Assembly (NCBI GenBank): GCA_017471785.1
Contig: JAFURP010000055.1
Location: 1 to 64,000 of the forward strand
Reading direction: 5' to 3'
From: Clostridia bacterium
GTDB lineage: Bacteria; Bacillota; Clostridia; Christensenellales; Borkfalkiaceae
Length of the DNA: 64,000 nucleotides
Made by a program: the position numbers and the translations under genes. Every line of letters starts with the position of its first letter. Positions within the stretch are counted from its first letter, which is position 1. This document shows positions 1-64,000 of the stretch, one piece after another. The notes beneath the pieces are model-generated. The model saw only the letters and a list, made by a program, of their open reading frames with translations, made no database searches and was not told where the DNA came from.

Positions 1-1
1 G

Positions 2-247
2 GCGAAATATCAATGGCACGCCGAAAGTAAGCCGCACGGCTTCGAGGTACAGGACTACCGTATGGGCGGCTTGCGGCAGCGGATCGTGCATCTTCGCGAG
101 CGGTTGACGGAGTATTTGGACGGCAAGCTTGCGCGGCTGGAGGAATTGGAGGACGAGGTCTTGAACGTAACCTGCGGTATTTGGGAGGAGGGCAAAGGGC
201 TCGACTACCGTGGGCTAAAGAATTCCGTAACGGCAGGCGTTTATTAA
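2..247 (+). CDS. C-terminal fragment of an upstream gene, possibly a GH20-like glycoside hydrolase
   Basis: The open frame runs from the left edge of the window to a TAA at 245-247, so only the last 81 residues are visible and the gene begins outside. The fragment contains the stretch KPHGFEVQDYRMGGLRQR followed by a charged helix rich in Glu, Leu and Arg. From memory this tail resembles the C-terminus of family 20 beta-N-acetylhexosaminidases of Firmicutes, but no catalytic part is in view and this is only a resemblance. A glycosidase would fit the glucuronate genes that follow. An internal ATG at 62 is in frame but is not the likely start, because the similarity extends upstream of it. Confidence 0.5.
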   Translation, partial: AKYQWHAESKPHGFEVQDYRMGGLRQRIVHLRERLTEYLDGKLARLEELEDEVLNVTCGIWEEGKGLDYRGLKNSVTAGVY

Positions 248-253
248 GAGATG

Positions 254-295
254 ATCGGCACGAATTGTATGCTTATCGATACAATTCGTGCCGAT
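254..295 (+). terminator. 17-bp perfect inverted repeat after the first gene
   Basis: Arms at 254-270 and 279-295 are exact reverse complements around an 8-nt loop. It lies 7 bp past the stop codon of the first gene, which is where a terminator is expected, but only TTT follows it, so it is either an atypical terminator, an mRNA 3'-end stabiliser or a protein-binding palindrome. Confidence 0.5.
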
Positions 296-329
296 TTAGG
301 GTAAAAGTGAAATAAAACCGTTTATTTGG

Positions 330-358
330 TTGACGATTTTGAAAAATAATATTATAAT
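330..358 (+). promoter_or_regulatory. sigma-A promoter of uxuA
   Basis: TTGACG at 330-335 and TATAAT at 353-358 are separated by 17 bp, about 35 bp before the uxuA start. A purine-rich ribosome site (AAGGAG) lies between. Confidence 0.8.
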
Positions 359-391
359 TAGAATATAGACTTAAAGGATAAGGAGAAAAAT

Positions 392-1483
392 ATGCCGATG
401 CAAATGACCTTCCGCTGGTACGGCGAGGGAAACGACAAGATCAGTTTACAAGACGTTAAACAGATCCCCGGGGTTACGGGTATCGTTTGGGCGCTTCACG
501 ACAAGCTGCCCGGGGAGATTTGGGAAGAGGACGAGATCGCAAAGGTGAAAGAACAATGCGATAAATACGGTTTTAATATCGACGTGGTGGAATCGGTCAA
601 CGTACACGACGATATCAAGATCGGACTTCCCACGAGGGATAAATACATTGAAAATTACAAGCAAACGATACGCAACTTGGCGAAATTCGGCGTAAAGGTG
701 ATCTGTTATAACTTTATGCCCATCTTCGACTGGACGCGTTCCGATCTCTTTCACCCCGTAGGCGACGGCTCGACGGCGCTGTTCTATGAAAAGGGTATGA
801 TACAAGAGGATTACAACGCGATGGCGAAGTATATCCTCGACTTCACGGAGAAATACGATATGTCCTTCCCCGGTTGGGAGCCGGAGCGTATGGCGAAGCT
901 GGACGAGCTGTTCAAGGCGTACGAGGGGGTAGACCACGAAAAGCTGTGGGCAAACCTCAAGTATTTCTTGGAGGGCGTTATGCCTGCCTGCGAGAAAACG
1001 GGTATCAAAATGGCTATCCATATGGACGATCCTCCTTGGGACATCTTCGGACTTCCCCGCTTGCTCGTAAACGAGGAGAATATCGATAGATTTTTGAAGA
1101 TGGTGGACAATCCCTACAACTGCTTGACGCTGTGTTCGGGTAGCTTGAACGCCAACCCCGAAAACGACGTGGCGGCGATCGTAAGAAAGCATTGCGACAG
1201 GATCGCGTTCGCGCATATTCGGAACGTAAAGCATTTTGAAAACGGTGATTTCTCGGAGGCGAGCCATCGCGACTGCGACGGCGATACGGGTATTTTGGAG
1301 ATTTTAAGAGCGTATCACGATTGCGGCTTCGAGGGATATATCCGTCCCGACCACGGTAGGCATCTTTGGGGCGAAAAGGCGGGTACGGTACGCCCCGGGT
1401 ACGGGTTATACGATCGTGCGCTCGGTATTATGTATATGCTCGGCGTGTGGGATACGTTAGATAGGCTTGCGGGCAAGAAGTAA
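392..1483 (+). CDS. uxuA: mannonate dehydratase UxuA
   Basis: This cytosolic enzyme (EC 4.2.1.8) dehydrates D-mannonate to 2-keto-3-deoxygluconate in hexuronate catabolism. The 363-residue length is normal for the family. Recognisable segments are YNFMPIFDWTRSDL at about 106-119, MAIHMDDPPWDIFGLPR, LCSGSLNANPENDV, FAHIRNVKH and YIRPDHGRHLWGE; the His, Cys and Asp residues in these segments form the metal site of the family's TIM barrel. An AAGGAG ribosome site precedes the ATG, and the gene has its own near-consensus promoter. It is followed 69 bp later by the SDR oxidoreductase that makes its substrate, so the two form a minimal glucuronate branch. Identification is firm from conserved blocks; regulation is unknown as no operator is evident. 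Confidence 0.95.
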   Translation: MPMQMTFRWYGEGNDKISLQDVKQIPGVTGIVWALHDKLPGEIWEEDEIAKVKEQCDKYGFNIDVVESVNVHDDIKIGLPTRDKYIENYKQTIRNLAKFGVKVICYNFMPIFDWTRSDLFHPVGDGSTALFYEKGMIQEDYNAMAKYILDFTEKYDMSFPGWEPERMAKLDELFKAYEGVDHEKLWANLKYFLEGVMPACEKTGIKMAIHMDDPPWDIFGLPRLLVNEENIDRFLKMVDNPYNCLTLCSGSLNANPENDVAAIVRKHCDRIAFAHIRNVKHFENGDFSEASHRDCDGDTGILEILRAYHDCGFEGYIRPDHGRHLWGEKAGTVRPGYGLYDRALGIMYMLGVWDTLDRLAGKK

Positions 1484-1552
1484 ACGCATATATACGTGAC
1501 GATGCGGCTTTTGAACGAGAACGAATAAATATATATAAAAGGAATAAAAAAA

Positions 1553-2398
1553 ATGATGAATTTACCCTTAAACATTGATTACAGCGGAAAGGTAGTGGTC
1601 GTAACGGGCGCAGGCGGACTTATTTGCGGCGCGATGGCAAGAGCGTTTGCGCAATGCGGCGCAAAGGTGGCGGCGCTCGATTTGAACGAGGAAGCGGTGA
1701 AAAAGCTTGCGGACGAGCTGAAGGCGGAGGGCTTTATTTGCGAGGGCTATAAGGCGAACGTTTTGGACGCGGCGGCGCTCGAAGAGGTGCATCAAGCGGT
1801 GCTCAAGGATTTGGGCGCGTGCGATATCCTCGTCAACGGCGCGGGCGGCAACAATCCGAGAGCCACGACGGACAACGAATATCAGCACGAAGCGAAGGAG
1901 GGGGGTAAATCCTTCTTCGATCTGGACGGCAACGGCGTGGATTTCGTGTTCAAGCTCAACTTCCAAGGGACCCTCTTGCCCACCCAAGCGTTTGCAAAGG
2001 ATATGGTCGGTAAAAAACAGGGCTGTATTTTGAATATTTCGTCCATGAACGCGTACACGCCGCTTACGAAAATCCCTGCGTACAGCGCGGCGAAAGCGGG
2101 TATTTCCAACTTTACGCAATGGCTTGCAACGCACTTTGCGGGTACGGGTATCCGTTGCAACGCGATCGCCCCCGGGTTCTTGGTATCCGCGCAAAACAAG
2201 GCGCTCCTGTTCAACGAGGACGGCACGCCCACGGCGCGTTCGGCTAAAATTTTGAACGGTACGCCCACGGGGCGTTTCGTGGACGCGGAAGAGCTTTTGG
2301 GTGCAACGCTGTTTCTTTGCGACGATAGATCGGCTTCGGCGATCACGGGCGTCGTGCTCCCGATCGACTGCGGCTTCTCCGCATATAGTGGGGTATAA
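1553..2398 (+). CDS. uxuB: SDR-family D-mannonate oxidoreductase (UxuB/YjmF type)
   Basis: This is a short-chain dehydrogenase that by context reduces fructuronate to mannonate with NAD(P)H, the step before UxuA. The Rossmann segment is VVVVTGAGGLICG near residues 14-26, where the second half of the usual TGxxxGxG motif is replaced by LICG. The NAG-type motif reads NGAGG at about 95-99, the catalytic serine lies in NISSMN near 163, and the Tyr/Lys pair is Y177 and K181 in YSAAK. The insertion around residues 100-128, rich in Gly and Asp, and the 281-residue length resemble the SDR mannonate oxidoreductases seen next to uxuA in Firmicutes. Two consecutive ATG codons (1553, 1556) are possible starts. 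A strong terminator follows. The uxuB name reflects context more than sequence proof. Confidence 0.85.
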   Translation: MMNLPLNIDYSGKVVVVTGAGGLICGAMARAFAQCGAKVAALDLNEEAVKKLADELKAEGFICEGYKANVLDAAALEEVHQAVLKDLGACDILVNGAGGNNPRATTDNEYQHEAKEGGKSFFDLDGNGVDFVFKLNFQGTLLPTQAFAKDMVGKKQGCILNISSMNAYTPLTKIPAYSAAKAGISNFTQWLATHFAGTGIRCNAIAPGFLVSAQNKALLFNEDGTPTARSAKILNGTPTGRFVDAEELLGATLFLCDDRSASAITGVVLPIDCGFSAYSGV

Positions 2399-2436
2399 AT
2401 ATTGTTTTTGCTCGTTAGACGCTTATTTGCAAAACG

Positions 2437-2468
2437 AAAGACACGCTGTATAGCGTGTCTTTATTTTT
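2437..2468 (+). terminator. Rho-independent terminator of the uxuA-uxuB operon
   Basis: An 11-bp perfect stem (2437-2447 with 2452-2462) with a GTAT loop is followed by ATTTTT. It sits about 40 bp past the uxuB-like stop. Confidence 0.85.
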
Positions 2469-2486
2469 GGTGGAGATAAGCGGATT
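2468..2486 (+). repeat. 19-bp copy of the 3' end of the neighbouring tRNA-Ala
   Basis: The sequence TGGTGGAGATAAGCGGATT is identical to 2637-2655, the CCA end, acceptor strand and part of the T-arm of the tRNA-Ala on the minus strand. Each copy is preceded by a hairpin with an ACACGC stem and a T-rich stretch. The rest of the tRNA is absent after this copy. The stretch 2487-2600 between copies shows a small TTGGC/GCCAA hairpin and no gene. Confidence 0.75.
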
Positions 2487-2600
2487 TTGGCTATCGCCAA
2501 AGCGTCGTCGCTCGCCTACTTTCACGATTTTTCTATCCCTACCGCTTTTTGCTCCTCGCACGAACCGCTGATAATGCAGCGTTCGAGCGTTACTTTCACC

Positions 2601-2629
2601 AAAACAAAAAACACGCCCAAAGGCGTGTT
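2601..2629 (-). terminator. terminator of tRNA-Ala (minus strand)
   Basis: The 8-bp stem 2610-2617 with 2622-2629 encloses a 4-nt loop. On the minus strand it is followed by TTTTTGTTTT (2610-2601), a typical U-tract immediately downstream of the tRNA gene. Confidence 0.8.
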
Positions 2630-2636
2630 CTTGTTT

Positions 2637-2712
2637 TGGTGGAGATAAGCGGATTCGAACCGCTGGCCTCCTCGTTGCGAACGAGGCGCTCTACCAACTG
2701 AGCCATATCCCC
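2637..2712 (-). tRNA. tRNA-Ala, anticodon CGC
   Basis: The 76-nt gene folds into a full cloverleaf: acceptor GGGGATA with TATCTCC, D stem GCTC/GAGC, anticodon stem CCTCG/CGAGG around loop TTCGCAA, and T stem AGCGG/CCGCT with loop TTCGAAT. The anticodon CGC reads GCG (Ala). The single non-Watson-Crick pair of the acceptor stem is G3:U70, the hallmark identity element for alanyl-tRNA synthetase, which confirms the assignment. The CCA end is encoded. Confidence 0.97.
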
Positions 2713-2794
2713 TTGAGCATTACCTATTATATACCTTTCCGATAACTTTGTCAACGATTTTTTTATGCTATTTTCTAAAAATTTGTTTTTCGGC

Positions 2795-2823
2795 TTGATT
2801 TTTTCATAAGCGTACTATATAAT
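2795..2823 (+). promoter_or_regulatory. sigma-A promoter of the solo SDR gene
   Basis: TTGATT at 2795-2800 and TATAAT at 2818-2823 have a 17-bp spacer, 21 bp before the ATG at 2845. Confidence 0.75.
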
Positions 2824-2844
2824 GGAAGCGTACGGGAGGGAATT

Positions 2845-3678
2845 ATGCGAAATTGGTTACAAGGAAACTTCGTAGTGCTTACGGGCGCGTCGGGCGGTAT
2901 CGGTAGGGAGCTTTGCAAGCTCCTCGTTCTCCGCTACGGCGCAAGGGTGATCGGCGTGGGTAGGAACGAGGAGAAAATGCTTTCTCTGCAAGCGGAACTC
3001 GGCGTTCACGCCGCCGCGTTTTCCTATCGTCTTTTCGACGTGAGCGATCAAGGCGCGTGGGCGGCGTTCAAAGCGTATTTGCACGAACAAAAGATTGCGC
3101 CCGTTTTGTTGATCAATAACGCGGGCGCGTTTCCCACCTTTGCCAAAGCGCTCGATACGGACGCGGAAACGACCGAACGGATACTTAAAAACAACTATTT
3201 ATCCGCGGTATACGGCGTTACCGCGCTTGCGCCCCTGTTAAAAGGCGTGGGCAAGAAAACGCCGTCCGTCGTGAATATTTGCTCCTCGGCGGCGCTGTGC
3301 ACGGTGTCGGGCACGGCGGCGTATTCGGCGAGCAAGGCGGCAATGAAAGGGTATACGGAAGCGCTGGCTATGGAGGAGAAAGACCGCTTGCGCGTGGGGA
3401 TCGTCTACCCCGGGACGACGAAAACCGACCTCTTCCGCGCCGACGAGCAAACGAAGGACAGCGCGTTGGATATTATCGCGACGTCGGCGGAGAAGATGGC
3501 GAAGAAGATCGCGCGGAAGATATATAAAAGGAAGCGGCGCGCCGTCGTCGGCTGGGACGCCAAGCTGATGAATATAACGGCAAAGCTGATGCCCGTTAAG
3601 GGGCTGTTCCTAATACGCGGCGTAATGAAAGCCTCCAAATCCAAGGTCTTTACAAGAGTATTCGACGATAAAAAATAA
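2845..3678 (+). CDS. short-chain dehydrogenase/reductase, substrate unknown
   Basis: This cytosolic NAD(P)-dependent oxidoreductase of 277 residues has the classical SDR motifs: TGASGGIG at 13-20, LINNAG near 90, a serine in NICSSAA near 147, and YSASK near 160. PGTTKTDLF after the catalytic Lys is the usual substrate-loop region of the DltE/sepiapterin-like group. The C-terminal 60 residues are basic and moderately hydrophobic (RKIYKRKRRAVVGW, then KGLFLIRGVMK), which may mean peripheral membrane association. It has its own promoter and shares a bidirectional terminator with the converging XRE gene, so it is monocistronic. The substrate cannot be named from sequence or context. Confidence 0.85.
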   Translation: MRNWLQGNFVVLTGASGGIGRELCKLLVLRYGARVIGVGRNEEKMLSLQAELGVHAAAFSYRLFDVSDQGAWAAFKAYLHEQKIAPVLLINNAGAFPTFAKALDTDAETTERILKNNYLSAVYGVTALAPLLKGVGKKTPSVVNICSSAALCTVSGTAAYSASKAAMKGYTEALAMEEKDRLRVGIVYPGTTKTDLFRADEQTKDSALDIIATSAEKMAKKIARKIYKRKRRAVVGWDAKLMNITAKLMPVKGLFLIRGVMKASKSKVFTRVFDDKK

Positions 3679-3680
3679 TG

Positions 3681-3709
3681 AAACGCGTACGGCAGCTCCG
3701 TACGCGTTT
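3681..3709. terminator. bidirectional terminator between converging SDR and XRE genes
   Basis: A 12-bp perfect stem (3681-3692 with 3698-3709) with a CAGCT loop has T-rich sequence on the minus side and TTTA on the plus side. It overlaps the stop codon of the XRE gene. Confidence 0.8.
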
Positions 3710-3914
3710 AATCTTCCAAACCGGCTAAATAATCGATCGTTACCTTAAAATAAGCGGAAATCGCTATTAAATTAGACAGCTTCGGCTCTCTTAAGCCGTT
3801 TTCCCAAAGACTGATGATCCCTTTGCTTACCCCCAACGCCTTGGCAAATTCTACCTGCCCGATTCGTCTATCTATCCGCAGCTCCTTTAATCGCTCTCCA
3901 AATATCGTATTCAT
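3708..3914 (-). CDS. small XRE (Cro/CI-type) transcriptional regulator
   Basis: The 68-residue protein is a bare helix-turn-helix domain: FGERLKELRIDRRIGQVEFAKALGVSKGIISLWENGLREPKLSNL is spread over residues 5 to about 48, with GQVEFAKALGVSKGIISLWE as the HTH core (19-38), and the tail ISAYFKVTIDYLAGLED is typical of HTH_3 proteins. There is no effector domain. It is transcribed divergently from a SHOCT-domain membrane protein; two 16-bp near-identical palindromes lie in the shared 95-bp control region, so autoregulation and repression of the neighbour are likely. The extended -10 (TGNGATAAT) ends 6 nt before the ATG and no Shine-Dalgarno is visible, so the transcript may be leaderless. Confidence 0.9.
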   Translation of the reverse strand: MNTIFGERLKELRIDRRIGQVEFAKALGVSKGIISLWENGLREPKLSNLIAISAYFKVTIDYLAGLED

Positions 3915-3920
3915 ATATGT

Positions 3921-3929
3921 ATTATCTCA
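3921..3929 (-). promoter_or_regulatory. extended -10 of the XRE gene
   Basis: The minus strand reads TGAGATAAT here, a TGN extended -10. It overlaps the left operator and predicts a start site at or next to the A of the XRE ATG (3914). Confidence 0.55.
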
Positions 3930-3940
3930 CAAATGTAAGA
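3925..3940. promoter_or_regulatory. operator 1 (putative XRE site)
   Basis: TCTCACAAATGTAAGA matches operator 2 (3954-3969) at 14 of 16 positions and is an imperfect palindrome. It covers the XRE promoter region. Confidence 0.65.
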
Positions 3941-3947
3941 AAAATAC

Positions 3948-3976
3948 TTGACTTCTTACAAAAGTAAGAGTATAAT
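3948..3976 (+). promoter_or_regulatory. sigma-A promoter of the SHOCT membrane protein
   Basis: TTGACT at 3948-3953 and TATAAT at 3971-3976 are spaced by exactly 17 bp. The whole spacer is occupied by operator 2. Confidence 0.8.
3954..3969. promoter_or_regulatory. operator 2 (putative XRE site) inside the promoter spacer
   Basis: TCTTACAAAAGTAAGA is a palindrome with 6-bp arms (TCTTAC and GTAAGA) around a central AAAA. It sits between -35 and -10 of the divergent gene, an ideal repression site. Its sister site is 29 bp away, close to three helical turns. Confidence 0.7.
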
Positions 3977-4009
3977 AGAAATACGATTTACAATTTGGAG
4001 GTAAAACGA

Positions 4010-4903
4010 ATGAAGCAAAAAATGAGTATTAAAAAAATCGTGCTTGCGAGTATAGGGGCGTTATCTTCGCTTTTGCTGTTAATCAGTATGAGCTTTTTTT
4101 ACGTATACAATCCTTCGCTTCCAAGCGAGGCGAATATTGCGGGAACGACGGCAGAGAACGGTTTTTCTATGATGGGGTTCGAGTCGTTGTTGTTCGCGAC
4201 GGACGAGTTGGAGTTTTTGGGCGTCTTGATGGGGATTGCTTCTTATTTCATGCTTATAGGGGCAATCGGTGGACTTGCGTTGACCGTTCTTCCTTTGTTT
4301 TTATGTGATGAAAAGAAGACGAAAAAATTATCGACGATAAGCATTATTATAAACGCTTGCGCGTCCGTTTTGTACTTGATCGTAGGTATCGTCGCCGTAT
4401 CGAGTATTAACGCGCCTATAAAAGAAGCTATGGAAGCGCTTTCCGAAACGACGGGTGGAGTTATAGATGATAGTGCGACCAAGGCGTTGTTATGTTCAAC
4501 GGCTGCGTTTTGGGCGGTTATATTACAAGCGTTGGTATTGACGGCGTATATACTGTGCGATAAGTTGATAAAAACGCAAAAAGTACAAACGGCGGTAGCG
4601 GTGGACGGCGCGGATAAGGCGGAAAAGGTGGAAAGTAAGCCTGCAATTTCTTATGCGGAAAAGGAAAATAAGATTATCGAGCTTTTGACAAAATATAAAG
4701 AAATTTATATGAAAGGCATTATAACGATAATGGACTTTGAAAAGAAAAAATATATACTTATGTTTGATAATAAGCATATCAATTTAGACTTGGAGGGACA
4801 GTTGGTCGAAACGCTCGTAGCGTATAGAAAGATTTACGAGCAAGAAATTATCACGCACGACGAGTATGAAAAGAAAAAGCTGCAAATTCTTGCAACGAAA
4901 TAA
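4010..4903 (+). CDS. four-helix membrane protein with two C-terminal SHOCT motifs
   Basis: The ATG at 4010 is chosen because GGAGG at 3997-4001 is its ribosome site; a TTG at 3995 would overlap that site. The 297-residue protein has hydrophobic segments at about 10-33, 69-98, 107-131 and 159-183. A charged linker follows, then two copies of a short helical motif at 221-250 (LLTKYKEIYMKGIITIMDFE) and 264-293 (LVAYRKIYEQEIITHDEYE), which match the SHOCT oligomerisation motif (hydrophobic-K-x-L-...-GxIT-x-x-E/DFE). SHOCT repeats at a cytosolic tail suggest self-assembly. It is divergent from an XRE regulator whose likely operator lies inside its promoter, so it is probably repressed until some signal appears. 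No specific function is known; stress or antimicrobial response is a guess. Confidence 0.8.
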   Translation: MKQKMSIKKIVLASIGALSSLLLLISMSFFYVYNPSLPSEANIAGTTAENGFSMMGFESLLFATDELEFLGVLMGIASYFMLIGAIGGLALTVLPLFLCDEKKTKKLSTISIIINACASVLYLIVGIVAVSSINAPIKEAMEALSETTGGVIDDSATKALLCSTAAFWAVILQALVLTAYILCDKLIKTQKVQTAVAVDGADKAEKVESKPAISYAEKENKIIELLTKYKEIYMKGIITIMDFEKKKYILMFDNKHINLDLEGQLVETLVAYRKIYEQEIITHDEYEKKKLQILATK

Positions 4904-4910
4904 AGAAAAA

Positions 4911-4940
4911 TCCCCACGGAGCGATCCGTGGGGAGTAATT
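4911..4940. terminator. bidirectional terminator between SHOCT protein gene and leuS
   Basis: A 10-bp perfect stem (4911-4920 with 4925-4934) with a GCGA tetraloop has T-rich flanks on both strands and separates two converging genes. Confidence 0.9.
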
Positions 4941-4942
4941 TT

Positions 4943-7381
4943 TTAACCGACGATCAGGTTGATCAGGCGACCCTTGACGATAATGCATTTTTTGATCGTC
5001 TTGCCCTCGATAAGGGGCGCGATCTCCGCGTGGGCGCAAACGGCGGCTTGGATGTCCGCGTCCGAAAGTCCCTCGGCGATCATCATCTTCGCTTTGATCT
5101 TGCTGTTTACCTGTACCGCGTATTCCGTTTCCGCCTTGACGAGCGCCGCCTCGTTGACGAGGGGATAGCTTTCGGTAAAGACGGAATCCTTGTTGCCGCA
5201 AAGCTCCCAAAGCTCCTCCGCGAAGTGCGGGGTGAACGGCGCGAGCATACGCACCAAATCTTCGATGCACTTTTCGTAGAAAGCCGCGTTCTTTTCCGCA
5301 AGCGCGTCGTATTTTTGCAGCGCGTTCACGTATTCCATAATTCTTGCGACCGAGGTGTTGAACGAGAACGCTTCCACGTCGCGCGTAATGCTCTTGATTG
5401 CGTGGTTTTTCACGTAATCAAGCTCCTTTTCCGCCGCGCGCATATCGTTATAACCGCTCGCTTTTGTTTCCGTCGCTTTGCGTACCAAACGCTCCACGCG
5501 ATCGATAAATTTCGCCACCGATTTGATGCCGTCGTCGTTCCAAGGACCGCCCTCGGTATAGCTGAAGCCGAACATCAAATACAAACGGAAGATGTCCGAG
5601 CCGTATTCTTCGATATATTTATCGGGGGAAACGACGTTGCCGCGCGTTTTGGACATACGGTTGCCGTCCGGTCCCAAAATGATACCTTGGTGTACCAGCC
5701 GTTTGAACGGCTCGTCAAAATGCACGTAGCCCATATCGCGAAGCGCTTTGGTGATGAAACGCGCGTATAAGAGGTGCATACAAGCGTGCTCCGAGCCGCC
5801 TACGTACACGTCTACGGGCAACATAGTATCCGCTACCTCCGTAGACCACGCCTGCTTCTCGTTGTGCGCGTCCGCATAGCGCAAGTAGTACCAGCTCGAG
5901 CATACGAACGTATCGAGCGTGTCGGGATCGCGGCTCGCTTTACCGCCGCAGGTAGGGCAGGTGCAACGCATGAACCCGTCGTGCGAAGCGAGGGGGGATT
6001 TACCGCTCGGTCTGAATTCCACGTCGTAGGGAAGCTTGACGGGCAGGTCCTTTTCGGGGACGGGCACCACGCCGCATTTTTCGCAATGGATCATAGGGAT
6101 AGGCGCGCCCCAATAGCGTTGACGGGACACCGACCAATCGCGCAAACGGTAGTTGATCTTCTTGCCGCCCTTACCGAGCTTGGCGAGCTGTGCGGCGATC
6201 GCGTTGCGCGCGTCCTCGCCCGAAAGCCCGTCGAATTCGCCGCTGTTGACGAGGATACCGTCCTCGCAGAAGGGCAGGATCGTTTCGTCGCCTACCTTTT
6301 GAATGACCTGCGTGATGGGCAAGCCGTATTTGGTCGCGAACGCGTAATCGCGCTCGTCGTGTGCGGCGACCGCCATCACCGCGCCCGTACCGTAGGAATA
6401 GAGTACGTAATCGGCAAGGTATATGGGCACTTTCTTTTGCGTGAGGGGATGGATAGCGTACGCGCCCGTGTATACGCCCGTCTTTTCACGCGCGGTGGAA
6501 AGACGATCGATATCGTTGGCTTCGGCGGCGTATTGTACGTACGCGTCGATCGCCTTGGCGTTTTCGGGGTGCGCTTCCTTGAGCTTGTTCACGAGCGGAT
6601 GCTCGGGTGCAAGCACTACGTAATTTACGCCGAATACCGTATCGGGACGGGTGGTGAATACGGTGATGGTGTCGCCCGTTTCACATTCGAAATCGATCTC
6701 GCAGCCCGTCGATTTGCCTATCCAATTCTTTTGCATAAGCTTGGTTTTTTCCGGCCAGTCGAGCCCGTCCAGATCGTCCAAAAGCTCCTCGGCGTAATCG
6801 GTGATCTTGAAGAACCATTGCGTCATATCCTTTCTAAGCACGGTGTTGCCGCAACGCTCGCATTTACCGTCTATGACCTGCTCGTTGGCGAGCACCGTTT
6901 CACAATCGGGGCACCAATTGACGAGGGCTTCCTTGCGGTAGGCAAGTCCCTTTTTGTAAAGCTGTAAGAACAGCCATTGCGTCCATTTGTAATAATTTTC
7001 CTCGCAGGTCTTGATTTCCGCCGTCCAATCGAACATAGCGCCCATATTATGCAGCTGGCGCTCCATCGTCGCGATATTTTTCTCGGTGGAATCCTTGGGG
7101 TGGATACCCGTCTTGATGGCGTAGTTTTCCGCGGGCAAGCCGAACGCGTCGAAGCCCATCGGCTGGAACACCTCGTAGCCTTGCATCTTCTTAAAACGCG
7201 CGTACGTGTCCGTCGGGCCGTAGTTATACCAATGCCCTACGTGCAAATTGGCGCCCGAGGGGTAGGAAAACATTTCGAGCACGTACAGTTTTTTATCCGC
7301 GTTCTTTTTATTGAAAACGTTCAAACGGGTCTTTTCCCATTTTTCCTGCCATTTTCTTTCCACGGATTTCATATCCATCAT
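4943..7381 (-). CDS. leuS: leucyl-tRNA synthetase
   Basis: LeuRS charges tRNA-Leu in the cytosol. The 812-residue length is normal. The class I HIGH motif is HVGH at 47-50 in [11 protein letters not shown]; the KMSKS motif is RMSKTRG near residue 580. The editing domain shows TTRPDTVFG near 240, and a zinc-knuckle-like [21 protein letters not shown] precedes it. The start at 7381 (with a second ATG two codons on) follows a GGAGGT ribosome site. The gene has a short leader of about 50 nt with a small hairpin and no T-box, so aminoacylation feedback is not visible here, unlike thrS. It is monocistronic between a bidirectional terminator and a divergent gene. Confidence 0.97.
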
Positions 7382-7434
7382 ATAAGACCTCCGATCTCGC
7401 CCGTTTGGACGAGCGTTTGTGATAATACTACCAT

Positions 7435-7463
7435 ATTATAAAGGATTTTTTTTTGCAAGTCAA
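7435..7463 (-). promoter_or_regulatory. sigma-A promoter of leuS
   Basis: On the minus strand TTGACT (7463-7458) and TATAAT (7440-7435) are separated by 17 bp. Confidence 0.85.
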
Positions 7464-7542
7464 GCAATTATGCGCGAAGAAAAGGAGGGGATTTGGGAAA
7501 AATCGAATAAATAATTTTTTCGCCGCGGCATACAATAATGGT

Positions 7543-8241
7543 GTGGATGAGATAACGATAACCCAAAACGGCTTCGACGGTCTGTATATGTCCTACCTTT
7601 TCGGGCGGGTGAAGGAACGGTTTTCCTTTCTTCCCGCCGAGTTTGCTATGCAAAAGGAGGGGGAGCAAACGGAGATCGCGCTCAAAACGGAACGGGCGTA
7701 CTGTCCGTATATCCGCCGCTTCACCGAGGAAAATTTGGCGGACGTGATCGCCGTCGGCTATAAATACGCCTATTTCGACAAACGCTTGACCTTGCCCCTT
7801 TTATCCCAAACGCAAAGACGGCTGCTCATCACGGCGCTCGTGGCGGCGGATCTACCCGAGGACAGGGCGTACGCGCTTCGCCGTTTTCGGGGCAGCGACA
7901 CGTACAGCTTGGACGGGGTATACCACTTTCGCTTGCGCGAGCTGACCAAGCGTTGGCAGGATATCGTCGATTACGTGCCCGTGGATATGGGGGAAGCGTC
8001 CTTGAACGGTTTTTTGGAATTTTTGACCGAGGACGGCAACGGGAAGCTGTTCGTAAAAGGGGGCAAGGTGTACGACGAGGAGTATCGCAGGCTGACCAAA
8101 AGTGCGCTCACGGGCAAGGAAACGCCCATCGGGGAAATTGTTCTCGGGCAGGCGGAACGGGTGTATTGCTTCGGGGAAACGGATAGGGAAACGGCGTTGT
8201 TCTTGAAAAAATATTACGGTGAAAAAGCGGTCTTTTGCTGA
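7543..8241 (+). CDS. YtxC-like putative sporulation protein
   Basis: The frame is open from 7453, but the first part lacks a usable start; GTG at 7543 (232 residues) is taken because it begins a plausible beta strand, VDEITITQNGFDGLYMSYLF. No good ribosome site lies just before it, so the start is uncertain. The central region YSLDGVYHFRLRELTKRWQDIVDYV resembles the signature region of the YtxC family, and ytxC lies immediately before thrS in Bacillus subtilis as here. The resemblance plus synteny support the call; the molecular function of YtxC is not established. No membrane segment or catalytic motif is apparent. The thrS T-box promoter starts about 30 bp after the stop. Confidence 0.6.
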   Translation: MDEITITQNGFDGLYMSYLFGRVKERFSFLPAEFAMQKEGEQTEIALKTERAYCPYIRRFTEENLADVIAVGYKYAYFDKRLTLPLLSQTQRRLLITALVAADLPEDRAYALRRFRGSDTYSLDGVYHFRLRELTKRWQDIVDYVPVDMGEASLNGFLEFLTEDGNGKLFVKGGKVYDEEYRRLTKSALTGKETPIGEIVLGQAERVYCFGETDRETALFLKKYYGEKAVFC

Positions 8242-8269
8242 AAAAAATAAAAAACCTCTTTGAAAACGG

Positions 8270-8298
8270 TTGACAAACGCGGCGCAAAGGATTACAAT
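8270..8298 (+). promoter_or_regulatory. sigma-A promoter of the thrS T-box leader
   Basis: TTGACA at 8270-8275 and TACAAT at 8293-8298 with a 17-bp spacer. Confidence 0.85.
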
Positions 8299-8299
8299 A

Positions 8300-8519
8300 A
8301 TAATCGTAAAGACAAGTAGCGTCGCAAGTCGGATTTGCAGAGAGCCCGTCCTTTGGCTGTAAGAGGGGTATTCCGAGGCGATAGTGAAACCGCTTTACGC
8401 TCGACCGAGGAAAGAATAGAAAAGCGGTCTTGCAACGCAAGGCAATTAAGGTGGAACCGCGCGAGAAATTTGCGTCCTTAAAAACTTCTTTGGAGGTTTT
8501 TAAGGCTTTTTTATTTTTT
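8300..8519 (+). promoter_or_regulatory. T-box riboswitch controlling thrS
   Basis: The leader shows AGAGAG typical of T-box stem I near 8338, the T-box core TTAAGGTGGAACCGCG at 8446-8461, and an intrinsic terminator (stem 8476-8485 with 8495-8505, then TTTTTT). The TGGA of the core would pair with the UCCA end of an uncharged tRNA. ACC at 8389-8391 (in GTGAAACCGCT) is the best candidate Thr specifier codon. Low charged tRNA-Thr should favour the antiterminator and switch thrS on. Confidence 0.9.
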
Positions 8520-8626
8520 AACGGCGGATATACGGCGCAATACTTTGTCAGGCTTGCTTGTATCTACGCCGTTACGCGTAAAAGAAAAAGAAGTTTATGG
8601 AAAAAACAACAACGGAGGAATTATAA

Positions 8627-10534
8627 ATGAACGTAGTTTTGAAAAACGGGGATTTAATGGAGCTTGCTGAAAACGCAACGGCGTTTAACGCGGCGACGGC
8701 GATTTCCGAGGGCTTGGCGAGAAACGCGGTATGCGCGAAGGTCAACGGTCAGCTCGTGGATTTGTCGCACGAGCTCAAAGGGGGGGATACGCTGGAGATC
8801 GTTACGCTTAAGGATAAAGAGGGGTTGAACGTATACCGTCACACCTGCGCGCACGTTTTGGCGCAGGCGCTTAAAACCATATATCCCACCTGCAAGCTTT
8901 CGATCGGTCCCGTTATCGACAACGGGTTTTATTACGACGTGGATTTCGTGACCCCGATCGCGCAGGCGGACCTTGCGAAGATCGAAGCGGAAATGCGTAA
9001 GATCATCAAGAGCAATTTGCCCATCGAGCGTTTCACGCTACCCAGAAAAGAGGCGCTCGCGCTGATGAAAGGTTATAAAGAGGACTATAAGGTGGAGCTG
9101 ATCAAAGATCTGCCCGAGGGAGAGGAGATATCCTTCTACAAGCAGGGAAACTTCACCGATCTTTGCCGCGGTCCCCATTTGCCGTCTACGGGCAAGATCA
9201 AGGCGTTCAGCCTGACGAGTATCGCGGGCGCGTATTGGCGCGGCGACGAGCATAACAAGATGCTCACCCGTATCTACGGTACGGCGTTTGCGAAAAAGGA
9301 CGAAATGGAAGCGTATTTCACCATGCTCGAGGAAGCGAAAAAGCGCGACCATACCAAGGTGGGGAAAGAGCTTAAGCTCTTTGCGATCATGAACGAGGGC
9401 AAGGGGCTTCCTTTCTTCCTGCCCAACGGTATGGTGTTGAAGAACGCGCTCATCGAATATTGGCGGCAGATCCATACGAGAGAGGGATACGTGGAGGTGC
9501 AGACCCCCATTATGCTCAACCGCACCCTTTGGGAAACCTCGGGACATTGGTTCCACTACCGCGACAATATGTATACGACGAAGGTGGACGAGGAGGATTT
9601 CGCGATCAAGCCTATGAACTGTCCGGGCGGTATTTTGGTGTATAAAAACGAGCCGCACAGCTATAAAGATCTGCCTATCCGTATGGGCGAGCTGGGTATG
9701 GTGCACCGCCACGAGAAATCGGGGCAGCTGCACGGACTTTTCCGCGTGCGTTGCTTCACGCAGGACGACGCGCATATCTTTATGACGCGCGAACAGATCA
9801 AGGACGAAATTAAAGGCATCGTTCGTTTGATCAACGAAGTGTATACCCTGTTCGGGTTTAAGTATCACGTGGAGCTTTCCACGCGCCCCGAAAACAGTAT
9901 GGGCAGCGACGAGGACTGGAACAGCGCGACGGAAGCGCTCCAAAGCGCGCTCGACGATATGGGCTTTACTTACGTCGTAAACGAGGGCGACGGCGCGTTC
10001 TACGGTCCCAAGATCGACTTCCATTTGGAGGATTCTATCGGTAGAACTTGGCAATGCGGCACCATTCAGCTCGACTTCCAGCTTCCGCAAAGATTCGAGC
10101 TCGAATACGTGGGCGAGGACGGGCAAAAGCACCCTCCGATCATGGTGCACCGCGTGGTATTTGGTTCGATTGAACGCTTTATCGGTATTTTAATCGAGCA
10201 TTTTGCGGGTAAATTCCCCGTTTGGCTTGCGCCTACGCAGGTCAAGATCTTGCCCATCACCGACAAGCAAGAGGGTTACGCAAAAGAGCTTTGCGCGAAG
10301 ATGAAGGAGGCGGGGATCCGCGTTTGCGTGGACGATAGAAACGAGAAGATCGGTTATAAGATCCGCGAAGCGCAAATGGAAAAGGTACCGTATATGCTCG
10401 TCGTCGGCGCGAACGAAGCGGAGGCGGGGCAGGTATCCGTCCGTCGCAGGGATAAGGGCGATACGGGCGCGGTTTCCGCGGACGAGTTTATCGCGACGGT
10501 GAAAAAAGATATCGAAGATAAAATTGCTTTTTAA
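8627..10534 (+). CDS. thrS: threonyl-tRNA synthetase
   Basis: ThrRS attaches Thr to tRNA-Thr. At 635 residues it has the full bacterial architecture: N-terminal TGS domain (about 1-61), editing domain with H72xxxH76 in RHTCAHVLAQ and the later CRGPHLPSTG, class II catalytic core with RMGELGMVHRHEKSGQLHG and RCFTQDDAHIF, and a C-terminal anticodon-binding domain starting near LAPTQVKILPITD. GGAGG lies just before the ATG. The gene follows a complete T-box leader, so expression should respond to uncharged tRNA-Thr. A sugar isomerase-like gene begins 9 bp after the stop and is probably cotranscribed. Confidence 0.98.
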   Translation: MNVVLKNGDLMELAENATAFNAATAISEGLARNAVCAKVNGQLVDLSHELKGGDTLEIVTLKDKEGLNVYRHTCAHVLAQALKTIYPTCKLSIGPVIDNGFYYDVDFVTPIAQADLAKIEAEMRKIIKSNLPIERFTLPRKEALALMKGYKEDYKVELIKDLPEGEEISFYKQGNFTDLCRGPHLPSTGKIKAFSLTSIAGAYWRGDEHNKMLTRIYGTAFAKKDEMEAYFTMLEEAKKRDHTKVGKELKLFAIMNEGKGLPFFLPNGMVLKNALIEYWRQIHTREGYVEVQTPIMLNRTLWETSGHWFHYRDNMYTTKVDEEDFAIKPMNCPGGILVYKNEPHSYKDLPIRMGELGMVHRHEKSGQLHGLFRVRCFTQDDAHIFMTREQIKDEIKGIVRLINEVYTLFGFKYHVELSTRPENSMGSDEDWNSATEALQSALDDMGFTYVVNEGDGAFYGPKIDFHLEDSIGRTWQCGTIQLDFQLPQRFELEYVGEDGQKHPPIMVHRVVFGSIERFIGILIEHFAGKFPVWLAPTQVKILPITDKQEGYAKELCAKMKEAGIRVCVDDRNEKIGYKIREAQMEKVPYMLVVGANEAEAGQVSVRRRDKGDTGAVSADEFIATVKKDIEDKIAF

Positions 10535-10543
10535 GAGGTTATT

Positions 10544-11395
10544 ATGAAAATTTCCACGGAGATCAACAGCTTCAGAAGATTTGGAGGCGTTGAACAAATT
10601 TTGACCTTGCTCAAGGAGAGCGGCTTCACCGCGTACGACTTTTCTATGTTTTCGGGTGGCGTCGCCGACGGGATCATGCTTGCGGACGATTATTTGGAAA
10701 AGGCAAAAGCCCTCCGCGCCTTTGCGGATAAGCTGGGGCTTCCCTGCAACCAAACGCACGCGCCGTTCGCTACGGCGAGAAAGGGGGACGAGGCGTATAA
10801 CGCGGCTATGTACCCCAAGATCGTGCGCGCGATCGAGGTGAGCGGTGTTTTGGGCGCAAAGGTGTGCGTAGTGCACCCTTGCAACGATTATACCGCGGAA
10901 GAAAACGCGGTATTGTATAAGAGCTTCGAAAACGTTGCGCGCAAAGCCGGCGTAAAGATCGGCGTGGAAAATATGTGGAACTGGGACGAAAAAGAAGACC
11001 ACGCGTCCAAAGCGGCTTGCTCGCACCACGACGATTTCAAAAAGCATATGGAATTATTGCCCGACGACGTATTCACCGCTTGCTTGGATATCGGGCACGC
11101 GGAGATGACGGGGCTGGACACCAACGCCGTACGAATGATCGAAACGCTCGATAAGCACTTGGGGGCGATCCATTTGCACGACAACAACCGTTGGGGGGAT
11201 AATCACGCGATACCCTTTACGTATAATATCGATTTCGAGGCGATTATTCAAGCGTTCGAGAAGATCGGGTATAAAGGGGATATCACGATGGAGGCGGACC
11301 GGTTTGCCTCCAAGGTCCCCGTAGAGCTTATTCCGGCGGCGGCGAGGTATTTGGCGGCGGTTGCGGAGTATTTTCGCGTGCGGCTGGAAAAATAA
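10544..11395 (+). CDS. sugar phosphate isomerase/epimerase family TIM-barrel protein
   Basis: The 283-residue protein has the pattern of the AP endonuclease 2/xylose isomerase-like TIM barrel: NQTHAPFAT near 66, VCVVHPCNDYT near 108, a glutamate-containing strand KIGVENMWNWDEKE near 129, TACLDIGHAEMTG near 182, GAIHLHDNN near 207, and DITMEAD near 247. The conserved His, Glu and Asp residues form the metal site of this family, which interconverts keto sugars or sugar acids. The substrate is not evident; a role with the uronate genes upstream is possible but not shown. It lies 9 bp after thrS and is probably read from the same transcript. It precedes the infC promoter. Confidence 0.85.
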   Translation: MKISTEINSFRRFGGVEQILTLLKESGFTAYDFSMFSGGVADGIMLADDYLEKAKALRAFADKLGLPCNQTHAPFATARKGDEAYNAAMYPKIVRAIEVSGVLGAKVCVVHPCNDYTAEENAVLYKSFENVARKAGVKIGVENMWNWDEKEDHASKAACSHHDDFKKHMELLPDDVFTACLDIGHAEMTGLDTNAVRMIETLDKHLGAIHLHDNNRWGDNHAIPFTYNIDFEAIIQAFEKIGYKGDITMEADRFASKVPVELIPAAARYLAAVAEYFRVRLEK

Positions 11396-11427
11396 TAAAA
11401 AAATTTTGAAAAAACTTAAAAATTCGC

Positions 11428-11457
11428 TTGACACGGGGTTTTGCTTTGTGGTAATAT
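11428..11457 (+). promoter_or_regulatory. promoter of the infC-rpmI-rplT operon
   Basis: TTGACA at 11428-11433 is followed by TAATAT at 11452-11457 with 18 bp spacing; TATAAT at 11455-11460 overlaps it but at 21 bp spacing. Confidence 0.7.
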
Positions 11458-11464
11458 AATTAGG

Positions 11465-11592
11465 CTAAGTAGAAGCAAAACTTCTCGCCGTGCGGTCAAG
11501 ATCGGTACGGCTCGATAATTTTTCATCGCGGAAAAGCGAGGATTATTATGCAGGAAAGGATTGCTACGATTTAGCGATCCTTTAATTTTTTC
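11465..11592 (+). promoter_or_regulatory. L20-type ribosomal protein leader/attenuator
   Basis: The leader between the promoter and infC contains several short pairings and ends in a 12-bp stem (11555-11566 with 11572-11583) followed by AATTTTTT. In Firmicutes this position holds the L20 leader, in which L20 binding favours termination. Placement and terminator match; the internal L20-binding fold was not verified base by base. Confidence 0.75.
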
Positions 11593-11607
11593 GTGAGGTA
11601 TACTACC

Positions 11608-12117
11608 ATTAAAGAGCAACATCAAATCAACGAAAGTATTCGTGATAGGGAAGTCAGAGTTATTTCCGCTGAGGGCGAACAGCTCGGTATTATGAGCGCG
11701 GCGGAAGCATTGCGTATTGCGGAAGAGGAAAGCCTCGACCTGGTGAAAATTTCCCCCAACGCCGTTCCGCCCGTTTGCAAGATCATGAACTACGGTAAGT
11801 TCAAATTCGAGCAGGCGAAGAAAGAAAAGGAAAACCGTAAAAATCAAAAGATCGTCGAGTTGAAGGAGATCTATCTTTCCATGACCATCGATATCGGCGA
11901 TTTGAACGTAAAGGCGAAAAAGACGATGGAGCTTCTCGGGGACGGGAACAAGGTCAAGGTTTCTATTCGTATGCGCGGTAGACAAATGGCGCACGCTGCG
12001 ATGGGCGTAGACGTAATGCGTCGCTTTTTCGATATGCTCGGCGGCAAGGCAACGATGGATAAGGAGCCCAAAACCGAGGGTAGAAATATATTTATGATCC
12101 TTTCGCCCGCGAAATAA
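11608..12117 (+). CDS. infC: translation initiation factor IF-3, predicted AUU start
   Basis: IF-3 binds the 30S subunit and checks start-codon pairing. The product matches over its whole length: INESIRDREVRVISAEGEQ at the N-terminus, PPVCKIMNYGKFKFEQ, and the C-terminal domain with VKAKKTMELLGDGNKVKV and IRMRGRQMAHAAMG. No ATG is in the right place. ATT at 11608 is 9 nt after a GAGGT ribosome site (11595-11599) and yields the usual IF-3 N-terminus; a GTG at 11593 would overlap that ribosome site. A rare AUU start is a known autoregulatory feature of infC in other bacteria, since IF-3 discriminates against its own start codon. The gene heads an operon with rpmI and rplT behind an L20-type attenuator. 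Confidence 0.93.
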   Translation: MKEQHQINESIRDREVRVISAEGEQLGIMSAAEALRIAEEESLDLVKISPNAVPPVCKIMNYGKFKFEQAKKEKENRKNQKIVELKEIYLSMTIDIGDLNVKAKKTMELLGDGNKVKVSIRMRGRQMAHAAMGVDVMRRFFDMLGGKATMDKEPKTEGRNIFMILSPAK

Positions 12118-12205
12118 GGCAAGGACCAAAAAGGACAAGCCGCGTCCCCTTTTGGGGATTGGTTATATAAAAGTAAAAAAGAAAAAAATTTCGGAGGATA
12201 AAGAT

Positions 12206-12406
12206 ATGCCTAAACAGAAAACGCATAGCAGCACCAAAAAACGTTTTTGGCTCACCGGCTCGGGAAAAGTAAACCGTTCCCACGGCGGTAAGAACCACAA
12301 AGCGGAAACCAAGAACAGAAAAAGAAAGAGAAATTTGCGTCAGACGACTCTCGTTTCTTCCACGCAGGAAAGCACCGTCAAGAGTATGATGCCGTACAAG
12401 AAATAA
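12206..12406 (+). CDS. rpmI: 50S ribosomal protein L35
   Basis: This 66-residue basic protein begins MPKQKTHSSTKKRF and contains the L35 pattern KVNRSHGGKNHKAETKNRKRKR. The ATG at 12206 is preceded by CGGAGGA; an upstream in-frame start at 12152 would add residues not found in L35 and is not used. It lies between infC and rplT, the conserved operon order. Confidence 0.97.
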   Translation: MPKQKTHSSTKKRFWLTGSGKVNRSHGGKNHKAETKNRKRKRNLRQTTLVSSTQESTVKSMMPYKK

Positions 12407-12424
12407 GAAAGGAGATAGAAAATT

Positions 12425-12775
12425 ATGCGTATTAAAAGAGCAGTAAACGCCGTTAAAAAGCGTAGAAAAATTTTGAAGCTTGCCAAGGGTTACTACGGCA
12501 ACAAGAGCAAATCGTATAGAATCGCAAGAGAAGCGGTTATGAAATCGCTGAACTATGCGTATATCGGTAGAAGAAGAAGAAAGAGAGATTTCCGTCGCCT
12601 TTGGATCTCCAGAATCAACGCGGCGGCGAGAATCAACGGTATGTCTTACAGCAAGCTTATGCACGGTCTTAACGTTGCGGGTATCAACCTCAACAGAAAG
12701 GTGCTTGCGGACCTTGCGGTAAACGACGCGGCTGCGTTTGCACAACTCGTAGAGAAAGCGAAAGCGGCTCTCTAA
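12425..12775 (+). CDS. rplT: 50S ribosomal protein L20
   Basis: L20 is needed for early 50S assembly and in Firmicutes represses this operon. The 116-residue length is standard. Characteristic segments are [41 protein letters not shown] and YSKLMHGL. It starts 18 bp after rpmI with AAAGGAG upstream. An intrinsic terminator closes the operon. Confidence 0.98.
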
Positions 12776-12784
12776 TCGGAGAGG

Positions 12785-12834
12785 AAAGCCTTTTTAACTT
12801 GAAAAAAGTATAAAAGGCTTTTTGCATTTTTTCA
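12785..12834 (+). terminator. terminator of infC-rpmI-rplT
   Basis: A 10-bp stem (12785-12794 with 12812-12821) with a 17-nt loop is followed by TTGCATTTTTTC. Confidence 0.8.
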
Positions 12835-12838
12835 AGAA

Positions 12839-13591
12839 ATGATTTTAACTTCCAAAAACAATCCCCTGATCAAGGAAACGGTTTCGCTCAAGGACAAAAA
12901 AGGACGCAAAACGCTCGGTATGTTCCTGATCGAAGGCGTGAAAATGACGACGGAAGCGTTGAAAAGCGACTTGGAGATCGACCGTATTTTTATCGCGGAA
13001 AGCCTTTCGGGACAAGCGTTTGACCTTTGCGAGGAGAAAACCGTTCTCGTTTCGGACGAGGTGATGCGCTTTTTATGCGACGAAAAAACGCCGCAGGGCG
13101 TCGTGTGTCGCGTGAAAACGCCGCAAAACGCGCTTTGCAAGCCCACGGGCGCTTGTTTGCTTTTGGACGGCGTAGCCGATCCCAAGAATATGGGCGCGAT
13201 CATTCGTACGGCGAACGCCGCAGGGTATAGGGAGATATATCTCACGGACGATTGCACCGATCCGTATTCCCCCAAAAGCGTACGCGCGAGTATGAGCGGC
13301 GTGTTTTTCACCAAGCTGTATACGGGCACGCGCGGCGAGCTGTTGTCGTTGCTTGCGGATACGCCCGTTTTGGCGGCGGATATGCAGGGCGAAAATATTT
13401 TCGGCTTCGACGCGCCCGAAAGCTTTGCGCTCGTGATCGGTAACGAGGGGAAGGGCGTTTCGGACGAGGTACGGAGCGCGGCGAACGGTTTCGTGAAGAT
13501 ACCCATGCAAGCCACGCAAGAAAGCTTGAACGCTGCGGTTTCCGCGGGAATATTGATGTATCTTCTCAAAAAACGTGCGTTTTTGGGATAA
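12839..13591 (+). CDS. TrmH/SpoU-family RNA 2'-O-methyltransferase
   Basis: This SAM-dependent enzyme methylates a ribose in rRNA or tRNA. Its 250 residues split into an N-terminal substrate-binding domain (ILTSKNNPLIKETVSLKDKK) and the SPOUT knot with LLDGVADPKNMGAIIRTA near 105-122, YSPKSVRASMSG near 143-154, VIGNEGKGVSDEV near 199-211 and a closing IPMQATQESLNAAVSAGI. These are motifs 1 to 3 of the SpoU class. The TsnR/RlmB-like RNA target is not clear from sequence. It starts just after the rplT terminator, inside its tail, and is followed by yebC 26 bp later; location beside rplT is common in Firmicutes. Confidence 0.9.
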   Translation: MILTSKNNPLIKETVSLKDKKGRKTLGMFLIEGVKMTTEALKSDLEIDRIFIAESLSGQAFDLCEEKTVLVSDEVMRFLCDEKTPQGVVCRVKTPQNALCKPTGACLLLDGVADPKNMGAIIRTANAAGYREIYLTDDCTDPYSPKSVRASMSGVFFTKLYTGTRGELLSLLADTPVLAADMQGENIFGFDAPESFALVIGNEGKGVSDEVRSAANGFVKIPMQATQESLNAAVSAGILMYLLKKRAFLG

Positions 13592-13617
13592 CAAAGAAAA
13601 ACGAAAGGAGTATTATT

Positions 13618-14406
13618 ATGTCAGGACATAGCAAATGGCACAACATACAGGCAAAAAAGGGTAAGGCGGACGCGGCGAAAGGCAGGATCTTTACCAAGCT
13701 CGGTAGGGAGATCGCGGTAGCGGCGAAAAACAACCCCAACCCCGAAACGAACAGCAAGCTTGCGGATATCATCGCCAAAGCGAAAGCGGCGAATATGCCC
13801 AACGATAACATTCAGCGCAGTATCAAAAAGGCTTCGGGCGAAATGAACGGCGCGGATTATAAGGAACTCACCTACGAGGGCTACGGCGTAGCCGGCTCGG
13901 CGGTCATTATCGTAACGCTCACCGACAACATCAATCGTACGGCAGGCGACGTTCGCGCGATCTTGGGTAAGCACGGCGGCTCGATGGGCAACACCGGTTG
14001 CGTATCCTACAACTTCGATAATAAGGGCTATATCGTCGTAGAAAGAACGGTAGAGCTTGACGAGGACACCATGACGGAGTACGCGTTGGAGGCGGGTGCG
14101 GACGACGTAGTGACGAGCGACGACGTGTACGAGATCTTTACGACGCCCGAAACGTTCTCGGACGTTCGCAAGTATTTGGAGGATAAGAACGCGGAGCTTA
14201 TGGCGGCGGCGCCCAAAGGACGTAGAAACGAGGAAGAAGAGCCGAAGATCAAGTTCGTGCAAGCGGAGATCGCGATGATCCCTCAAAACAAGATCACTCT
14301 GCCCGAGGATAAGGTAGCTACGTTCGAAAAGATGGTGGACGCGCTCGAAGAGCTCGACGACGTGCAAAACGTATACCACAACGTCGATTTGCCCGACGAA
14401 GAATAA
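13618..14406 (+). CDS. yebC: YebC/PmpR family protein
   Basis: The start SGHSKWHNIQAKKGKADAAKG is diagnostic of this family, and the 262 residues cover its three domains: IFTKLGREIAVAAK, the middle block with YEGYGVAGSAVIIVTLTDN and NRTAGDVRAILGKHGG, and a closing acidic region. The family has been annotated as transcriptional regulators and more recently linked to translation; sequence alone does not decide. Two proteins of this family exist in some bacteria; only one is in view. The AAAGGAG before the ATG is strong. Confidence 0.95.
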   Translation: MSGHSKWHNIQAKKGKADAAKGRIFTKLGREIAVAAKNNPNPETNSKLADIIAKAKAANMPNDNIQRSIKKASGEMNGADYKELTYEGYGVAGSAVIIVTLTDNINRTAGDVRAILGKHGGSMGNTGCVSYNFDNKGYIVVERTVELDEDTMTEYALEAGADDVVTSDDVYEIFTTPETFSDVRKYLEDKNAELMAAAPKGRRNEEEEPKIKFVQAEIAMIPQNKITLPEDKVATFEKMVDALEELDDVQNVYHNVDLPDEE

Positions 14407-14422
14407 TTTTTTTCTATTTCGT

Positions 14423-14451
14423 TTGACAAATTTTTCCGTTTGTGGTAAAAT
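14423..14451 (+). promoter_or_regulatory. sigma-A promoter of the Mn riboswitch/ATPase unit
   Basis: TTGACA at 14423-14428 and TAAAAT at 14446-14451 with 17 bp spacing. Confidence 0.85.
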
Positions 14452-14464
14452 AAAAATATAATTT

Positions 14465-14636
14465 CCCCGAGGGAGTAGCGAACGCTTAAAGGGCGTAGAT
14501 AAGTCAACATAACGACCTGTTTGGTCTGGCTTATTTTTATCGCGAGACTCGTATATAGCAAAGGATAAGAGCTGTACGACGAGTAAAAGGCGGATTTCCC
14601 CAAGTACGGCAAGGATCGTGCTTGGGGCTTTATTTT
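14465..14636 (+). promoter_or_regulatory. yybP-ykoY manganese riboswitch with terminator
   Basis: The leader contains GGGAGTAGC near 14472, GTCAACATAACGACC near 14503-14517, GGTCTGGC and CGCGAGACTC near 14540-14550, which match the two conserved internal loops of the yybP-ykoY aptamer. An 11-bp stem with one G-U (14598-14608 with 14617-14627) followed by CTTTATTTT forms the expression platform. The class senses Mn2+ and turns on exporters, in agreement with the P-type ATPase that follows. Confidence 0.9.
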
Positions 14637-14661
14637 GTAAAATATGTATAAGGAGTTATAT

Positions 14662-17316
14662 ATGAAACATTATTGCGAAGAAAGCGCCGCGGTGCTGAAA
14701 GAGGTAGGCTGCGCGCGTGAAACGGGTCTTTCCGTAGCGGAGGCGGAGCAACGCTTAGCCGCAAACGGAAGAAACAAGCTCGCGGCGGCGAAGAAGAAAT
14801 CGATCGTTCGTCGGTTTTTTGAACAGCTTGCCGATCCTATGATCATTATCTTGATCGTAGCGGCGGCGATCAGCGGCGTGCTTGCGGTGGTGGAGAGCGA
14901 GTTCCCCACGGACGTCATTATCATTATGGCGGTCGTTCTCATTAACGCGGTGCTCGGCGTATTGCAGGAAAGCAAGGCGGAAAAGGCGATAGAGGCGTTG
15001 CAGGAAATGTCAGCCGCCCAGTCTAAGGTCTTGCGCGACGGAAAGATACTTTCCGTGCCTAGCGAGGAGCTCGTAGTCGGCGATATCGTTTTGTTGGAAG
15101 CGGGCGACGCGGTACCTGCGGACGGCCGTATTTTGGAAAGCGCCAGCTTGAAGATCGAGGAAGCAGCGCTCACGGGCGAGTCGGTGCCCGTCGATAAGAT
15201 CGCGGAGGCGATCAAGATCGGCGAAGCGAAAGACGTGCCCCTCGGCGATCGTAAAAATATGGTCTATATGGGCAGTACCGTCGTGTACGGCCGCGGCGTA
15301 GCGGTAGTCACCGCGACGGGTATGGATACCGAAATGGGCAAGATCGCAGGCGCCCTTGCGCTTGCGGAGGAGGGCAAAACTCCCTTGCAGATCAAGCTTG
15401 GTCAGCTTTCGAAGATCCTTACCTGGCTCGTGCTCGGCATCAGCGTTATCGTATTCGGCGTAAAGCTTATTCAGCATTTGGCGCAGGGCAGCGGTATTTC
15501 CTTTGAGTTCGGCTTGGAAGCGTTTATGGTAGCCGTATCGCTTGCGGTCGCTGCGATCCCCGAGGGACTTGCCGCCGTCGTTACCATCGTGCTTTCCATC
15601 GGCGTTACCAATATGTCCAAGCGTAACGCGATCATTCGTAAGCTTACGGCGGTAGAAACGCTCGGCTGCGCGCAGATTATTTGCTCGGATAAGACGGGTA
15701 CGCTCACGCAAAACAAGATGACCGTCGTCGATTTCTTCGGCGAGGACGAAAAGGGTATCGCCTCCGCTATGGCGCTTTGCTCGGACGCGGAGCTTGGCGA
15801 GGACGGCGAAGTGACGGGCGAGCCTACGGAAGCGGCGCTCGTCGTTTGGGCGAACAAGGTAGAGCTTCCCAAATACGAATTGAAAAAACGGCTTCTGAGA
15901 AAGGGCGAGCTTCCCTTCGATTCCTCCCGTAAAATGATGTCCACCGTGCATCAAACGGAGACGGATTTCGTGCAGTATACCAAGGGTGCGCCCGACGTCG
16001 TTATCGAGCGTTGCACGCACTATCTTAAAGACGGCAAAGCCGTGCCTATGACGGCGGAATACAAACAACAAATACTCGACGCCAACAAGAATATGGCGGA
16101 CCGTGCTTTGCGTGTGCTTGCGTGCGCGGAAAGGGTATGGAAGCAGCTTCCCGAAGCTTACGAGAGCGACGCGCTGGAGGTAGAGCTTTGCTTCGTGGGA
16201 CTTTGCGGTATGATCGACCCCGTTCGTCCCGAAGTGAAAGACGCTATCGTAAAATGCCGCGAGGCGGGTATCCGTCCCATTATGATCACGGGCGACCACG
16301 TGGATACGGCGAAAGCGATCGCCAAGGAGCTTGGCATTTTGGAGGAGGGGATCCGTGCGGTTACGGGTGCGCAGCTCGACGAAATGGACGACGAGACCTT
16401 CCAAAAGGAATTTCAAACGATCGGCGTGTACGCACGCGTTCAGCCCGAGCATAAAACGCGTATCGTCAACGCTTGGAAGAGCGCCGGCTACGTTACGGCA
16501 ATGACGGGCGACGGCGTAAACGACGCGCCCTCCATCAAATCGGCGGATATCGGCGTAGGCATGGGTATCACGGGTACGGACGTTACCAAAAACGTAGCGG
16601 ATATGGTGCTTGCGGACGATAACTTCGCGACCATCGTCGGCGCGGTAGAGGAGGGTCGTCGTATTTACGACAATATCCGTAAAGCCATTCAATTTTTGCT
16701 CGCTTCCAATATGAGCGAAGTCTTGGCTATCTTCGTTTCGACTTTGATGGGCTTCAGCATTTTGCAGCCCGTACACCTTTTGTGGATCAACCTCGTAACC
16801 GACTGCTTCCCCGCGCTTGCGCTCGGTACGGAAAAGGCGGAAAAGGATATTATGCAAAAGAAGCCGCGCGATTCCAAAGCGGGCGTATTTGCGGGCGGTA
16901 TGGGCGTAGACGTCCTGTATCAAGGCGTGATCGTAGCGATCTTGGTGCTCGTTTCCTACTTCGTAGGACATTATATCAACGAAGGCGTTTGGACGTTTGC
17001 GGACAGCTCGCACGGTACGACGATGGCGTTCTTGACGATGTCTATGGCGGAGATCTTCCACAGCTTCAATATGCGTTCGCAAAGAAAGAGCTTGTTCGGC
17101 GTAAAAGAGCAAAACAAGTGGTTGTGGTGGGCTGCGATCGGTTCGTTTGTAGCGACTGCGATCGTTTGCGAAGTGCCTTTCCTCGCGTCGGCGTTCGGCT
17201 TTGCACCGGTGGGCATCCTTGAATTTGCGGTTGCGATCGGTATCGGCGCTTGCATTATCCCCATCGTCGAGCTCGTGAAGCTTATCCAACGCAAAAGCGA
17301 GAAAAAGGGTAAATAA
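14662..17316 (+). CDS. P-type cation-transporting ATPase (type II, Ca2+/Mn2+)
   Basis: The ATG at 14662 follows AAGGAG at 14649; the ATG at 14644 lies upstream of that site. The 884-residue protein has all P-type landmarks: TGES in the actuator domain near residue 174, IPEGL in helix M4, DKTGTLTQNK with phosphorylated Asp near 343, KGAPD in the nucleotide domain, MITGDH, and TGDGVNDAPSIKSADIGVGMG in the hinge. M5 and M6 carry SNMSE and NLVTDCFPA. PEGL and the overall order match the SERCA/PMR1-like group that carries Ca2+ or Mn2+. Because the transcript begins with a Mn2+ riboswitch, manganese efflux is the most likely role. A strong terminator follows. Confidence 0.92.
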   Translation: MKHYCEESAAVLKEVGCARETGLSVAEAEQRLAANGRNKLAAAKKKSIVRRFFEQLADPMIIILIVAAAISGVLAVVESEFPTDVIIIMAVVLINAVLGVLQESKAEKAIEALQEMSAAQSKVLRDGKILSVPSEELVVGDIVLLEAGDAVPADGRILESASLKIEEAALTGESVPVDKIAEAIKIGEAKDVPLGDRKNMVYMGSTVVYGRGVAVVTATGMDTEMGKIAGALALAEEGKTPLQIKLGQLSKILTWLVLGISVIVFGVKLIQHLAQGSGISFEFGLEAFMVAVSLAVAAIPEGLAAVVTIVLSIGVTNMSKRNAIIRKLTAVETLGCAQIICSDKTGTLTQNKMTVVDFFGEDEKGIASAMALCSDAELGEDGEVTGEPTEAALVVWANKVELPKYELKKRLLRKGELPFDSSRKMMSTVHQTETDFVQYTKGAPDVVIERCTHYLKDGKAVPMTAEYKQQILDANKNMADRALRVLACAERVWKQLPEAYESDALEVELCFVGLCGMIDPVRPEVKDAIVKCREAGIRPIMITGDHVDTAKAIAKELGILEEGIRAVTGAQLDEMDDETFQKEFQTIGVYARVQPEHKTRIVNAWKSAGYVTAMTGDGVNDAPSIKSADIGVGMGITGTDVTKNVADMVLADDNFATIVGAVEEGRRIYDNIRKAIQFLLASNMSEVLAIFVSTLMGFSILQPVHLLWINLVTDCFPALALGTEKAEKDIMQKKPRDSKAGVFAGGMGVDVLYQGVIVAILVLVSYFVGHYINEGVWTFADSSHGTTMAFLTMSMAEIFHSFNMRSQRKSLFGVKEQNKWLWWAAIGSFVATAIVCEVPFLASAFGFAPVGILEFAVAIGIGACIIPIVELVKLIQRKSEKKGK

Positions 17317-17371
17317 TTGCGCGGCGCATTACGCGCGCAATTCGTCGAAAAAGAGAAAATGAGGGTATCGT

Positions 17372-17416
17372 GTCCGCGTTGAAAGGGGTTTTCAACGCGG
17401 ACAAATCAATTTTTTT
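17372..17416 (+). terminator. terminator of the ATPase gene
   Basis: A 13-bp perfect stem (17372-17384 with 17390-17402) with loop GGGGT is followed by AAATCAATTTTTTT. A second GC-rich hairpin (17315-17323 with 17334-17342) directly after the stop has no T tract. Confidence 0.85.
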
Positions 17417-17448
17417 GCGTTTTTGGGCGATATTTTTAGGCAAAACCC

Positions 17449-17477
17449 TTGACCGATTGCGTTAGATATGCTATAAT
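17449..17477 (+). promoter_or_regulatory. sigma-A promoter of the repeat/coiled-coil gene
   Basis: TTGACC at 17449-17454 and TATAAT at 17472-17477 with 17 bp spacing. Confidence 0.85.
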
Positions 17478-17561
17478 ATTAGTTGTAAAAGCAGGAGTTT
17501 AACTTTTTTAAGTAAAAAAGTAGATCAATCCGTACCTGTAAACGAATCTTCGAGGTGTAAA

Positions 17562-19673
17562 ATGGCTGATAGAAAACAATTGGAAACATCTAAAATCGAC
17601 GCGTTGTATTCTTTTCTTTCTCGCGATTTGCAAAGGATGAAAGTAGAGCTTTTGAACGAGATGCGTATGTCCTCCGTTCAAATGAGCTCCGTCTATAAGG
17701 AAATGCAAACCGACAAGGATAAATCCTCGCAAGCGATCTCGCAAGAAATCCGTTATAGCTATAAGCAAAATCAAACCATTTACGACGGTTTGACCACTTT
17801 ACTCACCGAAGAAGTTGCCGAGCGTTTGAATAAAATGGACGAAAAGGCAGCTTCCGTTGAAGAGATGCAATCGGCTATCAAAGCTTCGGTTGCGGAAGCG
17901 GTACAAAAGCTCGAAGCGTTGGAGGGCGGCGTTTCCGCACTCGAAAACGTAGATACGGAAGCCTTGGCGGAAGCGGTCAAGGAAAAGGTCGCGGAGATCC
18001 TTCCCGCGTTGCAGGATTCCCTCGACGAGATCAAATACGGTTATATGCAGCAGCAAGCCGTTTACGACGGTTTGACGGCGCTCATCTCGGGCGAGGTCGT
18101 TTCCAAGCTCGACGATATGCAGGCAAAGCTCGACACGCTCGAGCAGATCGACGCGGCGCTTAATCAGCTCCAAGAAAAGCTTGCCGAGTTCGTCGTTCTC
18201 TACGAGGACAACGATTACAAGGCGGTGATCGAAAGCGTTGCGGAAAAGACGGAGGAGAGCGTAGCCGAGCACAGCCGCCAAGTTCTCGACGCGGTAGCGG
18301 CGATCCCCGTTGCGGAAAACGTAGATTACAACCGTATCGTAGACGAGGTGGGCGATAAGGTGCTCGAGCTTCTCGGCGAGATCATTTTGCCCGAGGAAAA
18401 CAAAGAGCCGGTAGAGGCTATCGTCGATTACGATAGAATTATTTACGGGGCGGCGGAAAAGGTCGTAGAATCCTTGCCCTATCCCGAAAAGGTAAACTAC
18501 CGTCGCATTGACGAGAGCTTCGTAAAAGCGGCGGAGAAGGTAAACGTACAGGTCGGCGAGGAGGCGTTGGCTTCCGCGGTTTCCAACGCGGTCGCACAGG
18601 CGCTTGCGGCGTTCGATATGGACGCTTTGGCTAACGCCGTAGCGGAAAAGATCGTCGTTCCCGAAGCGCAGCCCGTAGCGATCGATTACGACCGCTTGGC
18701 GGATATGGTGGCGGCGAAGATCCCTCCCGTGGAGGTTCCCGAGGCAAAACCCGTCGAGATCGATTACGACCGCTTGTCCGATATGGTAGCGGAAAAGCTT
18801 GCGGCGAACAACGAAACGCTCGTAAGCCTCGTAGAGGAGAAGCTTGCCGAAAGACCTTGTGAAGAGCCTACATACGAACTCGTCGTAGACGAGGAGGGCT
18901 TGGACGCGATCGCGAACAAGGTTTCCGAAGTGCTTTGCAAAAAGTGCGAAGAATGTGAAGCGGCGGATTCCGCACAAGCTCTTGTGGAAGAAGTCGTGGA
19001 AGAAACGGTGGAAGAGCCCGTTGAGGAAGTCGTTGAGGAAGTCGTAGAAGAGGTCGTTGAAGAGGTCGTAGAAGAGCCGGTCGTAGAAGAGGCGGTGACC
19101 GAGGAGCTTGCGGTTGCGGAAGAGCAGTCGTACGAGGAAGTAGACAATCAGCTCGTAGACGCGGAAACGGGACTTGTGGTACGCTTGAAAAAGAGCTTCA
19201 CCGCAAAGATGAAACAAAGCGAAGATCGCGTGAAGAAGTATTATAGCGACGTCAAGAACGAGTTGAAATCGTACAAGAGGATCAACTCCAACGTAAGCTG
19301 GCACGGTGATAGATTTAACTACGGTCGCGATACGATCGCAAAGGTGAACATTTGCGGTAAGACGCTTTGCTTCTATTTGGCGTTGGATCCCGAAGCTCCC
19401 GAATACAAGACGACGGTATATCATCAAAGGAACGTCGGCGCGCAAAAAGCGTATGAAAATACGCCGTTCATGGTCAAGATCAAGAGCGACGCGGCTGCAA
19501 AGAAAGCGCTCCGTTTGGTAGGCTTCCTTGCGGAGAAGATCGGCGCGGTGAAGGCGGACGGCTTCGAGGCGGTGGACTACGTGGAAGAATTTGCTTACGA
19601 ATCGACCAAGCAACTCTTTGACGAGGGGTATATCAAAGCCACGAAAGAAAAGAAAGTCGATCTTGACTTTTAA
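17562..19673 (+). CDS. large acidic repeat and coiled-coil protein with conserved C-terminal domain
   Basis: The 703-residue protein has no signal peptide or membrane segment. The N-terminal third is helical and contains two related units, YKQNQTIYDGLTTLLTEEV (about 67-85) and YMQQQAVYDGLTALISGEV (about 161-179). The middle has four or five copies of a motif of the form (V/I)(D/N)Y(D/N)R(I/L)xDxVxxKV, near 254, 288, 310, 373 and 398. A low-complexity stretch of EE(V/P)VEE repeats follows (about 475-510). The last 165 residues form a globular domain with KSYKRINSNVSWHGDRFNYGR and KTLCFYLALDPEAPEY; I recall this kind of domain from other uncharacterised clostridial proteins. It has its own strong promoter. 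Function unknown; a cytosolic scaffold is a guess. Confidence 0.8.
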   Translation: MADRKQLETSKIDALYSFLSRDLQRMKVELLNEMRMSSVQMSSVYKEMQTDKDKSSQAISQEIRYSYKQNQTIYDGLTTLLTEEVAERLNKMDEKAASVEEMQSAIKASVAEAVQKLEALEGGVSALENVDTEALAEAVKEKVAEILPALQDSLDEIKYGYMQQQAVYDGLTALISGEVVSKLDDMQAKLDTLEQIDAALNQLQEKLAEFVVLYEDNDYKAVIESVAEKTEESVAEHSRQVLDAVAAIPVAENVDYNRIVDEVGDKVLELLGEIILPEENKEPVEAIVDYDRIIYGAAEKVVESLPYPEKVNYRRIDESFVKAAEKVNVQVGEEALASAVSNAVAQALAAFDMDALANAVAEKIVVPEAQPVAIDYDRLADMVAAKIPPVEVPEAKPVEIDYDRLSDMVAEKLAANNETLVSLVEEKLAERPCEEPTYELVVDEEGLDAIANKVSEVLCKKCEECEAADSAQALVEEVVEETVEEPVEEVVEEVVEEVVEEVVEEPVVEEAVTEELAVAEEQSYEEVDNQLVDAETGLVVRLKKSFTAKMKQSEDRVKKYYSDVKNELKSYKRINSNVSWHGDRFNYGRDTIAKVNICGKTLCFYLALDPEAPEYKTTVYHQRNVGAQKAYENTPFMVKIKSDAAAKKALRLVGFLAEKIGAVKADGFEAVDYVEEFAYESTKQLFDEGYIKATKEKKVDLDF

Positions 19674-19707
19674 TCGAACGTAAGAAAAAACGAATACGAA
19701 TCAAGAA

Positions 19708-19745
19708 AGAGAGCTGATAATTCCATATATTCGGCTCTCTATTTT
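19708..19745 (+). terminator. hairpin between the repeat protein gene and RNase J
   Basis: A 10-bp stem with one G-U (19708-19717 with 19731-19740) is followed by ATTTTAT. It may end the upstream transcript or act as a weak attenuator for RNase J. Confidence 0.6.
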
Positions 19746-19784
19746 ATGGGCAAAGTACTTTTGCCAAGGAGAAAGGAAATAGCA

Positions 19785-21725
19785 GTGAAAGAAAGAAAAA
19801 CGGAAAACACCCAAGAATCGAAAAAGCCCACGAATAAAAAACCGTCGGCAAGGGGCAAGAAAAACCCTATGGGCACGGCTTTTGATATCCAAGCGGTCGC
19901 CAACGCACCGCAAAAAACGGCGAAAAAGCCGCGCGTAAACAAAGAAGTCCGCGCGGAAAAACAGCCGCGGACGAAGAAAACGCCCGAGCGCAAGGAAAGC
20001 GTAGACGCGTTGCGCCCCAACGCGGAAAAGAAGCTCCGTATGCCTAAGGAAAAGAAAGCGTCGAAAAAGCAAAAACCCGTCAAGATCATTTTTCTCGGCG
20101 GCGTAGGCGAGATCGGCAAAAACATGACGGCGATCGAATACGGCAACGACGTAATCGTTATTGACGCGGGCTTGACCTTCCCCAACGGCGAGGATATGCC
20201 CGGGATCGATTCGGTCGTGCCCGATATCACCTATCTCACGCAAAATAAGGACAAGGTCCGCGGCGTATTGCTCACCCACGGACACGAGGACCATATCGGC
20301 GGCGTACCTTATTTGATGAAAGAATTAGACTCCTCCACACCCATTTACGGTACCAAGCTGACCTTGATGCTTACCGACAATAAATTACAAGAGCATCATA
20401 TTACGGGTACCCTGCAACGGGTGGTGGAAGCAGGCGACAGGGTGAAGCTGGGCTCGTTCGAGGTGGAATTTATCAACGTAAACCATTCCATTTCCGGCGC
20501 GTGTGCGCTCGCTGTTCGCACCCCCAACGGCTTGATCTATCACAGCGGCGATTTCAAGATAGACCTGACCCCCGTCGCGGGCGAACCTATCGACTTTAAG
20601 CGGATCGCCGAGCTGGGCAAAGAGGGCGTGCTGTTGTATATGGGCGAATCGACCAATATCGAGCGCCAGGGTTATACTATGAGCGAAACGGTGGTCGGCA
20701 CGACGCTCGATCACTTGTTCTCCGAAAATATGACTCGTCGCTTGATCATAGCGACCTTCGCTTCCAACGTGCACCGCTTACAGCAGATCATCGATTTGGC
20801 GGTCAAATACCGTAGAAAGGTGGCGCTTTCGGGGCGTAGTATGTTCAAGGTCGTGGACGCGGCGGTGAAAATTGGAGAACTGAAGATACCCGAGGGCGTA
20901 CTCGTCGATGTCGAAAAGACGAAAAACATGTTTGACGGCGAGCTTTTGATCGTTTCTACCGGTTCGCAAGGGGAGCCTATGAGCGCGCTGACGCGTATGG
21001 CGATGGGCGAATTCAATAAGGTAACGGTGGGCGAAAACGATACCATCATCATTTCCGCAAACCCTATCCCGGGCAACGAAAAAATGATCTATCGGGTCAT
21101 CAACAACCTCTATAAAAAGGGCGCGCACGTCGTTTACGAAAGCTTGGAGAAGATCCACGTTTCGGGACACGCCTGCCAAGAGGAGCACAAAATTTTATAT
21201 TCCTTGTTAAAGCCCAAATTCTTTATCCCCGTACACGGCGAATACCGTCATTTGAAACGCCACGCGCAGCTGGTGGAAGCGTTGGGCGTGCCCGCGCGCA
21301 ATATTTTGATAACCGAGATCGGCAACTGCGTTGAAGTGACGGAAACGGAGATCAAATTGGGCGAAAACGTGCCGGCAGGTACGCGTTTGATCGACGGCGA
21401 GGGTATTGAGGACTACGGCACGAGCGAGGTGATCAAGGAACGCTTGAAGATGTCCTCGGACGGTATTTTTACCGTCGCGCTTGCCGTAACGGGCAACTAC
21501 GTTATCAACGACCCCGTCGTGGAAGCGCACGGCTTCGTGTTTGCGGAGAATACGGGTACGGAAGCGGAGATCAAAACGGTGGTCCAACGTGCCGTCGAAA
21601 GCTACGATTACGCCGACGGCAACAAGGCGGAGCTTTCCAATCACGTAAAAAAGGCGCTTCGAAATTATTTCTATAAAAAAACCAAACAATCCCCCCTCGT
21701 CGCGGTATCCGTACTCGACGTATAG
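19785..21725 (+). CDS. rnj: ribonuclease J with a basic N-terminal extension
   Basis: RNase J is the cytosolic 5'-3' exo- and endoribonuclease of Gram-positive mRNA decay. The metallo-beta-lactamase core starts near residue 98 (VKIIFLGGVGEIGKNMTA) and carries the zinc motif HGHEDH at 165-170, followed by ISGACALAV and HSGDFK. The beta-CASP part has IATFASNVHRLQQI and SGRSMFK, then HVSGHA and PVHGEYRHL. The first 95 residues are rich in Lys, Arg, Pro and Gln and predicted disordered, absent from typical RNase J1 of Bacillus but seen in some other lineages. The GTG at 19785 follows AGGAGAAAGG; an in-frame ATG at 19746 is an alternative that adds 13 residues but would place this ribosome site inside the gene. 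Confidence 0.95.
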   Translation: MKERKTENTQESKKPTNKKPSARGKKNPMGTAFDIQAVANAPQKTAKKPRVNKEVRAEKQPRTKKTPERKESVDALRPNAEKKLRMPKEKKASKKQKPVKIIFLGGVGEIGKNMTAIEYGNDVIVIDAGLTFPNGEDMPGIDSVVPDITYLTQNKDKVRGVLLTHGHEDHIGGVPYLMKELDSSTPIYGTKLTLMLTDNKLQEHHITGTLQRVVEAGDRVKLGSFEVEFINVNHSISGACALAVRTPNGLIYHSGDFKIDLTPVAGEPIDFKRIAELGKEGVLLYMGESTNIERQGYTMSETVVGTTLDHLFSENMTRRLIIATFASNVHRLQQIIDLAVKYRRKVALSGRSMFKVVDAAVKIGELKIPEGVLVDVEKTKNMFDGELLIVSTGSQGEPMSALTRMAMGEFNKVTVGENDTIIISANPIPGNEKMIYRVINNLYKKGAHVVYESLEKIHVSGHACQEEHKILYSLLKPKFFIPVHGEYRHLKRHAQLVEALGVPARNILITEIGNCVEVTETEIKLGENVPAGTRLIDGEGIEDYGTSEVIKERLKMSSDGIFTVALAVTGNYVINDPVVEAHGFVFAENTGTEAEIKTVVQRAVESYDYADGNKAELSNHVKKALRNYFYKKTKQSPLVAVSVLDV

Positions 21726-21743
21726 GCGAAAAGGACGTTACCA

Positions 21744-22385
21744 ATGAAGTATACGGCGTCGCTCGTAAAATTGCATATCGACGAAAGGCTTGCCGCAAAG
21801 CGGGCGGAAGCGCTCGCGCGCGATATTCCCGTTGCGGACGACGAAACCTTGCAGTTTTTGCTGTTGACCTTGCAAATGACGCAGCCTCTCAAGCTCCTCG
21901 AGATCGGTACGGCGGTCGGGCTTTCGGGCGTAGCGATGCTGCAAGCGTGCGAAAACGCGCGGCTTACTACGATCGAGCTGGAGGAGGAGCGGTATTTGGA
22001 GGCGAAAGAAAACTTTGCTTCGTTCGGCGTAGCCGATCGCGTATCGGCGTACCTCGGCGACGCGGGGGAGATCTTGTCTATGATGGACGGGCAGTTCGAT
22101 TTCGTCTTTCTCGACGGACCCAAGGCGCAGTATGAAAAATACCTCTTTGACTTAAAACGCCTGATGAAACGGGGTGCGACCCTCTTTGCCGACGACGTGC
22201 TGTTATACGGCTGGGTGAGCGGAGAGGAGGAAACGCCGCAAAAGCGCCGTTCGATCGTGGAAAAGATACGTTCTTATTTGGAAACGGTCACGGCGGATAA
22301 GGATTTTCATACCTCCGTTTTGAACGTGGGGGACGGCGTGGCGCTTTCCGTGTATACGGGCGGCGAAAGAAATACGAAGGAGTAA
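21744..22385 (+). CDS. trmR: class I O-methyltransferase, likely tRNA 5-hydroxyuridine methyltransferase TrmR
   Basis: The 213-residue protein is a Rossmann SAM methyltransferase of the caffeoyl-CoA/catechol O-methyltransferase family: LLEIGTAVGLSGVAML (about 52-67) binds SAM, then TTIELEEERY, DFVFLDGPKAQYEKY and LFADDVLLYGWV. Family members with this layout in B. subtilis (YrrM) methylate 5-hydroxyuridine at tRNA position 34, and are encoded next to U32 peptidase-like genes. The same pairing here, with only 5 bp between the genes, supports the TrmR role. Alternative small-molecule substrates cannot be excluded. It lies 18 bp after RNase J and may be on that transcript. Confidence 0.8.
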   Translation: MKYTASLVKLHIDERLAAKRAEALARDIPVADDETLQFLLLTLQMTQPLKLLEIGTAVGLSGVAMLQACENARLTTIELEEERYLEAKENFASFGVADRVSAYLGDAGEILSMMDGQFDFVFLDGPKAQYEKYLFDLKRLMKRGATLFADDVLLYGWVSGEEETPQKRRSIVEKIRSYLETVTADKDFHTSVLNVGDGVALSVYTGGERNTKE

Positions 22386-22390
22386 AGAAT

Positions 22391-23590
22391 ATGCGATCGG
22401 AGCTTTTAGCCCCTGCCGGAAGCTATTCCAAATTTTTAACGGCGCTCTATTTCGGTGCGGACGCGGTATATCTGGGTGGCAAGAATTTTTCCTTACGCAC
22501 CTTTGCCGACAATTTCACCGAGGCGGAAATGGCAAGCGCCGTAGCCGCGGCGCACGCGCAAAACAAAAAAGTTTACGTTACGGCGAATATCTACGCGAGA
22601 AACGCCGATTTTTCTATGCTTTTCGACTATTTCCAAGCGCTTGCGGGTTTGGGCGTGGACGGAGTGATCGTCAGCGACGCGGGCGTGGTGTACGCGGCGA
22701 AAAAAGCCGCGCCGAGCCTGCCTATCCACCTTTCCACGCAAGCGAATACGACGAATAAATACGCCGTCAGGTTTTGGGGGGAGCAGGGCGTTTCGCGGGT
22801 CATTCTCGCACGCGAGCTGTCCTTGAAGGAAATCGCCGAGATCCACGAATATAACCCCGATATGGAGTTGGAAGCGTTCGTGCACGGCGCTATGTGTATT
22901 TCGTACAGCGGTCGCTGTCTTTTATCCGATTATTTGGACGGCAGGTCGTCCAACCGCGGCGCGTGCGTACAGTCTTGCAGGTGGCGGTACGAAGTCCGCG
23001 CGCTCAACGCTACGAACGGCAAAAGCGAATGGTTGCCGATCGAACAGGACGAACGCGGCACGTATATTTTCAATAGCAAGGATCTGAATATGCTTGCCCG
23101 TTTACAAGAAATGGAGGGGGCAGGTATCCGTTCGTTTAAGATAGAGGGCAGAATGAAGAGCGGCTATTATTTGGCTACGGTCATCAACGCCTACCGCCGC
23201 TTTATGGACGGCGCGCCGCTTGCCCTTTCGCAAGAGGAGCTTTTGAGCGTATCCCACCGCGAATATACCGAGGCGTACGCGGACGGTAAAAACGCGCAAA
23301 CGGTCAACTACGAGGACGGTATATCCAAGGGCGAATATACCTATATTGCGGACGTTTTAGGTAACGAGGAGGGGTATATCCGAGTGGAGATGCGTAACCG
23401 CTTTAAGGTAGGGGACGAGCTCGAGGTGCTTTCTCCGAGCGCGCATTTCAAACGCTCGTTCACGGTGGAAAGGATGTACGATTTACAGGGCGAGCGGATA
23501 GAGGACGCCAAGCTGGTGCAAGGTATCTATAAGATCGAATGTCCGTTGGCGCTGGAAAAGGGGGATTATCTTCGCCGTAAAAACGGTTGA
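22391..23590 (+). CDS. peptidase U32 family protein, likely tRNA uridine hydroxylation protein (TrhP type)
   Basis: The 399-residue protein begins SELLAPAGSYSKFLTALYFGADAVYLGG, the standard U32 start, and contains the family signature ELEAFVHGAMCISYSGRC with further cysteines in RGACVQSC; these four Cys likely hold an iron-sulfur cluster. A C-terminal small domain (FKVGDELEVLSP) follows. U32 proteins were named peptidases but several act in RNA modification; TrhP proteins use prephenate to hydroxylate tRNA U34, the step before TrmR. Direct adjacency to a TrmR-like gene points to a ho5U to mo5U pathway. A true collagenase-like protease role seems less likely. Confidence 0.85.
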   Translation: MRSELLAPAGSYSKFLTALYFGADAVYLGGKNFSLRTFADNFTEAEMASAVAAAHAQNKKVYVTANIYARNADFSMLFDYFQALAGLGVDGVIVSDAGVVYAAKKAAPSLPIHLSTQANTTNKYAVRFWGEQGVSRVILARELSLKEIAEIHEYNPDMELEAFVHGAMCISYSGRCLLSDYLDGRSSNRGACVQSCRWRYEVRALNATNGKSEWLPIEQDERGTYIFNSKDLNMLARLQEMEGAGIRSFKIEGRMKSGYYLATVINAYRRFMDGAPLALSQEELLSVSHREYTEAYADGKNAQTVNYEDGISKGEYTYIADVLGNEEGYIRVEMRNRFKVGDELEVLSPSAHFKRSFTVERMYDLQGERIEDAKLVQGIYKIECPLALEKGDYLRRKNG

Positions 23591-23601
23591 TAAGGGGAAT
23601 T

Positions 23602-24597
23602 ATGAAAAAGAAAATATTGCTTATCGCAACGGGCGGCACGATCGCCTCGCAGCTTGGCTCGGAGGGCTTGCGTCCCGAATTGAAAGCGGACGCGTTGGTG
23701 AAATTCGTGCCCGAAATATTTGAATTTTGCGACGTGGACGCGGTGCAAATTTACAATATCGACAGCACCAATATAACGCCCGAGCATTGGATAACGCTTG
23801 CAAAAACGATCAAGGACAATTACGAAAAATACGACGGCTTCGTCGTTTGCCACGGCACGGACACTATGTCTTATACGGCGGCAATGCTTTCCTACCTCGT
23901 GCAGCACTCCCCCAAGCCCATCGTTTTGACGGGCTCGCAACAGCCCATCGACAGGGAGGATACGGACGGCCGTATCAATCTTCGCGATAGCTTTTTATAC
24001 GCCGCGAGCGACGCGGCAAGCGACGTGGTGATCGTGTTCCAAGGCAAGGTTATCGCCGGCACGCGCGCCAAAAAGGTGCGCACCAAAAGCTATAACGCGT
24101 TTACGAGCGTGGATTTTCCCCATTTGGCGGTGATCCGCGACGGTAAGGTGATACAGTATATCACGACGCCCAAAAAAAACGAGCCCTCGTTTTATCTCGA
24201 CTTGGACGAGAGGGTGGGGCTCCTCACGCTCACCCCGGGACAAAAGGGGGAGATACTCGACGCGTATTTTAGGTATAACGACGCCGTCGTGCTTTCGGGC
24301 TACGGCACGGGCGGTATCCCCGAGGGGGATTATTACGGCTTTTACGAGGTCATCACCCGTTGGGAGAAAAAAGGAAAAACGCTCGTCGTGACCACGCAGG
24401 TACAGCAAGAGGGTAGCGATATGAACGTCTACCGCGTGGGCAGGGGCTTAAAAAACCGCTTTGATCTTTTGGAAAGCTATTCAATGACGTACGAAAGCAT
24501 CATCACCAAGCTGATGTGGATATTGGCGCAAACGAAGAAGGACGAAACGATAAAGGAGCTCTTTTATAAAACGGTCAATTACGATCTTATTGGATAA
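23602..24597 (+). CDS. ansA: type I L-asparaginase
   Basis: The enzyme hydrolyses Asn to Asp and ammonia. It is 331 residues and has the two catalytic Thr motifs: ATGGTIAS near 8-15 and VVCHGTDTMSYTA near 83-95 with the Asp and Lys nearby (TKVRTKSYNAF in a form KKVRTKSYNAF). No signal peptide is present, which fits the cytosolic type I form. The ATG at 23602 is chosen because AAGGGGA precedes it; an in-frame TTG at 23587 lies before that site. It lies between the U32 gene and an oligopeptidase, all closely spaced, suggesting a cotranscribed amino acid and peptide salvage group. Confidence 0.93.
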   Translation: MKKKILLIATGGTIASQLGSEGLRPELKADALVKFVPEIFEFCDVDAVQIYNIDSTNITPEHWITLAKTIKDNYEKYDGFVVCHGTDTMSYTAAMLSYLVQHSPKPIVLTGSQQPIDREDTDGRINLRDSFLYAASDAASDVVIVFQGKVIAGTRAKKVRTKSYNAFTSVDFPHLAVIRDGKVIQYITTPKKNEPSFYLDLDERVGLLTLTPGQKGEILDAYFRYNDAVVLSGYGTGGIPEGDYYGFYEVITRWEKKGKTLVVTTQVQQEGSDMNVYRVGRGLKNRFDLLESYSMTYESIITKLMWILAQTKKDETIKELFYKTVNYDLIG

Positions 24598-24618
24598 AAG
24601 AGATAGGGCAGGTACGAG

Positions 24619-26337
24619 ATGAATAAAGAAAACGAATTGAAAACCTTTGCGGAGCTACGATACGAACGCCCCGATTTCGAGGCGCTCAAGGATTTTTACG
24701 GCAAGCTCAACGAGCGGCTGAAAAACGCGAAAAGCTTTGAGGAAGTAGACGCGTGTATCAAAGAGGACGAGGCGTATTCCTCGCATATCAGCACGATGAT
24801 GACGATCGTGGAGATCCGTCATACGGTGGATACGAGCGATCGCTTTTACGAACGGGAGGACGAATATATCCACCAAAGCTATCCCGAAGCGATGCCGTAT
24901 ATGCAGGCGTTCAACGAAACGCTTTTGCGTTCGCCCTTCCGCAAGGCTATCGACGAGAAGTACGGCGCGCATTTCTTGCGCTCGGTACAGCTTGGCGTGG
25001 ATAGCTTTTGCGAAAAGAACGTACCGCTTATGCAAGAGGAAAGCGAGCTTACCAACCGCTATCAACGCCTTACCGCCGCTTGTAAAATTCCTTTTCAAGG
25101 GGAGGAACGTAATCTTTACGGAATATTGAAATACTTTTCCGACCCCGATAGAGCGGTCCGCAGGGAAGCGGCGAAAAAGTACGAAGAATTTTTCGAAAAG
25201 AACGATAAGGAAATGGGTAAAATTTTCGATCGCCTCGTCAAGCTCCGCCATCAAATGGGCGTGAATATGGGCTTTGAAAATTATATTCCGCTCGGGTATA
25301 TGCAACAGGGCCGAATGGATTACGACGAAAGTATGGTCGCGGCGTTCCGCGAACAGGTGAAAACGCACCTCGTACCCTTTTGCGAAAAGCTGTATAAGGC
25401 GCAGGCGAAGCGTATCGGCGTGGATAAAATCAAATTTTACGACGAGGAGCTCGTATTCCCCGAGGGGAACGCCGTGCCCGTGGGCGACAGGGCGTACCTC
25501 GTCGAGCAGGCGCGGAAGATGTATCGGGATATGAGCAAGGAAACGGGCGAATTTATCGATTTTATGATCGAGCACGAGCTTATGGATCTTGACAATAAGC
25601 CCAACAAAGCGGCTACGGGATATATGACCGCCTTGAACGATTACAAAGCGCCGTTCGTATATTCGTGCTTTAACGGTACGACGGGGGACGTGGACGTGTT
25701 AACGCACGAAATGGGACACGCGTTCGCGGGGTATGCGGCGATGCGTACGCAGCCTTTGCAAGCGACGTGGAGCGAGCCGACGGATATCGCGGAGATACAC
25801 TCTATGACGATGGAGCAATTCGCCTATCCCTACGCGGAGCTGTTCTTCGGGGATCAGGCGGATAAATATCGCTTTCAGCATTTACAGCAGGCGATCACCT
25901 TCGTACCCTTCGGCGTGGCGGTGGACGAATTTCAGCATATCGTCTACCAAAATCCCGATATGACTCCCGACGAGCGCACGAACGCTTGGCGCGAATTGGA
26001 GAAAAAATATATGCCTTGGCGCGAGTACGACGAAAGCTCGGCGTTCTTCAACCGCGGCGGTTGGTGGTATCATAAATTGCATATCTTCCACTACCCGTTC
26101 TATTATATCAATTACACGCTTACGACGATGGGCGCAATGGAATTCAAGAAAAAGCAGGCGGAGGACAAGCAGGCTTGCTGGCGCGATTATATGACCCTTT
26201 GCAGGCTCGGCGGCTCGCTCGGTTATATCGACACGCTGAAAGCGGCAAACCTCGCCCTGCCCTTTGAAGAGGGCGCGGTGCAAAAAGCCACCTCGTACGC
26301 CTTGCAAATTTTAGAAAAGGAGTTGGGGCAAATATGA
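24619..26337 (+). CDS. M3 family oligoendopeptidase (PepF-like)
   Basis: This cytosolic zinc metallopeptidase cleaves short peptides. The 572-residue length and order fit the M3 oligoendopeptidases: a long helical N-terminus, the zinc motif HEMGH near residue 362 within DVDVLTHEMGHAF, and the third ligand region WSEPTDIAEIHSMTMEQF about 25 residues later. NRGGWWYHKLHIFHYPFYYINYT near the C-terminus carries the conserved Tyr and His of the substrate cleft. The gene overlaps the next aminopeptidase gene by 4 bp (ATGA), so the two are translationally coupled. The pair probably completes intracellular peptide breakdown. Confidence 0.95.
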   Translation: MNKENELKTFAELRYERPDFEALKDFYGKLNERLKNAKSFEEVDACIKEDEAYSSHISTMMTIVEIRHTVDTSDRFYEREDEYIHQSYPEAMPYMQAFNETLLRSPFRKAIDEKYGAHFLRSVQLGVDSFCEKNVPLMQEESELTNRYQRLTAACKIPFQGEERNLYGILKYFSDPDRAVRREAAKKYEEFFEKNDKEMGKIFDRLVKLRHQMGVNMGFENYIPLGYMQQGRMDYDESMVAAFREQVKTHLVPFCEKLYKAQAKRIGVDKIKFYDEELVFPEGNAVPVGDRAYLVEQARKMYRDMSKETGEFIDFMIEHELMDLDNKPNKAATGYMTALNDYKAPFVYSCFNGTTGDVDVLTHEMGHAFAGYAAMRTQPLQATWSEPTDIAEIHSMTMEQFAYPYAELFFGDQADKYRFQHLQQAITFVPFGVAVDEFQHIVYQNPDMTPDERTNAWRELEKKYMPWREYDESSAFFNRGGWWYHKLHIFHYPFYYINYTLTTMGAMEFKKKQAEDKQACWRDYMTLCRLGGSLGYIDTLKAANLALPFEEGAVQKATSYALQILEKELGQI

Positions 26338-27560
26338 GAAAAACGCAACTGCAAAGATACGCGAGGCTGCTTGCGAGAGTGGGCTTGAATATCAAGAAAG
26401 GGCAAACGGTGTTTATCGCCGCCGCGCTCGATCAACCCGAATTCGTTACGATGACGGTGGAGGAATGTTATAAAGCGGGCGCAAGCGAGGTGTTCGTGGA
26501 ATGGAGTCATCAGCCGATCGAAAGGCTCAGCTCTACCTACCGTTCCCTCGATTCCCTTTCGCAAATGAAGCCTTGGGTGAAAGCGAAATGGGAATATAAG
26601 GCGCAAAATTATTCCTGCCGCTTGTTTATAGAATCGCAAGACCCCGACGGTATGAGCGGCGTTGACCAAGAGAAAATGAGCGCGGCGCGCCGCGCGATCT
26701 TTCCGCAGGTCAAGCCCTTCCGCTTGGCAATGGAAAACCGTCATCAATGGTGTATCGCCGCCGTCCCCGGGAAAGCTTGGGCGAAGAAGGTGTTTCCGCA
26801 CCTTCCCGAAAAAAAGGCGGTGGAGGAGATGTGGAGGGTCATTCTACACACCTCGCGCGCCGACGGTAAAAACCCCGTAAAGGCTTGGAAAGAGCACAAC
26901 GCCGATTTAGACGCGCGCTGTAAATATTTGAACGGGTTAGGGCTTCAATATTTGGAATATAAGAGCGCGAACGGCACTTCCTTGCGCGTGGAGCTCAACG
27001 AGGACGGCGTATTTGCGGGGGGCAAGGAAAAGACCTTGCAGGGCAGGATATTCAATCCCAATATTCCCACCGAGGAGGTGTTCACCTCCCCCAAAGCAGG
27101 TAGCGTGGAGGGGATCGTGTATTCGACCATGCCCCTCTCCTATATGGGACAACTCATCGAAAACTTCTCCGTCCGCTTTGAAAACGGCAGGGTGGCGGAG
27201 GTGAAAGCGGAAAAGGGCGAGGCGCTTTTGAAGCAAATGGTGTCTATGGACGAGGGCGCGGGGAAGCTCGGCGAATGTGCGCTTATTCCCTACGATTCTC
27301 CCATCAACGAATCGGGCGTGCTGTTCTATAATACCCTGTTCGACGAGAACGCCAGCTGTCATCTTGCGCTCGGACACGGCTTTAACGAGTGCTTAAAAGG
27401 TTTTGAAAAATACACCGACGAGGAATGTAAAAAACGGGGTATCAACGACAGTATGATACACGTTGATTTCATGATCGGCTCGCGCGATATGGATATCGTG
27501 GGCGTGACCAAGACGGGCGAACGCGTGCAAATTTTCAAAAACGGCAATTGGGCGTTTTAG
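26334..27560 (+). CDS. M29 family aminopeptidase
   Basis: The 408-residue protein matches the AmpS/PepS-type M29 metallo-aminopeptidases. Conserved parts are LNIKKGQTVFIAAA at the start, NIPTEEVFTSPKAGSVEG near 243 with the first Glu ligands, LGECALIPYDSPI near 315, LFYNTLFDENASCHLALG near 332, and MIHVDFMIGS near 375; the Glu, His and Asp in these blocks bind two metal ions in the family. It removes N-terminal residues from peptides in the cytosol. The start codon overlaps the end of the M3 peptidase gene, making the product its likely partner. Confidence 0.95.
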   Translation: MRKTQLQRYARLLARVGLNIKKGQTVFIAAALDQPEFVTMTVEECYKAGASEVFVEWSHQPIERLSSTYRSLDSLSQMKPWVKAKWEYKAQNYSCRLFIESQDPDGMSGVDQEKMSAARRAIFPQVKPFRLAMENRHQWCIAAVPGKAWAKKVFPHLPEKKAVEEMWRVILHTSRADGKNPVKAWKEHNADLDARCKYLNGLGLQYLEYKSANGTSLRVELNEDGVFAGGKEKTLQGRIFNPNIPTEEVFTSPKAGSVEGIVYSTMPLSYMGQLIENFSVRFENGRVAEVKAEKGEALLKQMVSMDEGAGKLGECALIPYDSPINESGVLFYNTLFDENASCHLALGHGFNECLKGFEKYTDEECKKRGINDSMIHVDFMIGSRDMDIVGVTKTGERVQIFKNGNWAF

Positions 27561-27580
27561 CGATAGGCTATGTCCCAATC

Positions 27581-27604
27581 CTCGTTGATTTCCGCCTATA
27601 AAAT
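27581..27604 (+). repeat. short sequence related to the left arm of the 55.7-kb inverted repeat
   Basis: The 23-24 bp here match 55704-55727 at about 21 positions with one gap (common core TTGATTTC-GCCTAT). It lies between the aminopeptidase and cobW-like genes. It may be a remnant of a dispersed repeat or chance. Confidence 0.35.
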
Positions 27605-27650
27605 ACGGAAAAAATTACGTTTACAATAAAAAAGAAAAGAGGTGAAACAA

Positions 27651-28817
27651 ATGACGAAGATAGATATTTTTTCAGGCTTTTTGGGAGCGGGGAAAACCAC
27701 GCTTATCAAAAAACTTATCAAGGAAGCGTACGCGGGCGAAAAGCTCGTGCTGATCGAAAACGAATTCGGCGAGATCGGTATCGACGGCGGCTTTTTGCAG
27801 GAGGCGGGCGTCAATATAACCGAGATGAATTCCGGCTGTATTTGCTGTTCGCTCGTCGGGGACTTCTCCCAAGCGCTTAAAAAGGTTTCGGCGGAGTACG
27901 CTCCCGATCGCATTATTATCGAGCCGTCGGGCGTTGGGAAATTGAGCGACGTCATCAAAGCGGTGGCTTCCGCGAATTTGGACAACGCCAAGCTCAACGC
28001 GTTTTGTACGGTCGTGGACGCGTCAAAATGCAAAATGTATATGAAAAATTTCGGTGAATTTTTCAACGACCAAGTGGAAAACGCAGGCTGTATCGTGCTT
28101 TCGCACGCGGATAAGACTGCGGAGGACAAGCTCGCCCAAGCCGTACAAATGCTCCGTGAAAAGAATTTGACGGCAAGCTTTATCACCGCGCCTTGGGATA
28201 TGCTGGACGGCAAGACCATTCTCGCGACTATGGAGCGTAGGGACAGCTTGCAATCGGAGCTTGACCGCCTTGCCGAGGAGGTGGAACACGAGCACGAGCA
28301 TCACCATCACCACCACGACGAAAAAGAATGTCACGACGAGCATTGCTGTTGTCATCACCACCACGAGCACGACCACGATCACGAGCATCATCACCACCAT
28401 CACCACGATCACGAGCATCACCACCATCACCACGACGAAGAAGAGTGCGACGACGAGAGCTGCTGTTGTCATCACCACCACGAACACGACCACGATCACG
28501 ACCACGAGCATCATCACGGTCATCATCACCATCACCATCACGCGGACGAGGTGTTCACGAGTTGGGGTGTGGAAACGACGCGCAAGTATACGAAAGAGGA
28601 GCTTTCTTGCGCGCTGGAAGCTTTGCAAGACGAAGAAAAATACGGCAAGGTGCTTCGCGCAAAGGGGATCGTGGCAGGCGAGGGCGCTTGGGTGCATTTC
28701 GACTACGTGCCCTGCGAAGCGGATATCCGCGACGGCGGCGCAGGCGCGATCGGAAGATTGTGCGTGATCGGTTGCGAGTTGAAAGAGGACGCGCTCAAAG
28801 CGTTGTTCAAGATATAA
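27651..28817 (+). CDS. CobW/COG0523 GTPase metallochaperone with an extreme His-rich insert
   Basis: The ATG at 27651 follows AGAGGTG. The 388-residue protein has Walker A GFLGAGKTT at 9-17, NEFGEIGIDGG near 41, the metal-binding CxCC in SGCICCS near 64-70, and a C-terminal CobW_C domain (WVHFDYVPCEADIR). Between them residues 213-297 hold about 49 His with Asp, Glu and two CCC clusters, made of two similar copies (ECHDEHCCCHHHH and ECDDESCCCHHHH). The G4 motif reads SHAD rather than NKxD. The family delivers Zn, Co or other metals to client proteins. The next gene is another GTPase of the same fold, then a ZIP transporter, so a Zn-handling cluster is likely. The His stretch probably stores or buffers metal. 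Confidence 0.92.
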   Translation: MTKIDIFSGFLGAGKTTLIKKLIKEAYAGEKLVLIENEFGEIGIDGGFLQEAGVNITEMNSGCICCSLVGDFSQALKKVSAEYAPDRIIIEPSGVGKLSDVIKAVASANLDNAKLNAFCTVVDASKCKMYMKNFGEFFNDQVENAGCIVLSHADKTAEDKLAQAVQMLREKNLTASFITAPWDMLDGKTILATMERRDSLQSELDRLAEEVEHEHEHHHHHHDEKECHDEHCCCHHHHEHDHDHEHHHHHHHDHEHHHHHHDEEECDDESCCCHHHHEHDHDHDHEHHHGHHHHHHHADEVFTSWGVETTRKYTKEELSCALEALQDEEKYGKVLRAKGIVAGEGAWVHFDYVPCEADIRDGGAGAIGRLCVIGCELKEDALKALFKI

Positions 28818-28830
28818 AAAGGAGAAAGAT

Positions 28831-29793
28831 ATGAAAGGAAAGCTTCCCACCGAAACGCCCGTCTATCTCTTTTTGGGGTTTTTGGAATCGGGCAAAACGA
28901 AATTTATACAGGAAACGTTGGAGGACCCCCGTTTTTCGTCGGGAGAAAAGACCCTGCTCTTGGTGACGGAGGAGGGCGTAGAGGACTACGAAACGATTAA
29001 ATTCGCGGACGCGGAAAACGTCGATCTCGTTCTTTTGGAGGATAAGGAGCAGTTGACGGAGTCGTACTTGACCGAGCTGCAGGTAAAATACGGTTCGGAG
29101 CGCGTCGTCGTAGAATATAACGGTACTTGGATGTTGGAGGATTTCTTCAACGCTATGCCCGAGGGGTGGATGATCAACCAGATCATGACCTTTTTCGATT
29201 CCAACACTTTCTTAAATTATAACGCGAATATGCGCCAATTCACTTTCGATAAGCTGCAAAACACCCAGCTCGTCGTGTTTAACCGTTTTACGAACGATAT
29301 GGACAAAACGGCGTTCCATAAGATCGTGCGCGGGGTATCCCGTCGCTGCGATATCGTCTACGAACACCCCGACGGCAAGGCGGATTTCGACGATATCGAG
29401 GATCCGTTACCCTTCGATATCAACGCGCCCGTTATTCGGATCGAGGATAAGGACTACGCCTTTTTCTATCGCGATTTGACCGAAAATTTGGAAGCGTATA
29501 TCGGTAAAAAGGTCAAATTCAAAGGGCTCGTAGCCACGGACAAACGCCTTTCGCCGCAGGATATCGTCGTCGGCAGACACGTTATGACCTGCTGTGAAGC
29601 GGATATCCAGTACTGCGGACTTGCTTGCGTGCTGCCCGAGTCGATGGGCTTACAAACGCGCGATTGGATAAACGTAACGGCGACGGTGCGCTTCGAAAAG
29701 CACCGCATCTATAAGGGCAAAGGTCCCGTACTCGTTGCCGAGCGGGTCATCGTTTGCGAGCCGCCCGAAGAACAACTTGCCACCTTCTATTAA
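28831..29793 (+). CDS. CobW-like GTPase lacking CxCC, with a DUF1980/YcgQ-like C-terminal domain
   Basis: The 320-residue protein starts like a G3E GTPase: YLFLGFLESGKTKFIQETL at 12-30 is a Walker A (GFLESGKT). TLLLVTEEGVEDYE follows where the first chaperone has NEFGE, and the CxCC metal motif is missing. The last 90 residues (IGKKVKFKGLVATDK, then VVGRHVMTCCEADIQYCGLAC) resemble the C-terminal domain of DUF1980/TIGR03943 proteins such as YcgQ, in which the FVxxRxxxTCCxADA pattern recurs; those partner with a permease and belong to zinc regulons. The fusion of the two domains is inferred by eye. It lies 13 bp after the His-rich CobW gene and is followed by a terminator. Confidence 0.8.
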   Translation: MKGKLPTETPVYLFLGFLESGKTKFIQETLEDPRFSSGEKTLLLVTEEGVEDYETIKFADAENVDLVLLEDKEQLTESYLTELQVKYGSERVVVEYNGTWMLEDFFNAMPEGWMINQIMTFFDSNTFLNYNANMRQFTFDKLQNTQLVVFNRFTNDMDKTAFHKIVRGVSRRCDIVYEHPDGKADFDDIEDPLPFDINAPVIRIEDKDYAFFYRDLTENLEAYIGKKVKFKGLVATDKRLSPQDIVVGRHVMTCCEADIQYCGLACVLPESMGLQTRDWINVTATVRFEKHRIYKGKGPVLVAERVIVCEPPEEQLATFY

Positions 29794-29805
29794 AAACGAT
29801 TTTTG

Positions 29806-29838
29806 CGCCCTCCTTAATGAACTAAGGAGGGCGTTTTT
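29806..29838 (+). terminator. terminator of the two-GTPase operon
   Basis: An 11-bp perfect stem (29806-29816 with 29823-29833), loop ATGAAC, followed by TTTTT. Confidence 0.92.
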
Positions 29839-29900
29839 CCTTTCTTCCGCATATACTGTTAGTGAGATAAAATACACGGGAAGTACGGGAGATAAAGGTT

Positions 29901-30698
29901 ATGTGGAATGTTTGGATCCCCGTTTTTGGGATAGCGTTCATATTCGTAATGACGTCGCTCGGCGCGGCGGTCGTTTTCTTTTTTAAGGGGGAGATATCCC
30001 CCAAATTCAACAGCGCTTTTCTGGGCTTCGCCTCGGGCGTGATGATCGCCGCCTCCGTTTGGTCGTTGCTCTTGCCTGCGATCGCGCAAGCCGAGGCGTA
30101 TTTGGGCGGCTTTGCCTTTTTACCCGCGGCAATAGGCGTACTCGTCGGCGGCGCGTTTTTGGTGCTGCTCGATAAGCTCGCGCCCAAAAGAGGACGGGAA
30201 AACGAGCTTTTGCTCTCGCCCAAGGAATATATTACCCGTCAAAAGGCAAAAAGACTTTTTTTGGCGGTGACTATGCACAATATCCCCGAGGGGCTTGCGG
30301 TGGGGTTTGCGTTCGGCGCGGCGCTCGTCAGCGGTAGCGCCGCGGCGCTTATGACGGCGTTGGGGCTTGCCGTCGGTATCGGCGTGCAAAATTTCCCCGA
30401 GGGCGCGGCGATCTCCCTGCCTATGAAAAGCGTTTTCAAAAGCAATACCAAGGCCTTTTTATGGGGCGCGGCAAGCGGCGTAGCCGAGCCGATATTCGCG
30501 CTTTTGGGCTTTTTTCTCGCCGCCAACCTGCAAGCGTTACAGCCTTGGCTGCTCGGGTTTTCGGCAGGGGCTATGCTGTTCGTTGCGGCGGAGGACTTGA
30601 TCCCCGACGCGCGAATGGAAAACTCGCCTCACCTCGGCGCGTGGGGCGTGCTGTTCGGATTTACTCTAATGATGATTTTGGACGTGGCGCTTTCGTAA
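29901..30698 (+). CDS. ZIP family divalent metal transporter
   Basis: This inner-membrane carrier of 265 residues has about eight hydrophobic segments. The metal-binding motifs of the ZIP family are present in the two central helices: TMHNIPEGLAVG near 120-131 and VQNFPEGAAISLP near 165-177. It resembles the GufA/ZupT-type bacterial ZIPs that import Zn2+ or other divalent ions. The cytosolic loop near 95-115 is short and basic, without the usual His cluster. A ribosome site AAAGG lies before the ATG at 29901. It stands next to the two CobW-like GTPases but behind their terminator, so it is expressed separately. Metal specificity cannot be told from sequence. Confidence 0.9.
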   Translation: MWNVWIPVFGIAFIFVMTSLGAAVVFFFKGEISPKFNSAFLGFASGVMIAASVWSLLLPAIAQAEAYLGGFAFLPAAIGVLVGGAFLVLLDKLAPKRGRENELLLSPKEYITRQKAKRLFLAVTMHNIPEGLAVGFAFGAALVSGSAAALMTALGLAVGIGVQNFPEGAAISLPMKSVFKSNTKAFLWGAASGVAEPIFALLGFFLAANLQALQPWLLGFSAGAMLFVAAEDLIPDARMENSPHLGAWGVLFGFTLMMILDVALS

Positions 30699-30725
30699 AA
30701 GGTAAAATAAGGACGAGAAAAAAGC

Positions 30726-30755
30726 TTGACAATAGTTAAATACCTATGCTATAAT
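30726..30755 (+). promoter_or_regulatory. sigma-A promoter of the lipoprotein pair
   Basis: TTGACA at 30726-30731 and TATAAT at 30750-30755 with 18 bp spacing. Confidence 0.85.
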
Positions 30756-30790
30756 TTATATATAATTATGAAAATAGGGGAAAAGCCACT

Positions 30791-31507
30791 ATGAAAAAAA
30801 TTTTAGCAATCGTTTTTAGCGTAATTTTAGGCTGTTTCGCGTTCGTGGGCTGTAAAGAAGATACGCCCGATTACGACGGAAATACCGTGCCCGAAGTGTA
30901 TACCATCAGCTATAAGGCGGTGATCGACGGTACGGAAGCGGATATTCCCGACGCTATGTATAAAGAGGACGGAAGCTATCCCACGAGCTATACCAAGGGC
31001 GTTGGCGCGACGGTATCCGAATTGCAGGATATAACCGTGGAAGAGGATACGTACGACTTTATCGGTTGGTATTTGGATAAAAATTGCGTGTACGCGTTCG
31101 GCGGTATTTCCACGACGAGCATGGGGAACGCGACCTTATATGCGAAAATTACCGTAGACGAAACGGTCACGCCTCCTCCTTCCGTAGAGCCCGAGCCTTT
31201 GAAGTTTGCTATCACTTATAAAGCGGTCGCAGGTACGAGCATAGTGGATATTCCTGCGGATATGTTCGACGATAACGGCAGTTATCCCACCGAATGGAAC
31301 GAGGGCGAAACGCTTACGGTAAGCGCTTTGAAGGATTTCAGCGCAAACGGCGGTTATCCCGTTAGTAAGTATACGACCTATACTTTCGTTAAGTGGTATA
31401 CGGACAGCGCTTGCACCTCCGAGTTCGGCGGTCAGTTGAAAGATCTTATCGGTGAAGTAACTTTGTACGCAAAGATGTCGGTGGCTTCTTGGACCCCTAA
31501 TTATTAA
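30791..31507 (+). CDS. lipoprotein with two InlB-like (Listeria-Bacteroides) repeats
   Basis: The 238-residue protein has a type II signal peptide with lipobox FVGC (Cys21), so it should be anchored at the outer face of the membrane. Two units of about 85 residues follow, each ending in a pattern like GWYLDKNCVYAFGG and KWYTDSACTSEFGG followed by xATLYAKI or VTLYAKM; these are the ends of InlB B-type repeats, common in surface proteins of gut Firmicutes. The units are separated by a Pro-rich linker (VTPPPSVEPEP). The C-terminus is SWTPNY, nearly the same as that of the tiny lipoprotein encoded next. No enzymatic domain is seen; an adhesive or envelope role is likely. Confidence 0.85.
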   Translation: MKKILAIVFSVILGCFAFVGCKEDTPDYDGNTVPEVYTISYKAVIDGTEADIPDAMYKEDGSYPTSYTKGVGATVSELQDITVEEDTYDFIGWYLDKNCVYAFGGISTTSMGNATLYAKITVDETVTPPPSVEPEPLKFAITYKAVAGTSIVDIPADMFDDNGSYPTEWNEGETLTVSALKDFSANGGYPVSKYTTYTFVKWYTDSACTSEFGGQLKDLIGEVTLYAKMSVASWTPNY

Positions 31508-31512
31508 GCATT

Positions 31513-31635
31513 ATGAAAAAGATTTTGACGATACTTTTAAGTGTAATTCTTGCGTTTGGACTCGCAGGCTTTGCCTCTTGCAGTCAAACGGAAACCACCC
31601 CGAACGACGATTCCGAATGGACGCCTCCCTATTAA
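31513..31635 (+). CDS. 40-residue lipoprotein
   Basis: This short gene starts 5 bp after the previous stop. The product MKKILTILLSVILAFG... has a signal peptide of the same type as its neighbour with lipobox FASC (Cys23), leaving a mature lipopeptide of only 18 residues, SQTETTPNDDSEWTPPY after the Cys. It ends in WTPPY, and its larger neighbour ends in WTPNY. It may be a remnant of a duplicated repeat lipoprotein or a functional lipopeptide. No strong ribosome site is seen; translational coupling to the upstream gene is possible. A strong terminator follows. Confidence 0.7.
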   Translation: MKKILTILLSVILAFGLAGFASCSQTETTPNDDSEWTPPY

Positions 31636-31640
31636 CGACG

Positions 31641-31673
31641 AAAAACCTTTTCGGGCAACCGAAAAGGTTTTTT
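31641..31673 (+). terminator. terminator of the lipoprotein pair
   Basis: A 14-bp perfect stem (31641-31654 with 31659-31672), GCAA tetraloop, T-rich right arm and downstream T. Confidence 0.9.
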
Positions 31674-31711
31674 GACTTTTGGGGCATACTGAAAACAGGA
31701 GGAAAGAAAAA

Positions 31712-32575
31712 ATGTTGGATTGTATTATTATCGGTAGCGGCGCGGCTGGCGTTTCGGCGGCGCTCACCTTACGGGCGAACGGCAAATCGTTTATGCTTTT
31801 CGGCTCGGCGGCTTTGAGTGAAAAGATATCCAAAGCCGAGCGTATCCGCAACTATATGGGACTTCCGAATATTTCGGGCGAGGATTTTTGCAAGGCGGTG
31901 CAAGCGCAGCTGGTAGAAGCGGAAATTACGATCACGCAAGAAAAGGTTTCGGGTGTGTACGCGCTCGGGGATAAGTTCGGCGTGGCGACGCAAGAGGGCG
32001 GCTATTACGAAAGCGCTTCGGTCATTCTCGGTTGCGGCGTGGAGTCGGTGAAGCAGATAGAGGGGGAAACGGAGTTCGTCGGACGGGGCGTCAGCTATTG
32101 CGCCACCTGCGACGGCTTTTTATACAAGGGCAAAACGATCGCCGTTTTATGCACGAGCAAGCGTTTGGAGCACGAGATCGGGCATCTTTGCTCCTTTGCG
32201 GACAAGGTATATTTGATCGCGATGTATAAGGACGTGGAAATGGGCGACGAAAAGGTGGAGATCATTCGTAAAATGCCGTTGAAGCTCGAGGGCGAAAAAC
32301 GGGTGGACAAGGTGGTTTTTGCCGATAAGACTTTGCCCGTTGACGGCGTGTTCGTGCTTCGTGAAAGCGTAGCGCCCACGGTGCTCGTCGGCGGCTTACG
32401 GGTCGAGAACGGGCATATCGTAACGACGCGGAATATGCAAACGAATATCGAGGGCTGCTTTGCAGCGGGCGATTGCACGGGTAGACCCTATCAGTACGCC
32501 AAGGCGGCGGGCGAGGGAAATATCGCGGCGCACGCGGTTTGCGCGTATCTCAGCGAGCAAAAAAAGAAGGCGTAA
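31712..32575 (+). CDS. thioredoxin reductase-like FAD/NAD(P) oxidoreductase
   Basis: The ATG at 31712 is preceded by AGGAGG; a longer in-frame start at 31679 is not needed. The 287-residue flavoprotein has the FAD-binding IIGSGAAGVSAALTL near 6-20, the redox pair in YCATCDG near 128-134 (CxxC as in TrxB) and a closing FAD motif EGCFAAGDCTGRPYQ near 250. The NAD(P)-binding half is short and its glycine motif (TIAVLCTSKRLEHE near 141-154) is degenerate: GxGxxA is absent. This suggests loss or change of pyridine nucleotide binding, perhaps use of ferredoxin or another donor as in some clostridial TrxB-like proteins. Substrate unknown. Confidence 0.82.
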   Translation: MLDCIIIGSGAAGVSAALTLRANGKSFMLFGSAALSEKISKAERIRNYMGLPNISGEDFCKAVQAQLVEAEITITQEKVSGVYALGDKFGVATQEGGYYESASVILGCGVESVKQIEGETEFVGRGVSYCATCDGFLYKGKTIAVLCTSKRLEHEIGHLCSFADKVYLIAMYKDVEMGDEKVEIIRKMPLKLEGEKRVDKVVFADKTLPVDGVFVLRESVAPTVLVGGLRVENGHIVTTRNMQTNIEGCFAAGDCTGRPYQYAKAAGEGNIAAHAVCAYLSEQKKKA

Positions 32576-32618
32576 GCGGCAGGCAGGTACGCGTTCAACG
32601 CGTAAAAAGGGGTGCGTT

Positions 32619-33887
32619 ATGGACGGGAGAGAACGGGTAATACTACATTCCGATTTGAATAATTTTTTCGCGTCCGTAGAGATTGCGTTAAACCCCGAGC
32701 TGGCGGGAAAGCCGCTCGTCGTTTGCGGCGATCCCAAGGAGCGGCACGGTATCGTGCTCGCCAAAAACGAGGAAGCGAAAAAATACGGTATCAAAACGGC
32801 GGAAACGGTGTATTCGGCGCTTAAAAAATGTCCGCACGTGCTTCGCGTGTCCTCGCACTTTTCCGAGTATAAGCGGTATTCGCGTTTGGTGCGAGAGATA
32901 TACGAGCGGTATACCGAGAAGATAGAAGAATGTAGTATCGACGAGTGCGCGCTGGATATGACGGAAAGCACGGCGCTCTTTGGGAGCGGCTACGAGATCG
33001 CCGAAAAGATACGCGAAACGGTTTGGCGCGAGCTTGGCGTTACGGTATCCGTTGGGGTCAGCTTCAACAAGGTGTTCGCAAAGCTCGCCTCCGAGCTGAA
33101 AAAGCCCAACGCGGTAACGGTGATCTCCAAGGAAAATTACAAGGAGATCGTATACCCCCTGCCCGTCAAAGAAATGCTGTTCGTCGGCGGCGCAACGGAA
33201 AAGACCCTTTTGCGGTACGGAATAAAGACGATCGGGGAGCTTGCGGCGGCGGACGAGGCGTTGCTTATCAAGCTGTTAGGCAAGCGCGGCAAGCAGCTGC
33301 TTACTTTTGCGCGCGGCGAGGACGACGAGCCGGTCAAATGGCAAAAGAGCAAGGAGGATTTGAAGTCGATCGGCAATTCGACCACCCTGCCCAAGGATAT
33401 TTCCGAGCGTGAGGAGGTCAAGCGTTGGATATACGCGCTTTCCGAAAGCGTAGCGGCGCGTCAGCGCGCGGCGGACGTGGGACGGGCAAGCACCGTGCAT
33501 ATCGTCGTGCGCGACGAGAATATGCGCGATTTCACTTGGCAAACGAAGATCTCCCCGACCGCGCTTTGCGGCGATATCGCGCAAACCGCCTACGCCCTTT
33601 TTTGCAAGCATTATCCGCTTGGCGCAAGAGTACGTATGATCGGCGTGACCGTTTCGGGGTTTGACTATCATATCGAGCAGCTGACGATCGGGGAGGTCAC
33701 GGGCGGTGCGGCGTACGAGAAAAAGGAGCGTGCGGAAAACGCCGTGGCGAAGATCAGGGAAAAATACGGTTACGCCACCATGCAACGGGGGATCGTCTTG
33801 ACCGACGAGAAGCTCAACGGGCTGGATATCAAGGGCAAAAAAGAGGAAAAGACTTCCAATAAAAAAAATCCGAAAACGGACGAATAA
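32619..33887 (+). CDS. dinB: DNA polymerase IV (Y-family translesion polymerase)
   Basis: The ATG at 32619 gives a standard start, MDGRERVILHSDLNNFFASVE, where HSDLNNFFASVE holds the first catalytic Asp. The second catalytic motif is CSIDECALDMT near 103-113. GVSFNKVFAKLASELKKPNAVTV and the helix-hairpin-helix region TIGELAAADEALLIKLLGKRG follow, then the little-finger domain. The 422 residues are somewhat longer than usual because of a Lys-rich tail (KKEEKTSNKKNPKTDE) that could contain a sliding-clamp contact. The upstream frame to 32460 is open but overlaps the preceding gene and lacks family features. Confidence 0.95.
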   Translation: MDGRERVILHSDLNNFFASVEIALNPELAGKPLVVCGDPKERHGIVLAKNEEAKKYGIKTAETVYSALKKCPHVLRVSSHFSEYKRYSRLVREIYERYTEKIEECSIDECALDMTESTALFGSGYEIAEKIRETVWRELGVTVSVGVSFNKVFAKLASELKKPNAVTVISKENYKEIVYPLPVKEMLFVGGATEKTLLRYGIKTIGELAAADEALLIKLLGKRGKQLLTFARGEDDEPVKWQKSKEDLKSIGNSTTLPKDISEREEVKRWIYALSESVAARQRAADVGRASTVHIVVRDENMRDFTWQTKISPTALCGDIAQTAYALFCKHYPLGARVRMIGVTVSGFDYHIEQLTIGEVTGGAAYEKKERAENAVAKIREKYGYATMQRGIVLTDEKLNGLDIKGKKEEKTSNKKNPKTDE

Positions 33888-33895
33888 AAAACCGG

Positions 33896-33928
33896 TTCCT
33901 CGCCGATACTGTTTCTATCGGCGAGGAA
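33896..33928 (-). terminator. hairpin after dinB; terminator-like on the minus strand
   Basis: A 13-bp perfect stem (33896-33908 with 33916-33928) is followed on the minus strand by CCGGTTTTTTATT. On the plus strand no T tract follows. It may be a second-line stop for SRP RNA transcription or a dinB 3'-end hairpin. Confidence 0.6.
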
Positions 33929-33955
33929 AGTGATATTTCTTTGCTTGGATATAAA

Positions 33956-34002
33956 AAGGACTATCTGACAACTCGTTAGCTGTCAAATAGTCCTTGCTTT
34001 TT
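33956..34002. terminator. bidirectional terminator between dinB and the SRP RNA gene
   Basis: A 15-bp stem with one mismatch (33956-33970 with 33981-33995), loop ACTCGTTAGC, followed by GCTTTTT on the plus strand and TTTTTATA on the minus strand. Confidence 0.85.
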
Positions 34003-34044
34003 GTAAAATAAAAAAACTGCGCGATCCTTTTTTGCCGAAATTTA

Positions 34045-34283
34045 CCGAAGCGTAAACGTCGTAGGTTACTCCTGCAAAGCTACCTTATGGCACACGCAAA
34101 CATCCGCTTAGAGCTGCTACGTTCCCGTCCTGACACGGTTCACGGCATTACGTTGCATAAGACCTTACGATCAACGTCCCTTGCGACGCGCGGCCTTCCA
34201 TAAACTCCGTCGAGAAAGGCGTTCGGCTCTGATATAGCGGATTTCAGATGCAGGGTGCCGCTAACTCCCCACCTACGCGCAGC
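34045..34283 (-). ncRNA. ffs: signal recognition particle RNA, large (Alu-containing) type
   Basis: On the minus strand the S domain reads GTCAGGACGGGAACGTAGCAGC, with the symmetric and asymmetric loop bases of SRP helix 8, followed by TCTAAGC. The 5' Alu-like part reads GGGGAGTTAGCGGCACCCTGC then AATCCGCTATATCAGAGCC and TTTCTCGA, matching the Bacillus scRNA pattern. The ends pair (GCGTAGGT near 34270 with ACCTACG near 34063). The promoter gives a start near 34283. The 3' end is estimated; it could reach about 34020. This RNA forms SRP with Ffh for membrane targeting. Confidence 0.93.
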
Positions 34284-34289
34284 CTTTAT

Positions 34290-34318
34290 ATTATACACCA
34301 TTTTCCAAGGGATTGCAA
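34290..34318 (-). promoter_or_regulatory. sigma-A promoter of the SRP RNA
   Basis: On the minus strand TTGCAA (34318-34313) and TATAAT (34295-34290) with 17 bp spacing. Confidence 0.85.
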
Positions 34319-34412
34319 CCGTTTTTACGCGTTTTTTACAAGGGATATCCGTCTTTTCTCGGAAGATTTTGCCAAATTTCGCGCGATTGCTTTCTTTGTA
34401 AGCTCAAATACA

Positions 34413-34441
34413 TTGACAAACGCGCCCAAGAAAGGTATAAT
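34413..34441 (+). promoter_or_regulatory. sigma-A promoter of the Mrp ATPase gene
   Basis: TTGACA at 34413-34418 and TATAAT at 34436-34441 with 17 bp spacing, divergent from the SRP RNA promoter. The stretch 34319-34412 shows no gene. Confidence 0.88.
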
Positions 34442-34470
34442 AAATAAGATAGTTAAAGGAGTATGTTACA

Positions 34471-35313
34471 ATGTCGGGAAATTGCAATCACAACTGTTCG
34501 AGTTGTTCTTCCAATTGCGCTTCGAGAAAGCAAGAGAGCCTTTTGAAAGCGCCGCATAAAAAATCGTCGATCAAAAAGGTGATCGGCGTGGTCAGCGGAA
34601 AGGGGGGCGTGGGAAAATCGCTCACCACCTCTTTGCTCGCTTCGCTGGCACAAAAGAAAGGAATGTCCGTCGGCATTATGGACGCCGATATCACGGGTCC
34701 CTCCATTCCGCATATGTTCGGCGTACACGAACACGCGACGGGTAGCGAAGAGGGTATCGAAACCGTTTTATCTCCGTCGGGTATGCAGCTTATGTCTATG
34801 AATTTACTGTTGGACGAGGAATCCTCGCCCGTCGTTTGGCGGGGTATGGTCGTATCGGGTACGGTGATGCAGTTTTGGACGGACGTCATTTGGCGAGACG
34901 TCGATTTGCTGTTTATCGATATGCCCCCGGGGACGGGCGACGTGCCCCTCACCGTATTCCAAAGTATTCCCATCGCCGGTATCGTGATCGTTACCACGCC
35001 GCAGGATCTTGTGAAAATGGTCGTGGAAAAGGCTATGAATATGGCGGCAATGATGAACGTGCCCGTCTTGGGGCTCGTGGAAAATATGAGCTACCTCGTC
35101 TGCCCCGATTGCGGCAAAAAGATAGAGGTGTTCGGGCACAGTAAGGTGGAAAAGCTCGCCGCCGAATACGCTATTCCCGCAACGGCGCGTATGCCGTTGG
35201 ACGGCAGGATAGCCTCGTTGGCGGACGCAGGTCGTATAGAGGATTACGAAACGGACGCGCTCGACGCCGTTTTCGCGCAGCTCGAAAGGGCGAACCCCAA
35301 AGAAATAGAGTAA
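34471..35313 (+). CDS. Mrp/NBP35 family P-loop ATPase, Fe-S carrier
   Basis: This cytosolic ATPase is a scaffold or carrier for iron-sulfur clusters. The 280-residue protein has an N-terminal Cys cluster (CNHNCSSCSSNC at 5-16), the deviant Walker A VVSGKGGVGKS near 39-49, MDADITGPSIPHMFG near 70, the Walker B region IDMPPGTGDVPLT near 149, and a CPDC near 210 that corresponds to the conserved CxxC cluster-binding site of Mrp dimers. The N-terminal Cys cluster is typical of clostridial members. It has its own strong promoter and a hydrolase gene follows 24 bp later. Confidence 0.95.
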   Translation: MSGNCNHNCSSCSSNCASRKQESLLKAPHKKSSIKKVIGVVSGKGGVGKSLTTSLLASLAQKKGMSVGIMDADITGPSIPHMFGVHEHATGSEEGIETVLSPSGMQLMSMNLLLDEESSPVVWRGMVVSGTVMQFWTDVIWRDVDLLFIDMPPGTGDVPLTVFQSIPIAGIVIVTTPQDLVKMVVEKAMNMAAMMNVPVLGLVENMSYLVCPDCGKKIEVFGHSKVEKLAAEYAIPATARMPLDGRIASLADAGRIEDYETDALDAVFAQLERANPKEIE

Positions 35314-35337
35314 CGTAAAGATTACGGAAGAAGAAGT

Positions 35338-36366
35338 ATGGGCTACGCCTCGGAGAAAAAGGAAGTTGAGAGGAATAAAAAGCGGCTAAAGTGGATCGGG
35401 GTCGTGCTGATCGGCGTTTGTATTGTGTTCGCCTGCGTGCTCCGCGCGTTTTTGTCGTCGGAGACTTGGATATATTATTTGAATACGCCCAAGACGGGCA
35501 AGCGCGGCGAGGGAGAATTGCGTATCCATTTTATCGACGTGGGTCAGGGTGACGCAACCTTGATCGAGCTTCCCGACGGGAAGCTTGCGTTGATCGACGG
35601 CGGCAACGGTACGAGCGCTTCGAACACCGCTTTGCTCCGCCATCTCAACGCTTTGGACGCGGATACCGTCGACTACTTGTTTTTAACGCACGCCGACGAG
35701 GATCATTACGGCGGCTTGACCGCCGTTTTGGAGCATAAGAACGTGCTTCGCGCCTTTCTACCCGAAACGCCTAAAACGCCTACGGCTTCGTATGAACGAT
35801 TTTATGCGAAGCTCCTGCAAGAGGGCTGTCCCTATTTTACCGCCTGTCCGCCCAACGCGGAGCATCCCGAAATGAAGCTGAGCGTAAGCGAGGGTGCGTA
35901 TCCCTACGCGTTGACCGTGGTGTATCCGTATATTCAAAACGCGGAGGACGGCGATACTGCGAAAACGGACGACAACGCAAGCTCGGTGGTGATTTGGCTC
36001 GATTATATGGGCACGAGCGCCCTGTTTACGGGCGACGCGCCGAAGTCCGTGGAGGAAAGGTTGATGCGCGACGGCGCGCTCGGCTTACATGCGCGGTACG
36101 GCGTGGAGCTTACGAGCACGGAAATACTCAAGGTGGCGCATCACGGCAGTAACGATTCGACGGGTGCGGCGTTCTTGGAATTTTTGCACTTGCAAACGGC
36201 GGTCGTTTCGTGCGGCGAGGATAACGACTACGGGCATCCGTCCGAAGAAGCGCTGATAAATTTACGAAACGCAGGCGCGGAGATCTTTCGTACGGACGAG
36301 GACGGAAGCGTGATCGTGACGGCGACGAAAGAGGGCGCGTATACCGTAAAAGCGCTTGGAAAGTGA
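35338..36366 (+). CDS. membrane-anchored ComEC-like metallo-beta-lactamase-fold hydrolase
   Basis: The 342-residue protein starts with a basic segment and one hydrophobic helix (about 19-41), so the catalytic domain is probably outside the membrane. The domain starts with IHFIDVGQGDATLIELP and has the metal motif LTHADEDHYGG near 118-128, then VIWLDYMGTSALFTGDAP, KVAHHGSNDST near 261 and CGEDNDYGHPSEEAL. These are the motifs of the ComEC/Rec2 C-terminal domain, which degrades one DNA strand during uptake, but no competence channel domain is present. Stand-alone forms are widespread in Clostridia and their substrate is unsettled (DNA, nucleotides or phosphodiesters). Confidence 0.88.
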   Translation: MGYASEKKEVERNKKRLKWIGVVLIGVCIVFACVLRAFLSSETWIYYLNTPKTGKRGEGELRIHFIDVGQGDATLIELPDGKLALIDGGNGTSASNTALLRHLNALDADTVDYLFLTHADEDHYGGLTAVLEHKNVLRAFLPETPKTPTASYERFYAKLLQEGCPYFTACPPNAEHPEMKLSVSEGAYPYALTVVYPYIQNAEDGDTAKTDDNASSVVIWLDYMGTSALFTGDAPKSVEERLMRDGALGLHARYGVELTSTEILKVAHHGSNDSTGAAFLEFLHLQTAVVSCGEDNDYGHPSEEALINLRNAGAEIFRTDEDGSVIVTATKEGAYTVKALGK

Positions 36367-36399
36367 GAGAAAATTGGCTAAAATTTCACCTCGTTTTCA

Positions 36400-36428
36400 T
36401 TGTAAAACGAGGAAAAATTTGTTATAAT
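36400..36428 (+). promoter_or_regulatory. sigma-A promoter of the ECF transporter module
   Basis: TTGTAA at 36400-36405 and TATAAT at 36423-36428 with 17 bp spacing. A short leader hairpin (36446-36452 with 36459-36465) lies before the ribosome site. Confidence 0.75.
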
Positions 36429-36474
36429 ATAGAATAAGCAAAGGAAACGCCGTAAAAGCGGCGTTGGGAAGAGC

Positions 36475-38346
36475 ATGGAAGCGATCAAATTCGAAAAAGT
36501 ACATTTTTCATACGAAGCGGAGGGGAACGGGAACGACCCGTTCGCCGATAACGCGGCTTTTTCGCTCGACGGGATCGACTTTTCCGTGGAGGAGGGCGAA
36601 TTCGTCGCCGTGCTCGGTCATAACGGAAGCGGTAAATCCACCCTTGCGCGGCTCACGAACGGCTTGCTTTCCCCGAGCGCGGGAAAAATAACGGTCATGG
36701 GCTTGGACGCTACGGACGAGAAAAAACTTTTCGAGATCCGCAAGCAGGTGGGGATCGTATTCCAAAATCCCGACAATCAAACGGTGGCTTCCATCGTGGA
36801 GGACGATATCGCGTTCGGACCCGAAAATATCGGCGTGCCGCGCGAGGAGATCGGCGAGCGTATCGATTTTGCGCTCGGCGCGGTGGGTATGAACGATTAC
36901 CGCTTTTCCACGACCTCGCGCCTTTCGGGCGGTCAAAAACAGCGTATTGCGATCGCGGGCGTGCTGGCGTTAAAGCCGCGCGTAATGATCTTGGACGAAT
37001 CGACGGCGATGCTCGATCCTCGCGGTAGAAAAGAGGTGATGGACGTCGTTTTGCGCTTGAACCGCGAGGAAAAGATCACCGTACTGTTGATCACGCACTT
37101 CCCCGAGGAAGCGTTGCTTGCCGATCGCGCCGTCGTGATGCACCGCGGCAGGATCGTGCTTTCGGGTAAGCCCGACGAGGTGTTGCGCCAAGAGGAAACG
37201 CTCAAAAGCTGTTCGCTGACGTTGCCTCGTCCCGTCAAAATTTGCAGAGAGCTCCGTTGCGGCGGACTTGCGATAGGCGATTGCTTGGACGCGGAAACGC
37301 TCGCAGGCGAGCTTGCCGCACTTTTACCCCAAAACGCCTCTTTCTCCGGGGCGCAAGAAAGAGCGCGAAGCACGGGAACGGCGGAGAGCGGCAGTATCGT
37401 TTGCGAAAATTTGTCCTATACTTACAATCCCTCCTCTCCGTTTGCCACGCACGCGTTGAACGGGGTGGACGTACGGATAGCTGCGGGGGATTTTTTTGGG
37501 ATTATCGGGCATACGGGCAGCGGAAAATCCACGTTCGTCCAGCACTTGAACGCGCTCATCAAATTGCCTACCGCCGAAAAGAAATACAAGCCTAAAAAGC
37601 GCAAGAAAAACGCGCCCGAAGCGCCGCAAACGACGTTGAACGTCAACGGTTTCGATTTAACGCAAAAGACGACGGATTTTAAGGCGCTTAGAAGAAAGGT
37701 GGGTATGGTATTCCAATACCCCGAATATCAGCTTTTTGCCGAAACGGTGTACGAGGACGTAGCGTTCGGGTTGAAAAACTTTTGCGAGGATTGGAGCGAC
37801 GAGGAGGTTTCCGCCGCCGTACGCGAGGCGATCGAAAGAGTGGGGTTGGATTTCGAAGAGGTCAAAAACCGCTCTCCGTTCGAGCTGTCGGGCGGTCAAA
37901 AACGCCGCGTGGCGATCGCGGGCGTGATCGTGACGAAGCCGGAGATCCTCGTTTTGGACGAACCTGCCGCGGGGCTCGACCCTTTGGGCAAGGAAGAGAT
38001 TATGGAATTGCTCCATAAAATGCACGCCGATTGGTGCAAGACGGTGATCATCGTTTCGCACGATATGGACGAGATCTCGGAAAACTGCAATTTTGCCGCC
38101 GCGTTCTCGGAGGGCAAGATCCTCGCGCAGGATACCCCCAAACGCCTTTTTTCCACGACCGAGCTTACGGAAAAGGCAGGGCTGGACGTGCCGTTTACGG
38201 CAAAGCTTGTACGCGCGCTTGCCGCGCGCGGCGTAACGGTAGATTGCGACCTCACGACGGACGATCTCGTTCAAAAGCTCCTGCAAGCGGTTAAAACGGA
38301 GGGGGCAGGTATGCGTTCTACGCAAGGAGGGAACGGAAATGCGTGA
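36475..38346 (+). CDS. ecfA: fused EcfA1-EcfA2 ATPase of an energy-coupling factor transporter
   Basis: A single 623-residue product contains two complete ABC ATPase domains. Domain 1 (about 1-250) has Walker A GHNGSGKST at 48-56, Q-loop FQNPDNQTVA, signature RLSGGQKQR and Walker B MILDESTAMLDP. Domain 2 (about 305-600) has Walker A GHTGSGKST from 345, a basic insert KKYKPKKRKK near 366, Q-loop FQYPEYQLFAE, signature ELSGGQKRR near 472 and LVLDEPAAGLDP. The two have the sequence features of EcfA1 and EcfA2 (NPDNQ versus YPEYQ), which are usually separate adjacent genes. It overlaps ecfT by 8 bp. No substrate-binding S component is near, so this is a shared group II module for vitamin or metal uptake. 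Confidence 0.95.
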   Translation: MEAIKFEKVHFSYEAEGNGNDPFADNAAFSLDGIDFSVEEGEFVAVLGHNGSGKSTLARLTNGLLSPSAGKITVMGLDATDEKKLFEIRKQVGIVFQNPDNQTVASIVEDDIAFGPENIGVPREEIGERIDFALGAVGMNDYRFSTTSRLSGGQKQRIAIAGVLALKPRVMILDESTAMLDPRGRKEVMDVVLRLNREEKITVLLITHFPEEALLADRAVVMHRGRIVLSGKPDEVLRQEETLKSCSLTLPRPVKICRELRCGGLAIGDCLDAETLAGELAALLPQNASFSGAQERARSTGTAESGSIVCENLSYTYNPSSPFATHALNGVDVRIAAGDFFGIIGHTGSGKSTFVQHLNALIKLPTAEKKYKPKKRKKNAPEAPQTTLNVNGFDLTQKTTDFKALRRKVGMVFQYPEYQLFAETVYEDVAFGLKNFCEDWSDEEVSAAVREAIERVGLDFEEVKNRSPFELSGGQKRRVAIAGVIVTKPEILVLDEPAAGLDPLGKEEIMELLHKMHADWCKTVIIVSHDMDEISENCNFAAAFSEGKILAQDTPKRLFSTTELTEKAGLDVPFTAKLVRALAARGVTVDCDLTTDDLVQKLLQAVKTEGAGMRSTQGGNGNA

Positions 38347-39151
38347 GGTTTCTTTCGGTCAGTACTATCCCTCCGACTCTTTCGTACACAAATGCGATCC
38401 GCGCACGAAGCTGCTGTTTTTGATCGCGTATATCGTAGCGGTATTCCTTGCGAAGAACTTTTACGCGCTCGGCGCCTGCGCCGTGGTGTTCGTTATGGTA
38501 GCCGCCCTTTCGGGCGTGCCGTTCAGAAGCCTGCTCCGTTCGGTAAAAGCGGTGCTGTTCCTGTTGATCTTTACGGCGCTGCTCAATTTGTTCTTCCATT
38601 CGGGGGAAACGGTCTTGTTTTCGTGGTGGATCGTCAAGATCACCAAGGAAGCCGTCTATTTCACCGTGTTCTTTGCGGCGCGACTGTTCCTTTTGGTGCT
38701 CGGCTCGGCGATCTTGACCTTGACGACCACCCCCGTCGCGCTTACGGACGGTATCGAAAGCCTGTTAAAGCCGCTCAAATGGATACGCTTCCCCGTGCAC
38801 GAGCTGGCGCTTATCATGTCCATCGCGCTTCGGTTTATCCCCATACTCACGGACGAAACGGGTCGTATTATGAACGCGCAAAAGGCGCGCGGCGCCGATT
38901 TTGAAACGGGGGGACTGATCAAGCGCGTAAAGGCGATCGTACCCATTTTGATCCCGCTTCTTATCAGCGCGTTTCGGCGCGCCGACGAGCTTGGCGACGC
39001 TATGGACGCCCGTTGCTATTCGGGCAGTAAGGTGCGTACGAAATACAAAAAACTCAAATATACTTGGCGCGATCTGCTCGCTGCTCTCCTTATCGCGGCG
39101 CTGATCGCAGGGATCGTTTTGCTCCGCGTATACACGGCGGCGATTATTTAA
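38339..39151 (+). CDS. ecfT: EcfT transmembrane component of the ECF transporter
   Basis: This integral membrane protein of 270 residues couples the two ATPase domains to vitamin- or metal-binding S components. It begins SFGQYYPSDSFVHKCDPRTKLL, with the DPRxKL typical of EcfT, followed by about five hydrophobic segments, and has the two coupling helices with Ala-Arg-Gly signatures: NAQKARGADFETG near 179 and DAMDARCYSG near 221 (the second reads ARC instead of ARG). AAGGAGGGAA precedes the ATG, within the end of ecfA, which shows translational coupling. Confidence 0.95.
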   Translation: MREVSFGQYYPSDSFVHKCDPRTKLLFLIAYIVAVFLAKNFYALGACAVVFVMVAALSGVPFRSLLRSVKAVLFLLIFTALLNLFFHSGETVLFSWWIVKITKEAVYFTVFFAARLFLLVLGSAILTLTTTPVALTDGIESLLKPLKWIRFPVHELALIMSIALRFIPILTDETGRIMNAQKARGADFETGGLIKRVKAIVPILIPLLISAFRRADELGDAMDARCYSGSKVRTKYKKLKYTWRDLLAALLIAALIAGIVLLRVYTAAII

Positions 39152-39166
39152 CGGAGGGGAACGGCA

Positions 39167-39931
39167 ATGCGCTTCGTTTTGAAAATTGCATACGACGGCA
39201 CGGCGTACGCAGGCTGGCAACGCCAAAGGAACGCGCTCTCCGTGCAGGAGGAATTGGAAAACGCGATAGAAAAAGCGCTTGGGAAAAGGGTAGTCGTAAC
39301 GGCGAGCGGTCGTACGGACGCGGGCGTACACGCGGCAGGGCAAGCCTGTCATTTTGATTTGGACGCCACCGTCCCGCCCGAAAAAATGCCCGATTGTTTG
39401 AATCGCTTTTTGCCCCCCGATATCCGCGCTTTGGAGGGGTACGCCGCGGACGAAAATTTCGATTGTAACCGCAGCGCCAAGAAAAAGACCTATTGCTACA
39501 GCCTGTACGAATCCGAACGGGAAATGCCCCTCAAGGAGCGGTACGCTACGCGCGTGGATAGCGCGCCGAGCGTAGATATCTTGCAAAGGAAGGCGCGGCT
39601 TTTCGAGGGTGAACACGATTTCAAAGCCTTTTGCGCTTCGGGCTCCTCCGTAAAGACCACCGTCCGTACGGTGTACGAGGTGCGCGTGGAGGAGGGGGAA
39701 AGCTACGGCAGTCGCGATTTGAAAATATTCGTAACGGGCAACGGCTTTTTATACAATATGGTGCGTACGATGGTGGGCGAGCTGCTCGATTTGGCAAACG
39801 GCAGGCGCGACGAGGAAAGCCTTTTCCAAGCCTACGAAAGGGGCGAACGGGCGCTGCTTGGCAAAACGATGCCGGCAAAGGGCTTAACCCTTATGTCCGT
39901 CGATTACGGAGATAAATGCAAAACCGAATAG
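39167..39931 (+). CDS. truA: tRNA pseudouridine synthase A
   Basis: TruA modifies uridines 38-40 of the anticodon arm. The 254-residue length is normal. The catalytic aspartate lies in ASGRTDAGVHA near 46-56, and YDGTAYAGWQRQ near 9-20 and the C-terminal GNGFLYNMVRTMVGELLDL near 192-210 are conserved. It starts 15 bp after ecfT, a linkage (ecfA-ecfT-truA) that is standard in Firmicutes and suggests one transcript. Confidence 0.97.
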   Translation: MRFVLKIAYDGTAYAGWQRQRNALSVQEELENAIEKALGKRVVVTASGRTDAGVHAAGQACHFDLDATVPPEKMPDCLNRFLPPDIRALEGYAADENFDCNRSAKKKTYCYSLYESEREMPLKERYATRVDSAPSVDILQRKARLFEGEHDFKAFCASGSSVKTTVRTVYEVRVEEGESYGSRDLKIFVTGNGFLYNMVRTMVGELLDLANGRRDEESLFQAYERGERALLGKTMPAKGLTLMSVDYGDKCKTE

Positions 39932-39944
39932 GTAGGAGATAGAT

Positions 39945-40847
39945 ATGGAACTTTATCAAATGTTTGATATAGGCACGACGATAGCTTTGTTTTTCGGCGT
40001 GGACGGTTGGAGGGCGATGCTCGGCGGCGCGCTCGGCGGCGCGTCCCTTTGGCTTGCGCTCTTTATATTACAGGGCTTCGGCTTGACGGCTATGGCAAAA
40101 CGCCGCGGCTTGAAAAAGAGATGGCTCGCCTTTATTCCCTTTGCCAATATATGGTATATCGGTAAGATCGCAGGGGAGTGTACGGTGTTCGGTCAACGTA
40201 TGAAACGCGCGGGCTTATATACGATGATCGCGCAAATTTTGACCACCTTGTTATGCGGCTTGTCGATCGCGGTGCAGTTATATTTATACTTCGTCGAGGG
40301 CGCGCCCGAATACGATCAGTTCGGTATCCCGTTTTGGATCAATTTAACGGGCTTTTCCTCGGTGGCGTATAAATTCTACGGCGTAAGCCAATATATTTTG
40401 CCTATCTTCCAGCTCGTCTACGAAGTGTTTATGCTTATACTTCTCATCGCGCTTTATAAACGCTACGCGCCGAGAAACTATTTCATACTCGGCTTGTTGG
40501 CGCTCTTTATCCCCGTTTCGCGCTTTATCGTCATCTTCGTCTTACGCAACCGTCAGGGTATCGATTACGAAGCGTATATGCGCGCACGGCACGAGGCGTA
40601 TATGCGTCAGCAGCAACAATACAACGGTTACGGCGGCTATAATCCCTACTACGGCGGCGGCTATAACCGTCCCTACGGCAATCCCTACGGGAACCCCTAC
40701 GGCACGCCGCAAAACGTGCCGCAAAACGCGCCGCAGCCGCCCGAGGATCCCTTCGGCGAATTCGGCGGCGCGGAGGGCAATAAGGACGAGGCGCCTAAAC
40801 AGCCTTCTCAGTCCGATCCCAACGATCCCGACGGCTTTTTCGATTGA
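39945..40847 (+). CDS. membrane protein with a Tyr/Gly/Asn/Pro-rich cytosolic or surface tail
   Basis: The 300-residue protein has about four to five hydrophobic segments (roughly 7-46, 82-110, 128-172, 180-205), with a short basic stretch AKRRGLKKRWLAFIPFANIWYIGKIAG between the first two. From about 215 the tail is low complexity: QQQQYNGYGGYNPYYGG, then NPYGNPYGTPQN repeats and a final acidic PSQSDPNDPDGFFD. Comparable membrane proteins with a GYNPYY tail occur in Clostridia, without assigned function. It follows truA by 13 bp and ends before a strong terminator, so it is the last gene of the ecf-truA transcript. No catalytic motif is seen. Confidence 0.75.
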   Translation: MELYQMFDIGTTIALFFGVDGWRAMLGGALGGASLWLALFILQGFGLTAMAKRRGLKKRWLAFIPFANIWYIGKIAGECTVFGQRMKRAGLYTMIAQILTTLLCGLSIAVQLYLYFVEGAPEYDQFGIPFWINLTGFSSVAYKFYGVSQYILPIFQLVYEVFMLILLIALYKRYAPRNYFILGLLALFIPVSRFIVIFVLRNRQGIDYEAYMRARHEAYMRQQQQYNGYGGYNPYYGGGYNRPYGNPYGNPYGTPQNVPQNAPQPPEDPFGEFGGAEGNKDEAPKQPSQSDPNDPDGFFD

Positions 40848-40866
40848 CCGAAAACTGAATAAAATC

Positions 40867-40910
40867 AAGACGGAAAATAAAGAAAGGTTATATTTTTCCG
40901 TCTTTTTTTT
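40867..40910 (+). terminator. terminator of the ecfA-ecfT-truA transcript
   Basis: A stem of about 11 bp (40867-40877 with 40893-40903) is followed by TTTTTTT. Confidence 0.88.
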
Positions 40911-40930
40911 CGCGTACGCGCGCGAAACGG

Positions 40931-40959
40931 TTTACACTTAAACGATACTGTGATATAAT
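40931..40959 (+). promoter_or_regulatory. sigma-A promoter of mnmE
   Basis: TTTACA at 40931-40936 and TATAAT at 40954-40959 with 17 bp spacing. Confidence 0.8.
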
Positions 40960-41012
40960 AGAGGGTAGATATAAGCGTAAGTTATAAATCGATCGTAGGA
41001 GGATGCGGAGGT

Positions 41013-42353
41013 ATGATGGAAGATAATATTTCGGCGATCGCCACGCCGGTAGGCAAGGGCGGCGTCGCCATTATTCGCGTCAGCGGTAAAGCTCCGCTCG
41101 CTCTTGCGGAAAAAATGTTCACGCCCACGGGCAAGACCAAGGTGGCGGATTTCGAGCCGTACCGTATGTATACGGGCAAGATCGACGGGGGCAATTTCAC
41201 CGATTTCGGGCTTTGCGTGTATTTCAAGGCGCCTGCCAGCTACACGGGCGAGGATATCGTGGAGTTTCATTGTCACGGGGGCGAAACGGTGGCGCGCGGC
41301 ATATTAAAGCAAACCTTCCTGCACGGCGCGAGAAGCGCGGGCAGGGGGGAATTTACCAAACGCGCCTTTTTGAACGGAAAGCTTTCCCTTTCCTCCGCCG
41401 AGGGCGTAGCCGATATGATCAACGGCGAATCGGATGCGGAGGTCAAGGCGGGGTATCTTTTATACAGCGAAAAGCTGACGAATAGGGTACGTGAGCTGCA
41501 AAGCGAGCTCAAAACCTTGCTCGCAGGCATCGACGTTTCCGTCGATTATCCCGAGGAGGATATCGAGGAACGGCATATCGAAGAATTAAAAATATCTTTA
41601 ACGGCGCTCACCGAAAGCTTGTCCGCGCTCCTTGCGGGCTACGCCACGGGCAAAAAGATCAAATCGGGCGTGACCGTAGCCATTTGCGGTAAGCCCAACA
41701 CGGGCAAGAGCTCCCTTTTGAACGTTCTTCTCGGCTACGATAAAGCGATCGTTTCCGATACGGCGGGCACGACGCGCGACGCGGTGGAGGGCACGATCGA
41801 AGTAAACGGGCGAAAGTTCAATCTATACGACACGGCGGGCGTTCGAGAAAGCGACAACGCCATTGAGAATATCGGTATCGACAGAGCGGAGGCGATCATC
41901 AAATCGGCGGACGTCGCGGTATTCGTAGCCGATCTTACGCAGGGTATCGGCGAAGAGGACGCGCGCGTTTTGAAAATGATAGAGGGCAAGCCGCTTATCA
42001 AGGTCGTCAATAAGTGGGATATCACGAAAGACGAAACGGACACGGACGCGGACGTTTATACCTCCGCGGTAACGGGTACGGGCGTGGAAAGGCTTAAAAG
42101 GCTCCTTTACGAAAAGAGCTTTGGCGATAGAGGCGAGGACGCGGCGTTTTTGATCGAGGAACGGCACTTTGCGGCGCTCAAACGGGCAAAGGATAGCCTT
42201 TGCCGCGCGATCGTCGCTTGCGATAGCGAGCCGCTCGATTTGATCGGCATTGACGTCAAGGAGGCTTGGGACGCGCTGGGCGAGATCACGGGCGAAACGG
42301 CGACGGAAGCGATCATCGAGGAGATATTCGCGAAGTTTTGCGTAGGGAAATAA
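41013..42353 (+). CDS. mnmE: tRNA modification GTPase MnmE
   Basis: With MnmG this GTPase installs the carboxymethylaminomethyl group at wobble uridine 34. The 446-residue protein has the folate-binding N-domain (DNISAIATPVGKGGVAIIRVSG, then YTGEDIVEFHCHGG), a helical domain, and an inserted G domain: GKPNTGKSS near 223, DTAGTTRD near 246, DTAGVR near 270 and NKWD near 330. The C-terminal motif is CVGK, where the family has CxGK. AGGAGG at 40998-41003 fits the start at 41013, with a second ATG directly after. MnmG is not in the window. Confidence 0.97.
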   Translation: MMEDNISAIATPVGKGGVAIIRVSGKAPLALAEKMFTPTGKTKVADFEPYRMYTGKIDGGNFTDFGLCVYFKAPASYTGEDIVEFHCHGGETVARGILKQTFLHGARSAGRGEFTKRAFLNGKLSLSSAEGVADMINGESDAEVKAGYLLYSEKLTNRVRELQSELKTLLAGIDVSVDYPEEDIEERHIEELKISLTALTESLSALLAGYATGKKIKSGVTVAICGKPNTGKSSLLNVLLGYDKAIVSDTAGTTRDAVEGTIEVNGRKFNLYDTAGVRESDNAIENIGIDRAEAIIKSADVAVFVADLTQGIGEEDARVLKMIEGKPLIKVVNKWDITKDETDTDADVYTSAVTGTGVERLKRLLYEKSFGDRGEDAAFLIEERHFAALKRAKDSLCRAIVACDSEPLDLIGIDVKEAWDALGEITGETATEAIIEEIFAKFCVGK

Positions 42354-42390
42354 GGAACGGGTACGAAAGATAAGGGGCAGGTATGCGATC

Positions 42391-43278
42391 ATGGTAAATT
42401 TAGACTTATACAGGGTGTTCTATACGGTGGCAAAGAGCGGCAGCTTGACCAAGGCGGCGGAGGAGTTGTATATTTCTCAGCCTGCGGTATCCCGTTCGAT
42501 CAAACAGCTGGAAACGCAGCTGGGGGTAAACCTTTTCACGCGCACGCACAGGGGTATGACCCTCTCCGCACAGGGCGGCAAGGTGATATTCGCGGAGGTG
42601 GAACGGGCGCTCAATCTTTTGGAGGAGGCGGAAAACCGTATCGCGGAGATGAAAAATTCCGCTACGGGTACCGTTCGTATCGGCGCGAGCGACACCATTT
42701 TCGAATACTTCCTTGCGGATAAGATCGTGGAATTTCACGAGCGCTTCCCTGCCGTCAAGATCGAGCTGACGGCGGACTTCACGCCCGATACCATCGAAAA
42801 GCTCAAATCGGACAAATGCGACGTTGCGTTCGTCAATTTGCCCATTACCGCCGATCCCGAACTCAAATTGCACGGAAATTGTATGCGTCTCAACGATATC
42901 TTTATCACGAGCGACAAATTCCCCGAGCTTACCAAGGGCGTCGTGCCCCTTTCCAAGCTCAAAAATTATCCCTTGATCTTAATGGACGAAAACACGGTGG
43001 CGCGCCGTTCGTTGGAAAACTTTTTAAGCTCCGTGGGGATAAGCTTCCAGCCTGCGATCGAAGTGGGGAGCTGGGATTTGATGAAACGGTTGGTCACGAG
43101 CGGTATGGGTATCGGCGTCGTGCCGCGCGAATACACGACGCGCCGCTTGGAGGAAAAACAGCTTTTCGAGATACAAACGGATCTCAAGCTTCCCGTCCGT
43201 TCGGTGGGTATTTTGCTCTTAAAGAACGCGCCCGTTTCCTACGCGCTACATTGTTTTATCGAGCTTTTCCGCAAATAA
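42391..43278 (+). CDS. LysR family transcriptional regulator
   Basis: The 295-residue protein has the LysR N-terminal helix-turn-helix (VFYTVAKSGSLTKAAEELYISQPAVSRSIKQLE spread over about 9-41) and linker helix, then a periplasmic-binding-like effector domain starting near TGTVRIGASDTIFEYFL. The C-terminal half with RRSLENFLSSVGISF and GMGIGVVPREYT is typical. It resembles CysL/CbbR-like members but the effector is unknown. LysR genes often control a divergent neighbour; here both neighbours point the same way, so the target is not local or is itself. GGCAGGTATG lies just before the start. Confidence 0.9.
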   Translation: MVNLDLYRVFYTVAKSGSLTKAAEELYISQPAVSRSIKQLETQLGVNLFTRTHRGMTLSAQGGKVIFAEVERALNLLEEAENRIAEMKNSATGTVRIGASDTIFEYFLADKIVEFHERFPAVKIELTADFTPDTIEKLKSDKCDVAFVNLPITADPELKLHGNCMRLNDIFITSDKFPELTKGVVPLSKLKNYPLILMDENTVARRSLENFLSSVGISFQPAIEVGSWDLMKRLVTSGMGIGVVPREYTTRRLEEKQLFEIQTDLKLPVRSVGILLLKNAPVSYALHCFIELFRK

Positions 43279-43302
43279 CACCAAATCGTATAAGGAATAT
43301 TT

Positions 43303-45111
43303 ATGGCAAGACCTAATTCTCTTTTAAGAAATTTTTGTATAATCGCACATATCGACCACGGTAAAAGCACGCTTGCGGACAGGCTGATCGAACGCACGGG
43401 GCAGGTATCGGGACGGGATATGGAGGAACAGCTTCTCGACAGTATGGATATCGAGCGGGAGCGCGGTATCACCATCAAGCTCACGCCCGTAAGAATGTAT
43501 TACACGGCAAAGGACGGGCGGGAATACGAGTTCAACCTCATCGACACCCCGGGACACGTTGACTTCACGTATGAGGTCAGCCGTTCCCTCGCCGCTTGCG
43601 AGGGTGCGATCTTGGTCGTGGACGCAACGCAAGGCGTGGAAGCGCAAACGCTCGCCAACGTCTATTTGGCGATCGAAAACAATTTGGAGATATTGCCCGT
43701 CATCAATAAGATCGACCTGCCCAGCGCGCGCGTGGACGAGGTGAAGCAGGAGATCGAGGACGTCATCGGCTTGGACGCGGAGGGGATCCCTTGCGTTTCC
43801 GCGAAAGAGGGTACGAATATCGAGGATCTGCTCGAAGCGATCACCACCTATTTCCCCGCGCCCGACGGCGACACGGAAGCACCCCTCAAAGCGCTCATTT
43901 TCGACAGCTATTACGATAACTATAAAGGCGTTATTTTATTCGTTCGCATTAAGGACGGCGCGGTAAAGGTAGGCGATAAGATCAAGACGTTCTTGTCCTC
44001 CACCGTTTACGACGTAACGGAGGTGGGCGCGTTCGCTCCCTCGCTCCTGCCTAAAAAAGAGCTCAAAGCAGGTGAGGTAGGGTATATCGCCGCCTCCATA
44101 AAATCCATTCAGGACGTAGCCGTGGGCGATACGGTAACGCACGCCCTGCGCCCTGCAAGCGAACCGCTCCCTGGGTATAAAAAGGTGCAGCCCGTCGTTT
44201 TTTGCGGTATTTATCCTTTGGACGGCAGTAAGTTCAACGACTTGAAAGAAGCCATTTTGAAATTGCAGTTAAACGACGCTTCGCTCATCTTCGAGCCGGA
44301 CAATTCCGTTGCGCTCGGCTTCGGCTTCCGTTGCGGCTTCCTGGGGCTTTTGCATATGGAGATCATTCAAGAGCGTATCGAGCGCGAGTTTAATTTGGAT
44401 ATAATCACCACCGCGCCCAGCGTTAGCTATCTCGTGCACAAGACGGACGGCACGGAATTTTTCGTGGATAATCCCTCCCATCTTCCCGATCCCTCCGATA
44501 TCGAATATATGGAGGAGCCTATCGTGAAAGCGGAGGTATTCACGCCCCCCGATTATATGGGTCCGATCATGGATCTTTGTAAGGAAAAGCGCGGCGTGTT
44601 CAAAAATATGACCTATTTGGACGAACGGCGCGTGAAGCTGGAATATACGCTTCCACTCAACGAGATCGTTTACGATTTCTTCGACGGCTTGAAATCGCGC
44701 ACGAAGGGGTATGCCAGCTTCGATTACGAGCTTGCCGGCTACGAGCGCTCCAAGCTCGTCCGCTTGGATATCCTGCTCAACGGCGATATTTGCGACGCGC
44801 TTTCGACCATCGTGTTCGAGGACAGGGCGTACGAGCGAGGCAGAACGCTTTGCGAAAACCTCAAGGACGCTATTCCCCGTCAGCTTTTCGAAATTCCCGT
44901 ACAGGCGGCGGTGGGCGGAAAAATTATTGCTCGCGAAACGGTAAAGGCGGTGCGGAAGGACGTTCTTGCCAAGTGCTACGGCGGCGATATCACGCGTAAG
45001 AGAAAGCTGCTCGAAAAGCAAAAAGAGGGCAAAAAGCGTATGCGTAAGGTGGGTACGGTGGACGTTCCCAGCGAAGTGTTTATGGAGATACTCAAAACCA
45101 ACAAGGATTAA
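43303..45111 (+). CDS. lepA: elongation factor 4 (LepA)
   Basis: This translational GTPase acts on stalled or initiating ribosomes. The 602-residue length is exact for the family. G1 is [15 protein letters not shown] near 12-26, the effector region is [13 protein letters not shown] near 47-59, G3 DTPGHVDF near 78-85, and G4 NKIDLPSA near 132-139. The LepA-specific C-terminus with [28 protein letters not shown] is present. In many Firmicutes lepA precedes hemW as here, with one small gene between. Confidence 0.98.
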
Positions 45112-45128
45112 AATTTCGTCGAGAATAT

Positions 45129-45458
45129 ATGAGCAAGACCTTTTTCGAAAAAGTTTACGAGATCGTCAAGCAAATACCCGAGGGTAAGGTGGCGACCTAC
45201 GGTCAGATCGCTTACGCGCTCGGCTCGCCGAGGGCGGCAAGACAGGTGGGGTTTGCGTTGCACGTTAATCCCCAGCCGTTCGTGATACCCTGTCATCGGG
45301 TAGTTAACCGTTTCGGCGGGCTTGCGCCCGCGTTTGCGTTCGGCGGCGAGGAGATACAGGCGGAGCTTTTACGAAAAGAAGGGGTGGAGGTGGACGAAGC
45401 CTTCACCGTCGATTTGGAAAAATATTTATATCAAGGAAATTTCAACGCCCGAGTTTAA
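45129..45458 (+). CDS. Ogt/Atl-like methyltransferase, DNA-binding domain only, catalytic Cys retained
   Basis: At 109 residues the protein consists of only the C-terminal domain of O6-methylguanine-DNA methyltransferase: an HTH-containing KVATYGQIAYALGSPRAARQVG near 20-41, then the active-site motif IPCHRVV near 53-59, and GGLAPAFAFGGEEIQAELLRKEG. Stand-alone short forms are often alkyltransferase-like (Atl) proteins with Trp in place of Cys; here the PCHR cysteine is kept, so it may still transfer alkyl groups. It starts 18 bp after lepA. Function is inferred only from motif. Confidence 0.88.
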   Translation: MSKTFFEKVYEIVKQIPEGKVATYGQIAYALGSPRAARQVGFALHVNPQPFVIPCHRVVNRFGGLAPAFAFGGEEIQAELLRKEGVEVDEAFTVDLEKYLYQGNFNARV

Positions 45459-45479
45459 CGCGGCGAAAAAGAGGAAACT

Positions 45480-46604
45480 ATGGCAGGAATTTACGTTCAC
45501 GTTCCGTTTTGCAGACACAAATGCTCCTATTGCGATTTCACTTCCTTTCCCGATAAGATCGAGTATGCGGAAGCGTATATGGCTTGCGTGTATAAGGAAA
45601 TGAAAATGCGCGGCGAGGAGCTCAAGGATTATACCTTCGATAGCGTATACTTTGGCGGCGGTACCCCCTCGTACATACCGCCCAAGCTCGTTTTGGGCGC
45701 GATGAACCGTATCCGCGAATGTTTCCGATTGACCGACGATGCGGAGATTACCTTGGAGCTCAACCCGGGGACGATCGGGGAGAGCAAGGTGCAAACGTAT
45801 TTACAGGCAGGCATCAACCGTTTTTCCATCGGCTTGCAAACGGCGATAGACGAACAGCTTGCCGATTTGGGGCGTATCCATAACGCGCGCGATTACGTCT
45901 TTGCCACCAAGCTTTTGAAGGGACGAAATTTCAGTACCGACGTTATGCTCGGCTTGAAAAATCAAACGAAAGAGGATGTCCGAAAAACGATAGAGCTGGC
46001 AAGCGCTTGCGGCTCTAAGCATATCTCTATGTACGCGCTCACCGTCGAGGACGGCACGCCCATTTACACCGATTATCTCAACGGCGAGCTTCCCGATACG
46101 GACGAGGTCGCCGAGCTGTACGACTACGGCTGCGCCCTGCTCAAAGAAAAGGGGTACGAACGCTACGAGATATCTAACTTCGCGAAAAAGGGGTACGAAA
46201 GCCGCCACAATCTCAATTATTGGAAGCGAGGCGAATATATCGGCTTCGGCGTTTCGGCAAGCTCGTTTATGCGCGGTAAACGCTTTACCAACACCTTTGA
46301 TCTGGACGAGTATATGAAATGCGTGATATCCGGCTTCTATCCCGCCGTAACGAGCGAGGAGGTCAACGAAGCGGACGCGAAATTCGAATTCGTTATGCTT
46401 GCGCTTCGCACGAAATACGGCGTTTCGATGCAAGAATATAAAAACGAATTCGGTACTTCGCTTGCCGAGGATTTTCCAAACGCCTTGAAAAAGACGGTGC
46501 AATATTTACAGCTCGACGGCGATAATTTACGGATAAAGGACGAATATCTCTACGTGCAAAATTCCGTGCTCATGCCCTTTATGGAAGAGGAACGCGCCGA
46601 ATAA
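45480..46604 (+). CDS. hemW: HemW-like radical SAM protein
   Basis: The 374-residue protein starts YVHVPFCRHKCSYCDF, with the radical SAM CxxxCxxC motif at 11-18, then GGGTPSYIP, SIGLQTAIDEQLADLGR and NLNYWKRGEYIGFGVSASS. These match HemW (formerly coproporphyrinogen dehydrogenase-like), a heme chaperone. The true HemN Cys arrangement is CxxxCxxC followed by further residues that are absent. The lepA-hemW linkage is conserved. Whether this organism makes heme proteins is not evident, and other roles are possible. Confidence 0.92.
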   Translation: MAGIYVHVPFCRHKCSYCDFTSFPDKIEYAEAYMACVYKEMKMRGEELKDYTFDSVYFGGGTPSYIPPKLVLGAMNRIRECFRLTDDAEITLELNPGTIGESKVQTYLQAGINRFSIGLQTAIDEQLADLGRIHNARDYVFATKLLKGRNFSTDVMLGLKNQTKEDVRKTIELASACGSKHISMYALTVEDGTPIYTDYLNGELPDTDEVAELYDYGCALLKEKGYERYEISNFAKKGYESRHNLNYWKRGEYIGFGVSASSFMRGKRFTNTFDLDEYMKCVISGFYPAVTSEEVNEADAKFEFVMLALRTKYGVSMQEYKNEFGTSLAEDFPNALKKTVQYLQLDGDNLRIKDEYLYVQNSVLMPFMEEERAE

Positions 46605-46650
46605 AAGGGACGGGGCAGGTACGCAACGAACGAACTTACGGAGAAGAATT

Positions 46651-47160
46651 ATGAAGAAGAAAAGTAACGTTATTTTGATCGGTATGCCCACCTCGGGCAA
46701 AACGACGATCGGCACGGAGCTTTCCGCGAGGATCGGTTACGGTTATATCGACAGCGACAGCGTGATCGTTGCGCGGCAGGGCAAAAGCCTGCGCGACTTG
46801 ATCGCCACGCTCGGCAACGAACGGTATCTCGATATCGAAGCGCAGGTCAATTCCCAGATCGCCGCGGAGCGTTGCGTGATCGCTACGGGCGGTAGCGCGG
46901 TCTACCGCGAAAGCGCCGTACAAAAGCTGCGCGATAACGGCACGGTCGTATATTTGAAGCTTTCTTTCGAAGAGATGTCCAAGCGCTTGGGCGATTATAA
47001 GGCGCGCGGCGTCGTGTTGAAGGAGGGCTTTACGCTCAAGGATATGTACGACGAGCGCGTGCCCTTATACGAAAAGCACGCGGATATTATCGTGGAATTG
47101 GACGGAATGAGCATCGAAGAATCGGTAAATGCGGTGGCTGAGGCGCTTCAATGCAGGTAA
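46651..47160 (+). CDS. aroK: shikimate kinase family protein
   Basis: The 169-residue P-loop kinase has Walker A IGMPTSGKTTIG near 10-21, the DSD substrate motif in YIDSDSVI near 32-39, a GGSAVYRE loop near 77-84, and the lid region KARGVVLKEGFTLKDMYDERVPLYEKHAD near 113-141 with the conserved R-x5-Y pair. Shikimate kinase phosphorylates shikimate in aromatic amino acid synthesis. The usual GGGxV reads GGSAV and the substrate-binding Arg positions are partly changed, so another small-molecule substrate is possible. It overlaps the next gene by 10 bp. No other aro genes are near. Confidence 0.75.
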   Translation: MKKKSNVILIGMPTSGKTTIGTELSARIGYGYIDSDSVIVARQGKSLRDLIATLGNERYLDIEAQVNSQIAAERCVIATGGSAVYRESAVQKLRDNGTVVYLKLSFEEMSKRLGDYKARGVVLKEGFTLKDMYDERVPLYEKHADIIVELDGMSIEESVNAVAEALQCR

Positions 47161-48203
47161 CGGATAAAAAGATCGCCGTTTACGGCGCGGGCGCGATGGG
47201 CACGGTGCTCGGCGCGCTGTTGACCAAGGGCGGCTTGCGAAACGTACATTTGATCACGCGCAATAAAAAGCACGTCGAGGGTATGAAACGGACGGGCGCG
47301 AAAATCGTTTGCGAAGCGGAAAATACGGAATTTACCGTAAAGGTACAAGCCCGTACGCCCGAAGAGCTCGCGGAGCAATACGACGTCGTGTTTTTGATGA
47401 CCAAGCAAAGACGCAACGCGGAGATACTCGCCTTTTTACAAGGTCGTTTAAGCCCCGACGGTATCGTTTGTACCACGCAAAACGGCTTGCCCGAGCAAAG
47501 CGTTGCGGAGGTTATCGGCGCCGACCGCACCTACGGCGGCGTTGCCTCGTTCGGCGCGACCTTTATCGGCGAGGGCAGCGTTGCGCTCACCTCCAAATTA
47601 GAGGCGATGCGCTTGCAGGTAGCGGGCTATCAAAACGATAATAGTAAAACGGAGCTGCTTCTCGATATCCTGTCGTTTGCCGCCAAAGCGATAGACGATC
47701 CGCGCTTCGCCCAAAAAGCGGACGACCTGATGGGCGCGCGATGGAGCAAGCTTGCGATCAACGCGGCGTTTTCGGGGCTTTCCGTCGTCACGGGCAAGAC
47801 CTTCGGCGAGATCGCCAAGGGTAGGCGTTCGAGAAGGATCGCGCTCGGCGTTTTACGCGAGTGTATGGACGTCGCGGCGGCGTCGGGGGTGACGTTGGAG
47901 CCTATGCAAGGGCACGATATGCAAAAGCTGCTCGGCGGCAGAGGCGTTTTCAAAACGCGTATCGCGTCGTTTTTGCTTCCGATCGCTATGCGAAAGCACA
48001 AAAAGCTCGTTTCGGGTATGCTCAAGGATATCCAAAACGGTAGAAGGTGTGAGATCGATTATATCAACGGCGTCGTTTGCAAGGAGGGGAAAAAGACGGG
48101 CGTACCCACGCCCCTTTGCGAGCGGATCGTGGAGATCGCTCACGGCATTGAAAACGGATTGTACGAAATTTCCGAAAAGAATTTGGAGTTTTTCGAAATA
48201 TAA
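47151..48203 (+). CDS. ketopantoate reductase family protein (PanE/ApbA)
   Basis: The 350-residue NADPH-dependent reductase has the Rossmann motif IAVYGAGAMGTVLGALL near 8-24, the NGL motif VCTTQNGLPEQ near 105-115 and a helical C-terminal domain with KLAINAAFSGLSVVTG near 200-215 and CEIDYINGVV near 300, which are the signatures of ApbA/PanE. Ketopantoate reductase makes pantoate for coenzyme A; paralogs act on other 2-keto acids. It overlaps the shikimate kinase-like gene by 10 bp. No panB, panC or panD is in view. Confidence 0.82.
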   Translation: MQVTDKKIAVYGAGAMGTVLGALLTKGGLRNVHLITRNKKHVEGMKRTGAKIVCEAENTEFTVKVQARTPEELAEQYDVVFLMTKQRRNAEILAFLQGRLSPDGIVCTTQNGLPEQSVAEVIGADRTYGGVASFGATFIGEGSVALTSKLEAMRLQVAGYQNDNSKTELLLDILSFAAKAIDDPRFAQKADDLMGARWSKLAINAAFSGLSVVTGKTFGEIAKGRRSRRIALGVLRECMDVAAASGVTLEPMQGHDMQKLLGGRGVFKTRIASFLLPIAMRKHKKLVSGMLKDIQNGRRCEIDYINGVVCKEGKKTGVPTPLCERIVEIAHGIENGLYEISEKNLEFFEI

Positions 48204-48229
48204 ATTACGAAAAGGAACAGGTAACGATT

Positions 48230-49870
48230 ATGGATCTGAACAAATTGGCAAACGCTTTAATTCCCGATGAAAGTATACGGCCGCTCGAATATTACGAAGC
48301 GCGCTATCCCGAAAGAACGCTGGAAAAGGGCGCGCACGTGACCCGTCTTGCGCCCAGCCCCACGGGCTTTATGCACCTCGGCAACCTCTACGTCGCGCTC
48401 GCCAACGAGCGTATCGCCCATCAAAGCGGCGGCGTGTTTTATCTCCGCATCGAGGATACGGACGAAAAGCGCAAGGTAGAGGGCGCGGTGGAGGTCATTC
48501 ACGCCTCCCTTAAGTATTTCGGCGTGCGGTTTGACGAGGGCGCCGATCTTTGCGGTGAGTACGGACCCTATTATCAACGCCAACGCGCCGAGATCTATCA
48601 CGCGTACGCAAAAGAGTTGATCAAAAAAGGCTTGGCGTACCCCTGCTTTTGCACGGAGGAGGACTTGGAAAAAACGCGCGAGCATCAAACGGAAAACAAG
48701 CTTTTGCCCGGGTATTACGGCGAATTTGCCAAATGCCGTAATTTGACCGAGGAGGAGATTTACGCCAATCTCGCGGCGGGAAGACCCTACGTCATTCGTT
48801 TGAGATCGCAAGGAAACGTGGACGTGAAGCATACCTTCCACGACGAGGTAAAAGGGGATATCACCATCACCGAAAACAACCAAGACGTGGTTATTTTGAA
48901 ATCGGACGGTATCCCGACTTACCATTTCGCCCACGCCGTTGACGACCATTTTATGCGTACGACGCTCGTTATCCGCGGCGAGGAATGGCTTTCCTCCCTC
49001 CCTATCCATATCGAGCTGTTCAAAGTACTCGGCTTCCGATTGCCCAAATACGGGCACAACTGCTCCATTCAAAAAATGGACGACGAAACGCGTAGGAAGC
49101 TTTCCAAGCGTAAAGACCCCGAAGCCTCGCTCTCTTTCTATCGCGAGCAGGGCTATCACCCTACGGCGGTGCGTACCTATATGATGACCTTGCTCAATTC
49201 CAACTTCGAGGAGTGGATGCTCAAATTTCCCGATAAGGACTTGGAGGAATTCAAATATTCTATCGGAAAAATGGGCAAGAGCGGCGCGCTGTTCGATATT
49301 TTGAAGCTCAACGACATTTCCAAAACGCAAATGGCGAAGCTTTCCGAGGAAGAAGCGTACGACTTCCTCAAGGCTTGGGCGAACGAATTCGGCACGGCGG
49401 CGCAAAAGGCGTATTTCGCGGACAAGGCGTATATGCTCAAGGTTCTCGCGCTCTGTATGGGCGTAGGCGGTAAGAAACGCCGCAAAGACTTTATTTGCGC
49501 CAAGCAGGCGGTGGAAACGATCGGCTATTTCTTCGACGAAACGTTTGCACCCGCGTACGCTTACCGCTTCGATAACGCGCTCGTCAAGAAGATCCTGCTT
49601 TCGTTCAAAAACGCGTACGCGTACGCGGACGATAGCGCCGCTTGGTTTGACAAGGTAAAAGCGGTGGCGGGCGAATACGGCTTCGCAACCGATATGAAAG
49701 CGTACAAAGCCGATCCCGCGGCGTTCTTCGGCAACGTGTCCGACGTAGCGGAAATGCTCCGTATCGCCACGACGGGGCTTGCCAACACCCCCGATCTTTG
49801 GACGATCATGCAGATCTTGGGCGAAGAAAGAACGCTCGCGCGCTTGGAAAAAGCCGCTGCGGCGCTGTAA
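48230..49870 (+). CDS. gltX: glutamyl-tRNA synthetase
   Basis: GluRS of 546 residues. The HIGH-type motif is RLAPSPTGFMHLGN near 38-51, and the KMSKS-type motif is RRKLSKRKDPEASLS near 285-299. RIEDTDEKRKVEGAVEVI and ITENNQDVVILKSDGIPTYHFAHAVDDH are typical of the catalytic domain. A roughly 36-residue N-terminal extension before the first strand and a C-terminal domain that shows little similarity to standard GluRS make it longer than usual (about 470-490). It resembles the atypical GluRS found in some clostridial genomes, sometimes alongside a normal copy. Start at 48230 follows AAGGAACAGG. Confidence 0.93.
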   Translation: MDLNKLANALIPDESIRPLEYYEARYPERTLEKGAHVTRLAPSPTGFMHLGNLYVALANERIAHQSGGVFYLRIEDTDEKRKVEGAVEVIHASLKYFGVRFDEGADLCGEYGPYYQRQRAEIYHAYAKELIKKGLAYPCFCTEEDLEKTREHQTENKLLPGYYGEFAKCRNLTEEEIYANLAAGRPYVIRLRSQGNVDVKHTFHDEVKGDITITENNQDVVILKSDGIPTYHFAHAVDDHFMRTTLVIRGEEWLSSLPIHIELFKVLGFRLPKYGHNCSIQKMDDETRRKLSKRKDPEASLSFYREQGYHPTAVRTYMMTLLNSNFEEWMLKFPDKDLEEFKYSIGKMGKSGALFDILKLNDISKTQMAKLSEEEAYDFLKAWANEFGTAAQKAYFADKAYMLKVLALCMGVGGKKRRKDFICAKQAVETIGYFFDETFAPAYAYRFDNALVKKILLSFKNAYAYADDSAAWFDKVKAVAGEYGFATDMKAYKADPAAFFGNVSDVAEMLRIATTGLANTPDLWTIMQILGEERTLARLEKAAAAL

Positions 49871-49885
49871 AAAGATAAAAAAGGG

Positions 49886-49920
49886 AGCTCGGAGCATGAT
49901 CCGAGCTTTTTTTATTTTTT
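49886..49920 (+). terminator. terminator of gltX
   Basis: An 8-bp GC-rich stem (49886-49893 with 49900-49907), loop GCATGA, followed by TTTTTTTATTTTTT. Confidence 0.92.
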
Positions 49921-49997
49921 TGCGATAAAAAACGGCTTTCGGTTATTGATATAGTAGAAAGGAAAAATAAAGGTTGACGATAAAACTCGTTTTCAGA

Positions 49998-50026
49998 TTG
50001 CTTTTTGTCGCCTTTCGTGCTATAAT
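49998..50026 (+). promoter_or_regulatory. promoter of the sigma/anti-sigma operon
   Basis: TTGCTT at 49998-50003 and TATAAT at 50021-50026 with 17 bp spacing. This is a sigma-A type promoter with a weak -35. A second TTGACG (49974) has no matching -10. Confidence 0.7.
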
Positions 50027-50058
50027 TAAAAAAATACGGCGAGGGGATAAAAGCAATC

Positions 50059-50625
50059 GTGATGGTGATCGTTGCGCTTACCGCGGAAGAAATCGAAAAC
50101 AAAAACGATAAAATAGAGCAGTTGCTTGCAAGTCTTTCAACGGGCGATACGGCGTCTATGGGTCGTTTATACGACCTGATCAAAACGGACGTGTTCGCGT
50201 ACGCGCTTTCCAAAACGGGCAACAAGCAGGACGCGGACGATATTATGCAAGATACGTTCGTGAAAATATATAAATACGCAAAGCAATATCGGCCCAAGGG
50301 CAAGCCTATGGCTTGGATCATAACGATCGAGCTGAATTTGATCCGACGGCACTTTCAGCTCAAGGCGCGTACGGTAGAGTTTGACGAAAGCTTTGAAAAC
50401 ACGCCGTCGAACGAGAATTTTGAAGAGGGAGTTATCAACGACGCGTTTTTGCGAGAGCTTTTGAAAGCGTTGAACGAAGAGGAGCGCGAGGTCGTTTCCT
50501 TGCATATCGTATCGGGTATGAAGCATAGAGAGATCGCAAAGCTTTTGCAAAGACCGTTATCGACGGTTTTATCAAAATACAATCGCGCGATCAAAAAATT
50601 GCAGGCGATCGTAAAGGAGGAATGA
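50059..50625 (+). CDS. ECF-type RNA polymerase sigma factor
   Basis: The 188-residue protein has region 2 (GRLYDLIKTDVFAYALSKTGNKQDADDIMQDTFVKIYKY, residues about 34-72, with MQDTFVKIYKY as the -10 recognition core) and region 4 (about 135-188) with LNEEEREVVSLHIVSGMKHREIAKLL and PLSTVLSKYNRAIKKLQ as the HTH. There is no region 1 or 3. The GTG at 50059 is chosen as the first in frame near GAGGGG at 50041; an ATG at 50062 is equivalent. The next gene starts 3 bp after the stop and encodes a membrane protein with RsgI-like features, the likely anti-sigma. The group cannot be assigned by eye. Confidence 0.92.
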   Translation: MMVIVALTAEEIENKNDKIEQLLASLSTGDTASMGRLYDLIKTDVFAYALSKTGNKQDADDIMQDTFVKIYKYAKQYRPKGKPMAWIITIELNLIRRHFQLKARTVEFDESFENTPSNENFEEGVINDAFLRELLKALNEEEREVVSLHIVSGMKHREIAKLLQRPLSTVLSKYNRAIKKLQAIVKEE

Positions 50626-50628
50626 TCA

Positions 50629-51705
50629 ATGAAACAAAAATGGAAAGACAAAATTATAGACGCGTATAAGAGCGAAACGCCCGATAATCGGGAACGTATT
50701 CTTTCGGCTTGTGAAAACGAAACGCAATATTCCGTGTGCCCGGACGAGCGAAAAACGCGCAAGCTGCCCGTGTTTTTCCGTAGAGCCGTTTCGTTTGTGG
50801 CGTGCTTGGTCTTATTCGGCTTGGGCTTATTCGTCGGACAAATCATACCCGAAACGCAACCCGTCGCAACGGCGGAAACCTGCGTATATCTCGACGTAAA
50901 TCCCAGCTTAGAGCTTGCGCTCGATAAAAACGATACCGTTCTTTCCTGTACGCCGGCAAATACCGACGCGGAAACGCTGTTAAACGGAATGAAGCTGGAG
51001 GGCTTGGAATTAAAAACGGCGTTAAACGCGATCGTCGGAGCGATGTACGTCAACGGTTATCTTTCGTCGGAGGACAATTCTATGCTTATCAGCGTGGATA
51101 CGACCAATGAAAATAATACGAGCGACTTTTTAAGCTATATTACCAATCAAGTAAACGAGGTTTTCGTAAATTCGGAAATGGAATGTGCTATTATCGCCCA
51201 AGCCGTTAAGGCGGACGAGGCCTTGAAGCAAAGAGCTGAAGAACAAGGTATATCCGTCGGAAAGATGTATTTGCTCGATAAAATGATCGGCAGTATGGAA
51301 TTGATAACGGAAGAGGATATTGCCGAGCTTGCGAATATGTCTATAAAGGATCTCAATTTAATGTACTCCGCTAAGCCCGACGACGAAGAAGAAAAGCCGA
51401 GCGACGAGTTGATCTCGGGATCGGTGAACGTCAAAGTGGGAACGGAGGACGCTTTGTCCGCAGTATTGACGGAGCTTGGCAAAACGGAGGACGAAGTGGA
51501 AGAAGCCCGTATCTTTATTTTACCGTCCAAGCGCGGAGAAACGAAGGTAGTATATTCGGTAACGGTAAAATTTTATAACGATAAAGAGATATACAAATAC
51601 GAGGTGGACTATCAAACGGGCGAGCTCGAAAGGCTCGACGAGGAGGACGGCTTCCCGTCGCACGGATCCGAGCGTCAACAGCCGGGGAACGGATTTGACG
51701 ATTGA
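50629..51705 (+). CDS. membrane anti-sigma factor with RsgI-like domain and PepSY-like tail
   Basis: The 358-residue protein has a cytosolic N-terminus of about 50 residues, one membrane helix (about 52-72) and an outer part. Right after the helix comes CVYLDVNPSLELALDKNDTV (85-104), which matches the central domain of RsgI anti-sigma-I factors, including the Asn-Pro pair (91-92) that in RsgI proteins is an autoproteolysis site. The C-terminal region near 270-345 (ALSAVLTELGKTEDEVEEA, then YEVDYQTGELERLDEED) resembles a PepSY domain. The cytosolic part differs from RsgI_N and has no zinc motif. Its overlap-like spacing (3 bp, AAGGAGG) with the ECF sigma gene argues that it holds that sigma at the membrane until an outer signal releases it. 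Confidence 0.82.
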   Translation: MKQKWKDKIIDAYKSETPDNRERILSACENETQYSVCPDERKTRKLPVFFRRAVSFVACLVLFGLGLFVGQIIPETQPVATAETCVYLDVNPSLELALDKNDTVLSCTPANTDAETLLNGMKLEGLELKTALNAIVGAMYVNGYLSSEDNSMLISVDTTNENNTSDFLSYITNQVNEVFVNSEMECAIIAQAVKADEALKQRAEEQGISVGKMYLLDKMIGSMELITEEDIAELANMSIKDLNLMYSAKPDDEEEKPSDELISGSVNVKVGTEDALSAVLTELGKTEDEVEEARIFILPSKRGETKVVYSVTVKFYNDKEIYKYEVDYQTGELERLDEEDGFPSHGSERQQPGNGFDD

Positions 51706-51728
51706 TTTTTTCCTTTGAAAAACGAAAA

Positions 51729-51762
51729 AAAGACGAAACGAAAAAAAGTTTCGTCTTTTTTT
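51729..51762 (+). terminator. terminator of the sigma/anti-sigma operon
   Basis: An 11-bp perfect stem (51729-51739 with 51748-51758), loop GAAAAAAA, followed by TTTT. Between here and 51889 there is no consensus sigma-A promoter; AAAAGGAGGG at 51808 precedes a two-codon ATG-GGA-TGA. Confidence 0.85.
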
Positions 51763-51888
51763 GCGATAAAATCCCGTTCAACTTTATTGATTAGGTGAAA
51801 AGGCTAAAAAAGGAGGGTAAAATACAATGGGATGATCGTCGATAACGCACACCAAAATTAAAAAATAATCCCAAAGGAGAAATAAAAA

Positions 51889-52890
51889 ATGAAAAGAATT
51901 TTTAAGTTATTAAGTATGGTAGTAGGCTTTTGTTTGCTTTGCGCAAGCTTTTTCGGTTGTAATTCCACCACGACGGCAAGCGCTGAGGAGCTTTCGTATA
52001 TCAGCATGAGGATCAACCCCGAGATCGAGCTGGTCGTTGACGAAGAGGGTGAAGTGGTTGCCGTAAACGCGATCAACGAGGACGGCGAAACGGTGCTTTG
52101 CGAGCTGGAGCTTATCGGTATGACCGCGGAGGAAGCGGGGGAGGCGTTTACCGCTATGGCGACCGAGCTCGGCTTTATCGACGTGGACGGGGAGGACGCG
52201 ACCGTCTATATTTTAGTCGAAGGCAACGATACGGAGCTTATGGAAAAGCTTGAAGAAAAAATCACCGAAAAAATAAACGGGTTTTTCGACAAGAAGGGTA
52301 TTTTCGGAAAGGTATCTCCCGAAGAATTGGAAGCGTACGAAGCGCTTGCAGCCGAATGGGAGGTTTCCCTGAAGGACGCAAGAATGATCAGCCGTATCCT
52401 CGAGCTCTATCCCGAAATGACCGTAGAAGAAATTTTGGCGCTTTCGTTTGAAGAAAGGATCGAGCTCATCAAAGAAGATTCCGTTAAAAACGGAATGCCG
52501 ATCGATCTGCGTAACGAGTATAGGGAAGCCGTTGACGCGGTAAAAGAGGAATACGCGGAGCTTTTCGAGCTTGCCAAGGAGTTGAAGGATCTTGAAACGC
52601 AGCTTCAAAACGAAAGCTTGAGCGAAGAAGATCGTGCGCTTATCCAAGAAGAATACGATACGAAAAAAGCGGAATACGACGAGCTTAAAAAGCAGTACGA
52701 GGAAGCCGTTGCGGCGTTAAAAGCGGAAAAGAGCGAAAAGGCGGAGGAAATAGAGAACGAGATAAAAGAAAAGGCGAAAGAGCGCCGCGACGAATTTGCG
52801 GAAAAGCTGAAAGAACACGAAGATAAGCTTCAAGAACAAAAGGAAGAAATAGAGGATAAGATCAAGCAATGGCGCGAAAACCGCAAATGA
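51889..52890 (+). CDS. lipoprotein with the same RsgI-like domain plus a long charged coiled coil
   Basis: The 333-residue protein has a signal peptide with lipobox FFGC (Cys24). Residues 36-95 begin YISMRINPEIELVVDEEGEV and continue through a region ending GFIDVDGEDATVYILVEGND; this matches the outer domain of the anti-sigma encoded just upstream (CVYLDVNPSLELALDKNDTV), with the Asn-Pro pair kept at 43-44. From about 210 to the end the protein is an almost unbroken Glu/Lys/Ala coiled coil (KAEYDELKKQYEEAVAALK and similar heptads). It lacks a cytosolic anti-sigma part, so it cannot bind the sigma directly. It could be a regulon target, a sensor partner or a decoy. It ends before a strong terminator. 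Confidence 0.82.
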   Translation: MKRIFKLLSMVVGFCLLCASFFGCNSTTTASAEELSYISMRINPEIELVVDEEGEVVAVNAINEDGETVLCELELIGMTAEEAGEAFTAMATELGFIDVDGEDATVYILVEGNDTELMEKLEEKITEKINGFFDKKGIFGKVSPEELEAYEALAAEWEVSLKDARMISRILELYPEMTVEEILALSFEERIELIKEDSVKNGMPIDLRNEYREAVDAVKEEYAELFELAKELKDLETQLQNESLSEEDRALIQEEYDTKKAEYDELKKQYEEAVAALKAEKSEKAEEIENEIKEKAKERRDEFAEKLKEHEDKLQEQKEEIEDKIKQWRENRK

Positions 52891-52903
52891 TGGTACGATA
52901 ACC

Positions 52904-52940
52904 AAAACCGCTACGGAAAACCGTAGCGGTTTTACTTGTA
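52904..52940 (+). terminator. terminator of the lipoprotein gene
   Basis: A 13-bp perfect stem (52904-52916 with 52921-52933) with AAAA loop, ending in TTTTACTT. Confidence 0.9.
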
Positions 52941-53003
52941 TGCGAAATTATTTCGCTTTGCGGGTTTGTGAAAGAATACCAAAGAAATATGAAAGAATTT
53001 CTA

Positions 53004-53031
53004 TTGCAATTCGGTCGGGTTATGCTATAAT
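53004..53031 (+). promoter_or_regulatory. sigma-A promoter of the ROK-nagA operon
   Basis: TTGCAA at 53004-53009 and TATAAT at 53026-53031 with 16 bp spacing. Confidence 0.75.
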
Positions 53032-53070
53032 ATAAAAGAATAAATATATAATAGAGGAGATAAAAATATT

Positions 53071-54450
53071 ATGAAGATGCCCGTTTTGGACAAGAACTTT
53101 TATCCTATGATCAAGGCGCTCAACGATTTCGAGGAAACCGTAAAAAAGAGCGGTAAGAGCGTAGAGGTTACGCTCGTGGCGGAAAGGAGCGGCGGCTATA
53201 ACTACGTGTATACCTATAACGCGCTGCAGGACGGCGTGAACGACGCGCTCAATTTCCGCGTGGCGGAGCGTTTGGCAAAGACGATTTTGTGGGTAGTTGG
53301 CGGCTTCAAAATTTCCGTAGCAGGCAGCAGGTCCGTTTACGAATATTTGAAAAAGGCGTACACGATGGAGGGCTTGCGCGCGTTCGACGTAGAGTTTATG
53401 AGCGGCGTTTACGAAAGACCTTTCGAGGTGGAATGGCTTGAAAAGGACCAAATTCCCGCGCAAAAGAACAATTCCGTACGCGTAGGCGGCTATTTGAACG
53501 GTTGCCGTATCGGCTTCGACGCGGGCGGCTCGGATAGAAAGGTGAGCGCGGTGATCGACGGCGAGGTCGTTTACAGCGAGGAGGTCGTTTGGAATCCGAA
53601 GATTACCGAGGACCCCACCTATCACTATAACGAAATTTTGACGGCTATGAAAACGGCGGCTTCCAAAATGCCCACCGTGGACGCGATCGGCGTTTCTTCC
53701 GCAGGCGTGTACGTGGATAACAAGATCATGGTCGCTTCCCTGTTCATCAAGGTAGACAAGAAAAAGCACGGCGATTACGTAAAGAATATGTATATCAACG
53801 TAGCCAAGGAAATGAGCAAGGAAATGGGTAAGGAGATCCCCCTTGAAGTAGCCAACGACGGCGACGTTACCGCGCTTGCGGGCGCTATCGACTTGAACGA
53901 TAACGGCGTGCTTGGTATCGCTATGGGTACGAGCGAGGCGGTCGGATATATCAATACGGACGGCGGCATCAACGGTTGGCTTTCCGAGCTTGCGTTCGCG
54001 CCCGTCGATTTTAACGAAAGCGCGATGCAAGACGAATGGAGCGGCGACTTCGGCGTGGGCTGTAAATATTTCTCGCAGGACGCGGTCATCAAGCTTGCCG
54101 AAGCGGGCGGTCATAAATTTGCGGACGGGCTTACGCCGGCGCAAAAGCTCAAAGAAGTACAGGCTATGATGGACGAGGGCGACGCGCTCGCGGCGCAAAT
54201 TTACGAGGATATCGGCGTATACCTTGCCCACACCATTCCTTTCTACGCTAAATTTTACGATATCAAGCATATGCTTTTGCTCGGCCGCGTTATGGGCGGC
54301 AAGGGCGGCGATATCATTCTTGCCACCTGCAAAAAGGTTTTGGCGGAGGAATATCCCGCGTTCGCGAGCCTCGATATCGGACTTCCCGACGAAACGAACA
54401 GACGCGTCGGACAAAGCATTGCGGCGGCTTCTTTGCCTGCGAACGCGTAA
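53071..54450 (+). CDS. ROK family sugar kinase-like protein with N-terminal extension
   Basis: The 459-residue protein has a ROK/actin-like ATPase core from about residue 146: GCRIGFDAGGSDRKVSAVIDG carries the phosphate-1 motif (DAGGS where DxGGT is usual), then DAIGVSSAGVYV, EVANDGDVTALAGA near 258-272 with the catalytic Asp region, and IAMGTSEAVGY near 288. The ROK zinc motif with clustered Cys (CGxxGCxE) is absent. The first 145 residues form an extra domain of unknown role. The gene is 17 bp upstream of nagA, so a GlcNAc, ManNAc or related amino-sugar kinase is likely, feeding GlcNAc-6-phosphate to NagA. It could also be a sugar-sensing regulator, but no DNA-binding domain is visible. Confidence 0.82.
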   Translation: MKMPVLDKNFYPMIKALNDFEETVKKSGKSVEVTLVAERSGGYNYVYTYNALQDGVNDALNFRVAERLAKTILWVVGGFKISVAGSRSVYEYLKKAYTMEGLRAFDVEFMSGVYERPFEVEWLEKDQIPAQKNNSVRVGGYLNGCRIGFDAGGSDRKVSAVIDGEVVYSEEVVWNPKITEDPTYHYNEILTAMKTAASKMPTVDAIGVSSAGVYVDNKIMVASLFIKVDKKKHGDYVKNMYINVAKEMSKEMGKEIPLEVANDGDVTALAGAIDLNDNGVLGIAMGTSEAVGYINTDGGINGWLSELAFAPVDFNESAMQDEWSGDFGVGCKYFSQDAVIKLAEAGGHKFADGLTPAQKLKEVQAMMDEGDALAAQIYEDIGVYLAHTIPFYAKFYDIKHMLLLGRVMGGKGGDIILATCKKVLAEEYPAFASLDIGLPDETNRRVGQSIAAASLPANA

Positions 54451-54467
54451 GCGAAAGGAGAACGACT

Positions 54468-55616
54468 ATGAAATGTTTCAAAAACGCAACCGTATACGTA
54501 GAGGGTGAGGGCTTAAAGCAAACGAGCGTTTGCTTTGACGAAAAGATCGAAAAAATTTCCCGTTGCTGCGTGAGCGGCGCGGAGGAGATCGCGCTTCCCG
54601 AGGACGCGATCGTCGTACCCGGGTTTATCGACCAGCACATTCACGGCGCGGGCGGCTCGGACGGAATGGACGGTACGGTAGAGGATATTGCGATCATCGC
54701 AAGGACGGTCGCGGCGGAGGGTACGACCTCTTTCCTCGTAACGACTATGACCCAAAGCAAGGAAAACATCACCAAGGCGATGCAGGCGGTCAAGGCGTAT
54801 CGCGAAGCGGACTCCAAAGAGGGCGCGCGCGTGGTAGGTATCCACTTGGAAGGACCGTTTATCGCGGCGGCGCACAAGGGCGCGCAACCGCTCGAATACG
54901 TGGCGAAATCGGATATCGAGGTGTTCGACGAATACAACGCGGCAAGCGGGAACGCGATCAAGATCGTATCCCTTGCGCCCGAAACGGAGGGCGCGGAGGC
55001 GCTTATTCGTCATTTGAGCGCGAATAAGATCGTCGCTTCCGTCGGTCATTCGGGCGCGAAATACGCGGACGTGCAAAAGGCGGTGGAAGCGGGCGCTTGT
55101 AACGTTACGCATACCTACAACGCGCAAACGCCGTTGCACCATAGAGAGATCGGCGTAGTGGGCAGCGCTATGCTTATCGACGAGCTCAACTGTGAGCTGA
55201 TCGCCGACACGATCCACGTTTCCGTTCCGGCTATGAAATTGCTCGTAAAAAACAAGCCTGCGGACAAGCTTACCTTGATCACCGACGCTATGCGCGCAAA
55301 GGGTATTCCCGACGGCGTGAGCGAGCTGGGCGGTCAAACGGTATACGTGAAAAACGGGGAAGCAAGACTTGCCGACGGCACGCTTGCCGGTAGCGTTTTG
55401 CGTATGAACAGAGCCGTTCAAAACCTGGTGGAAAAGGTGGGCGTGCCCTTTGAAAAAGCGGTGGATTGCGCCACGCTCAATCCCGCCAAAAACCTTGGTA
55501 TCGACGACGAGGCAGGCAGTATCAAGGTCGGCAAGCGCGCGGATTTCACCGTGCTCAATAGCAGCTACGACGTATTGATGACCGTTCGCGGCGGCGAGGT
55601 TATCTACAAGGCTTAA
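54468..55616 (+). CDS. nagA: N-acetylglucosamine-6-phosphate deacetylase
   Basis: This amidohydrolase removes the acetyl group from GlcNAc-6-phosphate, making glucosamine-6-phosphate for glycolysis or wall synthesis. The 382 residues have the metal motif PGFIDQHIHGAGG near 50-62, HLEGPFIAAAHKGAQ near 126-140, VGHSGAKYADV near 189-199, THTYNAQTPLHHRE near 211-224, and the catalytic Asp in LITDAMRAKG near 270. All match NagA. AAAGGAG precedes the ATG. The gene partners with the ROK kinase-like gene; nagB is not in the window. Confidence 0.96.
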   Translation: MKCFKNATVYVEGEGLKQTSVCFDEKIEKISRCCVSGAEEIALPEDAIVVPGFIDQHIHGAGGSDGMDGTVEDIAIIARTVAAEGTTSFLVTTMTQSKENITKAMQAVKAYREADSKEGARVVGIHLEGPFIAAAHKGAQPLEYVAKSDIEVFDEYNAASGNAIKIVSLAPETEGAEALIRHLSANKIVASVGHSGAKYADVQKAVEAGACNVTHTYNAQTPLHHREIGVVGSAMLIDELNCELIADTIHVSVPAMKLLVKNKPADKLTLITDAMRAKGIPDGVSELGGQTVYVKNGEARLADGTLAGSVLRMNRAVQNLVEKVGVPFEKAVDCATLNPAKNLGIDDEAGSIKVGKRADFTVLNSSYDVLMTVRGGEVIYKA

Positions 55617-55651
55617 ATTTGCTCATAGATTATTTCCTCTTATTTAAGGGT

Positions 55652-55680
55652 CGAGGCGAGTTATTCGCCTCGGCTCTTTT
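55652..55680 (+). terminator. terminator of the ROK-nagA operon
   Basis: An 8-bp stem (55652-55659 with 55665-55672), loop GTTAT, followed by GCTCTTTT. Confidence 0.75.
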
Positions 55681-55686
55681 GTCGTT

Positions 55687-55849
55687 AAGGCGACGGAACG
55701 CCTCTCGGTTGATTTCTGCCTATGAAACGCTACGCAATACGGCGCATAAACGCGCGGTTACGTACCTCCAGTACGCGCCCTTGCGTTATGCCCGTCTTGC
55801 TTGCGTTTCCCAACGGCATATTCTCAACCGTTTGTCGTTCCGTCGCCTT
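55687..55849. repeat. 163-bp imperfect inverted repeat followed by a T tract
   Basis: The outer 14 bp (55687-55700 and 55836-55849) are perfect inverted copies, AAGGCGACGGAACG. Further matching blocks at corresponding places inward are CGGTTGA, TGCC, GAAACGC, CAAxACGG and CATAA, so the whole element can fold into one long interrupted hairpin around 55768. TTTTCGTTTTT follows the right arm. No gene is present. It may be a MITE-like repeat, a structured RNA or a large terminator. The stretch 55850-55936 holds no gene. Confidence 0.75.
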
Positions 55850-55936
55850 TTTTCGTTTTTCATAACCTCCACAGGGCGCGCATATTTATAAGGTAGCGCG
55901 AGGAAAAAATTTTTTCGTGCAAATACGGCGAAATAC

Positions 55937-55965
55937 TTTCAAAAAAAGAAAAAATATGCTATAAT
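55937..55965 (+). promoter_or_regulatory. promoter of the murB gene cluster
   Basis: TTTCAA at 55937-55942 and TATAAT at 55960-55965 with 17 bp spacing. Confidence 0.65.
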
Positions 55966-55979
55966 AGGAGAGAACGATT

Positions 55980-56861
55980 TTGAACGGAATACGCTTATCC
56001 GAAAAATACGCGGCTTTTACTACGGAAAAACCCTTTGATTTTACGAAACGCTCGACCATCGGTTGCGGCGGCTTTGCACCCGTCGCGTTCTATCCGAAAA
56101 CGGCGGAGGAATGTATAACGCTCGTCGGGTATTTACGGACGGACGGCTTTCCCTATCAGGTGCTCGGCAATCTCTCCAACGTCTTGCCCAAAAGCGGCGA
56201 ATCGGACGGGGTGGTTATCAGCACCAAATCGCTCAAAGGGATCTCCTTTTCAAACGGCGTTTTCGTCGAGGCGGGCGTGACGAGCGGCGCGTTGCTTTCG
56301 GCGTGTAAAAAACGGGGCTTGAGCGGCGCGGAATTTCTCGTCGGCATACCCTGTACGGTGGGCGGCGCGCTGTATATGAACGCAGGCGTTGCCGGCGCGT
56401 ATATCGGCGAGCTCGTCGAAAGCGTAACGGTGATAAGGGAGGGGGAGCTTACCGTATTGCCCCGATCGGCTTGCGAATACGCCTATAAACACAGCGCGTT
56501 TATGCAAAATAACGACTTTATCTTGGGCGCGAAGCTGGCGTTGGAGGAGGCGGACGAGGCGAGCGTTTTGGTAAAGCTCAAGGCGTACGCGGACAGGCGC
56601 AAGCATTTGCCCAAGGGCAAGAGTATGGGGTGCGTGTTCAAAAATCCTCCGAACGCCGTCGCGGGAAGGCTGATCGAGGGCGCGGGCTTAAAGGGCTTAC
56701 GAATAGGCGGCGCGGTGGTATCGGAAATGCACGCGAATTTTATCGTCAACGATAAAGGCGCTACGTCCGAGCATATTCAAGCGCTGATCGCCGTCGTGAA
56801 GAACGCGGTTTTTGCACAGTACAACGTACGGCTGGAAGAAGAAATACGATATTTGGAATGA
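55980..56861 (+). CDS. murB: UDP-N-acetylenolpyruvoylglucosamine reductase MurB, variant
   Basis: MurB is the FAD/NADPH enzyme that makes UDP-MurNAc for peptidoglycan. A TTG at 55980 is used because AGGAG lies 9 bp before. The 293 residues follow MurB order: a FAD domain with KRSTIGCGG (usually NTxRIGG), LGNLSNVLP (usually GGSNLL), GIPCTVGGALYMNAG (usually GIPGxVGGA) and VLPRSACEYAYKHSAF. The proton-donor loop normally G-S-x-F-K-N-P reads GCVFKNPP with Cys218 replacing the catalytic Ser. The final SEMHANFIVN is conserved. The order and C-terminal Glu-His support a working or recently diverged MurB. It heads a cluster with PHP, whiA, dnaE and pfkA. Confidence 0.87.
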   Translation: MNGIRLSEKYAAFTTEKPFDFTKRSTIGCGGFAPVAFYPKTAEECITLVGYLRTDGFPYQVLGNLSNVLPKSGESDGVVISTKSLKGISFSNGVFVEAGVTSGALLSACKKRGLSGAEFLVGIPCTVGGALYMNAGVAGAYIGELVESVTVIREGELTVLPRSACEYAYKHSAFMQNNDFILGAKLALEEADEASVLVKLKAYADRRKHLPKGKSMGCVFKNPPNAVAGRLIEGAGLKGLRIGGAVVSEMHANFIVNDKGATSEHIQALIAVVKNAVFAQYNVRLEEEIRYLE

Positions 56862-56871
56862 GGAAACGAAA

Positions 56872-57648
56872 GTGATTTTAACGGCAGATTACCATACGCA
56901 TACACCCTATTCCCACGGCAAAAATACGGTCGCGGAAAACGTTGCGCGCGCAAAAGAGTTGGGCTTGCAGCAGATCGGCATTTCCGACCACGGCTTTTCG
57001 CATATCGTCTACGGGCTTCGTCGGCGCGAGGTGGAGGCGTATAAAGCGGAATGTGCGGCGGCGGAAAAGGAATACGGGGTACGCGTCCTCGTCGGGATAG
57101 AAGCGAATGTTCGCGGTGAGTCGGGCAAGTCCGATCTCACCGACGCCGATTACGAAAATTTCGATATCTACCTTTGCGGTCATCATATCTACGTGCATTA
57201 TACCAAACCGTTTGAGTTGTCCAAATACGGCTATTGGAATTGGATATCGCAATCTATGCTTCATTGTACGACCAAACGGCAGGTCAAGCGCAATACGGTG
57301 GCTTATATCAATACCGTTAAAAACAATCCCATCGACGCCATCACGCATTTGGGGTATATGTGTCCCGCAGAGGTGGTTGAAGTGGCGAAATGCGCCGCCG
57401 ATCACGGCACGTATATCGAATTGAATTCCAAGAAAACGCACCTCACGGACGAGGAGCTTTCCGATATCGTCGCCAAGACCTCCGCGCGCTTTATTATCAA
57501 TTCGGACGCGCACTCGGCGGATAGAGTGGGGGACACCAAGCTCGTGGAAGAACAGCTTGCGCGCATAAATTTCCCTATGGATAGGATAGACAATATCGAC
57601 GGGCGCTTCCCCGTTTTCCGTTTCAGCGAATTCAAAAAGCATCTTTAA
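56872..57648 (+). CDS. PHP domain phosphoesterase
   Basis: The frame is open into murB, but GTG at 56872 is the natural start: it follows TGAGGAAAC and gives MILTADYHTHTPYSHG, with the metal motif HTHxxxSHG. The 258 residues continue with ISDHGFSHI, VGIEANVRGE, YLCGHH and the ending IINSDAHSADRVGD, all the PHP-family ligands (about nine His/Asp/Glu). It resembles YcdX-type phosphatases; the DNA polymerase PHP domain in dnaE nearby is a separate case. The gene occupies the position between murB and whiA where rapZ and yvcK usually lie. Substrate unknown. Confidence 0.88.
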   Translation: MILTADYHTHTPYSHGKNTVAENVARAKELGLQQIGISDHGFSHIVYGLRRREVEAYKAECAAAEKEYGVRVLVGIEANVRGESGKSDLTDADYENFDIYLCGHHIYVHYTKPFELSKYGYWNWISQSMLHCTTKRQVKRNTVAYINTVKNNPIDAITHLGYMCPAEVVEVAKCAADHGTYIELNSKKTHLTDEELSDIVAKTSARFIINSDAHSADRVGDTKLVEEQLARINFPMDRIDNIDGRFPVFRFSEFKKHL

Positions 57649-57657
57649 GCAACGAAT

Positions 57658-58602
57658 ATGAGCTTTACTACCGATATCAAAAAAGAGATCGTATCAAAAA
57701 GCGCCGCGTTATCTCGCGGCGGCTTGGCGGCAAAAAAAGCGAGCGTTTCCGCGTTCGTCCGCACGAGCGGTGCGTTGGGCGTAAAAGACGGCGCGCCCAC
57801 TTTTTTTCTCGTGAGCGAAACGGAAACGGTAGCGGAATTTTTTATGCAGCTTTTTTCCGAAGTCTTTTCGGTGGAATTGTTCGTGACCCACGCAACGCGG
57901 GATAGAAAGAGCGGCAGGGACAAGCTCGTTATGCAATGTCCCCCCGCCGAAGCCACGGCAACGCTCGATAGGCTCGGGCTTTTGAAACGGGACAAGAGCG
58001 GTATACGCGAGGGGATAGCCGCTTCCCTGATCAAGAGCGAGGAACAAAAGCTCGCCTATATCCAAGGCGCGTTTTTGGGCGGCGGCAGTTGCATTTTACC
58101 CAAAGCAAGCGGCGGTAGCGGCTATCACTTGGAGATCGTTTTCGACGATAGGCAAACGGCGAAGGATTTTTGCGAGCTGCTTGTGGAAATGGAGCTTATC
58201 GCCAAGCTCGTCGAGCGTAAGGAAACGCAGGTGGTATATATCAAGAGCAAAGAAGTTATTTCCGATTTCCTGTCCGTGATCGGCGCGGAGAATTGCTTGC
58301 GGAAATTCGAGGCGTTCACGCAAAAGCGCGACGCGGCAAACCAAGACAACCGCGCGCGGAATTGCTTTTCGGGCAACGCGGACAAGACGGCGATCGCGGC
58401 GGTGAAGCAGGTCGTCGCCATTCAAAAAATACAAGAGAAAACGCATTTTGCCGATTTAAGCGAGGAGCTGATCGCTCTTTGCAAAGCGCGGCTCAAATAT
58501 CCCGAAAAATCGTTGCGCGAGCTTGCCGAGCTTTTGGGTACGAGCAAAAGCTGCTTAAATCACCGTATACGGCGACTTATGGATATAGCGGAGGAGTTGT
58601 AA
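57658..58602 (+). CDS. whiA: DNA-binding protein WhiA
   Basis: WhiA is a transcription factor with a homing endonuclease-like domain and a C-terminal HTH, linked to cell division or sporulation control in Gram-positives. The 314 residues begin SFTTDIKKEIVSK; the LAGLIDADG-like segment is KLAYIQGAFLGGGSC near 126-140, followed by NQDNRARNC near 221 and a C-terminal helix-turn-helix SLRELAELLGTSKSCLNHRIRRL near 284-306. It lies 9 bp after the PHP gene and 1 bp before dnaE, so the genes are cotranscribed. In most Clostridia rapZ and yvcK come just before it, but not here. Confidence 0.95.
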   Translation: MSFTTDIKKEIVSKSAALSRGGLAAKKASVSAFVRTSGALGVKDGAPTFFLVSETETVAEFFMQLFSEVFSVELFVTHATRDRKSGRDKLVMQCPPAEATATLDRLGLLKRDKSGIREGIAASLIKSEEQKLAYIQGAFLGGGSCILPKASGGSGYHLEIVFDDRQTAKDFCELLVEMELIAKLVERKETQVVYIKSKEVISDFLSVIGAENCLRKFEAFTQKRDAANQDNRARNCFSGNADKTAIAAVKQVVAIQKIQEKTHFADLSEELIALCKARLKYPEKSLRELAELLGTSKSCLNHRIRRLMDIAEEL

Positions 58603-58603
58603 A

Positions 58604-61600
58604 ATGACCGATTTCGTGCATTTGCATTTGCACACCGAATACAGTCTTTTGGACGGGGCGGCTAAGGTAGACGACCTCGTGGATTATCTCGTCAAAAATA
58701 ATATCGACGCCTGCGCCGTGACCGACCACGGCAATATGTACGCGTCCTTGTATTTTGCGGCGGAATGCGTCAAAAAAGGCATCAAATACATCATCGGTTG
58801 CGAGCTGTACGCCACCGATAATCATTTGGACAAGCGCGCAGGCACGAACACCGACCATATCGTCTTGCTCGCCAAAAACAAAACTGGCTATAAAAATATC
58901 GTAAAATTGGATTCCCTGTCCTATATCGAGGGCTTCTACGGCAAGCCCCGTATCGGCTACGACTATATCAAAAAGCATCACGAGGGGGTCATTTGCCTTT
59001 CCGCTTGCTTGGCGGGTAGGATACCGCAGCTTTTGTTGGACGGCGAGTACGACGCCGCGAAGCAATGGGCGGCGGATATGAAAGCGGTGTTCGGCGAGGA
59101 TTTTTATATCGAGATACAAGACCACGGCATCGCCGACGAAAAACAGGTCATTCCCGACCTTATAAAAATAGCCAGAGAGTTGGATATCGGCTTGGTAGCC
59201 ACCAACGACGTGCACTATATCGAAAAGGACGATTGGGAAGCGCACGACGTTTTGCTTTGTATCCAAACGAAGAAAACGCTTGCCGACCCCAAGCGAATGA
59301 AGTTCGAAACGCACGAGTTTTATATGAAATCGGGGGACGAGATGGCGGAGCTGTTCTCGTATGTCCCCGAAGCGATAACCAACACGCGCGTTATTGCGGA
59401 TAAGATCGAGGAGCCCGTTTTCGATATCACGCCCTACGGCGACCCCATTCGCGACACCTCGCTGATCCCTTTATATAAACCCGACGACGGCTCCACCTCG
59501 CCCGAATACCTCACCAAGCTCACTTGGGAGGGCTTGAAGGGGCGGTACGCGGATATCACCCCCGAGATCAAAGAGCGTGTGGAATACGAGCTGAGCATCA
59601 TTATCAAGATGGGCTTTGCCGACTATTTCCTGATCGTATGGGACTATATCAATTGGTCGCGCTTAAACGGTATTCCCGTAGGTCCCGGGCGCGGCTCGGG
59701 CGTAGGCAGTATCGTCGCGTATTCTATCGGTATCACCGACGTAGACCCCTTGCGCTACGATTTGATCTTCGAGCGCTTCCTCAATCCCGACCGTGTTTCC
59801 ATGCCCGACTTCGACGTCGACTTTTGTACCAAAAGACGGTATGAAACGATCGAATACGTCCGTAAAAAATACCACCCCGAAAACGTAGCGCAGATCGTGA
59901 CCTTCGGTACGCTTGCTTCGCGCGCCGTCATCAAGGACGTGGGGCGCGTTATGGGCGTTCCTTATTCGGAAACGGACAAGGTGGCAAAGCTAATGGACGG
60001 TAAATCGACCATCAGCGAGCTGCTTGGTAGAAAGATACCCAAGATCGAAAAGCAATTACAAGACCCCGAGCTTTCGGAAGAAAAGCGTGCGGAGGTCGAG
60101 AAAAATCTCGCCGAGCAAAAGAAGAAGAGAAATCCCGAATTTATCGAGGTGTACGAAAGCAATCCCGAGCTCCGCCGCGTGATCGATATGGGCTTGAAGC
60201 TCGAGGGTATGCCCAAGAACACCTCCGAGCACGCCGCAGGCGTCGTAATTTGCAACAAGGTTTTGGCGGACAACGTACCGCTGGCAAGGAACGGCGAGGA
60301 TATCGTAACGCAGTTCGATATGAAAGAAGTGGAAGCGGTGGGTATGCTGAAGATGGACTTCCTCGCGCTCACCACCCTCACCGATATCCAAAACACCCTC
60401 GAATATATCAAAGAGGGGTTGGGGATCGATATCGACTTCAACGAAATAGGGGTAGACGTCCCCGAAGCCTATCAGCTCATCTCGTCCGGCGATACGGACG
60501 CGGTGTTCCAGCTCGAACAAGGCGGTATGAAAAAGTTTATGAAAGACCTGCAACCCAACTGCTTGGAGGATCTTATCGCAGGTATTTCCCTCTACCGCCC
60601 GGGACCTATGGACTTTATCCCCAAATATATCGAGAATAAGCATCACCCTGAAAAGATCGTATACGATACGCCCTATTTGGAGCCTATTTTGAAAAACTCC
60701 TACGGCGTTATCATCTATCAGGAACAGGTAATGCAAATATTCCAACAGCTTGCCGGCTATTCGCTCGGACAAGCCGACCTCGTTCGCCGCGCCATGGCGA
60801 AAAAGAAGAAAAAGGAGCTGATGGCGCAAAAGGACAAGTTCATCTACGGCGCGCCCGAGGACGGCATCACGGGCTGCGCTTCGCTCGGTATTCCCGCCGA
60901 GGTCGCCGCTAAGATATTCGCGGATATGGAAAGCTTCGCTTCGTATGCGTTCAACAAATCGCACGCGGCGGCGTACGCGGTCGTAGCCTACCGAACGGCG
61001 TATTTGAAAGCGTTCTATCCCAAGGAATTTTTGGCGGGTATTCTCAACGACCGTATCGATAAGATCGACGAAATTTCCAAATATATTATGTATATGAAGG
61101 AAAAGAACATCGACGTCTTGCCGCCCGACGTCAATAGATCCAAAGCGATCTTTTGGGTGGAGGGCAACGGGCTTCGTATCGGGCTGGGCGCGCTTCGCGG
61201 CGTTGGTCAGGACGCGATCGAAGCGGTCATCAAAGAGCGCGATAACAACGGACCGTTCAAGGATTTTTCCGATTTTATCATGCGTTGCGCGAAATTGATC
61301 AACCGCCGTATCGTAGAAAGCTTGATATACGCAGGCGCGTTCGACAGCTTCGGTTACGCCCGTTCGCAGCTTGCGGCGGTGTACGACGAAGCGTTTTCGC
61401 GCGTAGTGGCTATGGACAAGCAAAAGGGGGGCATGCAAATTTCCCTGTTCGGGGAATTTATCGAGGAGCAGGCGCTCGATATCCGCTATCCCGATATTCC
61501 CGAATACGAAACGATGGAAAGACTGTCCAAGGAAAAATCGGTGCTCGGCGTGTACGTCAGCGGACACCCGTTCGAAAAGTTTTTGCCCTATTTCAAGGAT

Positions 61601-62230
61601 TGCAGCTTCAACTGTTCTATGCTCAACGCGTACACGGAGGAGGAAGAGGGCGGCGCGAGATCGTATACGGAGATCAGCGACGGTATGCCCGTTACCATGG
61701 GCGGTATGATCGGCACGTTCAAGAAGCTCAAGACGCGTACCGGCTCGCTGATGGCGTTCGTTACCGTCGAGGATATGTACGGCTCGATCGAATGCGTTTG
61801 CTTCCCCAAGGTGTACGATAAGATCCGCAATTTCTTGGAAACGGACAGGGTGGTCTCTTTGTCGGGTAAGATCAGTATCGACGAGGACAAAGCGCCCGTG
61901 ATCATTTTGGATAAAATGCAGGAGTTTTCGATAGACGAGGCGCAAAAATCCACGCAAAAGGCTCGCGTGGCTGACGACGAGCCAACCGCGCCCGCGCCGC
62001 GTAGGGAAAAGCCCGATTCGGAAAAGAAGCTTTGGCTCAATATCACGGGCTTGGAGGACGCGGATATCGACGAGCTTATGGAAGCTTTGACCTTCTACGA
62101 GGGGGAAACGAGCGTGTTTTTCGTCAAGGACGGCAAAAAAATGTCCTGCTCGCAAAAGGTTGCTCCCAATCGCGCGTTGCTCGCCGAGCTTTCCAGCTTT
62201 TTGCCCGATAGCGCGATTAAATTACTTTGA
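58604..62230 (+). CDS. dnaE: DNA polymerase III alpha subunit (DnaE)
   Basis: The 1208-residue replicative polymerase has the N-terminal PHP domain (FVHLHLHTEYSLLDGA at 4-19), the palm with the catalytic PDFDVDF (D404 and D406) after GPGRGSGVGSIVAY, KMDFLALT with the third acidic residue near 586, and AMAKKKKKEL near 732. A helix-hairpin-helix (LRIGLGALRGVGQDAIE) and an OB fold (VTMGGMIGTFKKLKTRTG near 1030) end in a variable tail. The length and domain order suit DnaE1-type enzymes; the Gram-positive PolC is not in the window. The start lies 1 bp after the whiA stop. The tail region after 1120 (ARVADDEPTAPAPRREK) is a linker. Confidence 0.97.
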   Translation: MTDFVHLHLHTEYSLLDGAAKVDDLVDYLVKNNIDACAVTDHGNMYASLYFAAECVKKGIKYIIGCELYATDNHLDKRAGTNTDHIVLLAKNKTGYKNIVKLDSLSYIEGFYGKPRIGYDYIKKHHEGVICLSACLAGRIPQLLLDGEYDAAKQWAADMKAVFGEDFYIEIQDHGIADEKQVIPDLIKIARELDIGLVATNDVHYIEKDDWEAHDVLLCIQTKKTLADPKRMKFETHEFYMKSGDEMAELFSYVPEAITNTRVIADKIEEPVFDITPYGDPIRDTSLIPLYKPDDGSTSPEYLTKLTWEGLKGRYADITPEIKERVEYELSIIIKMGFADYFLIVWDYINWSRLNGIPVGPGRGSGVGSIVAYSIGITDVDPLRYDLIFERFLNPDRVSMPDFDVDFCTKRRYETIEYVRKKYHPENVAQIVTFGTLASRAVIKDVGRVMGVPYSETDKVAKLMDGKSTISELLGRKIPKIEKQLQDPELSEEKRAEVEKNLAEQKKKRNPEFIEVYESNPELRRVIDMGLKLEGMPKNTSEHAAGVVICNKVLADNVPLARNGEDIVTQFDMKEVEAVGMLKMDFLALTTLTDIQNTLEYIKEGLGIDIDFNEIGVDVPEAYQLISSGDTDAVFQLEQGGMKKFMKDLQPNCLEDLIAGISLYRPGPMDFIPKYIENKHHPEKIVYDTPYLEPILKNSYGVIIYQEQVMQIFQQLAGYSLGQADLVRRAMAKKKKKELMAQKDKFIYGAPEDGITGCASLGIPAEVAAKIFADMESFASYAFNKSHAAAYAVVAYRTAYLKAFYPKEFLAGILNDRIDKIDEISKYIMYMKEKNIDVLPPDVNRSKAIFWVEGNGLRIGLGALRGVGQDAIEAVIKERDNNGPFKDFSDFIMRCAKLINRRIVESLIYAGAFDSFGYARSQLAAVYDEAFSRVVAMDKQKGGMQISLFGEFIEEQALDIRYPDIPEYETMERLSKEKSVLGVYVSGHPFEKFLPYFKDCSFNCSMLNAYTEEEEGGARSYTEISDGMPVTMGGMIGTFKKLKTRTGSLMAFVTVEDMYGSIECVCFPKVYDKIRNFLETDRVVSLSGKISIDEDKAPVIILDKMQEFSIDEAQKSTQKARVADDEPTAPAPRREKPDSEKKLWLNITGLEDADIDELMEALTFYEGETSVFFVKDGKKMSCSQKVAPNRALLAELSSFLPDSAIKLL

Positions 62231-62282
62231 TAGGCTTTTTGCGAAACTCGCAAAAAAAATTGAAAAAGTTGCTTAAAAACGT

Positions 62283-62310
62283 TTGTTTTTTTTGAAAGAT
62301 TTGCTATAAT
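62283..62310 (+). promoter_or_regulatory. promoter of pfkA
   Basis: TATAAT at 62305-62310 with a weak -35 TTGTTT at 62283-62288 (16 bp). Confidence 0.6.
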
Positions 62311-62372
62311 ATATTTGTGCGCGCAAAACGCAGGGGAAAACGAGGAACAAAAGACGTAAAGAGGTGTATGAA

Positions 62373-63335
62373 ATGAAACGTATAGGTTTGTTGACGAGCG
62401 GCGGCGACGCCCCCGGTATGAACGCCGCGATCCGTGCGGTCGTTCGTTCGGGTATTTACTTCGGTATGGAGGTCTACGGTATCGAACGCGGCTACGCCGG
62501 TTTGATCGAGGACGCCGTTATCCCTATGGAGATGCGTAGCGTGTCCAATATCGTGCAGTTCGGCGGTACGAAATTGCGTACGGCAAGATGCTTGGAGATG
62601 ATGACGAAGGAAGGACAAAAGCAAGCGGTCGAAACGCTGGAAAAGCACGGCATCGAAGGTCTTGTGGTCGTCGGCGGCGACGGCTCTTTCCGCGGCGCGA
62701 AAACGCTCAGCGACGAGTTCGGCGTGCCTACCATCGGTATCCCGGGAACGATCGATAACGACTTGGAATATACCGATTATACGCTCGGCTTCGACACGGC
62801 GGTAAACACCTGCCTCGATATCATCAATAAGCTTCGCGATACGATGACGTCGCACGAACGCGTTTCCGTCGTAGAGGTTATGGGCAGACATTGCGGCGAC
62901 ATCGCGCTGTACAGCGGTATCGCTTCGGGTGCGGAGATCATCGTCGTTCCCGAAATTTCTTTCAATATGAACGAGATCGCTTCCCGTATCCATCGCTCGC
63001 GCGCCAACGGTAAGCACTCGAATATCATCATCGTAGCCGAGGGGGTCATGAGCGCGGATAAGTTTGCAAAGGAATTGCAGGCGATCACCGAATACGACGT
63101 TCGTCCCACCTGTATCGGACACGTACAGCGCGGCGGCTCGCCGAGTATGGCGGATAGAATGTTGGCGGCGCAGTTCGGCAACAAAGCCGTACGCTTGCTC
63201 AACGACGGCTGCGGCAACCGCGTGGTGGGTATTCGCAACAATAAAATTATCGATATGGATATCATCGAAGCCGTTTCTATGAAGAAGAGGTTCAATTACG
63301 AGCTGTACGAAACGTTGCAAATGATCTCTATGTAA
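62373..63335 (+). CDS. pfkA: ATP-dependent 6-phosphofructokinase
   Basis: PfkA commits fructose-6-phosphate to glycolysis. The 320 residues are standard. ATG at 62373 follows AGAGGTG; an in-frame GTG at 62364 lies inside that ribosome site. The ATP and substrate sites are LLTSGGDAPGMNAAIRAVV near 6-24, LVVVGGDGSFRGA near 97-109, GIPGTIDNDLEYTDYTLGFDTA near 122-143 with the catalytic D-x-D, and EVMGRHCGDIALYSG near 167-181. Glycine after the GGD triads is that of ATP-type rather than PPi-type enzymes. The gene has a promoter and a terminator of its own after dnaE. Confidence 0.97.
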   Translation: MKRIGLLTSGGDAPGMNAAIRAVVRSGIYFGMEVYGIERGYAGLIEDAVIPMEMRSVSNIVQFGGTKLRTARCLEMMTKEGQKQAVETLEKHGIEGLVVVGGDGSFRGAKTLSDEFGVPTIGIPGTIDNDLEYTDYTLGFDTAVNTCLDIINKLRDTMTSHERVSVVEVMGRHCGDIALYSGIASGAEIIVVPEISFNMNEIASRIHRSRANGKHSNIIIVAEGVMSADKFAKELQAITEYDVRPTCIGHVQRGGSPSMADRMLAAQFGNKAVRLLNDGCGNRVVGIRNNKIIDMDIIEAVSMKKRFNYELYETLQMISM

Positions 63336-63349
63336 GTCAAAAACAAACG

Positions 63350-63383
63350 GACCGTTTTCGGGTATCGGAAACGGTCTTTTTTT
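63350..63383 (+). terminator. terminator of pfkA
   Basis: A 10-bp stem with one G-U pair (63350-63359 with 63367-63376), loop GGGTATC, followed by TTTTTTT. Confidence 0.9.
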
Positions 63384-63433
63384 GCGCCAACGCGCGTTTT
63401 TGAAAAATAAGTGAAAAATTTTTGCGTTTGGTA

Positions 63434-63462
63434 TTGAAAAATTCCAAATTGTGTTATATAAT
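63434..63462 (+). promoter_or_regulatory. sigma-A promoter of the PfkB-family kinase
   Basis: TTGAAA at 63434-63439 and TATAAT at 63457-63462 with 17 bp spacing. Confidence 0.75.
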
Positions 63463-63492
63463 ATATATGATGATAAGAATTGTGAGGGAAAT

Positions 63493-64000
63493 ATGATATT
63501 AACCGTTTGTATGAGTCCGTGCACGGACGTTACCGTTGAGCTTGACGCGCTGAAGGTGGGAAAAACGAACGTCGTCAAAAGCAAGACCCTTTCCTTGGGC
63601 GGTAAGGCGCTCAACGTGGCGATCGGGGTAAAAAGATTGGGCGGCGAACCGTTTGCGACGGGGCTTATGTATAACGAAAACGGCTATATATTCGAGAACG
63701 CGCTCGATAAGGAGGGAGTACCCTTCACTTTCGTTTGGAGTAAGGGTCGCGTACGCGAAAATTATAAATTTATCGACAACCGTTCTATGCTCACCGAGGT
63801 CAACGATATCGGCGAGGAAGTGAGCAAGGAAAAGGCGGAGGAAGTGCTTTCGATGGTGCGTATGCTTTCCGCGCGCAGCGATATAACGGTGCTTTCGGGC
63901 GGACTTCCGCGCGGCGTGGACGCCGCGTATTACGGCAAACTCGCCCAAGCCGTCGATCCCAAATCGATGAAGATCGTAGACGCCCAAGGCGCAAGACTTT
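63493..64000 (+). CDS. PfkB family hexose kinase, likely 1-phosphofructokinase (partial)
   Basis: The frame is open to the right edge; about 169 residues are visible. It begins MILTVCMSPCTDVTVELDAL and has the ribokinase-fold N-terminal motif SLGGKALNVAIGVKRLGG near 37-54, the PfkB signature 1. VLSGGLPRGVDAAYYG near 137-152 is the second recognisable block. This form (LGGKALNVA and SGGLPRG) is characteristic of the FruK/LacC group of hexose-phosphate kinases. GAGGGA precedes the ATG. The second PfkB signature and the catalytic Asp lie beyond the window. It follows pfkA but is expressed from its own promoter. Confidence 0.85.
   Translation, partial: MILTVCMSPCTDVTVELDALKVGKTNVVKSKTLSLGGKALNVAIGVKRLGGEPFATGLMYNENGYIFENALDKEGVPFTFVWSKGRVRENYKFIDNRSMLTEVNDIGEEVSKEKAEEVLSMVRMLSARSDITVLSGGLPRGVDAAYYGKLAQAVDPKSMKIVDAQGARL

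Follow-up and report, generated by a model that had tools for sequence, protein, structure and literature searches.

What is an RsgI-type outer domain doing on two neighbouring proteins, an anti-sigma factor and a lipoprotein, beside a sigma factor that is not SigI? In the window, by which we mean the whole 64,000-nt stretch of DNA that was analysed, three consecutive forward-strand genes encode an ECF-type sigma factor of 188 aa (50059-50625; start codon uncertain), a one-pass anti-sigma factor of 358 aa (50629-51705) that begins after a gap of 3 nt, and a separate SEAL-domain lipoprotein of 333 aa (51889-52890), and the coordinates given for this arrangement in an earlier note hold. A terminator-like stem-loop found by pattern scan (49880-49913, forward strand) follows the upstream glutamyl-tRNA synthetase gene, and a stem-loop with a T-run and a 15-pair stem, a probable forward-strand terminator, lies between the anti-sigma and lipoprotein genes (51725-51762; reported by the scan on the reverse strand, with the forward-strand T-run counted into the stem). 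Pfam and NCBIfam profiles assign only sigma2 and sigma4 domains to the sigma factor (Sigma70_r2, E 3e-12; Sigma70_r4_2, E 2e-11; TIGR02937, 79.9 bits against a cut-off of 42.9), the composition that defines ECF sigmas, whereas the SigI partner of an RsgI-family protein combines sigma2 with SigI-C. A search of 25 genomes of the genus for the SigI-binding RsgI_N domain (PF12791) gave nothing at E <= 0.001; in the window's own genome the best score was E 0.66, and it lay elsewhere. With RsgI_N absent and sigma4 present, a SigI-type system is ruled out.

The anti-sigma is made up of a short cytosolic part, a transmembrane helix at about residues 48-72, a SEAL (RsgI_M) domain at residues 85-216 (50881-51276; Pfam E 1.4e-28; 100.6 bits against the curated cut-off of 25.3 for PF23750) and a PepSY-like tail. 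The lipoprotein carries the N-terminal signal with a lipobox cysteine that defines bacterial lipoproteins (FFGC24 after a hydrophobic stretch; C24 at 51958-51960), followed by its own SEAL domain at residues 36-137 (51994-52299; Pfam E 7e-19; 69.1 bits against the same cut-off). C24 is invariant in 15 aligned lipoproteins of 19-77% identity and kept at 90% or more in a set of 30. By sequence and by structure, the best solved matches of both outer domains are RsgI SEAL domains: the AlphaFold2 model of the anti-sigma domain matches 8hdj_B (Z 17.3, rmsd 2.4 over 151 residues) and that of the lipoprotein domain matches 8t9n_B (Z 14.7, rmsd 2.1 over 105 residues). Profiles, models and solved structures thus agree with the earlier note that the two proteins bear the same RsgI-type domain. 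Its PepSY-like tail stands as a predicted fold (anti-sigma residues 268-336; 51430-51636) that resembles YpeB/YpmB PepSY domains at Z 7-9 (5boi, 8.7; 2gu3, 7.4; 4exr, 7.2), but not as a Pfam assignment, the E-value of 8.6e-4 falling short of the cut-off. No carbohydrate-binding module was matched in a Pfam profile search of the locus proteins. At its C-terminal end the lipoprotein has an 87-residue helix (residues 246-332; 52624-52884; AlphaFold2 pLDDT mostly above 85) in which 60% of residues are charged. The coiled coil of the earlier note is not of the ordinary heptad kind (p 0.69 by shuffling); the hydrophobic residues instead recur with an 11-residue period (p about 0.001 by shuffling) that is also seen in relatives. 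Profile searches returned weak apolipoprotein-like matches, and those found by structure for the long helix are of a generic helical kind and functionally uninformative.

A bipartite ECF-type element precedes both the sigma operon and the lipoprotein gene on the forward strand, giving the predicted sigma-dependent promoters P1 (49920-49962, TTGCGATAAAA-N13-TATTGATATAGTAGAAAGG) and P2 (51761-51803, TTGCGATAAAA-N13-TATTGATTAGGTGAAAAGG). These are the only two sites in the 64 kb, with none in shuffles, and also the only two in the whole 1.8-Mb assembly (83% complete); in three genomes exactly two sites per genome were found when up to 3 mismatches were allowed, against none in controls. A simpler method, which compared the two upstream regions pair by pair without gaps, gave values within or near the null for most loci, window included; a leave-group-out matrix and whole-genome pattern counts were used in its place. 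In 14 of the 24 loci, four of these in Acholeplasmataceae, the matrix ranked the sites upstream of the sigma and lipoprotein genes first and second among 9,000-26,000 positions; the two were not both in the top two at the other 10, and L091, L097, L116 and L118 gave no clear element by this matrix. Across 41 genomes, 10 of the 11 matches to a GCAAYAAAA-type pattern lie directly before SEAL-module genes. The pattern matched nothing when spaced N12-13, the correct spacing being N14 after TGCAAYAAAA. In many relatives outside the window group the -35 box includes the AAC triad seen in ECF promoters and the -10 core is GT(T/A); the published rules for ECF promoters name a -35 AAC and a GT-type -10 core (PMC6056542, PMC10575876). 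The -35 box of the window group, GCGATAAAA, is without the canonical AAC, and its boxes read GCGAT and TATT against the ECF-type -35 AAC and -10 XGTY. A housekeeping-type promoter before the sigma gene (TTGCTT-N17-TATAAT with TGn; 49998-50026, forward strand) was read from the sequence, its 3/6 and 6/6 box matches lying under the scan filter, and relatives' sigma upstream regions have similar sequence. Before the lipoprotein, where the earlier note had found no sigma-A promoter, one weak sigma-70-like match does exist (GTGAAA-17-TAAAAT, 9/12, 51795-51823; scan total near chance) and looks poorly kept in relatives. The shared element at 51761-51803, which the earlier note did not see, fits the control by the local sigma that it had supposed.

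The triad occurs at 27 distinct loci, window included, so its expected conservation in related genomes is confirmed; its genes are inherited together in many Clostridia of the gut and also in Acholeplasmataceae, where the anti-sigma is a different one without a detectable SEAL domain and the lipoprotein gene shares an operon with the sigma gene. Some lipoprotein genes have no sigma gene within about 6 kb, and lone ones at other loci (L096, L100, L102 and L107) also have the element. (The broad alignment of lipoproteins proved too diverse to serve as a search query.) Because both genes are preceded by related elements in Acholeplasmataceae as well as in other gut Clostridia, the lipoprotein is the conserved predicted target of the sigma and, as had been proposed, very probably a member of its regulon. 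This much would also suit a lipoprotein that is pure output, an effector made on sigma activation, for instance one that protects the membrane surface and loses its ectodomain once the SEAL is cut, with no share in sensing. The common promoter element, the lone genes that carry it away from the sigma (L096, L100 and L107), and the 11-residue amphipathic helix repeat and weak apolipoprotein-like matches, which fit a membrane-lying role, all agree with such an effector. In three genomes (L106, L126 and L129), however, the whole lipoprotein ectodomain is built into the anti-sigma, with 44-48% identity to the L123 lipoprotein over about 365-390 aa, and two of the three have no other SEAL gene. The fusions, easier to understand with sensing, suggest that the lipoprotein has a part in it, and we regard an effector without sensing as a serious but unlikely alternative.

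Self-cleavage of the SEAL domain is the built-in first cut in SigI-RsgI signalling, and the Asn-Pro at which RsgI domains are cut, between strands 1 and 2, is present in both proteins of the locus, as N91-P92 in the anti-sigma (50899-50904; invariant in 21 anti-sigmas) and as N43-P44 in the lipoprotein (52015-52020; modelled between strands 36-41 and 45-50), each a predicted self-cleavage site. P92 falls on the first residue of chain B when aligned with solved RsgI domains, and P44 on the first residue of the cut RsgI chains; chains B of 8heq, 8hdj, 8hep, 8her and 8u9o all begin at the residue aligned to this proline, as the cut form would predict. The periplasmic domain of RsgI is an autocleavage domain whose strand beta1 separates before RseP acts (PMC12203970); our account of RsgI cleavage draws on that paper and the PDB chains. 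The site might instead be a mere structural turn in the lipoproteins, and one SEAL relative (L133) does have Asp-Pro in its place, so the fold tolerates a change there. Asn-Pro is nevertheless invariant across aligned sets of 15 and 30 proteins and kept in all 58 lipoprotein SEAL domains collected, despite full-length identity down to about 20%, and we therefore consider a turn without cleavage rather improbable.

A tree of SEAL domains shows 3-4 switches between the anti-sigma and lipoprotein labels, where shuffled labels give about 22. The anti-sigma ectodomain was therefore not duplicated in tandem in recent times: the lipoprotein belongs to an old lineage of its own and is no copy of the adjoining anti-sigma. 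This bears on whether the lipoprotein SEAL could act, as the earlier note supposed, as a competitor or shield, a homologous decoy strand-swapping with or capping the anti-sigma SEAL to protect it from RseP, much as RseB shields RseA. A common fold, a shared membrane face and adjacent genes are consistent with such a role, but the two SEAL types are old and distinct, and in Acholeplasmataceae the lipoprotein keeps its link to an anti-sigma in which no SEAL is detectable, so that neither direct SEAL-SEAL contact nor competition between homologous domains can be general; we think this explanation very unlikely. Equally hard to credit is that a different regulator binds the element, or that it is a housekeeping promoter of a variant kind, with the sigma and lipoprotein as merely co-regulated neighbours, for despite the missing AAC of the window group and the TATAAT-like -10 box of some relatives (L100), two sites per genome are far too few for housekeeping promoters, the 14-nt spacing is fixed, the boxes are ECF-like and, even in distant taxa, the sigma gene has the element in front of it.

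We lean slightly towards a closed, self-regulating envelope-signalling circuit in which the lipoprotein ectodomain serves at once as an output and as a partner in sensing. The ECF sigma would be kept at the membrane by the anti-sigma, whose SEAL domain, by analogy with RsgI, would cut itself at Asn91-Pro92 during folding and leave halves joined by a shared beta-sheet. A signal would pull or knock the ectodomain off, upon which an RseP-type protease (an RseP-like M50 gene is present, E 3.5e-61) would cut the stub and free the sigma. Freed sigma would then, on strong evidence from the sequence, read its own operon and the lipoprotein gene through the dedicated element. The lipoprotein, anchored by lipid on C24, is predicted to cut itself at N43-P44, so that its SEAL-plus-long-helix ectodomain would be tied to a lipidated peptide of roughly 20 residues by non-covalent contacts alone and could be released. 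Made when the sigma fires, this ectodomain would act at the membrane surface and may in turn inform the anti-sigma of the condition of the envelope, most plausibly with a damping sign; the natural fusions, together with co-regulation, are the basis for that step. Acholeplasmataceae are wall-less, and their possession of the system suggests that the signal comes from the membrane and not from the cell wall. More tentatively, the self-cleaving lipoprotein could be a detachable, separate sensor half of the anti-sigma, its ectodomain tied to a lipidated peptide by strand pairing alone, made by the sigma that it helps to control and, on this reading, joined to the anti-sigma at least once in evolution. 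It would then serve as a releasable fuse for mechanical or membrane state, even in bacteria that lack a cell wall.

SEAL domain proteins were reportedly described by Brogan et al. in PNAS in 2023; those at this locus have the same fold and predicted self-cleavage, but one is here a lipid-anchored protein without transmembrane or cytosolic part. Canonical ECF pairs released by regulated proteolysis include B. subtilis SigW-RsiW and E. coli RpoE-RseA, which the present pair resembles in an anti-sigma with a short cytosolic part and transmembrane helix and, by prediction, in an autoregulated sigma with an ECF-type promoter; unlike theirs, its site-1 cut would be the anti-sigma's own, with no site-1 protease needed. 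E. coli RseB likewise adds a third protein, outside the membrane, to a sigma/anti-sigma pair, but it is soluble and of another family, whereas the one here is a lipoprotein whose domain is predicted to cut itself. With SigI-RsgI systems (B. subtilis RsgI; C. thermocellum RsgI1-9), in which RseP makes the intramembrane cut and the sigma is autoregulated, the locus shares a one-pass anti-sigma, a SEAL/RsgI_M outer domain, the Asn-Pro site and, by prediction, that cut and that autoregulation (PMC12203970, PMC6056542). It differs from them in its ECF (sigma2-sigma4) sigma, the lack of RsgI_N in the genus and of a matched carbohydrate-binding module, and the addition of a SEAL lipoprotein as target. 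We found no published description of such a lipoprotein in the literature searched; new here are the conserved Asn-Pro site in both SEAL domains, the old and distinct lineage of the lipoprotein, which accompanies the sigma even where the anti-sigma has no detectable SEAL, the fusions of its ectodomain to the anti-sigma and, as predicted from sequence, the shared dedicated promoter element and the lipoprotein as the sigma's only other target. The Asn-Pro site, the element and the fusions had gone unnoticed in the earlier note. The SEAL domain here serves a different sigma class from SigI, and, more unusually, sits on a lipoprotein that has itself no route for signalling into the cytosol. With two promoter sites per genome the system would form a complete minimal circuit that could be reconstructed in B. 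subtilis, and how the lipoprotein communicates with the anti-sigma could be tested directly with the natural fusions.

The sigma factor (50059-50625), anti-sigma (50629-51705) and lipoprotein (51889-52890) genes lie where the earlier note had placed them, all on the forward strand. The sigma factor contains only sigma2 and sigma4 domains by Pfam and NCBIfam profiles, and a Pfam profile search bore out the proposed RsgI-type outer domain (RsgI_M, PF23750, hereafter SEAL), with both the anti-sigma and the lipoprotein scoring far above the cut-off. These are the only two RsgI_M domains in their own assembly (1.80 Mb, 83% complete), and RseP-like machinery is also encoded in the genome. The closest named records are Clostridia metagenome-assembled genomes (MAGs) from ruminant gut. 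The genes that follow are ordinary neighbours: a ROK-like protein scoring just under the cut-off (53071-54450) and, directly after it, an amidohydrolase (54468-55616), which we take to resemble N-acetylglucosamine-6-phosphate deacetylase.

AlphaFold2 models built on family alignments (pLDDT 90.3 for the lipoprotein, 82.0 for the anti-sigma) share the order beta-beta-beta-alpha-alpha-beta-alpha-beta. Compared via common templates, both outer domains proved to have the expected RsgI-type fold, as each best matches a solved RsgI SEAL domain: 8t9n_B for the lipoprotein (Z 14.7, rmsd 2.1 over 105 residues) and 8hdj_B for the anti-sigma (Z 17.3, rmsd 2.4 over 151), the next unrelated match to the anti-sigma SEAL part reaching only Z 5.6. 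The triad is conserved in relatives, with all three genes together at 27 distinct loci, either in the sigma-anti-lipoprotein order of the window or in the order lipoprotein-sigma-anti (L035-L037, L088, L090 and L091). Across the order, 163 of 396 genomes contain RsgI_M, not all of them as part of a triad, and a profile search found RsgI_N, the SigI-binding part, in none of the genus's 25 genomes.

We found the element TTGCGATAAAA-N13-TATTRATW at two sites in the window, one ahead of the sigma operon (49920-49962) and one ahead of the lipoprotein gene (51761-51803); both have a gap of 13, where 8-20 was permitted, and 100 shuffles gave none. A looser form has no further sites anywhere in the assembly, and a longer form with up to three mismatches gave exactly two sites per genome in three genomes (reversed control, 0). 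A weight matrix whose training set excluded the group being tested ranked the sites of the sigma and the lipoprotein first and second of all locus positions at 14 of the 24 loci having both genes, four Acholeplasmataceae loci among them; related gut loci outside two defined groups trained one another, which makes their results less independent. In the lipoprotein-first operons L088 and L090 the element stands solely before the lipoprotein, the first gene. Among 41 relatives, TGCAAYAAAA-N14-GTTTAATA (one mismatch) gave 11 matches, 10 directly before SEAL-module genes (control, 2). The only match without an adjoining SEAL gene (G011:C76:7774-7805, locus L159) may be due to chance. The boxes agree in many relatives with the ECF rules of AAC at -35 (PMC6056542) and XGTY at -10 (PMC10575876), while the window group deviates (GCGAT, TATT). 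A housekeeping-like promoter also precedes the sigma operon (49998-50026). The earlier note saw no sigma-A promoter before the lipoprotein; a promoter scan likewise gave nothing strong there, but did return one weak sigma-70-like match. The local sigma very probably regulates the lipoprotein gene.

In matched Clostridium thermocellum RsgI PDB entries, chains B start at the residue aligned to the Pro of an Asn-Pro (NP) site (P92 in the anti-sigma, P44 in the lipoprotein), which is where a chain should begin if the cut form was deposited. According to PMC12203970, the periplasmic domain of RsgI undergoes self-cleavage, after which strand 1 comes away before RseP cuts. In the lipoprotein model, strands 36-41 and 45-50 flank N43-P44. 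Every one of 21 aligned anti-sigmas has NP, as do all of 15 lipoproteins from a profile search, a sample blind for NP, and all of 30 collected partly with a pattern containing NP and so not fully blind; it is kept in 58/58 distinct lipoprotein SEALs. Given this invariance, the start of the matched chains and the RsgI precedent, predicted self-cleavage of the lipoprotein at N43-P44 is likely. A true RsgI of Ruminococcus (L133:5791-6585, forward strand) has Asp-Pro as its scissile site, and a 1411-aa protein of unusual architecture (L132:3628-7863, forward strand) carries repeated MBG domains and a mid-protein SEAL with NP.

The lipoprotein ends in an 87-residue helix, 60% charged. Its hydrophobic residues recur with period 11, not 7, in 9/9 proteins examined, which came from gut Clostridia and Acholeplasmataceae; 11-residue repeats are a known feature both of right-handed coiled coils and of helices that lie on lipid.

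Lipoprotein and anti-sigma domains separate almost cleanly in the SEAL tree (a short alignment with weak deep forks), which rules out the lipoprotein as a copy of the neighbouring anti-sigma. In three loci (L106, L126 and L129) a single anti-sigma joins the usual N-terminus and transmembrane segment to an entire lipoprotein ectodomain, its SEAL nesting within the lipoprotein clade, and no second SEAL gene was found in the fusion genomes G420 and G421 (MAGs, as assembled). The Acholeplasmataceae operons (L092-L095) run sigma, anti-sigma, SEAL lipoprotein; the anti-sigma (about 4820-5937 in L092, L094 and L095; 1216-2310 in L093) has no Pfam match to SEAL in the three scanned (L092, L094, L095), and its ectodomain of ~290 aa no significant Pfam match. 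Two of these genomes have a single SEAL domain each. In Haloplasma (L097:4053-6915 and L173/L180), a sigma gene is accompanied by one for a zf-HC2-like protein, with a SEAL membrane protein encoded downstream, and another contig holds a second set of sigma, SEAL anti-sigma and SEAL lipoprotein.

Neither the SEAL domain nor the sigma class is of a new kind. As far as shown by the literature searched, the 2023 SEAL paper apart, which may include some of these architectures, the pairing of SEAL with an ECF sigma in the absence of RsgI_N, a predicted self-cutting lipoprotein as conserved target, and lipoprotein-ectodomain/anti-sigma fusions are undescribed. The reading we lean toward is a closed circuit, with the lipoprotein as both output and sensing partner. 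The alternatives overlap with it in part: that the lipoprotein is a pure output is possible but doubtful, and that it is a homologous decoy is improbable. The occurrence of these genes in bacteria without a wall points to a signal at the membrane.
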